Below, one piece after another: positions 1 through 64,000 of a stretch of 64,000 nt of DNA; positions within the stretch are counted from its first letter, which is position 1, and each line of letters starts with the position of its first letter. The notes beneath the pieces were generated by a model. The model was given only the letters and a program-made list of their open reading frames with translations, did no database searches and had not been told where the DNA came from. The stretch is from Rhodamnia argentea (taxonomy: Eukaryota > Streptophyta > Magnoliopsida > Myrtales > Myrtaceae), in the NCBI RefSeq assembly GCF_020921035.1, contig NC_063157.1:23143015-23207014 (forward strand), written 5' to 3'. The position numbers were made by a program, and so were the translations under genes.

Positions 1-410
1 ACAAATGCGGGTGAGGGCCGCCTAGCAAGCCGTGGGCGAGGCCTTCACGGCCTCGTTGACCATTGGCAAGTGCACGAAGGCCCTCGTCGAATCTAGGTGA
101 GGGCCACCTCGCTAGCCATGGGCAAGGCCTTTATGGCCGGTGAGGGTCGCCGGTGACCCTCGCGGGCGCAATAGAAAAAAGAAATAAGAGAAGAAAGAAA
201 ACTAAATAATTCAAGAAATGAGGTTAAAAAAACTCAATCTTTTAAATTTTTTTTAAAAAAGTTGTTCACATCAGCGATTACCAGCCATTAGAATTCAATT
301 GACAAATTGTCAAAAAATTCAGGATCAAATCGATTAAGTTGAAAGGTTTTATAACTGAATTGGCATTAGTATAATAAGTATAGAAACTTTTTGATAATTT
401 TCCTCTTCAT
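1..410. repeat. Right part of dispersed foldback repeat family 1 (copy A)
   Basis: GC-rich start with repeated GGTGAGGGCC/GCGAGGCC words, then A-rich tract, then an AT-rich tail about a sequence reading 'gaattggcattagtataat' and ending in 'ctttttgataattttcc'. The same order (GC-rich core, A-rich tract, tail with 'gaattggca' and 'gactttttggataatttcc') recurs near 28.1, 39.1, 49.5 and 60.1 kb. The left end lies outside the window. Unclassified non-autonomous element; no coding capacity seen. Confidence 0.5.
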
Positions 411-901
411 TCATTCAAGTCGACTTCTTAGGTAGATAGCTTTTTATCAGTCTTCGAACGACGTTGTACAGTTATTGATAGGATGTTGTAAACGTAGAAT
501 AACAACCTCGCAACCCCCAAGGTATGCTTAACATATGCCTGACCAGGACCATTGCTTGAATTGTGTTACGAGACCAAACTTGCTCAGGCACACAATTTTG
601 CCTGGGTTCTTAACTCCGACCTAGGCTCACAAATCCGCTTGTAGAAAGGGAAAATTCGATGGATTAACAAACAAATCTGATACAGATGGTCAGAATTTCT
701 CATACAGCAGTCAAAATGAGGAAAAAAAAAAGTTGCAGGATTTAATGCCACAAAAAAAAATGATTTCCCTGAAAGGGAAATCTTTTACAAGATAACACTA
801 TCATACTAGGTTGTCTCAAAGACCTTTATCTATCGCTCATGCCCCGATTCTATTCAAAGAGGATGAGCTGCTCCGTGTAAAAGGCTATCGACTATAGCGG
901 G
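411..901. other. Intergenic / probable 3' UTR of the CHY-RING gene
   Basis: No gene seen. The part nearest 901 is expected to hold the 3' UTR of the minus-strand CHY-RING gene; no clear polyadenylation signal was identified. Confidence 0.4.
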
Positions 902-3246
902 TCATCTCACGACCTCGGACGTCCCTGACGAACACAAGGCCGGAGGCCTGTCCTGCATTTGTCGCGTATTATAGGACCTGCAACTCGTGCACTTGTGTGC
1001 CACAACGTGAAACTGGACATGGCATCGCGCTCCGCAATCGTTGCAGAGTATCCAAACCTACCAAGCACAATGTGTTCACATTTAGAAACTTTGAGAGCGA
1101 GGGCTTCATGACTTTGAAACTAATGCTGTTTTACAATATAGAGTAACATTCTCACCATCTTATTTTGGTACACTTCAGGCATCGGAGTTTTCGCGATCTG
1201 TGATGAAATTCGAGCATCAACAAGCGATTTCAGGTGACATGGCACAGATTCATTGGGTGCAAGCAAAATCTATTGAAATGAAGAAGAATAAAAAACAGAG
1301 ATTTCATTCAAAATAATACCTCTTGATCAAGTCTTCTCCACAAACTAGACATATCGCAGATTGACTTTGAGCAAACAGGGCACGAGTACCTGCAGAATCC
1401 GGGAGTGAGTTCGATGTAAATCTTGAGGGAAACTAATATTTAGTCGGCTGCAGGGCACTGCAAGTGAGTGAGACATATGGTGCTAACCTGTAGTGCTGCT
1501 CCATTTCTTTGACACATTCCAAATGTATGGTGTGTCCACAAGGTAGGACAGTAATATCTTTCATCGTATCGAACAGGTACTGCAGATAAATATTAGAAGA
1601 CTTAGCAATTCGATATTTGATTTGACATTGTCATCAATGTAGAATTTTGGCTCCGTGTCTTACCTCAAAGCATACAGGGCAATTGTGGTGCATTGCCCTT
1701 TCGACACAGCGATGGTCATCAATCATTAACTTCGAATAGCAACATCCTATGGCAAATGTTCAAAGCATATCAGAAGTAAGTCCATGATGATCAAACTGGA
1801 ATCTGGAGAGTGCTAGAAAAGCAGAGGGAAAAAAAAACAAAAACATAGTTTTCAGAGAAGCCTCTTTTTTTCGTTTTCACTCACCACATTTCTTACAATG
1901 GAAGTAATTCTCCCTGCCTCCGGTTCTGTACAAACAACAGAAGGATTGAGAATTAAGTATACTGATGAAATTTATGATATATAAGTGTGTGAGATGGTGG
2001 AAATTGGCAAAAACTAGTTACTTATAAAGCAAATGATGACAGAACGACAGCGTCACAGAACTAGTCGAGACTCCTCCAATCAAATATGAGTGAACATTGG
2101 TTTGTTAATGTACCTGCAGATACCGCATTCATCACAATGGTATTGATTCTTCGAAACCTGAACATGTTTAGCAACCATAAGATAAGCTGATGCAACTATG
2201 TGGCGGAGACTGGGAAAGAACTGAAGAAAAACTCAAGAGAAAAAAAAAAATTACATCATCATCAAAGAACTTGCACTCAGCGCAGAAATACTTGCCCATG
2301 CAAACCCCACAATTCTGGCAGTTTTGTTGAACCTGGAGTATTCAACATTTAGGTAAGTACCGTCTTATACACGCTTTTCATTTACATATCTTTCAGTTTC
2401 CAAAATTCACAGCTTACCTCTTGTTCGGTGCCACACAAAGAACAGATAACCTGAAAGGCCAATGAGACGAGCACAATAAAAGAGCAGAACAAGCAGACAA
2501 CTATAGATTTATTGGAAAAAACCCATCAATGAAGCAGAAGCATTTCGTTATTGTCTACTTGATCCAGAACAAGAAAGGGAGATTGTGCATCAGACAACTA
2601 TGGATATGACCAGGCACGGCAAAAGACATTCTTCGCAATCAATCTCAATTGGACCCGATCCGATTGGCTGTCTTAACTGCTGTCAAACTATCCTGCCCTC
2701 ATTTTATTCACAGCAACTGAGAAATGCAGACAGGAATATCCATCCATGCCTTACCAAAAGCCAGATACCCTTGGCAGAAACAAGGACAAAACAAATAAAC
2801 CTATTTCACTAAGAATGTAAACCGGAGAATCATGCATACCTGCTTCACTTCGTGTCGCGGAACATCGTGCCGTTTTAGAGGCGCAGTTTCGAGCGAATTC
2901 TGTGAGATAACGACGATTCGAAGGCGTCAATCATTGACTATATTCGCGCAATAATGAACCATGAACACAGTATCCATTAGTTTCTCTGCATTTCTATACC
3001 TTTGCTTCATTGTGACAGTGCCTGCAATCAAAGACCTCATCACAACATGGTGCTCTTATCTTGCACCTTCTCCTGTAATGCGCACACCTAACCAGAGGGA
3101 AAAAAAAAAAACATAAAAATCCCAATATAAAGAGGAAAAAAAAGAAAAAAAACTTCCTTTCACAATCGACACGCAAATTCGTGAACAGGCCATTATACCA
3201 ACCCGAAATCCCCAGATCCAAGATCGACCGCTCTTCCACCCTCCAT
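902..3246 (-). CDS. RZFP34/CHYR1-like: CHY zinc-finger and RING E3 ubiquitin ligase (RZFP34/CHYR1-like)
   Basis: Twelve minus-strand exons rebuilt by hand: 3203-3246, 3000-3087, 2840-2899, 2418-2450, 2255-2332, 2114-2157, 1885-1925, 1664-1746, 1488-1579, 1320-1389, 1156-1197, 902-1057. All introns are GT-AG and the total is 831 nt, 276 aa plus stop, with no internal stop. Order of domains: CHY finger ([24 protein letters not shown]), CTCHY finger ([21 protein letters not shown]), C3H2C3 RING (CPVCFE...[12 protein letters not shown]...YSCPVC), then a C-terminal zinc ribbon (WILCNDCG...[13 protein letters not shown]). Known relatives ubiquitinate stress-response targets in nucleus and cytosol (ABA, drought, MYB30 turnover for MIEL1). 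The start ATG at 3246 is my choice: it gives a short N-terminus like relatives, but its exon ends in a weak donor (GG|gttggt), so the first exon is the least certain. A 12-residue extension after the ribbon looks lineage-specific. Confidence 0.93.
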
Positions 3247-3995
3247 TTTCCTGTCAAATCTTGATGTTCCCACCCACTCTTTTCGTCCCCCTTTAATCTG
3301 CATTAACCGCAACCGTGTCCGCAGCAGACGATCAGAAGCAGACCCCCCAAAAAAAGATTCTCAGATCAAAGACGATGAAGAAGTCACAGAGACAGAGAGA
3401 GACCCGACTGCGACCAACGACCCGAAATCCTCAACAGACACGCAGAGACCCCAGAAACAATCGACAATGATCAATGCAAAACGAGCACAAGAGGAGGAAC
3501 AATTTATACGCGCAGCTCCAGTCATTCTCGTACCAATGAAGGAAGGCTGACGCAGGGACACCTCGAATTCTATCCGACAATTAATCGCGCGAGATTTCCT
3601 TAAATTGGAACTCGATCTTGTCAAATTTAAACTATACCTTGGAAAAAATCAAATAGACCCACCTAATAAAAAATTGCGCTTGAACAATCAGCTCTCGGCA
3701 ACAGAGAAAGAGAAGCCTTTGCAATTTATGCCAAGTGAAAAGTGGCTTGTCCTTTTTTAATTTCCATTTACGCAGAGCCCGCGGTTTTTATAGAGCCCAT
3801 TGGTTTAGACTCGATGGCGAGAGAGAGAGAGAGAGTCACGTGATTTGACGATAAGGGTCAAGTCGCTTTGGGGCTTCCCCGATGGGTTAACGGATAACCG
3901 TCGAGGGCATTTTCGAGATTACAGACGCTTTGTCGGGGGAGGGAATCGCGATTCCCCACGCGCCGACCAGTGACAGTGCACTGCACCTTACTGTG

Positions 3996-4033
<38 letters not shown>

Positions 4034-5400
4034 AAAAGGGTTGAAGCTACTCGGCCAGCACACCGGATATCCAGTTCGATTTTTTCTTTTCCCCTTCAAC
4101 GTTGGTCGTCGACTCGTTCCGAAAGGCATAATTTTGGCTTTTATGAATTCGCTCAAAGGACGAAGTAAATGGCTCCAGATAAATAGGTTAAGAAAGCTGC
4201 ACAAGCCGCGTAGGCATCTATTTCCCTTTCCCTTTCGTTGACTAGAGCGGAAAGATAGGTAACTTTAATCGGGATCAAAATACATTATCTGAATCTTACT
4301 TGTCTTAGCCATGCAACATGTTGGAAGGCGCAGCGAGAGGTCCTCATCTTCACTCAAAAGGTTAAGCAATTATGAGCCAATAAATCATGAACCAATTAAA
4401 ATTGCCCTCTCTTAATTCGGATATCTTACGTCCACTCGTCAATATATCCAGTTAGACCCACATTCACTCAAAAGCTTAAATCAATGAATTATATAAATTG
4501 CTCAACACCACATTAATTTTTTAATGTAGGTATTTTCTAACTTAACTCACACGTGCGTCCTAACACAATTGATATTTCCAAATCGAAAGTTTAGATGTAA
4601 ATTTGAACTTCCCATGCCACAAGCATTAAAGACATTTGAGATTGAATTTTGAAACAATTTCGCCGAAAAGGGTGACGACGTACGCTTCTTAAGGAATGTT
4701 TATGGGGAGAGATGCAATGGCGAAATAACTCCGAATAGGGAATGAGGCATCAAAATCTGCGATTCAGGATGTGGCCCGAGGAGACTTTCATTTTTGAAAA
4801 TTTTCAGAGAAGTTCGTTCGTGAGAGAAACGCAGAGGGGAGAGAGGAAAAGAAGGGCCACGGCGGAAGTGCAGCTCAAGCGCCGGGTTATAGCGCGTGGT
4901 CTTAAGCTCCTTGTACAGGGAAACACGTGGCGGCGGTTGGACCACGTTCGCTTTTTCAAGGCATATGTAACAAAAAGTAGCTGGATATTTTCGTTTTGCC
5001 CCCAAAAGCTAAAAGAAGAAAAATCCAAAAAAGAGTGGATAGGGATCTGACTAGGTGCTGATGAGGACTGGGACCCACTGCTGTCCCCAATGACAGTTCA
5101 CGTTCCCGCTCGCGACGATCATACGTGGCAAATTTGATTTTCTCCAGCCTTTGGTCGGTTTCCATTCGAGTTAAAATCGCAATGTGCTTCTTAGGCATTT
5201 CCATAAGTTCGGATTCTACTTCAGATAAACAACGACACTTGGCCATAATGCAAAAACTACCTGGAGCCAAACATGCATTTGGTCGTCACGGTAAGAATCG
5301 GGCTAAATATAAGATAGGATAAACCGATATGAGAAATCATGTGAACAATAAATATGAGAAGTTTGATCATATCAAACATTCGGTATGCTACAAGATAAGA
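3247..5400. other. Upstream region of the CHY-RING gene; no gene seen
   Basis: Probable 5' UTR and promoter of the minus-strand CHY-RING gene near 3247-3700, with GA/CT-rich tracts. Short open frames on both strands across 3.3-5.3 kb overlap each other antisense and have no recognisable domain. No gene or element ends were found. Confidence 0.4.
4002..4031. repeat. (CT)15 microsatellite
   Basis: Uninterrupted CT dinucleotide run, about 15 units, upstream of the CHY-RING gene. Confidence 0.95.
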
Positions 5401-6850
5401 TTGAAAAATATATACTAAAAAAATACTATTGGATTGAAATAATTAAAAATTATAAAATTCATTTAAAAGATAATAAAAAAGAAGGGAATGCAGCTCTCAA
5501 AGAAGGGGAGCTGCCTCCCGTCCAAAATTGTAACTTCTTCCACCGACAAACATGCAGAAATCATTGGTCGAAGCACGTTCCACTAGATTTACCCGATGAA
5601 ATTCCTCTCCGGATTTGTAGATATCATCGGTCTTTGCCCAAGACCGTTCCAATTGTGCGTGTAAGAAAGGTCGAATCATGTTCCATTTGCCTGCTCCATT
5701 TGTTCCGAACGTTGGCATCGGCGGTGGCTTTTCATTTTGTTAAATTCTTACTTTTTTTTTATATTCAATAGCAGGTTTATTCCACCTTATGCCCCGAATT
5801 TCTTATCCAAAAAATTTTATCCGGATTCATCCGATTCGGAGGACGTCCTCAAACAGCAGATGAGGCAATAAATTATCCTATTCGGACTACCAAACGTGGC
5901 TCTAAAGATTTCATTCGCAGATGATATGATCAACCCAGGTTTCGTGTCTCAAGAGACAACCCCTAACATCCGTTATCATTGTCTAAATACGGGATGGTTG
6001 GGATGTGGGGGCGGGGGGCGGCGGACATGGAGTGGTCCTAATGGAAAAGTGAATGGGGACCGATAAGGATAAAGCCGAAGCAAAAGCAAACCCTTTATTC
6101 AGGGGAGAGGCTTTGGCTGACAGTTTGCCCTAACGAGTTTAATGGAAACGAGGAAACATGCTTATCGATCATGGTCCCCTTTCCTCTGACGGCCGTTATA
6201 TCCTTATCCTCATATCCAAAGCGAGGAACTCCTTTTCCTTAGTAATAACGTCGGCCACGTTGGATTTTCTTTAGGCCGAATGAGATTGCTCGTCCGGATA
6301 AGCTCTTTTTTAACTTTTCTTACTTTATACTTTGACAACTACTTTGTTAAAATGATTATGTGTATCGCTTACAGAAATGGAAAAATAAAAACCTATTTTC
6401 AGTCCATGAAATTATTTAAACATCAACATTGACTAATTATTTCAAACGATGTGAGCCATCATTTTTAGAAATTTTTTTTTCATATCTTCTATTATTTTGC
6501 GAAAGAAATGGAGCATTATATTGAATCTCGAGACACGCACATTTCAAACTATGCTTCTTCTTTTTTTCAATCCTAAATTCACGAAACACGATCGATTCTT
6601 TTTAATGAATAGATCCGATCGCAACTTCGAATATGGAATTCAAACGGATCAAATAGGAAATGATACTTTGTAGTTGAGCTTACTCGTCGCTAAACTAGCC
6701 TTCCCAATTCAATCGATTAACAAGTAATATTCTAAGCAAATTAGCAATTTCTCATGAAACAATCACAAGTAATTCTGGACGTATTAAAAAAATCTCTCAT
6801 CCAGTTTTTTGTGGAACTGGATGGAGAGAATGACCTTCATGCTACCAATC
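5401..6850. other. Intergenic, no gene recognised
   Basis: AT-rich DNA with a G run near 6007-6022. A minus-strand open frame at 5497-5718 (73 aa, no known domain) is the only stretch with protein-like composition; it is too short and has no identifiable homology from sequence alone. Confidence 0.3.
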
Positions 6851-6860
6851 ACTTGAGCCA

Positions 6861-8523
6861 TCAAGGACTGAATTTATCATCATCATCTAAAATCTGCCAA
6901 CGAAAGCGACAAGTGTTCTTGTGATTCCGCAAGCAAGTATACTCAGGTATCACAGCGGCTAAACATTTCGAGCACTTAGCATGAAATATTGCATCTTCTA
7001 AACGGAGGAAAGAAAGGAGCAGTGATTCCAAAATGTACTCTGTTAGCTTGATCCAACTCCTGTACAGCTCTGTGGTGGCTTTACTGTCTTCCACTTAAAT
7101 GGGATCGGAGTATCCGTGCTTGCCCCAATTTCTTGAGAAGCTGAAGTGATGGAGATAACTGCTATGATCAAAGTAACCATGAGAGAGAGAGAGAGAGAGA
7201 GAGAGAGTATGCCTGTGCGCTTGGCTGGGCACACAGAAAAGGAAGAATAGTAGATCCCATATAACACGACATTATCTCCCAACCGATTCAAACGTGATCA
7301 AACCAAGAACATGGAATAAAACCGGACAATCTGGGAAGGTGCTGGCTTGTTCAGTGGCAGGGAGCTTGGGATGGGAAGGCACAACCTATATCGTTGTCAG
7401 CCCGACAAGAAAGACATAAGGTGGAGACTTCATCTTAATCATGTTGAGATGACCCTGTGAAATTCTGGGGATGAATTTCAGGGCACAAATAATGTTTGGT
7501 TAAAAGCAGTATTATGGGTTTTCAGACAATTCAGCTGGCCTTGGCCCATTACTGGAGCATGGCGGCACAGTGGCACCCTCATTGATACAACGAGGACTTT
7601 AAGGGTAATAGGAAACATTTCTCCTTTGGAGTTAGGGGTCCCCACCACCAAAGTAGTACAAGGGTCCAAGTTGCATATACTTTGCTTGCATGCGCGACCG
7701 CCACCCCACTCCTCTTTGCTTTCAAAAGAAAATATTACCTCACTACCTTCTTAGAGCTCCTAGGCATCAAATTCTACTCCCGAAGAAGAGTCATTAAGAG
7801 AGAGGGATTCTTTGTGATACTTCATGAAATGGTCTATTGATTTCATCGGTAGAGAAAATGAGACAAGAATTAAGTCACTCTATTTCAGAGATCAAATGGG
7901 GCACACTTTTCACTAGTCTGTAGGACAGTGCAGCATTTGGATGATGGCCTTGGAAGCTGCCACATCACTATTGAGAATTTGGTGTAATGGGACGGAAACA
8001 TTCAGTATAGTGCTTTGAGACTCGATGGTATTAGAGTTGGATCACTCTCATAGGAGTTTCGGAAGCAGGTACCACAAAATTGTGCACTCAGATTAATTAA
8101 TTTTCTCCTCCCTTATGTATTAGTGGAAGAAGCTTTGCGAAATCAAGTGCCCAGACTTTTAGTTTCTATTTTAGTGTGCCCACAAACCGCTTTAGAATAA
8201 GTAATCAGATTTAGGAACCAGATCGGAACAACTCTTACAAATAGAAGCTTTTCTGGATTGATTCTACCAGTCTCACTTGCATGCACTACTAGAATAACGT
8301 ACTCGAGCGAGGATATCCAGAACTCACCATCCTGATGCAATGTAGCTTCCTTCAGATTCACCCCTCCGATCCACCCACCACAGAGAGGTCCAAGGACCTG
8401 TAAAGACTGTATAGCAGGCACCCAGTCACACCATTAGAAAGGGAGCAACAATTTTTTAAAAGTGCAAAAGGAATTTACCTGGCAACTGTCTGCATTCTCA
8501 AATTTTATCAACTCATCAGACAT
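6861..8523 (-). CDS. Unidentified multi-exon candidate gene or gene relic
   Basis: Not recognised with confidence. Several protein-like blocks lie in order on the minus strand downstream of SMG8: 8479-8523 starts with ATG and reads MSDELIKFENADSCQ before a GT donor; about 8200-8409 reads through GPLCGGWIGGVNLKEATLHQ and GRINPEKLLFVRVVP; about 7925-8020 holds SVPLHQILNSDVAASKAIIQ and then stops; 6861-7094 ends the region with a possible zinc ribbon (CSKC ... CLRNHKNTCRFRW). The C-x2-C ... C-x6-C-x-[FY]RW pattern is reminiscent of zinc ribbons in single-stranded-DNA-binding OB-fold proteins, which is only a hint. I could not build one open reading frame across all blocks, so it may be a live gene whose introns I misplace, two pieces, or a decayed copy. 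A (GA)n run at 7181-7208 interrupts it. Confidence 0.35.
7181..7208. repeat. (GA)n microsatellite
   Basis: About 13-14 GA units inside the unidentified candidate gene, probably intronic. Confidence 0.9.
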
Positions 8524-9258
8524 TGCAAAAACCAATTAGGCAGTCTTCACCAGGTACAAATGTATCACGCTGTTAAAAAGATGAAACCCATAAGACATCA
8601 TCTCCCTACTAAAGTGTATCGGTGTCGAGAGCTAAACAAAACTTTCACGCAGTTTTCTTCGTATTGGGTTTACAATAGGATTGCTATGCCTAGCATAAGT
8701 GTAATACTCGAGAAAAAGGGGCAGCTGAGAGGAGAACTTCTTTCTCCCTCACTCTCTTTTAACATGATTTCCTCACCATACATACTGAACATTGAAGTCA
8801 TACTCCTGTGCAAATAGATAAAAGGAAGAACCGATGCTCTGGGAGATCATACTGTACTGTTGGACATCTTTGACAGCCAGAACTTCCCTCAACTATCATA
8901 CAATGTGACAAAGCCTCTCTCTCAGAATTCATAGTTCTGATCAGGTGCAACCAGTAAAATCCAGATGACATTGTATAGGATCACATTTCCCAATATTATG
9001 GTGGAAAACACAACACTGCTGCCTACTTTCTTAGCCACATGTTAGCTCTAAAAGATCTCCGAAAAGCTACACATACAAGCAAGGTAAAATACTTTTAAGA
9101 AAAACAAAAACAAGGGCAAATTGCAATAAACTTCTAAATACAAGGCAGTACAATAGAAGGTGAGATTACTGACCCTAAGTGCAGGTCTCAGCACAAGTTG
9201 CCTCTGTCAATTTCAAGAAGACAACCACTTTAGCAGCCATTTTAGAGATTCCGTCAAT
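8524..9258. other. Spacer between SMG8 and the unidentified gene
   Basis: Probable SMG8 3' UTR next to 9258, then promoter DNA of the downstream minus-strand candidate. A plus-strand open frame at 8560-8817 has no recognisable domain and is not called. Confidence 0.4.
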
Positions 9259-12200
9259 TCAATCTAGTGCAGAATCCCCTTCGTTAGGGCTGCCTTCCTT
9301 GGACACAATCAGCAAAGTTGTGGATTCTTTTATCCAGGCAGTTTTCTCAGGTTGATGTTCGAAAGGCCTAAGAGGATGCAACTGGTCCTCAAGTTGTATG
9401 CCATAGATAAAAGGAAGCCTAAGCACGAGAAAGCTCTCTGGTGGTAAAATCACTCGACATCCAAGGTTGAATTTCAATTTCTGTTCACAGTCGGGAATGG
9501 ATAAAGGAAGACAAGATGCCTGAAAAGTGCAGGGAATTTTCGTATTAATCTTGCTTATGCTACTTGTACATGTGAAGATTATAAAAGATGATGCAGGTAC
9601 CTAACGGCAACAACCCCCAAAAAGCAAGGCATACCTCAAATTGTATGACCGGATCAATGGCTAATATTACTGGAAAAGGCGGAGTGACCTAGAAGAAAGT
9701 CCACATGTTAGTCTACACAGAGTCAGGGGTCAAAGCCCAATAATGTTGAACAAGCAGAGATGCCCCTGAAGTTTTCAGTTCTGTCATCAGAAACGCGGAA
9801 TAACAAATGGTGTTTTCAGTTCTCTGTCACGAAAAATGCGGAAAACTTATCGATGTCTCCAGAAAAGATGCATTGTAAAAAACTTCTCACTATTTCTTAC
9901 ATTCGTACTTCAATCTTGAATTTACTGTGTTCACAAATAGCTTTTTGCAACAAGGAAATTCGCCAGCTCCAAAGAAATCAAACTGAATGCCTAAAATTCA
10001 TGAGAATGAGCTGCAACGTAGATTTTCAGCTAACTAGATAAATCAGGTTATATAAGTAGAAGAGTGAAAGGTAGATACCAGAAAAATCCTCTGGAGCTGC
10101 GATACAGTGCTAGCAAATTGCACATTTGATGTATCCTTCTTCTTCAAGAACTTGCAGTGTGGACAGTTCATGTATATAGGTAATTTCCGATTCAACAGAG
10201 AGGATGCACAACCACCATTATCAAGGCTGATGGAGTGAAGACGTTCTTCCAAGTCTTCCACAAACTCAGGAGCTCTTGACAACCTGCTTGTTGTCTGATA
10301 ATGTTCTTTTCTTTTACCAGGTAAGTGTGTTGACTGATTATGCACTAAATTACCATTGGCCGGGGTCTCTTTTGATTTGTTCATATTTCTCACCTTCTTT
10401 CTGGTGGACGCAATCCCATCTGAACCCAATTGAACTTTATTATTACCACCATTCTCATCCAATTGACTAGAATCAGAAGTCACATCCAACAGAGGAAAGT
10501 CAGAATCATTTGGTGGCGAATACAATGACCCAAGTTCATCAAGACACTTTCGATTCAGCAGAAAACGATGGCCACGCGGACACTCATACTCAAACCCAAA
10601 ATAAGATGAAACATTCTTCAAGGATGTTCTTGATGAGACCTTTTCATCAGCACTCATGTTTACGGGTATAATATTGCTACCTATCTGTACAAAAGGGTTA
10701 CCCGCATGAAATTTACTAGAAGCAATCCTATTTGAATCGATTTGATCAGAAATACCCCGAAACCTGTTTGATGCATTATGGTCAACATTTGTGTGTATCT
10801 GTTCTGGAGCACTTTCTACTGGATTGGTTTCCTTAATCACCTTTTCTGTAACTAAAGGAGGCTGTTTCCTCTGCCGGAGAGGAGGAAAAGCCGAATCAGC
10901 AGCTGCAGTTCCAGCAACTACCTCAGAAAAAGGTCTTTTGATCATAAAATTGGGAAAACCTCTCCCAAAACTAATTGTTTTGCTGTCAGAAAAGATAGCA
11001 TCAGTCTTCTCTGAATTGTCATTGCCATGCTGCACATGTCCCGGATATGATTTCATATTAACGTTCCTCTTCATGTCTGTGGATGTATTAGAATCAGATA
11101 CCACGTCTGTGTCTGACCTAACTGTATCATCCAGTTGAATTGTCTTTGGTGGTAAACCATAAATCTTCTTCTGTTTTTCCAGGTAAATCGTCCATTTCAG
11201 AAGATATTTTTCATTGGCATGGAAGCCACTCTGCAGTAAACCTTTGGAAGGATCATAGTACTTTGAATTCCCTAGACGTAACAAACGCCATGAGGACGCA
11301 TTAATAGGTTCTCTGTTGCTTATTTCAGGCAATTGAAGTGCAGGGAGTAGCTTTTCACAATCTGAAGAGCAGTTAACATTGTTGGCAGATTTGAAGTCAA
11401 AAGGGTCAGCTCGTAATTGCCGTGAACGGCCACAGGGACATGCATGGAGGAAAACATATCCACTTGAATGTGGCTTGGCATCTGTTGAAAGGGAATCAAC
11501 TTCCTCAATACCGTGTCTTTGATGCACACATGGTTTTCCAGTCAAACTTACAGCATCACACAGTTGCCTTCCAGATGTCCAGATTGATACGCATTCATCC
11601 TTTAACATCTTCAAAAAATGTTGCACTGCAGGTCCTTTTACCATTGAGCGAAAAGCATGCAAAGCCCTTGCCAAATGAGTTTCATGCTGAGAAGTTGAAT
11701 AACAAGCAGGCAAGTCCTTCAAATAGATCTCCCTAGCAGATGGAAGGGCTTTTTGGCACCATGAAGTTGAAAACTTCATGTTGAGTCCTTTTCCTCTCTC
11801 CAACCAAGATACTGCAACATCTACAGGCTCCGCACCTTTCAATGCGATGCCTTCAACCTGAGGGGAATTGATATTTCGCTGCCTAGGCTTTCTCTTGGAA
11901 ACTTCGATTTCATCTATACATCCACGTTTTCCCGTAAGGACCCCATGAAGGACAATCTCACTGGAAGAAAGCCAGGATTCCAGACTTGGAAGTTCAGGAG
12001 CTGTAACTGCTTTGCCAGATGCCGCTGAAGCAGCTGCGGCAGCTGCAGCAACAGCAACCATGCCAACACCAGCAGCTGAGCCACCATTGGTGTTCGCCAC
12101 CCCTCTACCCCTCAAGACATCAGAATGCCGATGGATGAATTCCTTTATGGATATTACATCCTCCTTGTTGTTACTCTGACTGTGGCTTTCAAGCAAGAGA

Positions 12201-14648
12201 GAATCTGAAGTTGCTTTTCCATTCAAAACATCTTCCACAAGGCCCGTTGCAAATTCAAGAGATTCGCCTCTCTGATTTGTTGATCTATCAAGCAGAACAA
12301 CAGCCCTTGAAGCATCAAGCAGAAATAATGGTGCAGAACTTGAGGCACCCCCTCTTGACCCAGCATGACCAGTTTCAGATCCCGAGAGCGTTCGACATTT
12401 CTTAATGAGAAAGCGAATCTGCGCTTCGAGAGATGACTGTAGCCTCTTCTTGAAACCACCTTCAGACTTACTAATAGGGCGTGCTAGCACAACTACAGAA
12501 CCAGGAGCTTTTGTAGGCAAGGCTGATGATCTAGAGGAACTGCTTAAATTAGCACTGGCATTAACTGAGGAGGTTTCTGCAGCCTCCTCCACATGCGAGC
12601 TTGCATGTGCCACCTCCAAGTAATCATCAACAAAGACGAAGAGTATGACAGGAGTACACTGCCCGGGAAACAAAGATGTGGATGAACCTAAACCGGACAT
12701 AAGTGATATAGCAGATGCATTACGATTCATATTACGACTTCTACCTGGGGAAACGTTGTGAATAGAGGCTGATGACACGGTATGTCGTAAAGATGAGGAA
12801 GATTGAGGTCTGGATGGCAGCATTGGCATAGTTTTGGACCTCACAAATGGGGCTAAAGCCTGCTTAGCTGCTTGAAGTATACGAAAACTTTTCAAAGTTT
12901 GGGTATCAAGATGTGATCCTTCTTGAAGATGTACGATTAGATGGCAAACCTACATTATGTGGTGTCATTTGTCATATTCAAGAGAGGTGCGAGTGAAATT
13001 CAAAGATAACAGATCTTGCATGAATAAAAATCGATCGGCAAATGGCAGAAAACGGTATCAAGTGCCAGCTTCAGTATCTCAAATTAGAGTACCTCGTTTG
13101 TCAAGTTAATCAAACCATGGTCTACAAGGAAATGCAAACTGGAGTATCAAATCATGGTTAAGCTTGAATTTTAGCCCCAACATTATTTCTCAGGAATTTG
13201 AGAACACATCAACAAGATGTGACATAAAGATCCAGAAACAATTCAAAGATGCTCGTTGAGAAAGAATGCTCACATGTATACTGACTTGCAACATGTTAAC
13301 AAATGCTAGACTTGTTTGCCAATGTTTAAATTCTGCTTTCAATATTTATGGCATGAATTTGCATCAAAATGATTCTGAATTACTTAATTCCCAAAAATTT
13401 ATCTCAGAAACTAGTCAGCTTTCTATAATTCAATGCAATAATTTCACTTTTGCTTTCTCTGCTACTTGTAAACAAATTGCACAAACACAGGCTATGAATT
13501 CTACCTCTCATTCTAAACTATTTAAAAAGGAAATATATCACGCCATTCAAATGATTCCAAACATATTCTTGCACGATAAAATAACCAGAAGATCAGTTTT
13601 ATTTCGTCCTAGGAAATGGTTTTAGGAGAAGACAATTCTTCAAACACATTATGGACACAAAACACCGCCCTTCTCTCAAAGAGAGGCAGTACCATGTCTC
13701 CGAGCAAATGCTTTAAGGAGGTTTCTACAGGGAGGCCCAGCGTCAGCGAATCTACTTTAACTGTTCAACTTTTAAATGCATTTATGATTCACCGTCCTAC
13801 CAACATGCAGTAATGCTAGCGAGTGACCAACAAGTGCCGATAGTGGCAATCCATATTCATCATAATCGCCGTGATTTGATGAATTTCCCGTTTTCACAAG
13901 ACGTTGCCCAGACTCAACAGAAGGAACACAAGGATCCTTAAATTGCAATTTCGCGGGCAAGCACACTGAAGCAACATTAGGCATATGAAATCACAGCACT
14001 CAAGACTCAACTGAATCACTTAAATCTAGTACCAGTAAGAAGGTCGCATCGATAATTTTTAGACACTAAGTTTGCCATTTCAACTAGCTTCTAGTTCTAC
14101 TCCTTTTTCAGGCGAAAATTTGAGCTCTAGAAAACTCCCACCGACTCGTGAACTGAAAAACTCAACGAAGGCAAATCCATACTGAAATCGAAGCAGAACA
14201 AACTCACAGAGAACATGAAAAGCAATCCCTGAAGGTCCCCGAACTCGCGCTCCTCCACGAATGAATCGAACCCCGACGCGGCCTCGGAGGGCGGGTGAGC
14301 CGCCGGGCAGCTCGTCGAGCAGAACTGCAAGTAGAGGACGCCTCTCTCCTCGTCGTAGTAATAGCTGACCCTCCTGCACCTGAACCATTCCTTCGCTTCG
14401 TCGCCGTCGAGGCGGAGCACCTGGTCGACACCGCCCGAGCCGAAGGCGTTGAGATCGAGGACCTTGTTAAGGAGTTGCGCCGAGAAGTCGGCGCTCCGAG
14501 CGATGAAACCGACCACCACGATGCCCCGAGAAGGAGCGGGCGAGGAGGGCGGAGGAGGATCCGAGGGGGGAGGCGGAGCGGGGGCCGGAGGCGGAGCGAG
14601 AGGGGGGCGGGTCAGGACCCGCACGGGAGGCGCGTGGCGCGTGGTCAT
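9259..14648 (-). CDS. SMG8: Nonsense-mediated mRNA decay factor SMG8
   Basis: Four exons: 14208-14648 (147 codons), 10079-12949 (957 codons), 9635-9688 (18 codons), 9259-9519 (87 codons with stop). Every junction is phase 0 with GT-AG ends, giving 1208 aa, the usual length of plant SMG8. In other eukaryotes SMG8 with SMG9 binds and restrains the SMG1 kinase that phosphorylates UPF1 during mRNA surveillance. Landmarks: Pro-rich N-terminus then SRGIVVVGFIARSADFSAQL (start of the GTPase-like domain), LQGLLFMFS joined to VCHLIVHLQEGSHLDTQTLK at intron 1, a conserved ILFVFVDDY block, Ala-rich run near the middle, CxxG-type Cys/His motifs (VHQRHG, HACPCGRSRQL, YECPRGHRFL, YMNCPHC) in the second half, and a C-terminal VQLEDQLHPLRPFEHQPEKT-like module ending near 9259. 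The start ATG at 14648 sits close to site II promoter motifs. Its first exon was duplicated downstream (see 17438-17531). Confidence 0.93.
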
Positions 14649-14754
14649 CGGAGGTAGCTAGCGTCCAGAGCCGAGAACGTCATCGGACTAGGGGAAGAAG
14701 AGGAGCGAGCGACGACTACGACGACTGTCCATGGCAGTCTTCACTTCGAGTTCT

Positions 14755-14810
14755 TTGGGCCTGAATTCATTTATCGGCCCACAAAGATTATTTTGGGCCC
14801 ACAAAGCGAT
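14755..14810 (-). promoter_or_regulatory. Site II (TGGGCC/GGCCCA) cluster in the SMG8 promoter
   Basis: Three TGGGCC/GGCCCA motifs within about 50 bp ('tttgggcctg', 'tcggcccaca', 'tttgggcccaca'), 110-160 bp upstream of the SMG8 start. Site II elements are TCP-bound and typical of housekeeping and growth genes. The duplicated block carries a related cluster near 17929-17960. Confidence 0.55.
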
Positions 14811-15587
14811 TAGCCCTTGAGCCCTCGTTGGCAATATTGTTATCAAAATAATTAGTCAACTGAAATTATTTTCATTATCGATAATAACACAATATTAAAA
14901 ATTTTCGTACAATAATAAAAATATTTTTTTATTTATTCATTTATTTAAATTACACAGAGGATCAATTTTTAGGGAAAATAATTTTTAAACAATTTATTTT
15001 CACAAATAAAATGGAACCTAAAATGAAATTTGAATAGAATTAACCAAATCGATGGATCAACAAAAATGGACATATCTTTTTTATACATAATCTCGACTTT
15101 ACTCGGAAAAAATTTGTCAACACTCCTCTAATTTTTTCTGATTTTTTCTTTGGACGTGTCAATTAAACGAGCCAACAACGATTATAATCACATAGAAGTC
15201 AACAAAAGAGCACTCTACCTTCGCATCGTAGAACAATCGTTCCGAAATAGTTAAGCTCCAAAACAAGAACCTAGCATCGTCCTCTATCAAAGTTCGATTC
15301 TAGGTTTTTCAATTTTTGGAACCAAAATCGAGAAGCCATTAGTCATTTATCATGATAATATAGACTAAATGCCAATATATCAAGAAAGCCGGTATTGGTA
15401 GTATTGCGCAACTGCGTCCTTACATGTCCTGTGTACACAAAAGCAAGATTGAGCAGCAATTTTCTATCTCCCGAAAAGTGGACAAACACACGAGAAAATT
15501 CATCTGAAGCTTCTAAATCCTGCAATCCCCCACCGAGATTTTTAACCCGAAAAACCCAAGCGCCGGATCAAGGGAGCCCTGGCCGCT

Positions 15588-15960
15588 TCTGAACTTGGTC
15601 ACCGCCTTCCAGCCCTCCACCAGGGCCTACCTGCGGAGCCCGTCTGGGAGCACGAGCCGGATGGCAGTCTGGATCTCCCGGGAGGTGATGGTCGGCTTCT
15701 TGTTGTCGCGCGCAAGCCGCGACGGCTCCTGGGCCGGCCTCTCGAAGATGTCATTGATGAAGCTGTCCATGATGGCCATGGCCTTGCTCGAGATGCGCAT
15801 GCCCGGAAGCACCTGCTTCAGCACCTTGAAGATGTAGATCTTGTACGTCTCGACGCTCCTCTTCCCCCGCTTCTTCCTCTTGTCGCCGGTCCCCCTCCTT
15901 GGGGAGCTTCTTCTCGGGCCTCTTGTTCTCCACCTGCTTCTTCTCTCGCTTTGGCGCCAT
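15588..15960 (-). pseudogene. Histone H2B pseudogene
   Basis: The ATG (MAPKREKK) aligns with the intact H2B at 18746-19174. The Lys/Pro-rich tail has lost about 19 residues. One extra C in the run near 15893-15897 shifts the frame after KKLPKEG; the shifted frame then holds the histone fold ([37 protein letters not shown]) with several changed residues that H2B almost never varies (for example VLPGMRIS for VHPDVGIS, and RPAQEPS for KLAQESS). The C-terminal helix is replaced by an out-of-frame end after [10 protein letters not shown]. Host gene copy that lost function after the local duplication. Confidence 0.9.
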
Positions 15961-15975
15961 TGGAGACTCGAGTTG

Positions 15976-16430
15976 ATGCGGATGTCATTAGTAATACGTT
16001 TCTGGATCGATTGGATCAACACAAATCTAATTAGAAGGCGAAACGGTACTGCAGCTAGAACCAGCGGATCGGGTCGACGACGTCGGATTGAGTTCAAATT
16101 CGGTAGGCTGAAGCGAAACGGCGTCCTGATCAATACTCACGGCCTTTGGCCGTGACTAACGATGAATTTTGGCCGTTCGAGAATGTCTAGATGGGTTTTC
16201 CTATTTTTTTTAGTATTTTTCAGGCTTAATTTTATTTCAGTGGCACTTTTGTAATTTTCCCTTTTTTGATATTTTGATTCCTAATTGGACTAGGGTTAGG
16301 ATAACACCCTATAAAAGGTGTTTATCACGTTTTTTGAAGCACATCATCAATAATATTCATAGAATTTCGAGATTTTTCTCCTTTAGCAAGGATTTTCTTG
16401 CGTTATTCGCCGAATTCTGCGTCACGAGTG
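15976..16430 (+). mobile_element. LTR-like insertion in duplication unit 1 (fossil)
   Basis: About 455 bp present here but absent from the matching place in unit 2, between the H2B start and its promoter. It holds a TATA box (TATAAAAGG near 16311) followed by 'atcatcaataatattcatag' and a TTTCTCC-rich stretch, the layout of the promoter and R/U5 part of a plant LTR, probably Copia-type. I could not fix end repeats or a target duplication. It separates the H2B relic from its own promoter. Remnant only. Confidence 0.45.
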
Positions 16431-16525
16431 GCCCGCGCTTGCGGCGAGAGATAGATGCAAAGCACGAATTCTGCGTGTGTGCGTGAGAGAGAGAGAGGAA
16501 ACGATGGGGCCGAGAGGAGAAGCGA

Positions 16526-16548
16526 CGGAGGATTGCTGCCGTGGACGA
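16526..16548 (-). promoter_or_regulatory. Decayed histone promoter element (copy in unit 1)
   Basis: The segment 'ggattgctgccgtgg' aligns with the intact 'ggatcgctgacgtgg' at 19334-19348. Both the octamer and the hexamer are altered (TGACGT has become TGCCGT), and an insertion now separates it from the H2B relic. Confidence 0.6.
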
Positions 16549-17040
16549 GCGGATATTGCTTGTGGCGGGTAACGTTAGTCACACGCAAGCGATATTACGC
16601 TAGCACCTCGGCTCTTTCCAAAAAGACTAAAGGAGAACCAAATACATCGCATAAAATCCAGCAAGCATCATGCCCCCAAGCTCAAGCATCTCTAACGGCA
16701 ATCTACATTGTTTCTTGCAAACTACGGACCAAGGATAAACAGTCTCACTTCGAGTGATAATCCCACAAGCAGAATCTGCTAACTCCATATCAATTCCGTC
16801 CTTGTCGAAGAATGAACGTCAATCACTGTGTATCTAATGATCCTGTGCATGTATAAACTGTGTGTTCGCATCGGTTCTGACCATTCTTTCACCAATGGAA
16901 AATGTTCGAATGTGAACAGACGTCTCCGCTGCACGTCTACACCAGCCAAACTTCATATTCTAATAATGAAGAAACCGCTAAAGTTATAACACCCAAAAAC
17001 AAAGAGCCTTTGTTCTAGAAAACTATCTAACTAGCTAAGT

Positions 17041-17425
17041 ACGTAAATTAAACAGCCACAGACTTGTCCTTATCTCTGTCCCTGTCTCCAACAAACGTGT
17101 GATTCACCGATTCAAAAACCAGATTTTTCAAAGCCAAGATGGGGAGAGAATGCCTTTCATAAGCAATAGTAACATCTAATCGCATGATGTTGGGCGCAAC
17201 TTTCTGCCGAACTGTGAGTCATAATGAGTTCATCGAGACAGATTGGTAAGGCAGAGTGGCCGACGAACAAAGCAACATGGCCCATGAGCTTGTCCTTCCT
17301 CGAGAAGGTGATCCCGCGATTGCACTGCCATTAGGCATCCCTGCTGTCCTCCTCGTGCGTCCTCAGATCAGAAGGCACCGAGAACTGCTTCCAATCGCAC
17401 CTATTGCACACATACATCGGACCAC
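17041..17425 (-). pseudogene. STOP1-like zinc-finger pseudogene, 3' part
   Basis: Matches the 3' end of the intact STOP1-like gene at 21128-21480, including the stop region ('ttaaacagccac') and the codons of zinc fingers 3 and 4 read on the minus strand ('catggcccatgagcttgtcc', 'cttcctcgagaagg', 'cgtcctcagatc'). The match ends at about 17425 inside finger 3, where an SMG8 exon-1 copy starts. The homologous 3' flank continues left to about 16640. Small indels and substitutions break the frame. No 5' part exists in unit 1. Confidence 0.88.
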
Positions 17426-17437
17426 CACGATGCTCCA

Positions 17438-17531
17438 AGGAGCAGGCAAGGAGGGACGGCATAGGTGTAGGATGAGGATCCCAACAGGGAGGCGTAGCGA
17501 GAGTGGAGCAGGTCATGGGAGGTGCGTGGTC
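17438..17531 (-). pseudogene. SMG8 exon-1 relic at the duplication junction
   Basis: Aligns with 14532-14646: 'ggagcaggcaaggaggg' against 'ggagcgggcgaggaggg', 'gggaggcgtagcgagag' against 'ggaggcggagcgagag', then 'gcgtggtcat', which is the complement of the SMG8 start codon. It is the start of SMG8 copied downstream and directly fused to the STOP1-like 3' relic. A hAT element was inserted at the start codon. Confidence 0.85.
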
Positions 17532-17539
17532 ATTTGGAG

Positions 17540-17810
17540 TAGACATGGCCAAATGGAACCGGGGGCCCGTTGAGCGGGCCCACGGTTCCGACCCGGAATC
17601 GGAACTGTCCCTTAAGGGCCGGTTCCGGTTTCTAAATTGTCAGAACCATCCCGGAACCGCCGGTCCGGGGCCAATTCCGACCCTGTTTAAAAAAAAGAAA
17701 GGGGGGGGGGAGAGGAGGCCCGAGGGGAAAGAACCATTGGGTCCGGGAACAAGCGGTTCCACCTTTTCTAGAAACCAAAACCGGCGGTTCGAACGAACCA
17801 GCCACGTCTA
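17540..17810. mobile_element. Non-autonomous hAT element (MITE), 271 bp
   Basis: Terminal inverted repeats TAGACATGGCC (left) and GCCACGTCTA (right, inverse TAGACGTGGC). Exact 8-bp target duplication ATTTGGAG at 17532-17539 and 17811-17818. The inside is rich in GGTTCCGG/CCGGAACC words and codes for nothing. 8-bp duplications with short TIRs are diagnostic of the hAT superfamily. It lies in the SMG8 exon-1 relic, so it arrived after the tandem duplication. Confidence 0.9.
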
Positions 17811-18745
17811 ATTTGGAGATAGCTAGTGTCGAGAGCCGAGAACCTCACCGGACTCGGAGAAGAAGAGGAGCGAGCTACGACTACGACTCCGACTCTCAAA
17901 GGTGGTCTGCATTTCGAGTTCTTTGGGCTTGAATTTGTTTATCGGCCTTGGGCCCACAAATCGCTTAGCCCTTGATCTCCATCGTCGGTTAGATTCCCTT
18001 TTCAAGATAAAAGAAGATTTCCGCTCCGATTGCTTAACGTTAAAAATATATATATTTTTTAAAATAATCACTCATAGCATTTAAAATAATTAATCAAAGA
18101 AAAAAATTATTTTCATGAATAATGAAAAAAAATATTCATTCATTCATTTGTCTGAGCAATGCAAACAATTACTTTCTGAAAAAAAATTCCAAATTATTTA
18201 TTTTTTCACAATTTGGATGGAATACACCACATCAATCAACAAAAATGGACAATTTTCAATTCCCGCACAAATTTTCTGATTTTTAGACATGTCAATAATA
18301 CGAGCCAACAGCGATTGTAATCACTTAGCAATGAAAAAAGAGAGTGATCTACCATCACAAGTCTTGCCATGTTTCGAAAGAAATTAAGTTCCAAATCAAG
18401 AACCCAGAATCGAATCATCCCCTATCAAAATTGATACCCTACTCTTGAATTTTCATTTAACATAAATCGAGAAGCCATCAGTCATTTGTCATAATAATTT
18501 AGAGAGTTTGCTAATATATCAAGAAAGCCACAGTAGATTCTGGTACATCACAGCTGCGTCCTAACATGTCAGGTTCTACCTTCTGCGCAAGCAAAAGATC
18601 AAGCAGCACTTTTCATCTCCCAAAACATTACAAAACACAAATTCCACTGGAGCTTCTCGAATTTTGCAATCCCCCACCGAGTTTTTTTTACAAGGAAAAA
18701 AAAGCCAAAGGCCGCACCAAAAATGGCCCAGATCGAGAGAGATCC

Positions 18746-19174
18746 CTAGGCGCTGGTGAACTTGGTCACCGCCTTGGTCCCTTCCGACACGGCGTGCTTG
18801 GCGAGCTCGCCGGGGAGCACCAGCCGGACGGCCGTCTGGATTTCCCGGGAGGTGATGGTGGGCTTCTTGTTGTAGCGCGCGAGCCGCGACGACTCCTGGG
18901 CCAGCTTCTCGAAGATGTCGTTGATGAAGCTGTTCATGATGCCCATGGCCTTGCTCGAGATGCCGACGTCTGGGTGGACCTGCTTCAGCACCTTGAAGAT
19001 GTAGATCTTGTACGTCTCGACGCTTCTCTTCGCCCGCTTCTTCCTCTTGTCGACAGCCCCCTCCTTGGGGAGCTTCTTCTCGGCCCTCGGCTTCTTCTCC
19101 GCCGGCGCCTTCTCGGCCTTCTTGTCCTCCGCCGGCTTCTTCTCGGCCGGCTTCTTCTCTCCCTTCGGCGCCAT
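18746..19174 (-). CDS. H2B: Histone H2B
   Basis: Intronless, 142 aa, starting [19 protein letters not shown]. The Lys/Ala/Pro-rich N-terminal tail spans about residues 1-48; the histone fold follows ([59 protein letters not shown]), ending [11 protein letters not shown]. All core residues expected of plant H2B are present, including the C-terminal Lys of the AVTKFTS motif that is monoubiquitinated in plants. It packs DNA as an H2A-H2B dimer in the nucleosome. The promoter carries a replication-type histone element (19331-19348). The decayed copy at 15588-15960 arose from the local tandem duplication. Confidence 0.97.
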
Positions 19175-19280
19175 TAGAGACTCGAGCCACGCGCTTGTGG
19201 TGAGATACAGATGCAGAGCGCGAATTTTGTGAGTGGGAGAGAAGGAGAGGAAGCGGTGGGATTGACAGGCGAAGCGACAA

Positions 19281-19290
19281 CGTATTTATG
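19281..19290 (-). promoter_or_regulatory. TATA-like box of H2B
   Basis: On the minus strand 'cataaatacg', about 107 bp upstream of the H2B start codon and about 45 bp downstream of the histone type I element. Position and order fit a core promoter. Confidence 0.55.
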
Positions 19291-19330
19291 GAGGGAGAGG
19301 CGTGACATGTGATTGGTTCTTTGGGCGAGA

Positions 19331-19348
19331 CGCGGATCGCTGACGTGG
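19331..19348 (-). promoter_or_regulatory. Plant histone type I promoter element (hexamer + octamer)
   Basis: The minus strand reads CCACGTCAGCGATCCGCG, an exact fit to the plant histone type I consensus CCACGTCANCGATCCGCG, which joins the ACGTCA hexamer and the reverse octamer GATCCGCG. It directs S-phase, meristem-specific expression of plant core histone genes. It lies about 157 bp upstream of the H2B ATG. A CCAAT box ('gattggt' on plus) is nearby at about 19312. Confidence 0.9.
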
Positions 19349-19399
19349 ACAAGCGGTTCTTACTTGTGGCGGGCTTATTCGAAATCGGCGTGTTAGAGA

Positions 19400-20740
19400 G
19401 GAGGGAGTTCGAGGTTTGCGAAAACCATGGTCATCATCGCAGCAGTTTCGGTCAATCTTTTAAAAATTATCAAAAGTTGTGTATAATTCTAATTATCGAG
19501 AGTCTCAAATATTTCGCATTAAATAAAGAACGAAAAATTGGGATGGCAATCAGAACAAGTTTTAATTTCCAATGTGATATTCATGTGCATTATCATCTTA
19601 CATTCATAACCTGGCTTTTTAAATAACGAATTGCATGTTTTTTCTCAACACCAATTTTTCGATATATTTCTTGCTAAAACTATAGCCTCGGATATATTAC
19701 AACCTGTTCTTTCCTCTGTCCTCCCTCTCTATCTATCCAAAGGATGAAAGGGCAGGGGGAAACTCTTGCTCCTCATCCTACAACCCTACTCTTGCTAATG
19801 CTAGTGTTACTAGGTTGAATTATTCGAGAATCTCCAAATCCATACTTTCACGCTCATGTCATGTCATGTCGTGGTACTATTGAAGACAAATGTTCCCCTC
19901 CCGATATACGTAGGAGGACCTTTTGTAATAGATTCTCCCCCCTGAAGTTGGAGTATCGAGATCTTTTCCTCACCTCGTCCTACTATCCTGCATTTAGTAC
20001 TTAGTTATCGCTCGCTGTTTACCCGAAAAAGGTGGTCCATAAGCTTTTTACTTCCTTTTTCTACCTGCATTTTACAGTGAAGCTGATCCCTTCATGGCTC
20101 TCTTTCTCTCCACTAGCCCTTCCATTTCTTCGTTCCGAACCATTAGTTGAATTCTTCATTCTTTTTATTTATTTTTCATCTTTTAATTCATTCAATTCAC
20201 AGGCGTTCAACTCGTAAAGGCAAAGAAAAAGGGATCCGTCTTGCTAGCATTATGTAACACTTTGGCAGTGCTCTCGAATCGAAACCAAAATAATGAATCA
20301 TAGCACATGGAGCCATCTCCTTATTGAAAACAGAATACTATTCCGCTAATTCGACTCTGCTCATTTCTTTTAAGAGGCGAACAACAAATAAGTGCGTTAC
20401 ATATGCACGTGAAAGAAAAAGGGATCGAAATAACTCTATTAACGAAAGACGGAATGCATGCATATTCTCATTATCTGGAGAAAATAATCGCTTGGTTATT
20501 AGAGTAGTGAGAAAATAATCGCTTGGTGAACACTCCGTAACATTCTCAAGAGATGTTTGAGACTAGAAACTTGTTAGGATGGGCAACACTATCATACACA
20601 CAAAATTATTTTATTTTCGAGATATCGAACATTTAACTGACTGTAGAACGAATTGAGAAGAAAGTTGAAATTCAAATGTGGTAGGTATGAAGTTTGTGGC
20701 TCTTCCCAAAGGAAACTGAAGTGAAGGGGGTCCGTATTAT
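19400..20740. other. Block unique to unit 2; 19.7-20.5 kb resembles organellar DNA
   Basis: No gene. This 1.3 kb between H2B and the STOP1-like gene has no match in unit 1. The part at about 19690-20480 has a base texture unlike its AT-rich neighbours and like plant mitochondrial spacer DNA ('ctagtgttactaggttgaat', 'gaaaaagggatccgtcttgc'). It may be a nuclear insertion of mitochondrial DNA; this is a texture judgement, not an alignment. Confidence 0.35.
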
Positions 20741-21127
20741 TACAGAAGATCCAACAAGTATCATGCCCTCAAGCATCTAGCAGCAATCTTACGTTGTTTC
20801 TTGCAATCTACAGAGAAAGCATAACGGTCGATCATACATGACACCAACGGTCCCATTTCTAGAGATGATCCAAAAACAGCAGAAACCGCAAACTCCAAAC
20901 GAATTCTATCATCGCAGAAGAGTCGGATGATCCTGTGCATGTATGAACCGTTTGTCGTGTCGGTTCTGATCCTTTTTTTGCCGACGGAGAATGTTCGGGT
21001 GGTCAAGGTCGGGCGTCTCCGCTGCATGACTACACCAGCCAAACCTCATCTCCTGATAATCAAGAAACCAGCAAAGTTATAGAGCGTAGAAATAACTAGA
21101 CTTCGTTCGAGCAAACTATCTAGCTAG

Positions 21128-22435
21128 TTAAGTTTCATAATTTAAACAGCCACATATCCAAGGAAAAAGACCAGATTTTTCAATGCCAAGATGAGGAAAA
21201 AATTGCCTATCATAAGCAGCAATACCATCTAATTGCATGATGTTGGGTGCAACTATCTGCTGAGCTCTGAGTCCTGGTGGGTTCATCAAGTCGAGCGATA
21301 AGGCAGGCGAGTGGCCGACGAACAAAGCGACATGGCCCATGAGCTTGTCCTTCCTCGAGAAGGTGGTCCCGCAGTTGCACTGCCACTTGACGTCCCCGCA
21401 GTGCTTCTCGTGCGTCCTCAGATCGGACAGCACCGAGAACTGCTTCCGGTTGCACCTCTTGCACACATACAACTTGGGGCAGTGGCTCCTCTTGTAGTGG
21501 TTCTTGACACAGATCATGGACTTCAGAGGCTGGAACCTGGGGTGCTTCCGGTTCCACCGGCAGCCCTCTTGTGGGCAGGAGTACTTCTTCGGCCTTAATC
21601 CCATCAAACACTCTTGATCACCGTTCGGTTTGTCGCGGTTGCTATCAGTATTCTTGGCGGGGTTGCATAGAGCGGCGCTGGTTTTGTACTCGTCCCCGTG
21701 AGCCCTCATGTGCATTCGCAGGTTCGCGTCCCGCTTGAACCCTTTCCCGCAGATTTGGCAATAGTGCGTGTACTTCGCCAACAAATCATCGGCGTTCAGT
21801 TCGACGACATCATAACTAGCGCCACTCAACGCATGTTCGGCTTGTGGTATCTCCTTCTTCTGGCGACCCGCTTGAGGCAATTCTCTCATTCCTTGATCCG
21901 ACCCGCTATTTTTCGCAATACTTGCCGACGGTTTGCTTTCATTATTACCGTTGTAATCGACAAAGCTGCTTGCGCTATACCAGTCAAGAGAGCTAGGCTC
22001 ATGAACAAGAGGCTGGTTGCTGTTATTGTTATCGTTATCGTTATCGGTATCAGTATTAGTACCTGAAGGCATAGCGGGACCGAGAAGTGTCATCTGTTGG
22101 CAAGAGAACATCATAGATGTTGCGGTCCCTATGATTTCTTGGATCAAGCTTCCGATGCCAGCTAAGGCCAGGGACGTTGACTCGGGCCGGCCTCGACCGG
22201 AGGAACCTTGTCCTTGAGACCAGGTGACCAGCGATTGGACTTGACGAACCTTGTCCTCGAGAAGAGAGAGACTATGAAGCAGAGAGCTCGAGTGGGCTTC
22301 CAACGCGGAAGCCAGCGGCAGCACTCCTTCCGAAACGGGTGCAAGAACACGGCGGTCTTGATCATACCCGCCTCGAATCATCTGCATCCCCTGCGAAACG
22401 CTCGCGAGATTACGAGAAGTCGGATCGAGAATCAT
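21128..22435 (-). CDS. STOP1-like: STOP1/STOP2-like C2H2 zinc-finger transcription factor
   Basis: Intronless, 435 aa. Relatives (SENSITIVE TO PROTON RHIZOTOXICITY 1/2) switch on acid- and aluminium-tolerance genes in root nuclei. Fingers: ZF1 at about 225-246 ([21 protein letters not shown]); ZF2 at about 285-320 (CPQEGCRW ... [13 protein letters not shown]); ZF3 at 323-346 ([20 protein letters not shown]); ZF4 at 351-375 ([20 protein letters not shown]). This long-spaced ZF2 and split ZF4 are typical of the STOP1 family. The N-terminal half holds a leucine-rich helix ([19 protein letters not shown]), a [13 protein letters not shown] acidic repeat at 126-140, and little else. The C-terminus ends [12 protein letters not shown]. 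The ATG at 22435 matches the family start (MILD). The 3' half is also present as a decayed copy at 17041-17425. Confidence 0.93.
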
Positions 22436-22610
22436 GGTCTTCTCTCTCGCTTCTTCTCTTCGACCACGGGGAATTACGTGTCCAACTTTGCTAATTCAGG
22501 CGGCGGATCCGGCTTCTTCTCAGGAAGGGTCTTGGGTGTAATAACAGGTGTTTCATATAAGCACGTACAAACAAGCGGGCGATGGCTAGGTTTTTTCTGA
22601 GACGTGAGAG

Positions 22611-22614
<4 letters not shown>

Positions 22615-22652
<38 letters not shown>
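22615..22652. repeat. (GA)19 microsatellite
   Basis: Uninterrupted GA run about 180 bp upstream of the STOP1-like start, so likely in its promoter or 5' UTR; such GAGA tracts can bind BPC factors. Confidence 0.95.
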
Positions 22653-22656
<4 letters not shown>

Positions 22657-25488
22657 TTCGAGTCAACGTTTGAGATTGGGGTTCATCCCCACTTAAGACC
22701 TCCCTCAAGCACTACCAATCTCAGTCCCAGTTGGGATGGGGACGATGACTCCTTCCAAAAATAAGATGATGGAGCTCGAGATGAAGTTGGTGGATTAATA
22801 TTAAAGAACGAACCAAACCCCAGTGGCGTCCCTGCGCTGGCTCTTAATAATAATCTGAAACTTACAACTCGGGCATTAGATTTCTTCAAAATCTCACTCT
22901 ATCTCTCCATGAGGAAAGTGAAGAGAGGGCGTCATTTTCAGCCGTCAATCTCTGCGCATGAGTTGAAAAATTCACACGAGACGACTCTTTTCAAATGAAA
23001 GGAAATCCCATCAACCATGCCTTTTCGTGTCAAATTCATCGTTTACCATGCCTCCATTTCGTGTCAAATTCATCATTTACCACGTCTCCATTTCTTTAAA
23101 GTCGTATAACATCTAAAAAAGCGTCAAAAGTGTCATAAACTTATTGCATTGATTTTAATTCAGTACTAAATCTTTTAAGTAGGTTTAAGACTTTTTTTTT
23201 TTACACTTTTACCCTACAACATCTAATCCGCTCCGTCATCTCTTACCATTTTTCTTGTGGCTCGGCTCCTCATTTGCTGATTGCGAAATAGGAATCTTTC
23301 TGGCAGACGGTGGAACTTCGTTGATCACAGGCGCAAATGCCAGAAATCCGTATTGTAGAATGCTACCAACACAGTCTCATCCACATTTCGTATCACTTGT
23401 CTCAAAATGCCACTCGGCCATCACAACTGCAAAAAATAGTACCCCCAAAAAAAAAAATTAGGGGCGCTGGGAGACAGAAGGTAGGCAGAGCTTTTTTCTT
23501 GTCATTAAGCCTGAAAGTTACATAATGCAACTCCTCCATCGGAGAATACACATTAAGAAGCTGATCGAGGACGAATCTATATTTCCTAATTACGTTCCCA
23601 TGTTGGGGAAGTTGGTAATGTATTCGAGCACTAGTCATTCGTATATAGGCTCGCCAAGAGAACTGGCTATGACTTCCCCAGTTAGCTCCTGAGCATGGAC
23701 AGTGTTCTGTATCTAGGGTTTCGACCTCGCCGAGAGAACTAGTTATCACTGGTCCAGTTAGCTTCTGATCATGGACACAGGCCGATAGAATTCATCTCTA
23801 GTCGTGAGATGAGAGGAAAGACATGGAGATTTGAGGCACAAGAAAGGTGCTGTGGACCCCCCCTTCCTCTCCTGTCTCCCCAATAGTAAACCATTTCATC
23901 TAGACTATTTAACTTGTCAATAGCTAAATATTTAGAACTTGAACACTAATCGAGATCATCCTCCCATTGGTTGCGGGTGCATGCACTTAAAACTCACAAG
24001 GGCTTTAAGTGTCAGAAGCTAGAATTGCATCCAAACTCGGGTTTCACATGAATTGTTTGATTTTATGACGGAGAGAGTGCATCTCATGCCGAAATGCAGG
24101 TATCGAGCAAACCAAGAACTAGCTAGATGATTCAAACAGCACAACGAACCAGGCAAGAGCAAAGTAGAACTTCTAAGAGAATCATCTGAAAAGGCAAATT
24201 CTTAATGCCAAAAGTCAAGACCAGTTATTGCTAAAAATTGCATTTCTGAGATAGTTTATTTCCCACAGCACCAGGCATCCAGACAAATTCTTTACGAATA
24301 GACAGTGTGTAATCATTTGGCTATAAAAAGGAAGAAGAAAATCGTAAACATCCCATTTCCTAGTACAGATGTACCATATTCCCCGCGAAACTTGACAAAT
24401 AGATGCTAGAAACCGAGACTTACCTGTCAAGCGAGTCAATCTCCAATTCTTAATTCATATTTCCTTATCTAGTTGATCTCTGCTAGCTTTCAGGCGATTC
24501 AGCCCCAGGCAAAATGCCAGAGACCCTCAGAAAATTGAAATTTTCTCGATCAAACATGAGAGGCTTGGAATAAATCTACCCCAACTTCATCCATGAAGGA
24601 AGATGCAGATATTCCCGTGTCAACAGTACTAAGAAGTCACCCTACATGAATTTAGGTACAAATTTCACTGACTCTCAAAATCACTGAAGTTTTCCCTTAA
24701 TGTCCAAAACATATACAATTCAACTGAGTTCCACGACTAAATTCCCAGCTCTCAGAAAATATATTGACCATCAAGAATCCGGCAAAAAAGAAGTGTCCAA
24801 CATAGTTGATGACACCAGGTACTAGACACAACTAGAGATGCACCGAAGGAGTTTATCCCCTCGTTAAACCAGCTCCAATGAGAAACCTTCCCAATGAAGA
24901 CGTGGTAAATGTGTGTCATAAACAAACAAGCCCCGAGATTGTGGGCCCCATAACTCTTGTTGATGAAAAACACTTATGTGAGTTAAGTCTATGGTAGAAC
25001 ATTGCGCCAAAGTCGTCAGATCAAGGGAAACCCATGTAAAACCTACTCTTCCCCATATGAATTGCATCTAATGTACCCAAGTCATACAATCTCTAACATG
25101 CAAATGAAATGAAGGTGGACATGATTTCAGCAAAATAAAATAGGGAATGTTCTGCAATTTTTTGTGAGATCTATTATGCAACTAGCGCATTTGTGAGTTG
25201 AATGTGACAACAGAATTGTGAGACCAGTTAAAACACAAAATCAGTATTAAGTATTCATCTTGATATCCACCAGTCATTTCCCAATTACACCGGCCAAGAA
25301 AAGCAAGTGCTGTTCCAAAGTGGCCAGTACAAACATTGGATCACTGACACCACAATAAACAAAGTTTCACAATAGATTCTCCAAAGAGGAGAATTGCTGA
25401 CAAGACAAGTTTCATAACATCCTAACACTTACTAAAGCAACCCTAATATACTGTGATATTGTTTCAAAGCACTAGCGAAACAGCATGT
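22653..25488. other. Intergenic; no gene recognised
   Basis: AT-rich DNA. Upstream of the STOP1-like gene there is a short direct repeat around 23020-23090 ('cgtgtcaaattcatc' twice). 23651-23778 is a 76-bp tandem duplication. The part next to 25488 is likely CKS1 3' UTR. No coding block was convincing. Confidence 0.35.
23651..23780. repeat. Diverged tandem duplication, period 76 bp
   Basis: 'tcgccaagagaactggctat' at 23651 is repeated as 'tcgccgagagaactagttat' at 23727, and each copy goes on with 'ccagttagct(c/t)ctga(g/t)catggac'. About 85% identical by eye over the compared part. Confidence 0.8.
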
Positions 25489-26812
25489 TTACTTAGCAAG
25501 CACGTTTTGCTGGGCCTGGTTCTCTTGCTGCTGATAATTCAGAGGCCTCCTAAAGAGCATGATGTGTGGTTCAGGGCGATGAATTGCATAGTGAACCCAA
25601 CCACGACTCTGCTGCACTCCAATGGCACGCCATTCATTCTGGTAGAGACGAAAACAAGAAGACACGATCATTCAAATGACGAAATACATTTCTTACACGC
25701 CATCCATTAATGAAGTATTAGACAAGCAACATTGCAAAGATCCACTAGACTGAAAAAGATATAAGAGAGGACAGACACTCTACCATCACTAGATTACGAT
25801 CCTGATGCAGGACACTCAACTAAATGATATCTACATTAGATATCTTTGACATCACATATCAGGTAAAAAATTTATGCCATTTCTTAACCCGTAATGCAAC
25901 GAGTCAAAACTGCCGCGGAGTCTAAACATAGTGTATTCTACATAATTGAGTCTCCAAGCATTCTCTGCTTTCCTTTCAATGTGAAAACATATAAACACAA
26001 GAATATCTTAAACGGGCATTCCTATGGCTTAGAGGGCAAACACATTGGTAATATGCAGAATTAAAGCAAGCAAACAAACAATAAATATGATCGCACAAGT
26101 CTCAAATGCAATGTTTAGCATTCAACTCCTATTGTTCGGGGATGCTGCCAATAGCAAGAAATCAATCACTCAGAAGATAAAACAGAGCGATGTTTAGCAT
26201 TCAACTCCTATATTGTTACGGGATGCAATCCGGTCATTTCGACTACTTCAATGAATCTTCTTCTCGTGAGCAACAACGCAACTCAATGTCTCATGTCCTT
26301 TTATCCAAATTCTCATCAATTTATCACCCAAAAAAAAACTGGATCATGAATTGAATCAGCCCCAAACCCACTTGAATGGTTTGCAAGAAGGGATCATCTA
26401 TCATGCCGAGTGAAAAGACAAAAAACAGAACAGCAAATTCCTCCAGTGGAAACCTACCTCTCCGCACGACTCAATAACAGCACCAAAACAGGAGAAAAGC
26501 AAAACAACTTCTTATTTCACACATGCGCCTTCATTTCGGCGACCAAACAGCAAAGCGGATCAAAAGTAACGCCATTTTAAAAATACCAACACCGATCCAA
26601 CTTACTTCAGAAAGGAGGCGGTTCTTCGGTAGAAGCTTCGCGACATCAGGAGGAAGAACCACATGCCTGCGCATCACAAAAACGAAGACGGAAACGAAAC
26701 TATCAGCAGCTGCGACAGAAGAAACCGCAACGACGACGAGGCCACGAAACGACACCAACCTGTACTCGTAAGTGTCATCGAAGTACTTCTCAGAGTACTG
26801 GATCTGGCCCAT
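25489..26812 (-). CDS. CKS1: Cyclin-dependent kinases regulatory subunit CKS1
   Basis: Three exons: 26760-26812 (53 nt), 26606-26666 (61 nt), 25489-25638 (150 nt with stop). GT-AG introns; total 264 nt, 87 aa, the same length as Arabidopsis CKS1. It starts [17 protein letters not shown], continues [21 protein letters not shown], then [20 protein letters not shown] and [13 protein letters not shown] with a Gln-rich tail ending NVLAK. The phosphate-binding residues of the family (Lys/Arg in the LPKNRLLSE and [14 protein letters not shown] blocks) and the HxPEPHILLFRRP hinge motif are intact. CKS1 binds cyclin-dependent kinases and guides multisite phosphorylation in cell-cycle control. Intron 2 is 967 bp, normal for a plant. 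No close second copy is in the window. Confidence 0.96.
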
Positions 26813-28139
26813 CTTCTTACCGAATCGACCGAAAACTCCGGCGCAACAACCTGCGGAATCGAAGCTGCGAAACAAAACCAAGCCGATCAGAACAGGGAAC
26901 CGAGTCAGGAGTCCGGCTAGCGAAGAAGACGAATCGGATCGTCGATCGGAGAACCTGAGGGTTTAGGGAGGAGAGAGAAACCGAAGCAGAAACGAGAGGG
27001 GGGAAGACGAAACGACGAGACTGCGGAATCTTCAAAAAGTGAAAGGGGGTAAAAGGCAAAACGAGGGACTGTTACGGGGGCAAAACGGTAGTTTCGCTCC
27101 TCGTCTTTACATGGGAAGTGGGGGTGGGATTGGGATGGCGTCGGGGAATTCTTTTTCAAAATTTGAAATCCTCCCGCTTAAGCTCGGCGATTAATTTGTG
27201 GATCGGATCGCGAGTCGGTGGGGCTCCGTTTCGGACCGTTGCTTGGTGGGCCCAGCGAAAGTCGAACGGTGAAAGTCTCACGGAGCCTCGCCGTATTTCC
27301 CCGACCACTCGTCCGCATGTCAAAAAGATCGGGTCGTTGCGAAATATTGTGCAGAGAATTTATCATCAGCATTGTTTGCAATTTTTAGGATCTTAGGGTA
27401 CTTGTTGACTACCGAGAACCAAGTATGGCGTACCAAATTTAACTGATAGGAAGCTGTTGTGGATCGCTCCCGTTAGTGGCGGGATACATCGTCGGCCATC
27501 CGGTAATTTTCAAAAGGAGGACCAAAATGTGATGATCCAACTTGTCGAGATAAGTGGCCGTCTTTACTTTGTTAGGGTCGTCTATCTATAATTGTGGTGG
27601 GAGAATTCCGTCCAGATCGAGTTTTGTTAGATGTTTTTCCCGACTCCTTTCAACCAATTGAATCGAGCTAATCCTTGGCCTGCCCCTTCTGTTTAAAATG
27701 ATATCGTTATTGGTAGGATACCAATTGAAGCCGAACTTCAGTACAGTTTGAATATTTCAAAAAATTCGATGTTGATCAAGGGGGTTTAAGATGAGAATCT
27801 CCCACTCTTCAATGTAGTACATGACTTGAGGATATATTGAAATTTAGCCTGTTTGATCCATTGAATCGATCTGACCAGATGAATCGCCAACCTTAAAGAT
27901 AGAAGCATCATTTCATGAAATTAAACCCAAATTGGTTGTTTTCTATGCAACTGTCGAGCTCTTTTCATTAATAAGCTGGCTCCGACAACGATGCGTAGGT
28001 AAGTTGGGTTTGCCCCACCATTGAACTTAGGCTTTTCTCAAAACTTTCATCGAGTGTCCATTGATAATCTCTGATATAAGTAGTACCTATTGATTTACAT
28101 GATATGTTTCGAACAAGAGGGAAAATAACCGAACGAAGA
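26813..28139. other. CKS1 upstream region and intergenic DNA
   Basis: 5' UTR/promoter of CKS1 near 26813-27260, with a site II-like 'gtgggcccagc' at about 27247 and CAACGG on the minus strand near 27240 (like a mitosis-specific activator core). From 27300 to 28139 nothing coding is seen. Confidence 0.4.
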
Positions 28140-28665
28140 GTCATGAATCATGAACCTATTACAATTATGCCAATTCAATCCTAAATATATATTTTTGCCA
28201 ATTTAATTCTAAACATTTTGTATTTGTGTTAATTCAGTCCATTCGGTCAACTTTAGCCGAGTGGTGCTCACGGAAAATTCCTTATTTATTTTTTTCCTTC
28301 TCGTTCTTCCTCCCACCGGTCGAATTGGCTAGAGGCGAGGGTCGGCGAGGGTTGGCGAGGCTCGACCTCACCGGATCTTAGCGATGCCGACCTCGTCGAC
28401 TCTCGTCTCTGGCCAATCCCCGATGCGGCGATCGACTAGAGAAAGAAGGAGAAGAAAAAACAAAAACAAAAAACAAGAAGAAAAAGAATACATAAATAAA
28501 TAAATAATTTTAAAAAATATTAAAATATTATTAAAAATTGTCACGTCAACGTAACCGATAAAGTTGATCGGGTGCACCGAATTGACACAAATGCAAAAGA
28601 TTCACGACTGAATTGATCCAATTACAATAGGTTGAGGACTTTTTTAGTCAGCTCATCCCATCGTC
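28140..28665. repeat. Dispersed foldback repeat family 1, complete copy (B)
   Basis: About 525 bp. Left end 'cctattacaattatgccaat' and right end 'aattgatccaattacaatag' are inverted and imperfect over about 90 bp. The core is GC-rich (GGCGAGGxxxGGCGAGG), followed by an A-rich tract and 'aaaattgtcacgtcaacg'. No target duplication could be fixed. The family order matches copies at 1-410, about 38.8-39.4, 49.4-50.1 and 60.1-61.5 kb. Non-coding; the long TIRs would fit a Mutator-like MITE, not proven. Confidence 0.6.
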
Positions 28666-29023
28666 TTGATAACACAATCTACAACCAGCCATCTTAATGG
28701 ATCGTGATGCAGATTGCATCCTGTGAGGCTTAAGAGGACAGATCTGCTTTAATGCATTTGACAGGTTAAGTCGAAGGAGAAATCAACTCAGATGCATCCG
28801 TAAGTCCATCGTGATAGATCGGAGAGCTGAGCAAGGAAAAAAGAGTGAGGGTACACGAATCTCAAGTGCAAAAGCAAAAATATTTTTACTGCATCGGCCT
28901 AAGATGATACATCATCTCAAACCCTTCTCCCAAAACAAATCCAAAGCTCGAAAATGCATATCAGATTACATAGATGAGAGCTGAATCGACTTCCAGTTCC
29001 ATTACCGAAGTAAACATAACAGG
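28666..29023. other. Intergenic, no feature seen
   Basis: Unremarkable DNA; possibly 3' UTR of the candidate exon at 29024-29210 on the minus strand. Confidence 0.25.
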
Positions 29024-29210
29024 TCAGGACCCGTGAACCGGTCCGGAAATGCCAAAGGATTGAGGTTGCCCTGTGGGGGAGAAATGGACCACGCCGCCGC
29101 CGCTGCCGCCCCTCAGACCAGAGTCACTTGCCGGCAATTGCCCTGACACCGGCTGCAGCTTGCTGGACAGTGCCGCCACGGCAGAGATGGCGTAGCCATA
29201 GCGCAGTGAC
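29024..29210 (-). other. Candidate terminal exon or gene fragment, unidentified
   Basis: The minus strand, after a possible acceptor at 29211 ('cagtgcag|gtcactg'), is open for about 61 codons: SLRYGYAISAVAALSSKLQP ... SDSGLRGGSGGG ... HFSPTGQPQSFGISGPVHGS, then TGA at 29024-29026. Composition (Ser/Gly/Pro tail) is protein-like, and GC content is well above the neighbours. No upstream exon could be found and the family is not recognised. A competing frame (MEDATFLQFLLPLLRPYYDR...) runs through 29124-29363. It could be a 3' gene fragment copied here. Confidence 0.3.
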
Positions 29211-29889
29211 CTGCACTGAGCTGATCAGAAGCAGAAAGCGACTCTCCAACTTAGTGACCAGATTGTTGAGTGAACGATCGTAATAGGGTCTTAATAAAGG
29301 GAGAAGGAACTGGAGAAAGGTCGCATCTTCCATGGCATATGCTGTGGCCACTTCCACACACAAACTCCACCCAAATCTGAGTACTCGATACGCGCTCCCT
29401 TTTCTTTCCCTCCGTCCTGCACCATCTGGTATTTTTCTACCGGACTATTCTTCTTTTAGGGTTTCCAAGGCCCACCAGCACATGCACGCACACGCCACAC
29501 AACTCAAGACGAGCGCGTCTTGGAATGTGGAATATACTCTTCTTGAACGGATATAGGTGCGCCATGTTTGGATCTGCAAAAAATTCTCGCAAATGATAAA
29601 TGTAGGTATTGTCATGTCCCCGCCAAACTCACTCGAGTTATTCTCTGATGTGACTCCTTCCATATCGAGCATCACGATTTTTATCTGTTGATGCACGTGT
29701 AAGAGCGTCCTCGCTTAAGCAAGCTTGGAAGTTGAGTTCCGAATGTCAAACCATGCCACTACACGAAAATGCATCTATTATGATAGATTGATTAATTCGA
29801 GCCATCTAATACATAGGAGAATTCTCCGCCAATATTTGGACCTAGTTTGTTACATATGCGATATAAGAAATTGATGGGGCGATTAGCTA

Positions 29890-30060
29890 ATCAATCCTAG
29901 ACCTATTGTACATATTCCAATTCATTCTTAAGCATTTTCAATTTTGCCAATGTAATCATAAACCTTTGTACGGTATTCCAATATAGTCATTCCAAGCAGC
30001 TGCCACCGGTAATTCTTGATGTGACATCTAATCATAGCCGACCATTTCACCGACATATGT
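29890..30060. repeat. Partial copy of foldback repeat family 1 (left end)
   Basis: 'gacctattgtacatattcca', 'ttgccaatgtaatcataaac' and 'agtcattc' follow the order of the left end of copy B at 28140. The GC-rich core and the right end are missing. Confidence 0.4.
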
Positions 30061-30518
30061 CATGACCTTTTCAGAAGTGAATTACATAAGGAAATCTAAT
30101 GGATTACTAAGCGTGGTGCTTAATATGGACTCTCCTAGCCCTACCAACCGCAGCTTGGTATTCAATTTAACATGCAATTAGAGCTGTCACTTATCGGTTG
30201 GGGTAATTCTAGGGATAATAGGACTTGATTACACTAAATTTATTTTAACGTCCATTCGATTTTCTCTTTATTTTAAAATGTTTTTCAAGTAGTCTTTATC
30301 AATTTTATCCTAAGCCACTATCATGTGATTGTGATCGTGTGGATGCGCAAACAAGATTGCAACACTCAATTAACAAAGCAGTAAATAGATTGGGGTAAAT
30401 TTAAAGAAGCTGGATGAACTAAGAAAAACACATGCAAAGCATCATCACTATCCATCACCACGAGGTTTCTGCAAACTATGATTAAGGAAAAATATGCAGA
30501 CGGAATTCATGAATTTTA

Positions 30519-31497
30519 GGGAAAAATCCAAAAAAGGGCCTGAAGTTTTCATAATTTCTCAAATAAGGGTCCAAAGTGAACATTATTTCAAAAAAGGGCC
30601 CGAAGTGACATGCTACGTTTCAATTGAGGGCCCGAAGTGGTTATTATATTTCAAAAAAGGGTCCGGCTCGAAGGGCGTTTTCGTCATTTCACATTTTAAT
30701 TTTTTTTAAATTTTTTTCTTTTTCCTAATTTATAATAATAAAAAAATAATTTAAAAAAAAAGGTTTTGCACCGGCGGGAGGGCTGCCCTTCTCGCCTGTG
30801 GTCGCCGATCCACCGTCGGTGGGGGGTCGGCGGACGCGACGAAGGCCGACGGGGTCGCCGGCGACCCCGCCGGTCGGAGGCGAGGGCCTCTGGCCCTCTC
30901 CCGGATCTGGGCGAGGCCGGCGGTCCCCGCTCGGATCGGGGGCCGCCGGCCATCGCCCCGTCGCCGGTGGGGGGTTGCCTGGTCAAGGCGGCCCCGGCCC
31001 GGCCCCGAGCGATGGCCGGCGACCCCCGATCCGAGTGGGATCCGCCGGCTTCGCCCAGATCCGAGAGAGGGCCCGACCCTCTCCCCGTATTGGCCCTCGC
31101 CTGCGGTCGGCCGGGTCGCCGACCCATGCCGAGGCGCCGACGACCCCGTCAGACTGTGCCACCTCCCGCCTACCGCCCTCCGGCGGTGGGGCGGTGGCCA
31201 TAGGTGGGAGGGCAACCCCTCCCGCCCGTGAACGTTCACTTCCCTTTTTTTTTTTTTAGGAAAGAGACTACAAAAACTATAATAAAAAATTAAATAAGTA
31301 AAAAAACTAAAATGCCCTTAACTCAGGCCTTTTTTTGAGAATTTATAGTCATTTCGAGCCCTTATTTGAAACGGTATTCACTTGGGGCCCTTATTTGAGA
31401 AAACATGAGGACTTCGGGCCCTTTTTTGAAACAGTGTTCATTGGGGCCCTTATTTGAGAAAATATGAAGACTTCAGGCCCTTTTTTGGATTTTTCCC
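30519..31497. mobile_element. Mutator-like (MULE) non-autonomous foldback element, 979 bp
   Basis: Exact 9-bp target duplication TGAATTTTA at 30510-30518 and 31498-31506. The ends are inverted repeats beginning GGGAAAAATCCAAAAAAGGG on the left and ending with its complement on the right; the inverted match goes on for about 190 bp with repeated 'gggcccgaag' / 'cttcgggccc' words. The inner part (30760-31240) is GC-rich and itself partly palindromic, so it is open in several frames on both strands without coding a recognisable protein. 9-bp duplications and long TIRs are typical of Mutator-like elements. Confidence 0.88.
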
Positions 31498-31506
31498 TGA
31501 ATTTTA

Positions 31507-32752
31507 TGCATGCATTAAGGACTAACTAATATGCAATATTTTCTGAATTTTTTGGTATTTTCCTCGTTTAATCAACATGCGTAATTTAAGAAGATGCACG
31601 GATGACTAGTTTAGCCGCGCTAATGAAAATGCTAAGTGACATGAACGAGATGACTATATGACATGCATAATGAGTTGTAAGTTACATGTTATGAAATTAA
31701 TTCAAAAAGTCTGCATGAGATGTCAATGAAATTTAATCCTAAACGACAAGTAACACCCTAAAAGTCATGCAATATGAGTTTACGAGAATTAATTCTCCTA
31801 ATTAATACATTCTCTATGAGAATCCCTAAGTAGATTATTCGTTCTTTTTCTTTGTTTATTAACAAAAGGACACATTGAACCTAAAAGTCTATATGAAGAT
31901 GCTCTAATTCCTAAGTGCAAGATGACACACTCTTGATTTTAAGATAATGTGTGCATACAATCCTAAATTAATTAGCATGCATGAACGACATCGTGAACTA
32001 ATTCTATATTAAAAACTTCATGAAGCGATTTCTTTTCAAGAAAACATCAAATTTAAAGTTAGGACTCTACGTGTGACCCAATGAACTAGCCAATAAATGA
32101 TTATATGACTAATGACTGCATAATGCAATACTATCTATATACAACGTGCGTAATGCATGCAATGCAACTAATAGCTAAATTTATATATGATTTCCTAAAT
32201 GATGTATAATATGCACTCTGGTAAATATTCAGGACATAATTAAACAACCTACGATTCTACTACAAAATAACATGCATTTAAAACTATATTCTGAAGAAAA
32301 AAACTACAAATGTAAAACTAGACAAATTAACCTCGACTTACCTTAAGCGGAAGGCAGCCGCGGATGTTGGATGTCTCTCAGTGGGATCAAAAAGCCGCCA
32401 TTAAGCCATGCTCTTCCTTTACGTAGTTGTTTTTTTACTCAAGGACACCAAGACTGTCCACCACCGATTGGGCCTTTTTCTTGAAGCTCCACGGAATTTG
32501 ACTTTGCGAATGCGCTTAATAAAGTCTCGCGGCTTGTGACTAATCAACCAAAGAATCCGAATGTCTGACCAAGCAAAAGGACAGAATCCATTGGTTGAGT
32601 CCGTCCCGCTCAGGTGGCGCATTGCTAATCTTGAATTGGACGCCGCGCCAAGGATCGCCAAGGGCGTTGAGGCGAAAGAGCCGGGGACAAGGACTCCGGT
32701 GTCGCTCGGTGGAGATCACACAGAGCAGAGGACGCGAGATGGAGCCGAAGAC
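31507..32752. other. AT-rich intergenic DNA; right end holds a possible host ORF
   Basis: 31507-32340 shows many 'atgca' words and no gene. 32419-32750 has higher GC and open frames on both strands; it borders the solo LTR and may have belonged to the host sequence interrupted by it. Confidence 0.3.
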
Positions 32753-32757
32753 GTGAC

Positions 32758-34147
32758 TGTTGACGCCTAAATTTTGATTAATCTTTTTTTTGCATAAAAA
32801 TTAGAACTAATTTTAGTTCTAAATAAAAATCATCTCACATCTTTATTTTTAGCGTACATTGCATTGGCATATAATTGGGCAAGCGGAACACGTAATTTAG
32901 CATGCGTCTAGACTAGGCATGGGATGGAAAAATACACCGAGAAGATTTGAAACTTCAGGGACTATATTGCAAATACTTAAAACTTCGGGGACTGTATTGC
33001 AAATACTTGAAATTTCAGGGACTGCATTGCAAATACCAAGAGAAGATGAAGAAGGGAAGATAATGAAGGGAAGATGATGAAGGGAAGGTGATGAAGAGAA
33101 GATGAAGAAGGGAAGATGATGAAGGGAAGATGATGAAGGGAAGATGAAGAAGAGAAGATGGAGAAGGGAAGATGGTGAAAAGAGGATGGTGAAATTTGGC
33201 TATAAAAGAGGAAGAGTTCTTGAGAATGGAGAGAGGAGAATTTTTTGGGTGATAGAGAATTTAGAGAGCTCTTAGAAGGGGGGAGAGTGAAAGAGAATTG
33301 AGAGAGTTTTGAGAGAGTTTTTGAGTGGAATTTTTAGAGAGGAAAAAGAGAGTTCTTGAGAAAAATTAGAAGAGAAAATTCGAGAGTGAAGAAAAGAGTT
33401 TTAATCGAGCATCATCTTCGACGAGTCCCGACACATATTTCGCCTCTCGCCACCCAACAACGCCATTGCTTGCCATTTTCGACGACAGCCGTGTTCTTCC
33501 AGCTCCGAGATCTTGAAGGGAACTATAACGTGTATGTGAGTAAGATTTTGTGTAATAGAAGGTAATCCTTCCCATCTCGATCTACATAAATGTAATCGTT
33601 TGGTTTGAACATTTGTTTGTTTATTTTAGACATGCTACGTGTTCCAAATTTTAGCATTATTACATGTTAATTTATTTTTATAAATACTCGTGACTGGCTG
33701 CGTTTTCTTTCTTTCTAAATCACCAATGGTGTATATCGTACAAAGTTCAATGTTTTACATCCCCATAAAAAAGAAGAAAAAACCAAAAAAACTGCATCTT
33801 TGAATTTCAAGTAAAATCCATCAAAATTGCCAAATCAAATATTTTTCATGAAAATGGTACCGAAAGGGCGTTAGAGAAATCTGACGTAACCAAATCCCCC
33901 GAATTCAAAATCTCCGGTTCGCAGGAATAAAATAGTTCTCCCGCTATTTTATTTAGGTTTCTAATCAACCTACCAAAAATGATTAGTGGCGACTCCAAAA
34001 AATATTTTGCAAGATAATCACAAGAATCATAAGTTGCGATTTGGTAGAGCTTGGGAGAGCTCGAACTAGGTTAATTAATCTAATTAATTAATCCGGTAGT
34101 CCATTAGCCCGAAAATTAAATCGTTCGTTATTTTTTAGGTCGCGACA
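32758..34147 (+). mobile_element. Solo LTR of an LTR retrotransposon, 1390 bp (fossil)
   Basis: Starts TGTTGACGCC and ends GGTCGCGACA, with 5'-TG...CA-3' ends, flanked by an exact 5-bp target duplication GTGAC (32753-32757 and 34148-34152). It holds a TATA box ('ggctataaaagagg', about 33199) and a purine-rich tandem tract 'gaagatgatgaaggg' at about 33040-33190. No internal retroviral-type coding region lies next to it, so it is a solo LTR left by recombination. Superfamily not assignable from the LTR alone. The intact duplication argues for a moderate, not ancient, age. Confidence 0.88.
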
Positions 34148-34328
34148 GTGACGTCGGGGGATCCGTATGCTGGATAGGGTGATCGGCGCCGCAGATGTAA
34201 GGCTCGTGGATGGTGTAGATGCCGTAAAATCTTTCAGGAAGTATGGCCACGGCGGAGGGAGAGGATACGAGAAAGAGAAAGAGAAAGAGAGCTATTGCAC
34301 GAGTGAGTCTATTGTCTCCCCACTCCAT
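34148..34328 (-). other. Candidate secreted-protein ORF cut by the solo LTR
   Basis: From an ATG at 34328 the minus strand encodes a short N-terminus, a strong hydrophobic stretch (AIALFLFLFLVSSPSAVA) like a signal peptide, then ILPERFYGIYTIHEPYICGA and DHPIQHTDPPT up to the target duplication of the LTR. The family is not recognised. The other flank of the LTR (32,620-32,752) is also GC-richer and open. Read as host DNA it would be a small extracytoplasmic protein gene interrupted by the insertion; it may equally be a chance ORF. Confidence 0.35.
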
Positions 34329-34645
34329 TGAGAGTGAAGTGGGACCTCTATATAAGGAGAGAAATGTAAGGACCTTATTTGATAAGAAAGTTCATGAGAT
34401 AATGCCAAATCTTTCCGCTTGTCAAACATGAAATCCTCCAATAATCCACCATGGGCACGATCAGATTTTGGTGTCATCCAGAACAGACATATCTTCATGG
34501 CCTTATCTTGAAGATGGGAATTACGAAGTCCTCAGAGTGATAGTGATAACGGCCTTCTTTTCATCCTCTCTCTCTCTTTTCTTTAAATTTTACTGTGCAT
34601 TGTTGCATTTGCTCCTATCAAAGTATATGCTTTCTTATTTCGAAA

Positions 34646-35001
34646 AATGACATAAATGGTCCCTGAATTTTGATCCAATGTGCAATGTGATCCTTTTTAA
34701 TTTGACCGATATGGTCCCTTAACTTTAGCTTAACGTGCAACATAATCTCTTTCAATTTGTTCAATGTAATTCCCAAACTTTTGGAACATGTTCAACTTAA
34801 TCCTTGAACTATAAGAAAATGTTCAAAGTTGCCCCTAAACTTGAATTAATGAAAAGACTAAGTTTAACATCTTCCTATAATTCAAAGACTAATTTGAACA
34901 TTTTTCAAAATTTTGGGGACCATATTGGTTGAATTAAAAGTTCATGAACCAAATTGCATATTGGATCAAAGTTTAGGGACCATTTGTGTGATTATCCCTT
35001 C
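34646..35001. repeat. Foldback MITE family 2, copy 1
   Basis: About 355 bp. Left end 'aaatggtccctgaattttga', right end 'agtttagggaccatttgtgt' are inverted. The inside repeats 'ggtccc', 'caatgtgcaa' and 'aacatgttcaa' words in both senses. The same element is at 61717-62092 and, enlarged, at 39810-40405. Non-coding. Confidence 0.7.
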
Positions 35002-35039
35002 TTATTTCTTTATCCCATCCACTCACTTGGTTTTTCCTT

Positions 35040-36917
35040 CTTTTTGGATCCATTTGGAAAGTATTTTTCAAGGAATCATTTTCTCGAAAAATGATCTAAA
35101 AATGAACTAAAAAATAATTTTCGTCGTTTGGAATAGGAAATCTGATTTGATTTTCCTAGATATGTCTACATTTATTCGAACACTAGTAGCTTACACATGG
35201 ACAATTGGGGAACCGGGTACGGGCACTAGAGTCCTAGATCCGGCCTCAATGGACCCCGGCCCGGGCGTCGGGATAGGGACAAGAGCACTTGGGTCTTGGG
35301 CGCCGCCTTGATGGACCCGAGCACGGGCACCGGGGTCCTAGGCCCGACCTCGAGGACCTAGGTACAACTTTTATGGACCGGGACCTAGGTGTTCGGGATC
35401 CAAGCTTAGGTTCCGGAATCCCGTGCTCGGTTTTTATGGACTCGAGCTTGAGTGCTGGGCCACTAGGGCTTCGGGGCGAGGCCTCAATTGACTCGAGCCC
35501 GGACATCGAGATCCGAGGCTCGATCTCAATGGACCTGCGATCGGGTGCTAGGGATCCCAACACAGGCATTGAGGTCCCGGTCCCGACCTTCATGAACACA
35601 AGCTTGGGCATTAGAGGATTGGTCCAAGACACTAGGGACCTACGAATTGGGTTTCCATTCCCAAGCGTAGAGTTAATACCCGATACCTAGTCATATTTTG
35701 GAAGATAATTTTAGAGTTTTAGGCTCTATTTGTTTTGTAAAATTAATTTTTAGCATTTTCGGGCATTTGGATCGCTTAGAAAAAGAGCCAACGAAATGTA
35801 TTTCCGAGCCAACAAAAAATCTATGCTTAAATATTGGAAAACGATTTCCTCTTTAAAAAATCAAAAATCATTTAAAATATGATTAGGTATCAACACTTGG
35901 ATTAGAAATTCTGCGTTTGGGCATATTAACCCAACAATTGTTCCCAGGCCCTTACTAGAATACCCGAGTCTAGATGCCAGGTTCAAGTTCATCGGGGTCG
36001 ATCCATCGAGGCCAAACGCGAGTTCAAGACCCCGGTAGCTGTGCCGTCCACAGAGGTTAGGGCTTGGGACACTAGAACCGGTGGCTGGGCTTAAAACTCC
36101 TTTCTAGTTGTTGGACACCCGACTAGAGTCTACAAAGGCTAGGCCTAAGACCTCGGGGTTCATGTTCGAATCCCTAGTGCTCAAACACGGGTTCATTAAG
36201 GTCGAGCTTAGGTCCATAGTGCCGGAGCCTTAGACCACCCCGAGCACGGGTATCGGATCCATCAAGGCCAGGCCCATGACCTTGGTGCTAGTGCTTGTGG
36301 GACACTCGTGTCATGACCAAGTACATCGAAGCCGGGGCCAAGACCTTAGTGGCCGGTGCCCACGTCCATGGAGGCTAAACGCTTGTCTATTGAGGCCAAG
36401 CTTGCCACCTTGACGTCCATGCTTAGATCCTCGGCGCTTAGGCCCGAGTCTATCAAGGTTGGATCCGAGAACTAGGCGCTTGCGCATGGGTCTATTGAGG
36501 TTGGGCTCGGGACCTCGGTGGCTACACTTCTATCCATTGAGGCCGATCTAGATCCATCAAGGTTGGCCTAGGGACTACGTTGCCCGCGAGTCCTTGAAAC
36601 CCGAGCCCAAGCCTATCGAGGATGGCTCGAGACCCCAGAGTTCGTGCCTTGGTCCACAGTGCCCAAATCCATTATGATCGAACCAAGATCGATTACCATG
36701 CTCATGCCTAGGACTTAGGTAACCATGCCATCAAGGCCAAACTTGGGGCTCTAGTGCTTGTACTCAATTTTCTAGCTGCTTATTTTTCCTAACTAAATAA
36801 GGTTTCTTTAACTAGGAAAATCTTTCCTAACTAAACAATAAAAAATATTTTTCAGTTTATTTTCGGATGCCCCTGAAAAATAATTTTCAAAAATATCACA
36901 TTTTTCTAAAAATAAAC
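35040..36917. mobile_element. Inverted element with two opposed arrays of ~61-bp repeats
   Basis: Left array at about 35215-35640: a degenerate unit marked by (tcaatggacc / tttatggacc / ttcatgaac) near 35247, 35308, 35371, 35433, 35488, 35548 and 35609, spacing 55-63 bp, also carrying 'cgggcaccggggtcc' and 'cccgacct'. Right array at about 35945-36780 holds the inverse words ('ccatcaaggcc', 'ccatcgaggcc', 'gggcccaagacc'). Outside both lie AT-rich inverted ends ('ggaataggaaatctgatttgattttccta' left type; 'ggtttctttaactaggaaaat' right type). Both arrays are open in several frames, which is a side effect of the repeats. No target duplication found. Confidence 0.6.
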
Positions 36918-37482
36918 TAGGGGTGAGCGGTTCCGGGTTTCATACAAATTCCATTTAGAACCTAAAACCTACCTATCGAAATAGGTTCTTCAAATTTTGG
37001 AACCTGAAATCTTTCATGAATACCTTTTGGAACTTACTATGTCACATGTTCTAGGGTCAGTTTTAGGATTTATATAGGATCCATTAAACGATTGCAGTGA
37101 ATTATGACATTTAATGACCACCATTTGCTGTTACAATCTACTGATAATAACTCATATTTAGACTCACGAATAAATATAAAACATTAACGAAGTAAAAGTG
37201 TTAGTCATAGATATCGCCGAAAATTAAAGCTCAAATTAGTGGTTTCAAGATTACATGTTCATCATGGGACGTCATGGAATATCGTGGGATTACGCGAAAA
37301 TATAGCAAGAAAAACACAAAAACTTGTTATAGGTTACATTACTGATTCTAGGTATGGAATCTACGAGCAGATTTCCCAATTTTTATAACTCGAAACCCAA
37401 CTTACATATCTTGAAATCTGGAACCGGACAGGGTCTCCACCAGTTTGGTTCCAAGTTTTGCCACGAATCATGCTCACCCTTA
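36918..37482. mobile_element. Probable non-autonomous hAT element, 565 bp
   Basis: Ends TAGGGGTGAGCGG and (inverse of the right end) TAAGGGTGAGCATG, with GGTTCCGGGTT / GGTTCCAAG words just inside, as in the hAT elements at 17540 and 60616. The 8-bp flanks (aaataaac, aaaactaa) match only partly, so the insertion is old or the ends are off by a base or two. Confidence 0.55.
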
Positions 37483-37490
37483 AAAACTAA

Positions 37491-38470
37491 CAGAGCCAAC
37501 AAAGAATTCATTTTCCTTAATTTAAATATAAATTTTTCCTTAACTCATTTTCCTAAAAACGAACTAAACCCCAGAAAAAAGAAAAAGATGTTGTCCGTGA
37601 AACAAGTGAATCTCCACCCAAATCATTTCACTTTCAAACTCACTTCTATATTATATAGTTCACGGATTCACTTGAAATTCTTTTGACCGACGACTTTTTT
37701 AGGTGCTCGTTCTTCCTTTTCAAGCTTGGATTGCTCAAAATCCAACGGCCCAATACAATCAGATTTCTCAGATTTTGCAATCTCCTCGGTAGTTGCTCAT
37801 CGACTTCAAGATTTTCCATATTTTCTTCCATTCTCCAAATCTCGGCCAACGTCGGTCAATTTTTTACCCTTGGTCAAATTCGGTCAAAGCTGAGTCAAAC
37901 TGGTTTGGAATAGGTTTGGACATCCCCTGCAACATGCTTGATGCAAACAAATTAGTAGTCGTAAATGCTATTTGCACTTAGATGTAATGTGATTCGATGC
38001 ATAATGGCCGATGAAACTTCAATATTTTTTGTTCAGGAATCGAGGTCGATCCCTAATAGCTAAATGGAATAGCCAAAATTTATGTGTCAACAACACAGAC
38101 AATTTGTGGATCGCCACCTTGGCGATTTCTGACCGCAATTGGCTGATTGGACTATATTGAAATTTCACACAAGGGTTAAGTACTAGATTGGTAGAATTGG
38201 AAAGCTTTTGGATAAATTGGCATGTATCCAATAAATTTAAATTGATTAGGTAAATTTCCCTCAATTGATCGAGTATTTACGCTTGATCTACAAAGATATG
38301 TTTAATTGTTTATAGAATTGAAGGAGACATAACATTCAATGTTAACCAGATTGGATGAGTTCATAACATTCAATTGTTTATATAGTCACCTTATGTCCAA
38401 AATCCTCTTGTTGGTATGTCCGAATGAATCAATCAAAGAATGACCCACAAAACTTTTCTCATATGAATGT
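37491..38470. other. AT-rich intergenic DNA, no gene
   Basis: Nothing supported. Short open frames overlap on both strands without a recognisable domain. Confidence 0.3.
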
Positions 38471-38484
38471 ACTCATGTATGTAG

Positions 38485-38509
38485 CCTCCTCCTCCTCCTC
38501 CTCCTCCTT
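38485..38509. repeat. (CTC)8 microsatellite
   Basis: Run of CTC/CCT triplets, about eight units. Confidence 0.9.
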
Positions 38510-38585
38510 CTTCAATATCGAGATCCTCGTGACACTCATATAATCTAAAGGTTGAGAAGCACCGATGCGGCATGGGTGTACGCAA

Positions 38586-38778
38586 GCTTCAAGGAAGAGA
38601 TTTGTACGAGAAAGTATCGCACGGATTCAGAACAATATCCGAGCTAGATCGTCAGATCAAGTAGGGTTCATGCAGGTGGAGACCGGCTTTAAGGAAGAGG
38701 TTTCTACGAGAAAGTTATTGCGTGAACTTAACATACGTTCGATTTAGATCATCAGATCAAGTAGGATTCACATAAGAT
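38586..38778. repeat. Diverged tandem duplication, about 105-bp unit
   Basis: 'ttcaaggaagagatttgtac' and 'gtcagatcaagtagggttca' recur as 'tttaaggaagaggtttctac' and 'atcagatcaagtaggattca'. Each unit is about 105-110 bp. Confidence 0.75.
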
Positions 38779-38803
38779 CCCACGCGCATATAATAATTAA
38801 TTG

Positions 38804-39012
38804 AGGAAAAATTACCAGATCAAGTAGGCAAGGCCCTTGCGACCAAAAAAACAAAAAAAGTTAGGTGAGGCCCGACCTCGCTGTAGTTGGACGAGGCCGA
38901 CGTATTGAGGAAAAATTACTAGATCAAGTAGGCAAGGCCCTTGCAACCAAAAAAAAAAAAAGTAGGTGAGGCCCGACCTCGCTGTAGTTGGACGAGGCTG
39001 ACCTCGCCAGCC
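38804..39012. repeat. Near-exact tandem duplication, 103-104-bp unit
   Basis: The block starting 'gaggaaaaattaccagatca' at 38804 repeats at about 38907 with few differences and carries 'gcaaggcccttgc', a poly-A tract and 'gaggcccgacctcgctgtag'. High identity means a recent duplication. It forms the left part of a family-1 foldback repeat. Confidence 0.85.
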
Positions 39013-39385
39013 CATCTTTGGCCTGTTGCTGAGGTTCGCCGATCGGCTGGAGTAAGAAGAGAAAAAAAATAAAAAAAATAAAAAGAGTAAAATATAAAAT
39101 CAAAAAATATTAAAATATAATTTAAAATTGCCACACCAGCACCGACTGTGCCACGTCAGCGATTTTCGGTCAATATTTGCCGAAATGAATGAATTGGCAC
39201 GATTACAAAAAGTTTATGACTAAATTAACATAAAAAAGATTTATAACTAAATTGACACGATTATAATAGATATTGAAAAACAAAAGTATTATCCATTACA
39301 ATTGTGTTAATTCAGTCATAAATCTTTTTTTTTACTGAATTGACACAATTGTAACAGATTTAGTACTTTTTTTTTTCAATTATCT
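39013..39385. repeat. Dispersed foldback repeat family 1 (copy D)
   Basis: A-rich tract, 'aaaattgccacaccagcacc', 'aattggcacgattacaaaaa' and 'aactaaattgacacgattat' follow the family-1 order. After 39295 comes an inverse of the tail ('attacaattgtgttaattca'). Confidence 0.55.
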
Positions 39386-39809
39386 CAATTATTGACTTGG
39401 GCAGCTCAAATTGGTGTCAGCATTTCAGCTCAAAGTGCTTGCTCACGCTGCGCAAGCAAAGCCACCAGATCGAGAATTTGATTCCGCCGACTTGAGAAGA
39501 AAAGGCTAAAAAGGCGCAGGGCCTGTTATTACTTCACTCACCCCTTTGCGTAAAAGTAAAAAGCATCTTGATGTCCATTAAATCAACCGGAAAAATAGAA
39601 ACAAACACATATATTTTTACACAAACGGCTTTATTTATTCTCGATTTGAAGGATTCAATCTATGATGGCTTACGCTATGATCCCTCTTAGATTGATTAGC
39701 ATATCGATACATTGTATCGAGGAACTTCATCTATTATTCAAACATTGGCAATTGTTATTCGGCATCTTTATCAATATTGATAGACCAATTTCGACTTGAT
39801 CGGGTCCAG

Positions 39810-40405
39810 AAAATTCAAGGCGAAATAGTACGAACAGTCCTTAAACTTTGGTCCATTTGCAATGCCATCCATGAGTTTCTAATTTGTTCAACGAGATTCA
39901 TGAACTATTGATAAATATTCAATCTAGTCATTAAGCTACATTAAGACGTTTAATGTCGCCCTTCCGTTAATTTCATTTTATTTTTGGTCAGATCCGTTAA
40001 TTTAAATATAAGGGAATATGTTGACTTGGTTTCTAATCCTTTATGCTTGGACCGTGGACCCCCAAAAAAATGTTGCATCCACGTAAGTAAGATATTCATA
40101 TTAAATCATGATATATTAATCTACACCATCAAATAACAATAAACGTGTTAATGCCCTAGTTTTTTTTTTTTTTTGGCGTTTCTAAAGTAAATAGAGAAAA
40201 AGATGGATATTTTGACTCACTATGTTTAGCAATCCAACTAAGTATATAAAATATTCGTTATCAAATAATCCAATTTTGAGCAAATGGAGGGTTTACATTG
40301 AACTTTCACCGATAATTTAAAAGCTCCATTGAAGAAATTAAATATTCAAGGACCACATTACACATTGGGCCAAAATTCACGGGCTATTCGTGTTATTTCT
40401 CATAA
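39810..40405. repeat. Foldback MITE family 2, enlarged copy
   Basis: Outer ends match family 2: 'cagtccttaaactttggtcc' left and 'caaggaccacattacacatt ...' right. About 250 bp of unrelated AT-rich DNA sits inside (about 40000-40270), so this copy was probably enlarged by an insertion. Confidence 0.5.
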
Positions 40406-40551
40406 ATCAATTTGGGTGGGCTTAGCAAAGAAAACATTTAGTTAAAGATATAATGTTTGCTTGCAACTGAATATATTGTTGGTGATTTGGGTATGAGGAT
40501 TCACTGGGATTTTCATTGGGTTTTGAATAGGAACTAAATATATGCAGATGG

Positions 40552-41146
40552 TGTGTTTGGTTCAGCTTTGAAAATGGGTTTTGGAGAAATGCAAATGTCT
40601 TTGGCCTAAGGGGCTTTAAGGAAATGCAAATGACGTTTGGTAAAAAATCCTCTGGAAAGCAACTTTGGGATAAATAGTGTTTGGCAAAAAGAATTTTGCA
40701 AAGGGATTTGGCGCGTTATTTCTTTTTTTATTAAAAAAAATCAAATGTAGGTATGAGCAGGGTGGGGACTGTCGCCAAGGGTCGTGCGACCACAAGCGAC
40801 GTGGCTTGAGGTCACGCAACCGACTCTTCATCGGCTAGACGTGGCCTTGTCGGCTGCCCTCGCGCAAAGAAGATGAACATTAACAACGAGGGGCAAAACC
40901 GACATTTGAAAGAATTAGAGAGGGTAGTTTTGGAAGGAAAAAAATAAATAAAATCTTGGGCTAGCATTTCGTCAAATGCTGAAAGTTCAATATCGGTCCA
41001 TACCAGGATTGAGATTTTAGGCTTCCCAAGGCTGACATTTGGCCAAATGCCTCTTGAAAAGTATTGTCAAATGCCCCATCATTCCCCAAGGGGCTTTATA
41101 AGCATAAAGTCTCTCGAGAAAACTGAACCAAATGCACACATATGAA
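40552..41146. repeat. Foldback element with GTGTTTGGTTCAG ends
   Basis: Left 'gtgtgtttggttcagctttg' and right 'gaaaactgaaccaaatgcac' are inverted, and inside them 'aaggggctttaag' pairs with 'aaggggctttata' in opposite sense. GC-rich part at 40740-40880. Related ends ('cgcgtttggttcaacatt') start at 47728. Non-coding; superfamily not fixed. Confidence 0.55.
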
Positions 41147-41900
41147 TTCATCTATAGTTAGCTCTCAATGAATGGTTCCTTGTACTATAATCAACATCCA
41201 GTTTATCAACGATCCCGCGCTAATCGCTATTACACTTTTGTTATTTAAGACAATTTTTAACAAAGCTGATCCTTTCGCTTTCATGACCCGGAAAAAGCAA
41301 AAGGAGCATTCCGAATGAGATGTGCGAAAGACAGTGACGCAGTGGAAAAACCAGGAGGCAAGGCAAGAACAATTATTGCCTTATTGGACAAGACTGCTGT
41401 GAACATAAGATGTCTTAAGAACCCTCTCTTCCTCGCCAAAGAATGATTCTCTTATCTTTCTCTCTTTTATTTCCATTCACATAACAAGGTCGACTATTTC
41501 CTTCCATGCATAATACCCAAAAATGAAATTTTGATTATGGTTCCATAAAGCTTTGCTTAATCATCCAACATTCATGTTTTGAATAGTGTAAGATTTACTT
41601 GATCGTTTTCACATTTTGCTAGAGTTTGATGACAGGCTTCAACTTCAACAAGACGTTAATTCTCTATCAATGTTGGGTAGGATTAAGCAGTCCGATTTCG
41701 ATTTGTCGCGTCACTTTATAAATTCTCTTATATAGATCGACTTTAATGCCCCGACTCTTATACATTTTCCGAATTATAGCAAAGAAAGGATTGAGCTGAT
41801 TATAAAACTGACGGATGAAGCTTTTGTCGTAAGATAATGTTCTTAAACCCAATGGCACAACTGTCGCTAACTTCATGAACAAAACATTCTCGACCTTTTT
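41147..41900. other. Intergenic, upstream of the NHL gene
   Basis: No gene seen. It will contain the NHL promoter at its right end. Confidence 0.3.
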
Positions 41901-41906
41901 ATTCCG

Positions 41907-41913
41907 TATAAAA
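41907..41913 (+). promoter_or_regulatory. TATA box of the NHL gene
   Basis: TATAAAA, about 77 bp upstream of the ATG at 41984, followed by 'ccctaattcg'. Distance allows a short 5' UTR. Confidence 0.6.
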
Positions 41914-41983
41914 CCCTAATTCGATCGTCAATTCCGTGCGAGACGGAGCTAACAAATAGACACCCCTTCAAGCTCCCAGAAAC

Positions 41984-42583
41984 ATGGCCACCACAACGAC
42001 GCCGCCGCCGCCAAGGCAAAGAGGCCGATTCGGACTCGCGAAATGTGCAGCCCTGACCTTGCTGTCCCTGATCGTGCTGGCGGGCTTGGCCGTGCTCATC
42101 GCTTGGCTGGTCATCCACCCGAGACGGCTGGTTTTCACCGTGGACGACGCCTACATCGACCATTACAACTTGACCAAGGACCACCTCGACGCCACGTTCG
42201 ACCTCTCCCTGCGGGCCTACAACCCGAACCGCAGGGTCTCCGTGTATTACGACGACATCCAGGTGACGGTGGAGTACGACCACCAGGGCCTCGCGAGCAC
42301 AACTGCCGAGCCCTTCTTCCAGGGCCACAGGAACGAGACCGAGTTGCACGTGATGCCGCAGGCTTGGGACGTGGCCCTGCACAGTCCCGCGTCGAAGATC
42401 CTGAGGACCGAGAGGTCGTCCGGAGCGGTACAGCTCGAGGTTCGGCTTCATGCCAAGGTCAGGTTTAAGGTCGGGATCTGGAAGTCACGGCATCGGTTGC
42501 TCCGGGTTTATTGCGCCCCTGTGCTCGGCCTCTTCACGAGGGCTCGGAGTTTCGGGACGAAGGACTGCGACGTCGACCTCTAG
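41984..42583 (+). CDS. NDR1/HIN1-like (NHL) LEA2-domain membrane protein
   Basis: Intronless, 199 aa. A short Pro/Arg cytosolic tail (TTTTPPPPRQRGRFGLAKC) precedes one membrane segment at about residues 23-46 (LTLLSLIVLAGLAVLIAWLV). The LEA2 domain follows: FTVDDAYIDHYNLT, then the family signature NPNRRVSVYYDDIQVTVEYD, PFFQGHRNETELHV, and a C-terminal HAKVRFKVGIWKSRHRLLRV motif. No Cys-rich or GPI signal at the end (ends DCDVDL). Relatives sit at the plasma membrane or plasmodesmata and act in pathogen response and stress. A TATA box at 41907 and GC-rich codons support expression. Which NHL subgroup it belongs to cannot be told here. Confidence 0.93.
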   Translation: MATTTTPPPPRQRGRFGLAKCAALTLLSLIVLAGLAVLIAWLVIHPRRLVFTVDDAYIDHYNLTKDHLDATFDLSLRAYNPNRRVSVYYDDIQVTVEYDHQGLASTTAEPFFQGHRNETELHVMPQAWDVALHSPASKILRTERSSGAVQLEVRLHAKVRFKVGIWKSRHRLLRVYCAPVLGLFTRARSFGTKDCDVDL

Positions 42584-42854
42584 GGCATTGCCGGTTGCGA
42601 AAATCCAATTCATTCAGCTATACTTTCTTTGGTTTCTAAGCATGTTTTTCTTCTCTTTCTTTCGAACGAGGGGAGTGTGATTGTTGAATATTATTCGTGA
42701 TTTTGTATTCCTTTGTTTTGGACGATCAATTGTTGGTGTATCGTGTATAAAACATTCGTATTGTGTCTGCAAATGAATCTCTCGTATATGAAATGCGAAC
42801 AATTTACCTCTTTAACTCTCTATATGTGTAAGCTGCGAACTGTAAATCCGAAGT

Positions 42855-43350
42855 GAAGGGATGTATCGCAAACCGATTCAAAACGATCACACAGATAATA
42901 GAAGAAAAAATAGACGACTTACAGTTTTACCCGGATTCACCCCGGAATAGAGCGACGTCCCGCAAAGAGATTTCACTATAATATTGCCTTTTTCAAGAAC
43001 ACAACTCGTTACAATGATCTCTCATACGAGTACAATATATATAACATAAACCGGGTCCAAAATCTAAGCCTATCATAATCCCTTTGCCACAACAAACGAG
43101 CCAACTTAAACACAAGCCAAAACCCATTGTTGTTTCGGGGGCATTGCCCTCGAACCCTCTCCCGCTCACCAAAGAGCGGAACACCTGCCCGTTTACCGGT
43201 CAATGGGACCCCTATTTCTCGGGCGTTGCCCCCGAATCTCCGCATTCCTTGCGCATGGGTCATATGTCATCGAATCATACTTCAGTTTCCCTAAACTTAT
43301 GTGTGCTTGCCCGATATGAGAAACAGGGGTCCCCGAAGTATTCACCAACT
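42855..43350 (-). mobile_element. LTR remnant, Copia-type look (fossil)
   Basis: On the minus strand a typical promoter/R/U5 stretch: GC-rich 'gggggcaatgcccccgaa'-like words, 'ttatatatattgtactcgta', 'gagatcattgtaacgagttg', 'aaaggcaatattatagtga' and 'attccggggtgaatccgggt'. This is the common layout of plant Copia LTR ends. No internal coding region or end repeats were found; boundaries are approximate. Remnant only. Confidence 0.55.
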
Positions 43351-43651
43351 CCAACACGAAATACGTGACTTATCATCATCGTCACATCTAACAAATAATC
43401 GAAAGAGAAAATCGTCTCGTGACAAAGCGATCGTGGTGACATGCATTGCAAAAATCAACTTAGATTTAAATACACCAAAGAGAAAGCCGATCGTTACACT
43501 CGAAGCAATAACGCTTGCGATTACGTGAAACGTATAAAAAGGACGAGGGAACAAGAAGAGTAGGAAAGTAGGAAGGAAATTACGCGGGACGTATCGGGAT
43601 TGGTCAGGTCTATGTGCATGGAAAGGTAATTGAAAAATCAATGTGTGTGTA

Positions 43652-43652
<1 letters not shown>

Positions 43653-43689
<37 letters not shown>
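43653..43689. repeat. (AT)n microsatellite
   Basis: Nearly pure AT run, about 17 units. Confidence 0.95.
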
Positions 43690-43691
<2 letters not shown>

Positions 43692-46600
43692 GAATATGTA
43701 AGGATATTTACAGACCAAAAAAAGAATAATTCAAAATGAATAAACCGTCAAAGGGCATATGGGAAAATATAAGATAAAACAGTGGCCCGCAATTCATATC
43801 TAGAAAGCCCACAGCCCATTGCCCATCCTCTCTCTTTAAAAAATAAGCTTTGCCGGGCTTGGCAATAAAATAACTCAGAAACTTTTTTAAAAATTATTGA
43901 CATTGTCTATGCTAGCGCCGTCAGTGCTATATAGGATGTCCGGCGTCCGGATCAGTGATTTCCCATTGAAATTGGCTAGATGAATTTTATTGACAAAGTA
44001 TTAATTTGCAAAATTGAAATGTTTACAACCGAATCGGCCAAAGCGCAATAAATTTATGTCTTGGGTCAAACTGTTTCTCTGTTATTTTATTTATTTATTT
44101 TTCCCTCTTCGTTATGTTTCGATTTGACGAGCCTCGACAAATGGCAATCACTTATTTCTTGAAAAGCCAAAGTCTACTACACTCGTAACAATTCATAAAA
44201 TCACACGAAAATGAAAGCCAAACCAACTTCAAGCTTTAAACAACATGCTGCCTCGTGTATGGTTTAACAATAAACAAAACTAATAAGTCTAAGGTATCTT
44301 TTGTCGTACGAATAAAAAAAAAAAAAAAAGAAACCAAACTATTCAACGAAATATGTTCAATTCAGCTCACGACCTAACCATCCTTCCATAAAAGTTCTCT
44401 CGAATCGAATCCAATTGCCAAAACTGGTTCGATTCGATGTGGTTTAACAGTTTGAACCATCCTCTAGTCGTCCCTAATGGCGATCGCTACCCTCAATAAT
44501 TGAATTTCAATGAAAATGCTCTATGATTGTCTATACAATTTTACTTTGAAGAAATTTTTAGGTGACACTACTTGATTTGTCTTTTAGCGGACCTCATCCT
44601 CCTCAATCTAAATCCTCCATTTGCCATTGCCTCACTAGTGTGGAGTGCTACATCCAAGGTTTCATCCCGAATGGCGTCCTCCTCAACTGACCTAGCCGTC
44701 TAATGTTATATATATATATATAGGATGTCCGAGACTCTTTTAAGTAAATAATTAAAGACACAAAAAGTTATAGGTTAAAAGGGTGTTTCGAAAAGCATTT
44801 CGTAAATTGTGATTTGAAAGTGTATTGGGAAGCAACCTTGGTTTAAATGGTGTTTTGCTATTTTTTAAGTTAAAAATAAAAATAAAAACCAGCGAAGGAC
44901 TTAATGGTCGGTGGGTCGTTGGCAAGACAGGCACCGATGCCTTGGGTCATCCGAGGACGTTGGGGGTCGTGCAATCTCAAGAGGCTGTTGATGCCAGATT
45001 TGGCTTGTCGGTGACGCCGTGCGAGGTGAGGACATTTCGGGAATTATGAAAATTTCGAAAGGACAAAGCCGAAAGAAATTCCGAAAATGCTCAAAACCCA
45101 GAGCATCTTCGGGCTTGCCTTGGGATGAATGCTTTTGAGTATGGCAAATGGCAATCTGCCTATTCTATAGACACCAACTAATTGGTACCAATCCTCACTG
45201 GATGTGATATTCGTCTTGTAATCGGTCCAACTTTGGTTAGGTCAAAAATCAATTTCGGACTCCTGGGCCTCAAAGGTCTTTAGGCTTTGCGTTGCCAACC
45301 ACCTCCTGAGTATGGCTATCTCCCTATCCTGTAGACATTGACTAATTTGTACAAATCCTCACTCGATGTGATAGTCCTTCTGTTCTACACAAACCGAACG
45401 GCCGATAACTAAAAAAAAAAATTATATTATGAAAATTATACTAATTTTTCACTAATTTGTATTATACCAAAGTGTTTTAACAATATCAATTTTTTTAACA
45501 AGTTATAAGAAAAAAAAAAGTTCCATGATTTGATTAAATGGCATCTCACAAAGACACAATCATAACAAAGTGACCGGTCAATTCACTCAATTATTTGTAT
45601 GCTTGATGGTGGGTGAGGTTAAAAAGTAGAATCGAAGGGTGAAATAACATTCACCGCGAATTCAATAACTAGACAGGAGCAGAAATTTGCATTTGACTTT
45701 TATCGAATGGCATTCATTTCAAGTTTAGATCAATAGTTTTTCGTAGAAGATTTTGTGCTAATTGTGTTCCGGAAGTATAAATTTTCAACCGTTATCAAAC
45801 AAATTTCTATTTCAGAAGTAGAAATTTTATCCTATTGTCAAATATTTTTCTTTGGTTAGAAATCTACTTATGGAGCAAAAATAAATAAATAAAAAATCAA
45901 TTTCTGCTCGGAATCATAGGTAAAAAAAAAATTAATTTTTAGTTAATAATTAATTTCTGAAGCAGAAATATTATCGACCCCTACCCGCCTCGCCCGCACC
46001 TTATTAATTACTCCAGAGAAAATCCAGTTTAGGGGAATGTAAAAGTTGCGCCAGACATCTTTCAAAGCGACGAGTGCGGGTGATCAGATCACTTCCACGC
46101 CAAGTTTCAAGTGTTGCTTTGAAATCTGTGTATCAATCAAAGGCTCCTTTCCAATGAGGATTAACCCCCCACGAATTTATGCAGCTAATTTAGGTTAGTA
46201 ATTAACAAAAAAATCACGGCGGTTGATGTGAAGTGACACCCTCAATTCACTCGCCCGATCAAGACCTAATTTTCTGACAAAAAAACAAAACCTCAACATT
46301 AAGTTGTATTACCAATTCTGCCTCGAATTTATTGTTTTATCTTAAAAAAATCTCGAACTCTAGATTCAATTTCAAATCTTTCCCGAATTACTTTGTTTCA
46401 AAAAAAATATATAAAATTTAGCTCCAATCTCAAATATATCTCGTATTTGTTTTTCCTATAAAAAGAATTACCAACTTTCGATTTATTGTGAAATCTACCC
46501 TAATAGTCCAGTCTTAATTTGACATGGTACTTTCACGTCGATAACAAATTCTTGTCAGCAAAGTGACATGAAAAATTATCTTTAAAATAAAATTGTTCTA

Positions 46601-47720
46601 AAATATGAAAATTAGATACGATTAACTTCTATTTTTAGATAAAGGCTAATGTTGAGGCTCAAATGGGCGATGCTGACCAAAAGATGCAAGGCAAACAGGT
46701 GTGACACGTGTCGGGGGAACGGAACGGCTTTTGTTTTTGTCTGAACGTTGGATGAGACTCGAGGTCATCGTCACTCCTACTCAGCCTCCCATCCAGACGA
46801 ATTTCTCAAGTTTATCTGGTCGGACGATCCATGGAAATTTCTAGGAAATTCACAAGCGAAGTGTCTCGATCCAGGCACGGGCCAGTGATTTTGTTCTTTT
46901 TCTCCAAATCCAAGTCGCGATATTCTGCAACGATTTATGCTTTATTCTCTTTCTGCACAGCAGGATGGCGGAATTTTTTTGATAAAGCCGTAGTTATTGG
47001 AGAGAAAAATATTAGCACATGCTCACCATTGATGACGATACGAGATTTGATGATCGATCGCTAGCTACGCTTTTATTCTATGATAAATACGTCATTGTAG
47101 AATGAGCGAGTCTATACATGCTGCACCAAATTGATTCAATTTTCAGATTTAATTATCTCGTCGTATTTGTAATTTTTTGTCGTGAAGTTATGTACCTCTT
47201 TCTTCTACCAGACACTACGCAATAAACTCCAAATTACGATGCTTCCACAATCGGAGGTTGCTTGAGCAATTGGTTTCGTACCGATTTCTTCCACCACGAC
47301 TCCACTCGTAAGCATGGACCCTCTTCGCCTTGTTCTCTCGTTCACTCAAAAGTAATAGCGACCGGCTCCTCCTCTGCACAAGCGCGCGTACAGAGTGGCA
47401 ACTCTTTAAATATCCCAGAAATATGTCATGTCCAAACTTCACGAAGGACTATCAGTCCAAATCACTAAGGTTAATTCTATATATTATGTTTTAACGTGTA
47501 AGAACCCACAACATACATGCGAGAAGATTGTTAAGGAATAGGCTATTCAAGAAGATGATTGCGCACTCAATTTTTAATGCCGATTGGAATTCATAATAAC
47601 AAAGGGTCTGCTAATTATTACCACACAACATTATTATATATCGCATGGAAGTCATCGAAAAGGATTCATATCTCCGTCCAACTTTTTCCTTTCAATGAGA
47701 GAATCCATGCCTTAAGGTTA
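43690..47720. other. AT-rich intergenic DNA with foldback remnants, no gene
   Basis: No coding block supported. 44760-45130 looks like a foldback element related to that at 40552. 45640-45965 carries words ('aaatttctatttcagaagtagaaatttta') resembling the ends of the element near 59490-60065. A 'gtgacacgtgtcgg' (G-box) is at about 46702. Otherwise unremarkable. Confidence 0.35.
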
Positions 47721-49440
47721 AGGCGCGTTTGGTTCAACATTTGCAAGGGAACTTTAGACCTTCAAAACCCTAATGGGATATTTTGACTGTTTAGCGAACC
47801 TTTTTGTGACATCTTTGTCCAAATGCTAGCCTTGATAGGAGCTAAATAGCCTGAATGCCTAAGGTATGTCCTCATCTGCCTTGAACTTTCGGCGCTTTTT
47901 TCCTTCCAAAATTACCCACTAACATGTTCATTTTTCGGGTTTCGCCATCATAAGGAACTCGTCCTTATCTCCAAGGTGCATATGTGAGGCGCCCGTTCGT
48001 CTTCTCCAAGCCGCGGATTTGGGGGCGCTGATGGTGCTGCCGTGCATTGGTACCAATTCATTAGTCCTTTGGAATTTATCCCTGGAAACCAATTCGCGAC
48101 GTGATCTCGCACTTATCCTTCGTCCATGCTTCCTCACTAACCTTTAATATATCGATCCCGAATTTATAGGGGAAAAAAAATATTGGCCAAAACGATAAAA
48201 ATCGACAGCATCACATCTATGGATTTGGAAAACGACAAGCGAAGCGAAGCCCGGTCATTTGAACATGCAGAGACATGTTAGGACCCAAACCAGACAGATC
48301 ACCGTGCATTCGATTGGGGAGCGAAGAGACGATCATCGTCGTCGAAACGCTGCAATTATTTGGTAGAGCCACCAAGTTCAGATAAAAGAGAAAAAGGTCA
48401 CATTATACCCCGCGGGTCTTCTTGACCCACTAAAAGGATTTGATGTGAAGGAGCAATGCAATCAACATGCCTTGACTTTCGCGTCATGTTTTTTTCCCCT
48501 TCCATGTCATATGATGGCCAACAGATCTTAGCAAGACGGTTTCTCTTGCTTGCGCCATTAGGATTTCAGGGTTGAGAGACGGATAAATTCATATCCAGAA
48601 GGATAACATAGGCTCGAATTGGACATTATCAGATGCGGATTAGAGGAGTTTGGTCCGGTAGGATCTCGGTCACATTGTACCTATATCGTGCCGTGACAGG
48701 GCTGCGGGGTGCTGTAAATTACGTGTTTGATGATGTATGCTTTAGGGCCGCGGCACCTTGGAATCGGGCGGCTCAATTTACCAAAAGTTGCAAAAAGACA
48801 GTGTAACTGCAGAGGTGCCCATTGCTACAGCGGTTTAAGATGTTGTAAATTTTCTTACAATCGAATCACTTTATAAGAACAATAACCTAAAATAGGGAGG
48901 GAATGTCGAATCAATATCAGACCTGTGATATGAATGCCAATCTGATCTTGAACTTCTTAATCTTGCCAAATTAGTCTCGAACCTCTACACGTCTCTTCTT
49001 TCCCTTTGTGCGGAAGTTCTCTTACCCCGAAGGTAAAGGGATAAGATTGATTAAGGGAGGGGGGGAAATCAAAAGGAACAAGGAGAAGGGGCCAGACTAT
49101 CTAAAGGGGATGCATTTATACACTGGTATTCAAAATGGGAGTTACTCAATGAAATAATGACCCTAAAGAAGGTACCTTGCATGTGGGTGGGACTCCTACT
49201 TCACAGGCTTTGGTTTTGGTATTCATGAGAATGAAAATGAATCATCACTTCGAAGAAAAGGAAGTTTCCTTCCTTTACATCTTTTATACATAGATGGGCC
49301 TTCCCCTCCCCTTTTTTTTTTTTTTTTTGGTTGGGGGGTGGTGGTTTCAAAAGAGATAGGGTTATTAACATGCTTTTACTATATGTATGAATTGCAAGGG
49401 AGAGCGGTGACATGTGGCCAGAAATCACCGACGTGCATGT
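47721..49440. other. Intergenic, no gene recognised
   Basis: A possible partial foldback end at 47728-47930. Nothing coding identified up to 49440; a poly-T run is at 49311-49328. Confidence 0.3.
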
Positions 49441-50070
49441 TGGCCTTCTTACTAGCACGATTAGTGCTAATATGGACAATTTTTCATAATATCTTTAATA
49501 TTTTTTAATTAATATATATTTTTTATTTTCTTTGTTTTTCTTGTTAAAGTGGTCAGCAAGGGACGCGGGGCCCTCATCGGCCACAGTAAATAATAATTGA
49601 AGAAGAAAAGAGAATGAAAGAAAAAGAAAAAAATATGAAAAATATTAAAATACTATTAAGAAATGTACACGTCGGTGCCGATCGTGCTAGTAGGCGTGCC
49701 GGCACCCATGGCGGCAGTTTTTGGTCAAAATTAGCCGAATGGGCTCAACCGACAAATATTAAAATACTATTAAGAAATGTACACGTCGGCGCCGATCGTG
49801 CTAGTAGGAAGGCCGGCGTCCATGGTAGCGGTTTTTGGCCAAAATTAGCCGAATGAGCTCAACCGACAAATATTAAAATACTATTAAGAAGTGTACACGT
49901 TAGCGCCGATTGTGCTAGTAGGAAGGCCGACGTCCATGGCAGCGGTTTTTGGTCAAAATTAGCCGAATGAGCTCAACTGACAAAACATGAAAATGTTTTA
50001 CGATTCAATTGGCGAAATTAAAATATTTAGGATTGAATTGGCGGAAGTACAACGGATCTAAGACTTTTTG
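49441..50070. repeat. Dispersed foldback repeat family 1 (copy E) with a three-fold ~114-bp tandem
   Basis: The A-rich tract (49600-49640) is followed by three copies of a ~114-bp unit starting 'aaatattaaaatactattaa' at 49639, 49754 and 49868. Each goes on with 'gtacacgt(c/t)(g/a)g(c/t)gccgat', 'tgctagtagg' and 'ttagccgaatg'. The copies differ at few places, so the amplification is fairly recent. The tail 'gattgaattggcggaag' and 'gactttttggataatttcc' matches the other family members. Confidence 0.8.
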
Positions 50071-50950
50071 GATAATTTCCCCGGTTTCACGTTGCTGACT
50101 AACAGGAACGCAAAAGAACATAATTATAATCTGCAATTGGATGGCTCCAGTGCCATTAACTAGCAATTTATCGAGGAGGAAAGGTGGATGAAAGTAGGTA
50201 CAAAGTGCACAAAACGTCAACCTATTGGCTCAACCAACATTTCATACAAGAAAGACGGTTTAACATATTGATAGGTGGCACCACCCACACCCTATTTTGT
50301 GCTGAAAAAATAGCAGCGGAAACTTAGGAAAGTAAAAAAAAAAAAAAAAGCATATGGACTCATTATATCCAGATAATATTTTTTTTGACGAAAATGCCTC
50401 TTTCGTTTCGGGACGGTGAAGTAAGAAAACTGAATTTCCAAAAATAATTGGCCGACAGAGTGGTTGCTTTTAGGAAATTTTTTTTATGAATTATTCACTT
50501 CTCACGAAATAAACGGAACATATAGGTGCGTTTGTTTGGTGAAAAAGCTCCAAAAATGAACTGATTGAGTTGATCGGAAAAATTCATCGGTAGAAATATT
50601 TTTCTTAGAAATAACAATTTATGAAAAAATATTTTTGTGAGCGATAAAAATATTTTTGATTCGTTTATATTTTTAACTAATACAAACGATAATTTTTCAA
50701 AAAATATTTTTAAAATTTTTAATGTTGATCGGTCATCAGATATCTACAAAAAGCACTATCATTTCTTCTTAACTACGGACCGCTCATCGCTAGCACGAGG
50801 GGCCCACGACGTGATCTCACTTACCCCCTCGACCAGGAGGGCAGAGACGACGGCGTTTTTACTCCCGTGGTGAGGAAAGGGACGCCGTTCGCTGCCCACT
50901 TCGTTACGTTTAAGAATGCGGAGGGAGGTTTCGTAACTGGGCTCGACGCG
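50071..50950. other. Intergenic / promoter-distal region of the large RING gene
   Basis: AT-rich with a possible foldback stretch at 50510-50750. No gene. It becomes GC-richer from 50780 as the promoter of the next gene starts. Confidence 0.35.
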
Positions 50951-51016
50951 GGACACGTGGCAGGCCGCAGTGGCCCCCGTGAGGGACACGTGGCAGGCCG
51001 CAGTGGCCCCCGTGAG
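50951..51016 (+). promoter_or_regulatory. Exact 33-bp tandem duplication carrying two G-box/ABRE motifs
   Basis: Two identical 33-bp units, 50951-50983 and 50984-51016, each starting GGACACGTGGCAGG. Each unit has one ACACGTGGC motif (CACGTG G-box overlapping ACGTGGC ABRE core). About 1.2 kb upstream of the large RING gene ATG and about 200 bp before its probable 5' UTR. Two adjacent ABRE-type sites could give ABA or bZIP/PIF control. Confidence 0.8.
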
Positions 51017-51181
51017 GTGATATTATAGACGTTAGTGTTACGGCAAAATTTAAGGGGAACGGTGACGTGTCCCCTTCCATTTAATATTTCCAAATCGCCG
51101 CTCATCTCTCCTTCTCCCTCTCCCTCTCTCTCTCTCTAAAAACCTTCTTCAAAGTTTTCGTTGCCCATTTTGACATCTCTC

Positions 51182-51186
<5 letters not shown>

Positions 51187-51220
<34 letters not shown>
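51187..51220. repeat. (CT)n tract in the probable 5' UTR of the large RING gene
   Basis: About 16 CT units, with another shorter CT tract at about 51105-51138. CT-rich leaders are common near plant transcription starts. The first 5' UTR exon may end at 51291 ('ggaag|gtacag') with an acceptor at about 52188, giving a ~0.9-kb leader intron; this is inferred. Confidence 0.7.
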
Positions 51221-51222
<2 letters not shown>

Positions 51223-52222
51223 CGTAGCTTTCTGCCCGGCTTAGGGTTTTCGTTTCTTTGCTTCGAATTCAAAGAAGAGAGAGCTCGGAAGGTACAGATT
51301 TTCCTATTTGCTCCAAAATGTGTGTAGTTTTTGCAGAATTTGTTCTGTTTATGAATTCGGGGATATATGTCGTTGGGTGGGTTTTTCTTTTCTCTTTTTT
51401 AACCAGTGAGGAAGCTCCGATCCGTTTTCGTGATTTGGAGACCCTTTTTTGATGTCGGTTTGATGATAATAGCTTGTTTCCTCATAGGTTCTTGATTATG
51501 AGATAGAGAAGCGGGGCGGGGGGAGGAAAAGTGATGGACTTGATCTGTTTTCGTCTGTTGATTTGGGATTTCTGGATTGTTATGAGGTTAGGAAACTCGA
51601 GATGCCTTGGTGTCGAGCTCTTTCGATGGGCCTGATCTTTTTCAAGGCTTTCTCCCTGCTAGATTTGCGAATTTGGGACAAATCTGGGCTTCCGAGGTTC
51701 GATTTATTGTTCTTAGAATTATTGTCCTGTAGCAGCATAGTATATCGGAGTTAAGTTTCCCATGGTCTGGATTTTGAGTGGTTATTTTGATTCTCTTTGG
51801 TCCATTCTTCTTTGGGGTGTTGAAGGAGGGATTTTCCTTTTTTATTTTAGTTTTGTTGTGTTCTGTGAATCTTTTACTCAAGTTGTGCAAGCACTTGTAA
51901 CATAGGATTGCTTGTAGAATGTCAAACTGAACAATTAATGCCGTACGGAAAGATAATTATTACCTCTGATGATTAAAAAGTGTGCATGTATCTCCAGCTC
52001 GAGGACTGCATCTAATCTCCTCTGGCGTTTGTACAGTGAAGTTTGTTGATCGTCTGGTCTCTGATGGTCTTCATGACAAGTTGTAGACGATAAGGAGCTC
52101 TAATCTGGGATGCAATCACCTTATTCTGAAGGAATCCTCTGCTGGGATATAATTCCCCAATTCGTGCGCTTTTTATGCATTTGCAGCAGATGGGTTGAAG
52201 GGTCTGATTTTTAGTTAGGAAG

Positions 52223-55200
52223 ATGGCTATTGCGGGTCTGCACAATGTTCCAGTGCTTGATTCTTCTTTCCTCAGAGATTCTCAATCTCCAGCATCTAGG
52301 GGACAGGTTGACCATGGGATGTCAGGAACTCGGGCGTCCTCCATCCTGCAAATGTGGCGGGAGCTCGAGGATGAACATGCAGTGAGTCGTCAAGAGAGAA
52401 TCGGTGAAGGATTGATACATGAAGCAAGTGATATTTTGACTAATGATCTCTCAAGTATCAATAGTTTTGAAAGTCACATTGAAGAAGGTGAGAGTGATGT
52501 GGCTGAGAATGGGAATGAGTCTGGAACATGGTCTGACAGTCAAGCTGCGTCACAAAGTGAGACTTTGGAAAACAACAATCTCAGCCCGGAGCATTCTTCT
52601 GATTTTGGAGAATCCGAAAGAGAAAGAGTGAGGAAAATATTTCGTGAATGGATGAACAGTGGTGTTAGAGAGTGCGCATCCAATATTTCTCACATTACCG
52701 ATCATCCAAGGGCACAATGGCTTGGGGAAACTGAGCAGGAGAGGGTTAGAATAATAAGGGAGTGGGTACAGATAAATAGTCAGAGAGGTCCTTGTGGTGA
52801 CAGCAGAGAAGAACAGGCCGCTGAAATTGGTGCTCAAATTGAACGAGCGCGTGATGGCTTGCTTGTGAATGAAAGTGAAGTCCGAGTTGACAATGTCAGG
52901 CGAGGCATTCGCAGGGTATGTGGCAGGCAGGTTCTGCTTGACATGTTGAAGAAATCAGAGATAGAAAGGCAAAGAGAGATCCAGGGGTTACTGCAGCAGC
53001 AGCCGGTTTCGCAATTTGCTCATCGCAACCGCATTCAGGTGCATATAGTGTATCTCTGTTGGAAGTTTTGCTCTTAATATCTTAGTTTCTAGATGTCAAT
53101 ATCGACGCTTTGCATTTTTCCATTCATGAGTTTTGAATTGATAACATAGTGGTACAGATTGGAAATTGCACTCATTAGTTATTCCTTTGCTGGAGCATTA
53201 GCTGTTGCTTTTCAACCTTTTTGATGAGCGAGAACTTGTTTATTATATGTAGACAGGACTAACAATGCCTTGTTTGATTGATCTACTCTGTTTTCTGAGT
53301 CTACGAAGCTTGGTGAAGCAAATAAGCACCCATGTCTTACTCTTGCTCTTCTTTTTTGCATTCATTGCATTCTTCCCATGTCAAAACTGTGGAAGTAGAA
53401 AATCTGAACCTTGTTGCATAGCTGGCGTTTTTCTGAGATTAACTGACGTACTGTGTGGTCATGTGTAGTCATTGCTTAGGGGTAGATTTTTGCAAAATGG
53501 GAGGAGAGTGAATGAAGGAACCAGTTCCCTGGCAGCTAGCGAACTAGGATTATTAAGGAAAAGACAGACGGTTTCTGGTCTCAGGTATGTTGCCTTGTCT
53601 TGAGTGCTTTATGAACTTTAGATTTATGTCCCTTGAACTTGGAGCCAGTAATTAAATAGTTTGAACATTCCCAATTCTTATTCCTGGTATATTTCCCCTC
53701 ATTTATGAATCAGGGAAGGATTTCTTTCCAGATTGGACAACTCTGTCAGTGGTGAAGTGAGCACCGACTTTGATAGCTCTTCTAGCAGTGAAATCAATGA
53801 TAATCAGCACGGGCATGGTGGCCCAAATAATTTGCCCCTGGTCGTGGATGATAATCTTGAAGGAGCTGGGCCTTCTGATGCTGAAAGAAACAGTCATGAG
53901 TTGTCACATGGTAGAGATAATTCAGGATCCATTAATCAAGAAATTGGATCTGTGGATGTTGCTGAAGAAGGGCAGGTTGAAGTGCTTGCAAATGTGTCAC
54001 AAGACAGGCAACAGCCAGTTGTTGCTCAATTGACTGATGTGGGTGGTGGTCAGGCAGATAGTTACTTGCATGAAAGTGGTGATCGGTCACCCAATGAAAT
54101 TGGGCAAATCCCAAACTGTGCTTCTTCACATCAGATAGGTGGATTAGAACGTACCATTGGTGATGAGGCTGGATCCATTGCTAACACTGAAGAAAGGCCA
54201 GAGGCAGGACTTGTAAATGAGTTCAGGGATAGTCAAATGTCAGTCATTGCTGGATCAACTGATATGGTTTTTGGAGAGGTCAATGAAAGTAGTGATGGAT
54301 CATCTACAGATTTGCAGATTGAATCTGAAGAACCTACTCCTTTGGATCAAGTAAGCGAAATACTCTATTGTCCTTCTGAGACGCTTAGAGGGGGAAACTC
54401 TGTCCATACTTCATTGGAACAGACAAGTTCTTTTGATGAAAATGCTGCTGAAAATGTAAGATGGCGAGTTTCAGCCGTCCAAGTTCAAGATTGGCGAGAA
54501 AGCCGCTCGGGAAATGAAGGGAGGGATCTCCATGAAGCAGGTGCCCAATCTAATGGACAAATTGGCAGTGTTGGTGAGGTTTTTGATGAATCTAGTGAAT
54601 GGTTGCAAGACCAAGATGCAAATGAAGACATGGAAGGTAGTCCTCAAATGGAGTTTGGGGTTGGAAATGGGATGGATAGTGTCCAAGAGGATGGGCAGAG
54701 TTGGTCTGAAGGTCATTCTGAGCGGGGAGATGTTTCCAGTGGTAGAGTTGGCACATTTTATGTACCGGATGATGATAATGTGTATAGCACAGAACTCAGG
54801 GAACTTGTGAGTAGGTAAGAATTTTCTTTAACAGTAGTTTTGTGTTTTCTTGGCACTTATAGTGGGAATTAAAAGATGACAGAAATTATGATGGTGCGCA
54901 GGAGGAGTGTTTCTAATCTTCTTCACAGTAGATTTCGTGAGAGTCTTGACCAACTGATACAATCATATGTCGAAAGGCAAGGTCAAGCTTCTGCAGATTG
55001 GGAGTTGCATGGTACATCTCCTACTCCTGCAACTGCAGAGGAGGAGTTGGAGCAGATTAGTAGAGAAAATGATGCTCAGATGGATGCTGTTGAGAACCCC
55101 TCATTTTCCCTACCACCATTTCCACCGCCCTCAATTCAGTCACGCTGGGATGAGGACTTGCACCGTGATGGTTGGCCACAGCATGACATTCATCAAAATC

Positions 55201-56574
55201 TGGGAGTTGTATGTTGTTTTTCTGATTCAATCTTGGAACTTTCATTTTTTTAATGTCATTGACATAAACACAATTTCTCTGTTAGGTCTAGCTGTATCCT
55301 CCTGTTTGTTTTTTATTTTTATTTTTTTTATGTTTATATATTTTTAATGTTCAGAGCAGATAATACATGACCTTGCATGGTTTCCAGTTCTACATTACTA
55401 CATTGTGTTGGTTTTATTGCATTTCTTAGATGCGGAGAGGGTTTCCACCCTTGGCTCTGGAAATGCAAAATAGTTGGCCTGGACAAGATTTGTCGTAAGG
55501 CCGGATCAGGATCTTCACAAAACTTTCAAATTTCTCTATACCTGAACGTTTAGTGAAAACTGAAAACTTGTTTATCATTTCTTTTTTACAAACTTTGATG
55601 ATAAGCTCATGTTTTAGAAAAGAGGAGGTGCCTTCTAATTTTGAGAATTGCTACTTAAAAATAAACGTCAATTTTTTTCTTGTTGAAGTTTGAGCATTTT
55701 TATTCTGTTGCTCTTCTTCATTTTCAATGGATATATGGATGTTTGAGCTGTTGTGTCGTGATATTTCAGATTAGTTGCACCTTTTAGCATTCTCTAAATT
55801 TGTGGACTTGTGGCAGGAATGGGACATCATTAATGATTTGAGGGTGGACATGGCTCGGCTTCAGCAGCGGATGAATAATATGCAGAGGATGCTTGAGGCT
55901 TGCATGGACATGCAACTCGAGTTGCAACGTTCAATTAAGCAAGAAGTGTCAGCCGCACTAAATCGCCCAGCTGGCTCTCAAGGTTTGCATTTTCTGAGAT
56001 CACAGTTGCTCAGATATTTGGTGTTTTCCCTCCACCAAATCTTTTTCAGCATATGAAACAGGAGGTTCCTTCTTTTCTTCATAGGTTTATATTCTTGAGG
56101 TAGATACTGTGTTGTCCTTAAATGCTTTAGAAGCCGATAGGCCTATTTGGCCTGCAAATTGGGACATTTTCCATCTTCATCTTCAATGGTCAAGCAATTC
56201 TCATGTCATTTTGTCTGTTGCAGGTGCATGTGAAGGCAGTCTCGTGGATGACGAATCTAGGTGGGATTCTGTGAGAAAAGGAATTTGCTGCATATGTCAC
56301 AACAACAACATTGATTCTTTATTGTACAGGTGGCCACCTAAGTCTGATCTTCCCCATGCAGATTTGGGGCAATCTCACCATCAATAAATTGGATGATTTG
56401 AGCTCATTTTTCCCCCAATCCCCTGTTACTTTGCTTATTTAAATGCTGTGTTGCAGATGCGGTCACATGTGCACGTGCTCCAAATGTGCGAATGACTTAG
56501 TTCAGTGTCAGGGGAAGTGCCCAATGTGCCGGGCACCCGTTGTTGAGGTTATACGTGCTTATTTTATTTCATAG
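52223..56574 (+). CDS. Large RING (C3HC4) E3 ligase-like protein
   Basis: Seven exons: 52223-53038, 53469-53584, 53714-54814, 54902-55208, 55817-55982, 56224-56329, 56457-56574; GT-AG throughout; sum 2730 nt, 909 aa. Similar in design to a family of large plant RING/U-box proteins (Arabidopsis At5g04460 type) with unknown substrates. Regions: short N-terminus ([20 protein letters not shown]), several '[15 protein letters not shown]' / '[15 protein letters not shown]' repeats and an '[20 protein letters not shown]' block in exon 1; a long acidic Ser/Gly/Asn-rich, disordered exon 3; a '[20 protein letters not shown]' block; a coiled coil ([20 protein letters not shown]); and the C-terminal RING ([10 protein letters not shown] ... 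[12 protein letters not shown] ... [18 protein letters not shown]). A '[13 protein letters not shown]' cassette at 55431-55493 is flanked by splice-like signals but its phase does not fit; I left it out. Confidence 0.92.
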
Positions 56575-57711
56575 CTGCAAGGCGAGGAAGGCAGATAATC
56601 ACATTACCGACAACGACAATCCTTGCGCCCGCTCAAGACTCTCCTTCAGGTATTTGTTCTTTCAGAGGCTCTTGTGCACCATCTCTACAAGAATCAATGA
56701 TTGTGTAAATTGCACTGAAAGAGTTCACCCGTAAATCGAAATGCCAAGCAAGAATGTTTTGATGAGTCGGGCAAGACGGTGGTACCTGGGACGGTGGTTG
56801 TGAAAAAGTCTGTCTCATTCATGGTGGCAAATTGAATCTAGTTCTGGCTACATTCATATTTCTCAGAGTTGAATCAGATTCGTGGTGATTCTGTCATCCT
56901 GTGCAGGTTTTCGAGAACCGAGGTTGATGCTTGACAGACAGGTGAGGGCTGTGATAGGCTGGGAGTTCAATAATGTCTTCTTTAGCTTCACACTTTATCT
57001 CTATCGATGCCACTAACGGTTGGGTTCAGTACAGAGAGCCCCCAAAAAAAAAAAAAAATTATCAAAGAGATTGGTTATAGTCTGTAAGAAGGTGGAGTGT
57101 GCAAGCATCGATCCCCAAATAATCATAGAATTGAATTTGCCCCTCACTCTTTGAAGCTATTCTTTTGGACATTATTTGACTTTGTCACGAAACGATGTAT
57201 TATATTTAACTTATGAGGGTGTTGACAAGATCAATAGTTGCTTTGCCTTCATCTTTCTTTGGTCCATCAATAGTTCGGATTGTCCACGCCAATCCCGTCC
57301 CGTGCCGGTTTGTAGATCCTGGAGATGGCTGCGTAGCCCGCTATGGCCTGAACGAGCCCTCAACTCATTGCCTTTGTGCGCTTGGCTAGGGCTGTTGGGG
57401 CATGCCCAGGCCCCGCTCGCTCGTGATCAGGTCTACTAGCTGTACTCAAGCTGAAAAGGTCTCTGAAATTGGGCAATTCATGTGTTGCGACTTGCGCAGA
57501 TGTCATTAATATGAGACGCTATCGTCAAGAATTTTATTTTGACGAATTCATTCAAGTATAGTTGTGCTAATGTAGAGACCGATGAGTGTATAATCCAAGT
57601 ATGCAAAAATTCTACAACCAGTTTTACATTTCCTCTACAGTATCTGTACATCCACACGTGCGAGAAACACCTGTACGGCCCCACACCTGCCAACCCTCAA
57701 CCCACCCACCT
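56575..57711. other. Spacer between two convergent RING genes
   Basis: Probable 3' UTRs of the large RING gene (plus) and the ATL gene (minus). No further gene. A poly-A run is at 57042-57058. Confidence 0.4.
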
Positions 57712-58497
57712 TCAGAAAGTCATGGTCCTCTGCAAGGAACGCCCCTCCCCTGAGCTCGACCAACTACTGCTCCTCCGCACGCTCAATCCTTCCCCTCCAC
57801 CGTCCCTGATCTCCAGACACGTGTCGGCGCTCGCCACCGTCGATCTACCCTCGCGCGCCTCTGTGCTCTGCGCCGCACTCGACCCTTCTGCCCCAGCGGC
57901 TTTCGCCCTCCCCGTCGCTCCCGTCAACCGGGCGTCCCTGCAAACGGGGCACGACGGGTGGGCGCAGAGCCACCGGTCTATGCACTCCGCGTGGAACACG
58001 TGCGAGCACCACGGGATGGCCTTCACCACCTCCTCCGCCTCGAAGTCTCTGAGGCACACGGCGCAATCCGCCTGGTACTTCGCGACCTCCTCGCCGTAGG
58101 CGAACGCCGGCAGTGACCGGATGACGACAGGGTCGAGGCCCTTGCGCCCCGCCGAGCACGACGGGCGTTCCCGCGGCCCCCGGGGATAGTACGGTGGGCT
58201 TGGCCCAGCCGGGTCGCGGCGGAGGCGGCGGCGGCGGGAGGCTACGGCGGCTTCGGAGCCCACGGCTAAGCGGCGGATGTAGAGGGAGAAGAAGCCCATG
58301 AAGAATATGGCGGTGAGGAGGACGAGGACGGTGAGGCCGACGGAGGAGTCGAAGGGGGCGTGCGTTAGGGGCGGCAGCAGGGGTTTGATGGTGGATGCTG
58401 AGGGTGGCGCCGCGGCGGAGGTGGAGGGGGGTTGGAGGAGGGGTGGCGGGTCGTCTTCGTAGGGGAGGCGGAGGAGCTTGCGGAAGTGGGGCTCCAT
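57712..58497 (-). CDS. ATL-type RING-H2 E3 ubiquitin ligase
   Basis: Intronless, 261 aa, as usual for the ATL family. Low-complexity Pro/Ala N-terminus, one membrane segment at about residues 52-74 (VGLTVLVLLTAIFFMGFFSL), a basic stretch, the GLD signature (GLDPVVIRSLPAFAY), then the RING-H2 finger: CAVCLRDFEAEEVVKAIPWC, HVFHAECIDRWLC, CPVC. The conserved Pro before the second Cys pair and the DRWL motif are present. The Ser-rich C-terminus ends LQRTMTF. ATLs are membrane E3 ligases that often respond fast to elicitors or sugar/nitrogen signals; its target is unknown. It converges with the large RING gene at its 3' side. Confidence 0.95.
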   Translation of the reverse strand: MEPHFRKLLRLPYEDDPPPLLQPPSTSAAAPPSASTIKPLLPPLTHAPFDSSVGLTVLVLLTAIFFMGFFSLYIRRLAVGSEAAVASRRRRLRRDPAGPSPPYYPRGPRERPSCSAGRKGLDPVVIRSLPAFAYGEEVAKYQADCAVCLRDFEAEEVVKAIPWCSHVFHAECIDRWLCAHPSCPVCRDARLTGATGRAKAAGAEGSSAAQSTEAREGRSTVASADTCLEIRDGGGEGLSVRRSSSWSSSGEGRSLQRTMTF

Positions 58498-59489
58498 CTG
58501 GTGATTATTAGCGTCTGGTGATGAAGGTGGGAATGATTAGTAAGTTTGAGGAAGGAGTCAGTCAGGAGATGGAGGAGGGAAGGCGAAAGAGCTTTCTAGA
58601 GAGAGTGAGTGAGAAGAGTTTGATGAAGTTCCTACCATTTCTGCAGAAACGAGAGTTGTCGAAAGTTGAATTATTGGAAAGGGACAAGAAAACAGTACCG
58701 CTATTGAAGAGTGGCGGTACTGTTGAAATTAGTTCAAGTTACTATTGCCGTCAAAGGTCTCAAGAGCTCGAGCTCGAGCTCTTTATCAAGCTCGTCAACT
58801 TGACTGCTTTGCAAATCTAAACGGCCTTCGATCCATTTTCTCAAAATCATCTAGTGTTGATTTAAGTCGTGGCATTCAAGTAAACTAACAATGACCATCC
58901 GGTGGTCATCGCATCTGTTCGAGTGGAATGTAATAAAGAGATGTGATATTTAACCGAGCTCGAGTTTATTTCGAGCACCAAGTACGCGAGGGTAGAGTCG
59001 AGTCGAGTCGGAGTTTGAGATTGACATGGATCTCGTCCAACCTACGTCAAGAAGGGCAATTTGAGCTGTAAGGAGAATTCTTTTCATCTAAATTGAAGCT
59101 GGTCTGATGAGAAGATGGCAAAGCCCTTCTAGTTTGATCCGGCAGAACGTGAATCCGTCCACAATCTCCGACGCCCTCGTCACAAAAACTTACTTTTGAA
59201 AGACTGAACACAAAGCGGTGGAGTGGAGTTTCCGAGGCAGGTGGGGTTGCCGAGAGAGACTCGGCATTGGACCCCATCGGCGGTCCGTCGGTTCTCGAAG
59301 GTGGCGCCAAACCCTCTGTCTGAGCCAGTGTGTCTCTGTTCCAGAAACCTTCATGTCCCATCCAGGTATCTGGTCGAAGGAGGATAGCCATCAATGCATC
59401 CTTGAACTTGTTAGAAATGCTTTCTTTGCGTCAATCAAGGAAAAGAGGAAACACCGAATTACAAGAATATCTGAGGCTTTTTAAGGATC
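58498..59489. other. ATL upstream region, no gene
   Basis: Holds the ATL promoter and leader. 'gagctcgagctcgagctc' at about 58763 and 'gagtcgagtcgagtcgg' at 58998 are simple repeats. Nothing coding was supported. Confidence 0.35.
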
Positions 59490-60065
59490 CGCATGACCAC
59501 TATTCCCTTTCCAAACTCTATTTTTATTTTTATTTTTTGAACGAATTTCTAAGTAAAAATACGTATTTGGCAATGACACAAAATTTTTATTCATAAAATA
59601 GAAATTTATTTAATAACAATATAAACCTCATACGGTTGGCCGATCGGAGGACCGGAGATCGGCGGAGCTTGTGAGCGACGGCTAGGGACCGGAGATCGAC
59701 AAACGGCGACTCACATTTAGCGGCGGACGAACGGTGATAGGCGGCCAACCGTAGGAATACGAGAGAGATGACTGGCGGCGGATAGCGACCATCATATGGA
59801 AATTGAAGGCCGCGATCGGAGATTGGCGATGGCGACCGGTGGAGAGGGAGACTGCATGTGAGAAAGTGAGACTGCACGTGAGAGAGAGGGAGTGAGCAAT
59901 GAGAAAAATTCTTATTTCTATTCTAAATCTATTTTTGGACAAAAAATTTGTTTTGAAAATAGAAAAATGAAATTGTATTACCAAATAGATTTTTGTTCAA
60001 AACTTGTTCTCTGGAACAGAAAAATAGAATAATAGGAAAATAAAATTGATTTCATGTGCGCCCTT
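59490..60065. repeat. Foldback element, about 575 bp
   Basis: Left 'gaacgaatttctaagtaaaa' and 'tatttggcaatgacaca' pair in opposite sense with right 'aatttgttttgaaaatag' and 'tgtattaccaaatagatttt'. The right end reads 'catgtgcgcccttaa'. GC-rich inside (59635-59870) with 'ccggagatcgg' words. Non-coding. Confidence 0.5.
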
Positions 60066-60089
60066 AATGCTCGATTCATCCTTTTTGGA

Positions 60090-60615
60090 TGAGGCAACAT
60101 TTTGTTGCACACGTCTATTATATTATTTAATAGACGCACTTAATATTGTAAACTTATTATATTATTTAATTTAAAATCTTTTGCATTTGTATCAATAGAT
60201 TTATTTGACCAATTTGATCCGAAATCGCTGGGGTGGATCGATGGCACTGAAGTGGCACGTTGTTGACAATTTTTTTTCAAAGAATTGAATTTATTATTAC
60301 TTTTTATATCTTTTTTTCCCTTTCATTTTGATCTAAGAGCTCTAGGCAACAGTCGCCAGCGGCCAACAGGGGCTTGCTGGATTTGCCTAGTGGTTGGCGA
60401 GGAAAAAAAAGGAAAGAAAGAAAAGAAAAATAAAAAAAGTAAAAAGAAAAAAACCAAAAAATTATTAATATATTATTAAAAAATATTCATGTTAACACCG
60501 ACGTCCATGCCAGTGTTTTAGGGCAAAACTTAGATGGATAGATTGAATTCACACAAATACAAATGGATTTATGATTAAACTAGTCCAATTGAAAGGTTTA
60601 TGACTAAATTTGTAT
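60090..60615. repeat. Dispersed foldback repeat family 1 (copy F), left part
   Basis: Left end with 'catttgtatcaatagattta', GC-rich core ('ggttggcgagg'), A-rich tract, 'aaaatattcatgttaacacc' and tail 'gattgaattcacacaaatac', then 'atgactaaatttgtat'. It stops at the hAT insertion and resumes at 61455 ('aaatgcaatttttctaagac'), ending about 61492. Non-coding. Confidence 0.65.
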
Positions 60616-61446
60616 TAGGAGTGAGCAAAAAAATAGGGATTCACCCGAACCGAACCAAATCGTACTCAACTGGCTGGTTTTGGATGGTTCCCATTGGGTG
60701 CCGGTCCTGTTCTCAATTCCAATTTGCTGAAACTAGCGGGTACTGGTTCGGTTCCCAATTCCAAGAAAGAACCACCCATCCTCACCAACCGGACCAGAGT
60801 TATTTATATAATGTATATGTTTTTTTTATTCAAACTCTCTCTCTCAAAAAACAAAAAAAAAAAGTTGCTTCTGATTCCAATAGTACAGCGGTGGAGACTA
60901 GGAATCGGATTCACGTGTCCATACTGGATTCTCGTGACGAAGTAGTTGAGCTTGTGCTTAGTGTCTGGGGTTGCATGAGTTGAACTTAAATAACTTGGAA
61001 AGATTTCTAAAAGGTTTTCATCTTTCTTTTTCCCCCCTTTTGCGTGCTACTCTCTAGCTTTTGATGAAGTGTGACGTATTTCAGTATCCTTTTGCTTCAT
61101 CAATCTTCCGATGTTCATTGTAGTAAACGTGATTTCTTTTTTTATATGTGCTCATCTAAGAAATCAGCAAGTGCACCAATGCTCAAGTCCGTCTCTTTAT
61201 TTCATGGGAAATTGGGAATGGTTTCATTGGTTCGCTCGTGTACAAGCTTTTTTAGTTGATGTTAGTGCTCAGTAGAGCTGGTTTCATGGACCCAACCAAA
61301 AACTGGATCGAACCGGTGGTTCAATTCTCGAGTAGGTTAGTAGAACGAGCAGGTGGTTCACGATTTTCATTTTGCGAAACCATTCCCTAGCTGCTAGTTC
61401 TCGGTTTTAGGGTGGGAACCACCTATGTTGGAATCAATCACCCCTA
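60616..61446. mobile_element. Non-autonomous hAT element, 831 bp, nested in repeat copy F
   Basis: Exact 8-bp target duplication ATTTGTAT at 60608-60615 and 61447-61454. Terminal inverted repeats: TAGGAGTGAGCA left; right end TCAATCACCCCTA (inverse TAGGGGTGATTGA). GGTTC/GAACC words lie just inside both ends, as in the elements at 17540 and 36918. No coding capacity. It split repeat copy F, so it is younger than that copy. Confidence 0.92.
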
Positions 61447-61492
61447 ATTTGTATAAATGCAATTTTTCTAAGACTTTTTTGGTACTTTTCCA
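61447..61492. repeat. Foldback repeat family 1 (copy F), right remainder
   Basis: Continues copy F after the hAT target duplication and ends with the family tail 'gacttttttggtacttttcc'. Confidence 0.65.
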
Positions 61493-61716
61493 TTGTATTG
61501 TATCGGCTAACTACCGAATAGGTGTATAATCGAGCCAAGTCGAGTCAATACAATGCCAAACTCAAGCTCGACTCGGGTCACACATGCAACACATGCAGCG
61601 CTTTAAAGCGAACATGAATTGCATCAAGTCTTTGTGCTCGAGCTCGAGTTTAATAAATTCAACTGTTATTTAAGTTTAAGGACTTTGTGTTCGTTTTTCG
61701 TAGTTAATAATATTTT

Positions 61717-62092
61717 AAAAAATGATACAAATGGTCCATAAACTTTGATTCAATATGCAGTGTGGTCCCTCAATTTTAATTTGGCCAATATGATCCATGA
61801 ACTTTAACCCAATGTGTAATGTGGTCCCTAAAATTTTAATTTGTTCAATGTCATCTCCAAACTTTTGTGACATGTTCAATTTAGTCCCTGAAATATAAAA
61901 TAAAAATAAAAATCCAATGTCATCCCTAAACTTGATTAATGGAAATACTATATTGAATATCTTCCCATAGTTTAGGGACTAAGTTCAACATGTTCCAAAA
62001 GTTCGGTGACCATATTGATCAAATTAAAAGTTTAGGGATCACGTTGCACATTGGATCAAAGTTGATGGGCTATTTGTGTCACTATCCCATAA
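61717..62092. repeat. Foldback MITE family 2, copy 3
   Basis: Same order as the copy at 34646: 'acaaatggtccataaacttt' left, 'tgggctatttgtgtcactat' right, inverted. Inside are 'gtggtccct', 'ttcaatgtcatctccaaac' and 'tgaccatattgatcaaatt'. About 375 bp. Non-coding. Confidence 0.7.
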
Positions 62093-63189
62093 TTTTTCTC
62101 AAAAAATGGGTACTGGATGAAGTTGATTAGACTTACAAGCTTGTCGAGACGAGCACTTAGGTTGTGTTTGTCGTTCGGATTTCTAGTCAGAATATGATTT
62201 AATAGGATAGGATACGAAATCCAAGAAATTTGTTATATCCTATCTACTGTTTGGTGAACTACGGATTTGAAGTCAAATAAGTAGAGGCAAGGCGCGGCTA
62301 AGATCGACTTTATTTTGCTAAAACATTAAGATTCTTTAGAAATTATTCAATGATCCTAGTAGAGGTTTGTGCCATTGAATTCGGGCATAACATTGACAAA
62401 GCAAACCCCGTAGAATTGAGAGTCTTGATTTGGAGTGGAATCCTTTGAGAATGACCCGCTAGCCTTGCTCGTTGTTTTGTCAAGTAAGTAAAAAAGTGCC
62501 GAATAATCTAACTATTCGGTCACTTTTTGCAAGTTGAAGATACGCTCATGTAGGTTGTCCAAGAGAGCTCTTTGAAAGCTGATAATCAAACTTGACTTCA
62601 TAACATGTTTAGACCCCTTTCAAATGTTGAAAAGGTTCAAAAGGTTAAAGAACGAGAAACGTGATCTCTTATCACACCAAACAATTGATTAAAGAATAAG
62701 ATCGTGGAGATACTCAATTTTGCGGTCGGAGACCCCAGCCTGGCATCCTTGGAGATGCGGTCACACTTGACAGTCATTGCCGTCGGAGAGGCGGCCCCCT
62801 CTCTAGCCCGAAGGGGAGGCGGTGGTTGTGGGAAAAATATGATTCTCCTTAAGTGTACTTTCTTTCCATTTTTGGTTCATTATGTTATGTTACATTTGAT
62901 TTTTAGACTGAACGTGAAGAACCCCTATATTAGTCTCTTACATCCTAGCCATAAAAGATGTCCAGGCAACAAAATGTTCTAGTTTGGATCGAATTTTCTG
63001 AGTCAAGCTGATCCGAATATTTGATGGGATTTGATAAAAAAGTGAAGTCAGATTGTTGGTGAAACGTATTAAGAATATTATCAATTTGATAAAGGAAAGG
63101 AGTAATTACACTCGAACTAAGCGGAAAAAAAAAATCGACGTACGGTATGTGGCATAACCGACATTATTTCATGAATGGTCATATAAGAT
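62093..63189. other. Intergenic, no gene recognised
   Basis: An open frame at 62704-62982 has no recognisable domain. Nothing else supported. Confidence 0.3.
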
Positions 63190-63830
63190 AAAAGGGGCTC
63201 GTCCCTTGCATTCAGAGAGGTACGGTGTTGCTTGCCTAGCCGCTAAGGCCCTCCGCAAGTTGAGGAGCGTGGTGATAACTGGGGTTAGCTTCTTACTTAG
63301 CTTCACTAAGCTGTTGAAGTTAAGATGTCCCAAACAAATATGTAGTACAATTATTAGACTCCGTACCTATTTGATTTGCCTTAGCCTCCATAGACTTTCC
63401 CTCGAATGGTCTTTCGACCTTCATTTGATTTCAACGGTCGGCATAGATCTCATGACACCCTTCCCCCTACTACTACGAAGAAAGCCCTGCCCTTTTCCTT
63501 CGCTACTAGAAGAGTAAGCAATTTCTATTGGCGGTAGACCTCAAGACGAAATGATCGTGTCATATGCATCGTCCATCAACGATAGTTCACTAATGTCTAT
63601 TGATTTAGACTCCTTCCCTCATTCCAAAAGATCGAGAGGAGCCCGTAAGCCCCCAAAACCGAGGATGAAAACGGAAGCCTTTTCTGATCATACAAAGTGC
63701 ATCTCTTACAATAAGTTGAGGGATATATAAACTAACCCCCATCTCTGTCCTGACATTTCAACTATATCACAAGCAAAACTTGTTATTCTTTCGACCAAGG
63801 ATAAACTTCTTTCATTCAATCACCCGTGGT
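63190..63830. other. Organelle-like, probably mitochondrial-type, DNA segment
   Basis: Balanced base use with 'cctactactacgaagaaagc', 'gcttacttagcttcactaag'-like texture and 'cccccaaaaccgaggatgaa', unlike the AT-rich nuclear spacer around it. It resembles plant mitochondrial intergenic DNA, so it may be a nuclear mitochondrial insertion. No intact mitochondrial gene is visible. Judged from texture only. Confidence 0.4.
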
Positions 63831-64000
63831 CTTCGAGCGAGATTACGCCCTACATAACTACATTCATCTAATTACGGGTGGACAATCAAAAGTCAAAACT
63901 AATATTGAATAAAACTTTGAATTAAATGGGACTTAAGCTTAAAAAGCGAACACGCAAGTTTCAAGAGAAGCCATTTACACCGCATAAACATAAACAAGAC
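63831..64000. other. Window end, no feature
   Basis: Short AT-rich end; nothing seen. Confidence 0.4.

What the first reader, a model, noticed from the sequence alone, without database searches (positions are those of the whole stretch)
14532..22435. Tandem duplication of an SMG8 exon 1 - H2B - STOP1-like block with a chimeric junction
Two units keep the same order and orientation. At about 17425-17438 the 3' part of a STOP1-like gene runs straight into a copy of SMG8 exon 1. This is the joint predicted by one tandem duplication with breakpoints inside the STOP1-like zinc fingers and inside SMG8 exon 1. SMG8 and one H2B/STOP1-like pair stay whole; the other partners became relics.
Basis: partly seen in the sequence, partly recalled or inferred. 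Interest (0 to 1): 0.75.

Follow-up and report, generated by a model that had tools for sequence, protein, structure and literature searches.

The report
Old tandem duplication fusing two genes
In a myrtle-family plant, a stretch of DNA running from inside one gene, across a histone gene, to inside another gene was copied in tandem long ago; the fused and spare copies then decayed, so it is a clear but ordinary genomic fossil.

Summary
Two collinear, same-orientation units lie side by side: unit A about 14512-17420 and unit B about 17421-21472 (not to 22435; the rest of the STOP-like gene is single copy). Six collinear matches score 678-42.5 bits; the best of the shuffles scored 31.1. The joint at 17417-17421 runs from zinc finger 3 of a STOP2-like gene into codon ~46 of an SMG8 exon 1 copy. 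One tandem duplication with breakpoints inside SMG8 and the STOP2-like gene explains it. SMG8, one H2B and one STOP2-like gene stay whole; the SMG8 stub, the other H2B and the STOP2 stub are relics. Coding relics differ from the whole copies about half as much as flanks do (K 0.162 vs 0.349), as expected if only the relics drifted. Protein matches place the window in Myrtaceae, nearest Psidium for SMG8. Age is roughly 15-35 My, younger than the family's genome duplication. The fusion was probably out of frame from birth. A 271-bp insert with an 8-bp target-site duplication later hit the SMG8 stub. Locus tags suggest SMG8, H2B and STOP2 are old neighbours in several eudicots. Real, well explained, modest interest.

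The parts
9262..14648 (-). SMG8 gene, intact; coding matches to the Psidium guajava protein at 14648-14205, 12949-10073, 9721-9635 (weak, 66%) and 9483-9262
   Evidence: tblastn of P0121; PF10220 E=4.6e-51 for exon 2; best protein match of exon 2 Psidium guajava 94%
14512..17420 (+). Unit A of the tandem duplication: 5' part of SMG8 exon 1, SMG8 5' flank, H2B relic, 3' stub of STOP2-like gene
   Evidence: collinear BLAST segments with unit B
14649..14845 (-). SMG8 5' flank, unit A copy (used by the intact SMG8); slow divergence suggests promoter/5' UTR constraint
   Evidence: K 0.198 (0.132-0.284) against 0.354 in the two pooled 3' flanks
15590..15962 (-). H2B-a pseudogene: shortened and frameshifted N-terminal tail, internal stop near the C-terminus
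   Evidence: codon alignment to H2B-b and core alignment; PF00125 E=2e-17 on the open part
15973..16433 (.). 461 bp present only in unit A, between H2B-a and its 5' flank; insertion of unknown class
   Evidence: gap in collinearity; no clear terminal repeats seen
17152..17418 (-). STOP2-like 3' stub: zinc finger 3 onward, with stops and frameshifts; last cysteine of finger 3 lost
   Evidence: tblastn of Syzygium P0001 at 17417-17235 and 17233-17153; translation
17417..17421 (.). Duplication joint: STOP2-like zinc finger 3 runs into SMG8 exon 1 (codon ~46); no homology found at the breakpoints, perhaps 3 bp of microhomology (by eye)
   Evidence: alignment ends 17416 = 21471 and 17420 = 14511; breakpoint comparison
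17421..21472 (+). Unit B of the tandem duplication: SMG8 exon 1 stub, its 5' flank, whole H2B, 3' part of whole STOP2-like gene
17421..17533 (-). SMG8 exon 1 5' stub, 113 bp left against 137 bp in the whole gene; dead: old start codon followed by a stop after 6 codons
   Evidence: translation MTTHLP*; lengths; K 0.376 to the intact copy
17540..17810 (.). 271-bp MITE-like insert flanked by 8-bp direct repeat ATTTGGAG (17532-17539 and 17811-17818), ends TAGACATGGC / GCCACGTCTA; unit A has a single diverged copy of the target site
18749..19174 (-). H2B-b, intact 142-aa histone H2B (stop codon at 18746-18748)
   Evidence: PF00125 E=1.2e-22; PDB chain 9k3z_D, Histone H2B.1, E=1.5e-70; Eucalyptus grandis H2B 94%
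19374..20697 (.). 1324 bp present only in unit B, between H2B-b and the STOP2-like gene (insertion in B or loss in A)
   Evidence: gap in collinearity
21128..22435 (-). STOP2-like zinc-finger gene, intact 435 aa, with a C-terminal extension relative to Syzygium/Corymbia
   Evidence: PF23115, PF23118; 76% to Syzygium oleosum and Corymbia proteins; alignment

Best explanation
A single tandem duplication in the lineage of a myrtle-family plant copied the segment from codon ~46 of SMG8 exon 1, across an H2B gene, to zinc finger 3 of a STOP2-like gene (all on the minus strand). By construction the outer copies of SMG8 and STOP2 stayed complete. The inner copies were cut and joined as SMG8 promoter and N-terminus -> STOP2 3' part, probably by end joining or template switching without homology. 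The fusion was most likely out of frame from birth. The stubs and one of the two H2B copies then decayed without selection, while SMG8, H2B-b and the STOP2-like gene were kept. Later a 271-bp MITE-like element split the SMG8 stub from its promoter copy. Shown: collinearity, joint, relic state, insert. Inferred: number of events, frame at birth, age, joining mechanism.
For: Six collinear segments above the shuffle maximum. The joint lies where both partial genes end. K between copies is 0.349 (0.304-0.402) in the pooled H2B and STOP 3' flanks but 0.162 (0.129-0.205) in the pooled coding parts; ratio 0.46 (0.35-0.60) (a first run that kept a poorly aligned H2B tail gave 0.49). This is what results if only the relic lineage changed freely in coding parts. 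Differences are spread fairly evenly over codon positions 1/2/3: 11/14/17 of 101 for the H2B core and 21/20/17 of 105 for STOP. Phase: 17421 = 14512 is the second base of an SMG8 codon and 17416 = 21471 is the second base of a STOP codon, five bases apart, so the two frames do not meet. No similarity beyond chance between the breakpoint neighbourhoods (best E 3.3).
Against: A larger duplication followed by an internal deletion leaves the same structure. About 4 bases at the joint cannot be assigned to either side, so the frame at birth is not certain. No DNA of a relative was available. The SMG8 coding stub has K 0.376 (0.243-0.566), not half of the flanks; I read that as weak constraint on its proline-rich N-terminus, which was not tested.
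Confidence: 0.85

Rival explanations
1. Two steps: a larger tandem duplication with all of SMG8, H2B and STOP2, then one deletion from inside the first STOP2 to inside the second SMG8.
For: Gives the same final map; nothing in the window excludes it.
Against: Needs two events; the window self-comparison at E 1e-5 shows no duplicated sequence just outside the units, although the deletion could have removed it.
Confidence: 0.1
2. Whole-genome-duplication remnant brought together by rearrangement.
For: Myrtaceae had a whole-genome duplication (passages of PMC8051600, PMC10022486 and PMC11165866).
Against: Paralog peaks reported there are Ks about 0.9-1.3; flank K here is 0.349. Head-to-tail adjacency needs no rearrangement if it was tandem.
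Confidence: 0.01
3. Assembly artefact (false tandem copy).
For: No reads could be inspected.
Against: Copies are about 70% identical in flanks and about 85% in coding parts, with different insertions and a target-site duplication; false duplications would be near identical.
Confidence: 0.01
4. The SMG8-STOP2 fusion is a working chimeric gene.
For: A 102-codon stop-to-stop frame runs through the joint (17331-17639 minus) and shows a weak, below-cut-off zinc-finger match (15.8 of 27 bits).
Against: 42 stop-to-stop frames of at least 80 codons overlap 9000-24000; the frame is not SMG8's; finger 3 has lost its last cysteine and the frame stops soon after; differences are nearly flat over codon positions.
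Confidence: 0.03

Closest known systems
Chimeric genes and truncations made by tandem duplications with breakpoints inside genes (Drosophila yakuba, PMC5460883; search listing and start of abstract only)
   Same: Tandem duplication captures part of one gene and part of another and joins promoter/5' exon of one to the 3' part of the other (partly recalled)
   Different: Here in a plant, old, probably out of frame and decayed, with no sign in the sequence of a retained product
Tandem gene duplicates with pseudogenised copies in plant genomes (recalled)
   Same: One copy kept, the other decays at near-neutral rate
   Different: Spans three genes; only the middle gene (H2B) was duplicated whole
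hAT-type MITEs (recalled)
   Same: 8-bp target-site duplication, short non-coding element, short terminal inverted repeats (TAGACRTGGC)
   Different: No family match was searched; terminal repeat only about 10 bp
Arabidopsis HTB2 (AT5G22880) and STOP2 (AT5G22890), consecutive locus numbers
   Same: H2B beside STOP2, as in the window (identities from passages of PMC7410336 and PMC7539395)
   Different: SMG8 neighbourhood and duplication state were not checked there

Membership tests
Tandem segmental duplication with chimeric joint | Two adjacent collinear copies in direct orientation | tested here: met
Tandem segmental duplication with chimeric joint | Joint connects a fragment of one gene to a fragment of another, with intact outer copies of both | tested here: met
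Tandem segmental duplication with chimeric joint | Pre-duplication state in a relative | not testable with these tools
Functional chimeric gene | Frame kept across the joint and domain residues kept | tested here: not met
   not SMG8's frame, finger cysteine lost, early stop
STOP2-like C2H2 zinc-finger protein | PF23115 and PF23118 above cut-off | tested here: met
   78.7 and 61.8 bits, cut-off 27
SMG8 (Smg8_Smg9) | PF10220 above cut-off | tested here: met
   174.6 bits for exon 2, cut-off 22.5; exon 1 alone 15.8, below cut-off
Histone H2B | Histone fold and H2B sequence | tested here: met
   PF00125 80.9 bits, cut-off 26.4; PDB matches named H2B
hAT MITE (insert 17540-17810) | 8-bp target-site duplication, terminal inverted repeats, empty site | tested here: met
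   TSD ATTTGGAG exact; terminal repeat 9 of 10 by eye; single diverged target site in unit A
hAT MITE (insert 17540-17810) | Similarity to a known hAT family | not tested

The most novel reading that the evidence does not exclude
SMG8, H2B and STOP2 form an ancient eudicot gene neighbourhood kept together by shared regulation. The duplication in this plant is a natural experiment on it: regions where the copies differ at about half the neutral rate (H2B and STOP2 coding parts and the SMG8 5' flank) mark what is under constraint, and the SMG8 stub's promoter copy could still make a non-coding RNA across the STOP2 stub.
Probability: 0.08. Interest if true: 0.45.

Novelty: new member of a known kind. 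Interest (0 to 1): 0.2.

Why it matters
It is a clean, datable case of how one tandem duplication cuts two genes, fuses them, and leaves predictable survivors and relics. The half-rate divergence of the coding relics is a neat internal check, and the apparent long-lived linkage of SMG8, H2B and STOP2 is a lead that comparative genomics can test cheaply. It does not change any view of mechanism.

Tried and rejected
Working fusion gene: rejected on frame, lost zinc ligand and nearly flat codon-position differences. Homology-driven unequal crossing over at the breakpoints: no similarity between the two breakpoint neighbourhoods, best E 3.3. Whole-genome duplication: K too low. Assembly artefact: copies too diverged. 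Class of the 461-bp unit A insert: no clear ends found. A first codon count for H2B (16/20/21 of 122) placed the broken N-terminal tail badly; it was replaced by the core alone. A shared extra codon in both STOP copies, which I first took as a shared derived mark, was dropped because the alignment puts the two extra codons at different places. Only the loss of the DRG-stop ending, absent from both copies but present in the three orthologs compared (of 120 listed STOP proteins 10 end in DRG), is kept, as moderate evidence that the duplication postdates the split from Syzygium and Corymbia. Papers: searches (term sets AT5G22880+AT5G22890; SMG8+STOP1+synteny; SENSITIVE TO PROTON RHIZOTOXICITY+histone H2B+tandem duplication; STOP1-like+histone H2B+microsynteny+zinc finger) found no paper; they cover only the open-licence library.

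Full report
Observation. The window compared with itself shows collinear plus/plus matches between 14.5-17.4 kb and 17.4-21.5 kb. A more sensitive comparison gives six segments in the same order: 14511-14614 = 17420-17515, 14650-15945 = 17815-19114, 15936-15972 = 19150-19186, 16434-16526 = 19190-19278, 16530-16569 = 19334-19373 and 16610-17416 = 20698-21471. Against 200 dinucleotide shuffles of unit B, 187 of which gave any hit, the best chance score was 31.1 bits; the six scored 678 to 42.5, and all other matches 25.4 or less. Unit A is therefore about 14512-17420 and unit B about 17421-21472.

Genes. All three genes lie on the minus strand. SMG8 runs from 14648 to 9262 with coding matches along nearly the whole Psidium guajava protein; that protein is the best match of exon 2, 94%, and Pfam Smg8_Smg9 scores 174.6 bits on exon 2. 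The H2B at 18749-19174 is whole. The zinc-finger gene at 21128-22435 carries both STOP2-type Pfam domains; its best matches are Syzygium oleosum and Corymbia citriodora, both 76%, then an unnamed one at 75%. Together these place the window in Myrtaceae, nearest Psidium among the SMG8 proteins listed; the species is not known.

Joint and relics. Reading the plus strand, the STOP2 3' stub ends at 17416 (= 21471 in the whole gene) and the SMG8 stub starts at about 17420 (= 14511). The breakpoint neighbourhoods share no similarity beyond chance (best E 3.3). By eye, three bases (AAC) stand on both sides, which with two later substitutions would fit the joint; this is a guess. The SMG8 stub's old start codon is followed by a stop after six codons, the STOP stub has stops and frameshifts and has lost the last cysteine of finger 3, and H2B-a has a broken N-terminal tail and an internal stop. 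Counting codon phase across the joint (SMG8 start 14648, STOP start 22435), the two frames do not meet, so the fusion was probably dead at birth; about four bases at the joint are unassigned, so this is not certain. The 102-codon frame that crosses the joint today is not SMG8's frame and is one of 42 stop-to-stop frames of at least 80 codons overlapping 9000-24000.

Clock. Kimura distances between the copies are 0.349 (0.304-0.402) in the pooled H2B and STOP 3' flanks, but 0.154 (0.106-0.201) in the H2B core and 0.172 (0.120-0.230) in STOP coding; pooled coding 0.162, ratio 0.46 (0.35-0.60). An earlier run that kept the badly aligned H2B tail gave 0.49 (0.37-0.63). A ratio near one half is what results if the flanks drifted in both copies but the coding parts drifted only in the relic. 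The SMG8 5' flank is also slow, 0.198 (0.132-0.284), which points to promoter or 5' UTR constraint; the SMG8 coding stub is not slow, 0.376 (0.243-0.566), which I read as weak constraint on the proline-rich N-terminus. With the Myrtales rate of 1.14e-8 per site per year given in PMC8051600 (passage) the flanks give about 15 My; with a slower 5e-9 (my assumption) about 35 My. Myrtaceae whole-genome-duplication peaks reported in the passages seen are at Ks about 0.9 to 1.3, so this event is separate and younger. Published dates in this family conflict: one paper puts Rhodomyrtus-Psidium at about 24.4 My (PMC11165866, passage), another puts Rhodomyrtus-Punica, a wider split, at 14.37 My (PMC10022486, passage). 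The age is therefore loose, and the duplication may or may not be shared within Myrteae. Both STOP copies lack the DRG-stop ending seen in the three ortholog proteins compared (Syzygium, Corymbia and one unnamed), which suggests the duplication came after the split from those; this is moderate evidence only.

Later insertions. Unit B holds a 271-bp insert at 17540-17810 with an exact 8-bp direct repeat (ATTTGGAG) on both sides, ends TAGACATGGC and GCCACGTCTA, and a single diverged target site in unit A; these are the marks of a hAT-type MITE, named from recall. It starts 7 bp upstream of the SMG8 stub's old start codon (17531-17533). Unit A holds 461 bp (15973-16433) absent from unit B, next to H2B-a; unit B holds 1324 bp (19374-20697) absent from unit A.

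Old neighbours. I counted locus tags by hand from the listings. Among species with serial tags of one annotation in both the displayed STOP rows (120 of 1587) and the displayed SMG8 rows (120 of 390), 10 of 15 have a STOP tag and an SMG8 tag within 21 of each other: Theobroma, Nyssa, Canavalia, Crotalaria, Clitoria, Pterospermum, Reevesia, Diplodiscus, Ulmus and Liquidambar (tags that step by 100 counted as one per step). The other five (Craigia, Hibiscus sabdariffa, Melastoma, Escallonia, Paulownia) do not. Among species with serial tags in both the displayed STOP rows and the displayed H2B rows (120 of 7921), 7 of 10 have an H2B within 3 tags of a STOP gene (Theobroma, Reevesia, Craigia, Pterospermum, Diplodiscus, Hibiscus sabdariffa, Clitoria); Gossypium anomalum is 38 away, and Vitis rotundifolia and Ancistrocladus are not close. 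Several of the seven also have other H2B or STOP rows that are not neighbours. Six of the seven are Malvaceae (recalled), so they are not independent. Syzygium grande has an H2B row and an SMG8 row on one contig but about 1200 tags apart. In Arabidopsis, HTB2 is AT5G22880 (PMC7410336, passage) and STOP2 is AT5G22890 (PMC7539395, passage), consecutive locus numbers. Locus tags are not coordinates, and rows stand for clusters, so this is a lead and not a demonstration.

Verdict. It is a known kind of event with an unusually clear record. Interest 0.2.

Noticed in passing
window 9262-22435 and protein lists: SMG8, H2B and STOP2 appear to be neighbours in several eudicots by locus tag (10 of 15 species for STOP-SMG8; 7 of 10 for STOP-H2B, six of them Malvaceae), and Arabidopsis HTB2 and STOP2 have consecutive locus numbers.
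   Followed up: partly
21128-21206: The intact STOP2-like protein runs about 24 residues beyond the DRG ending of its Syzygium and Corymbia orthologs; the relic copy also lacks that stop.
   Followed up: partly
14649-14845 vs 17811-17990: The SMG8 5' flank diverges at about half the rate of the other flanks, hinting at a constrained promoter or 5' UTR.
   Followed up: partly
30505-31511: A region of about 1 kb matches its own reverse complement at 68%: a long inverted repeat or foldback element.
   Followed up: no
49637-49994: About three tandem copies of a unit of about 114 bp, 85-91% alike.
   Followed up: no
34636-35009 and 61711-62099: Dispersed repeat, 75% identical, also matching in inverted orientation; probably a transposable element.
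   Followed up: no
P0002 and P0050: Corymbia has two STOP2-like proteins in the list, 76% and 51% identical to the window's (tags BT93_J0525 and BT93_B1889), so the window's SMG8-linked copy belongs to the first type.
   Followed up: no
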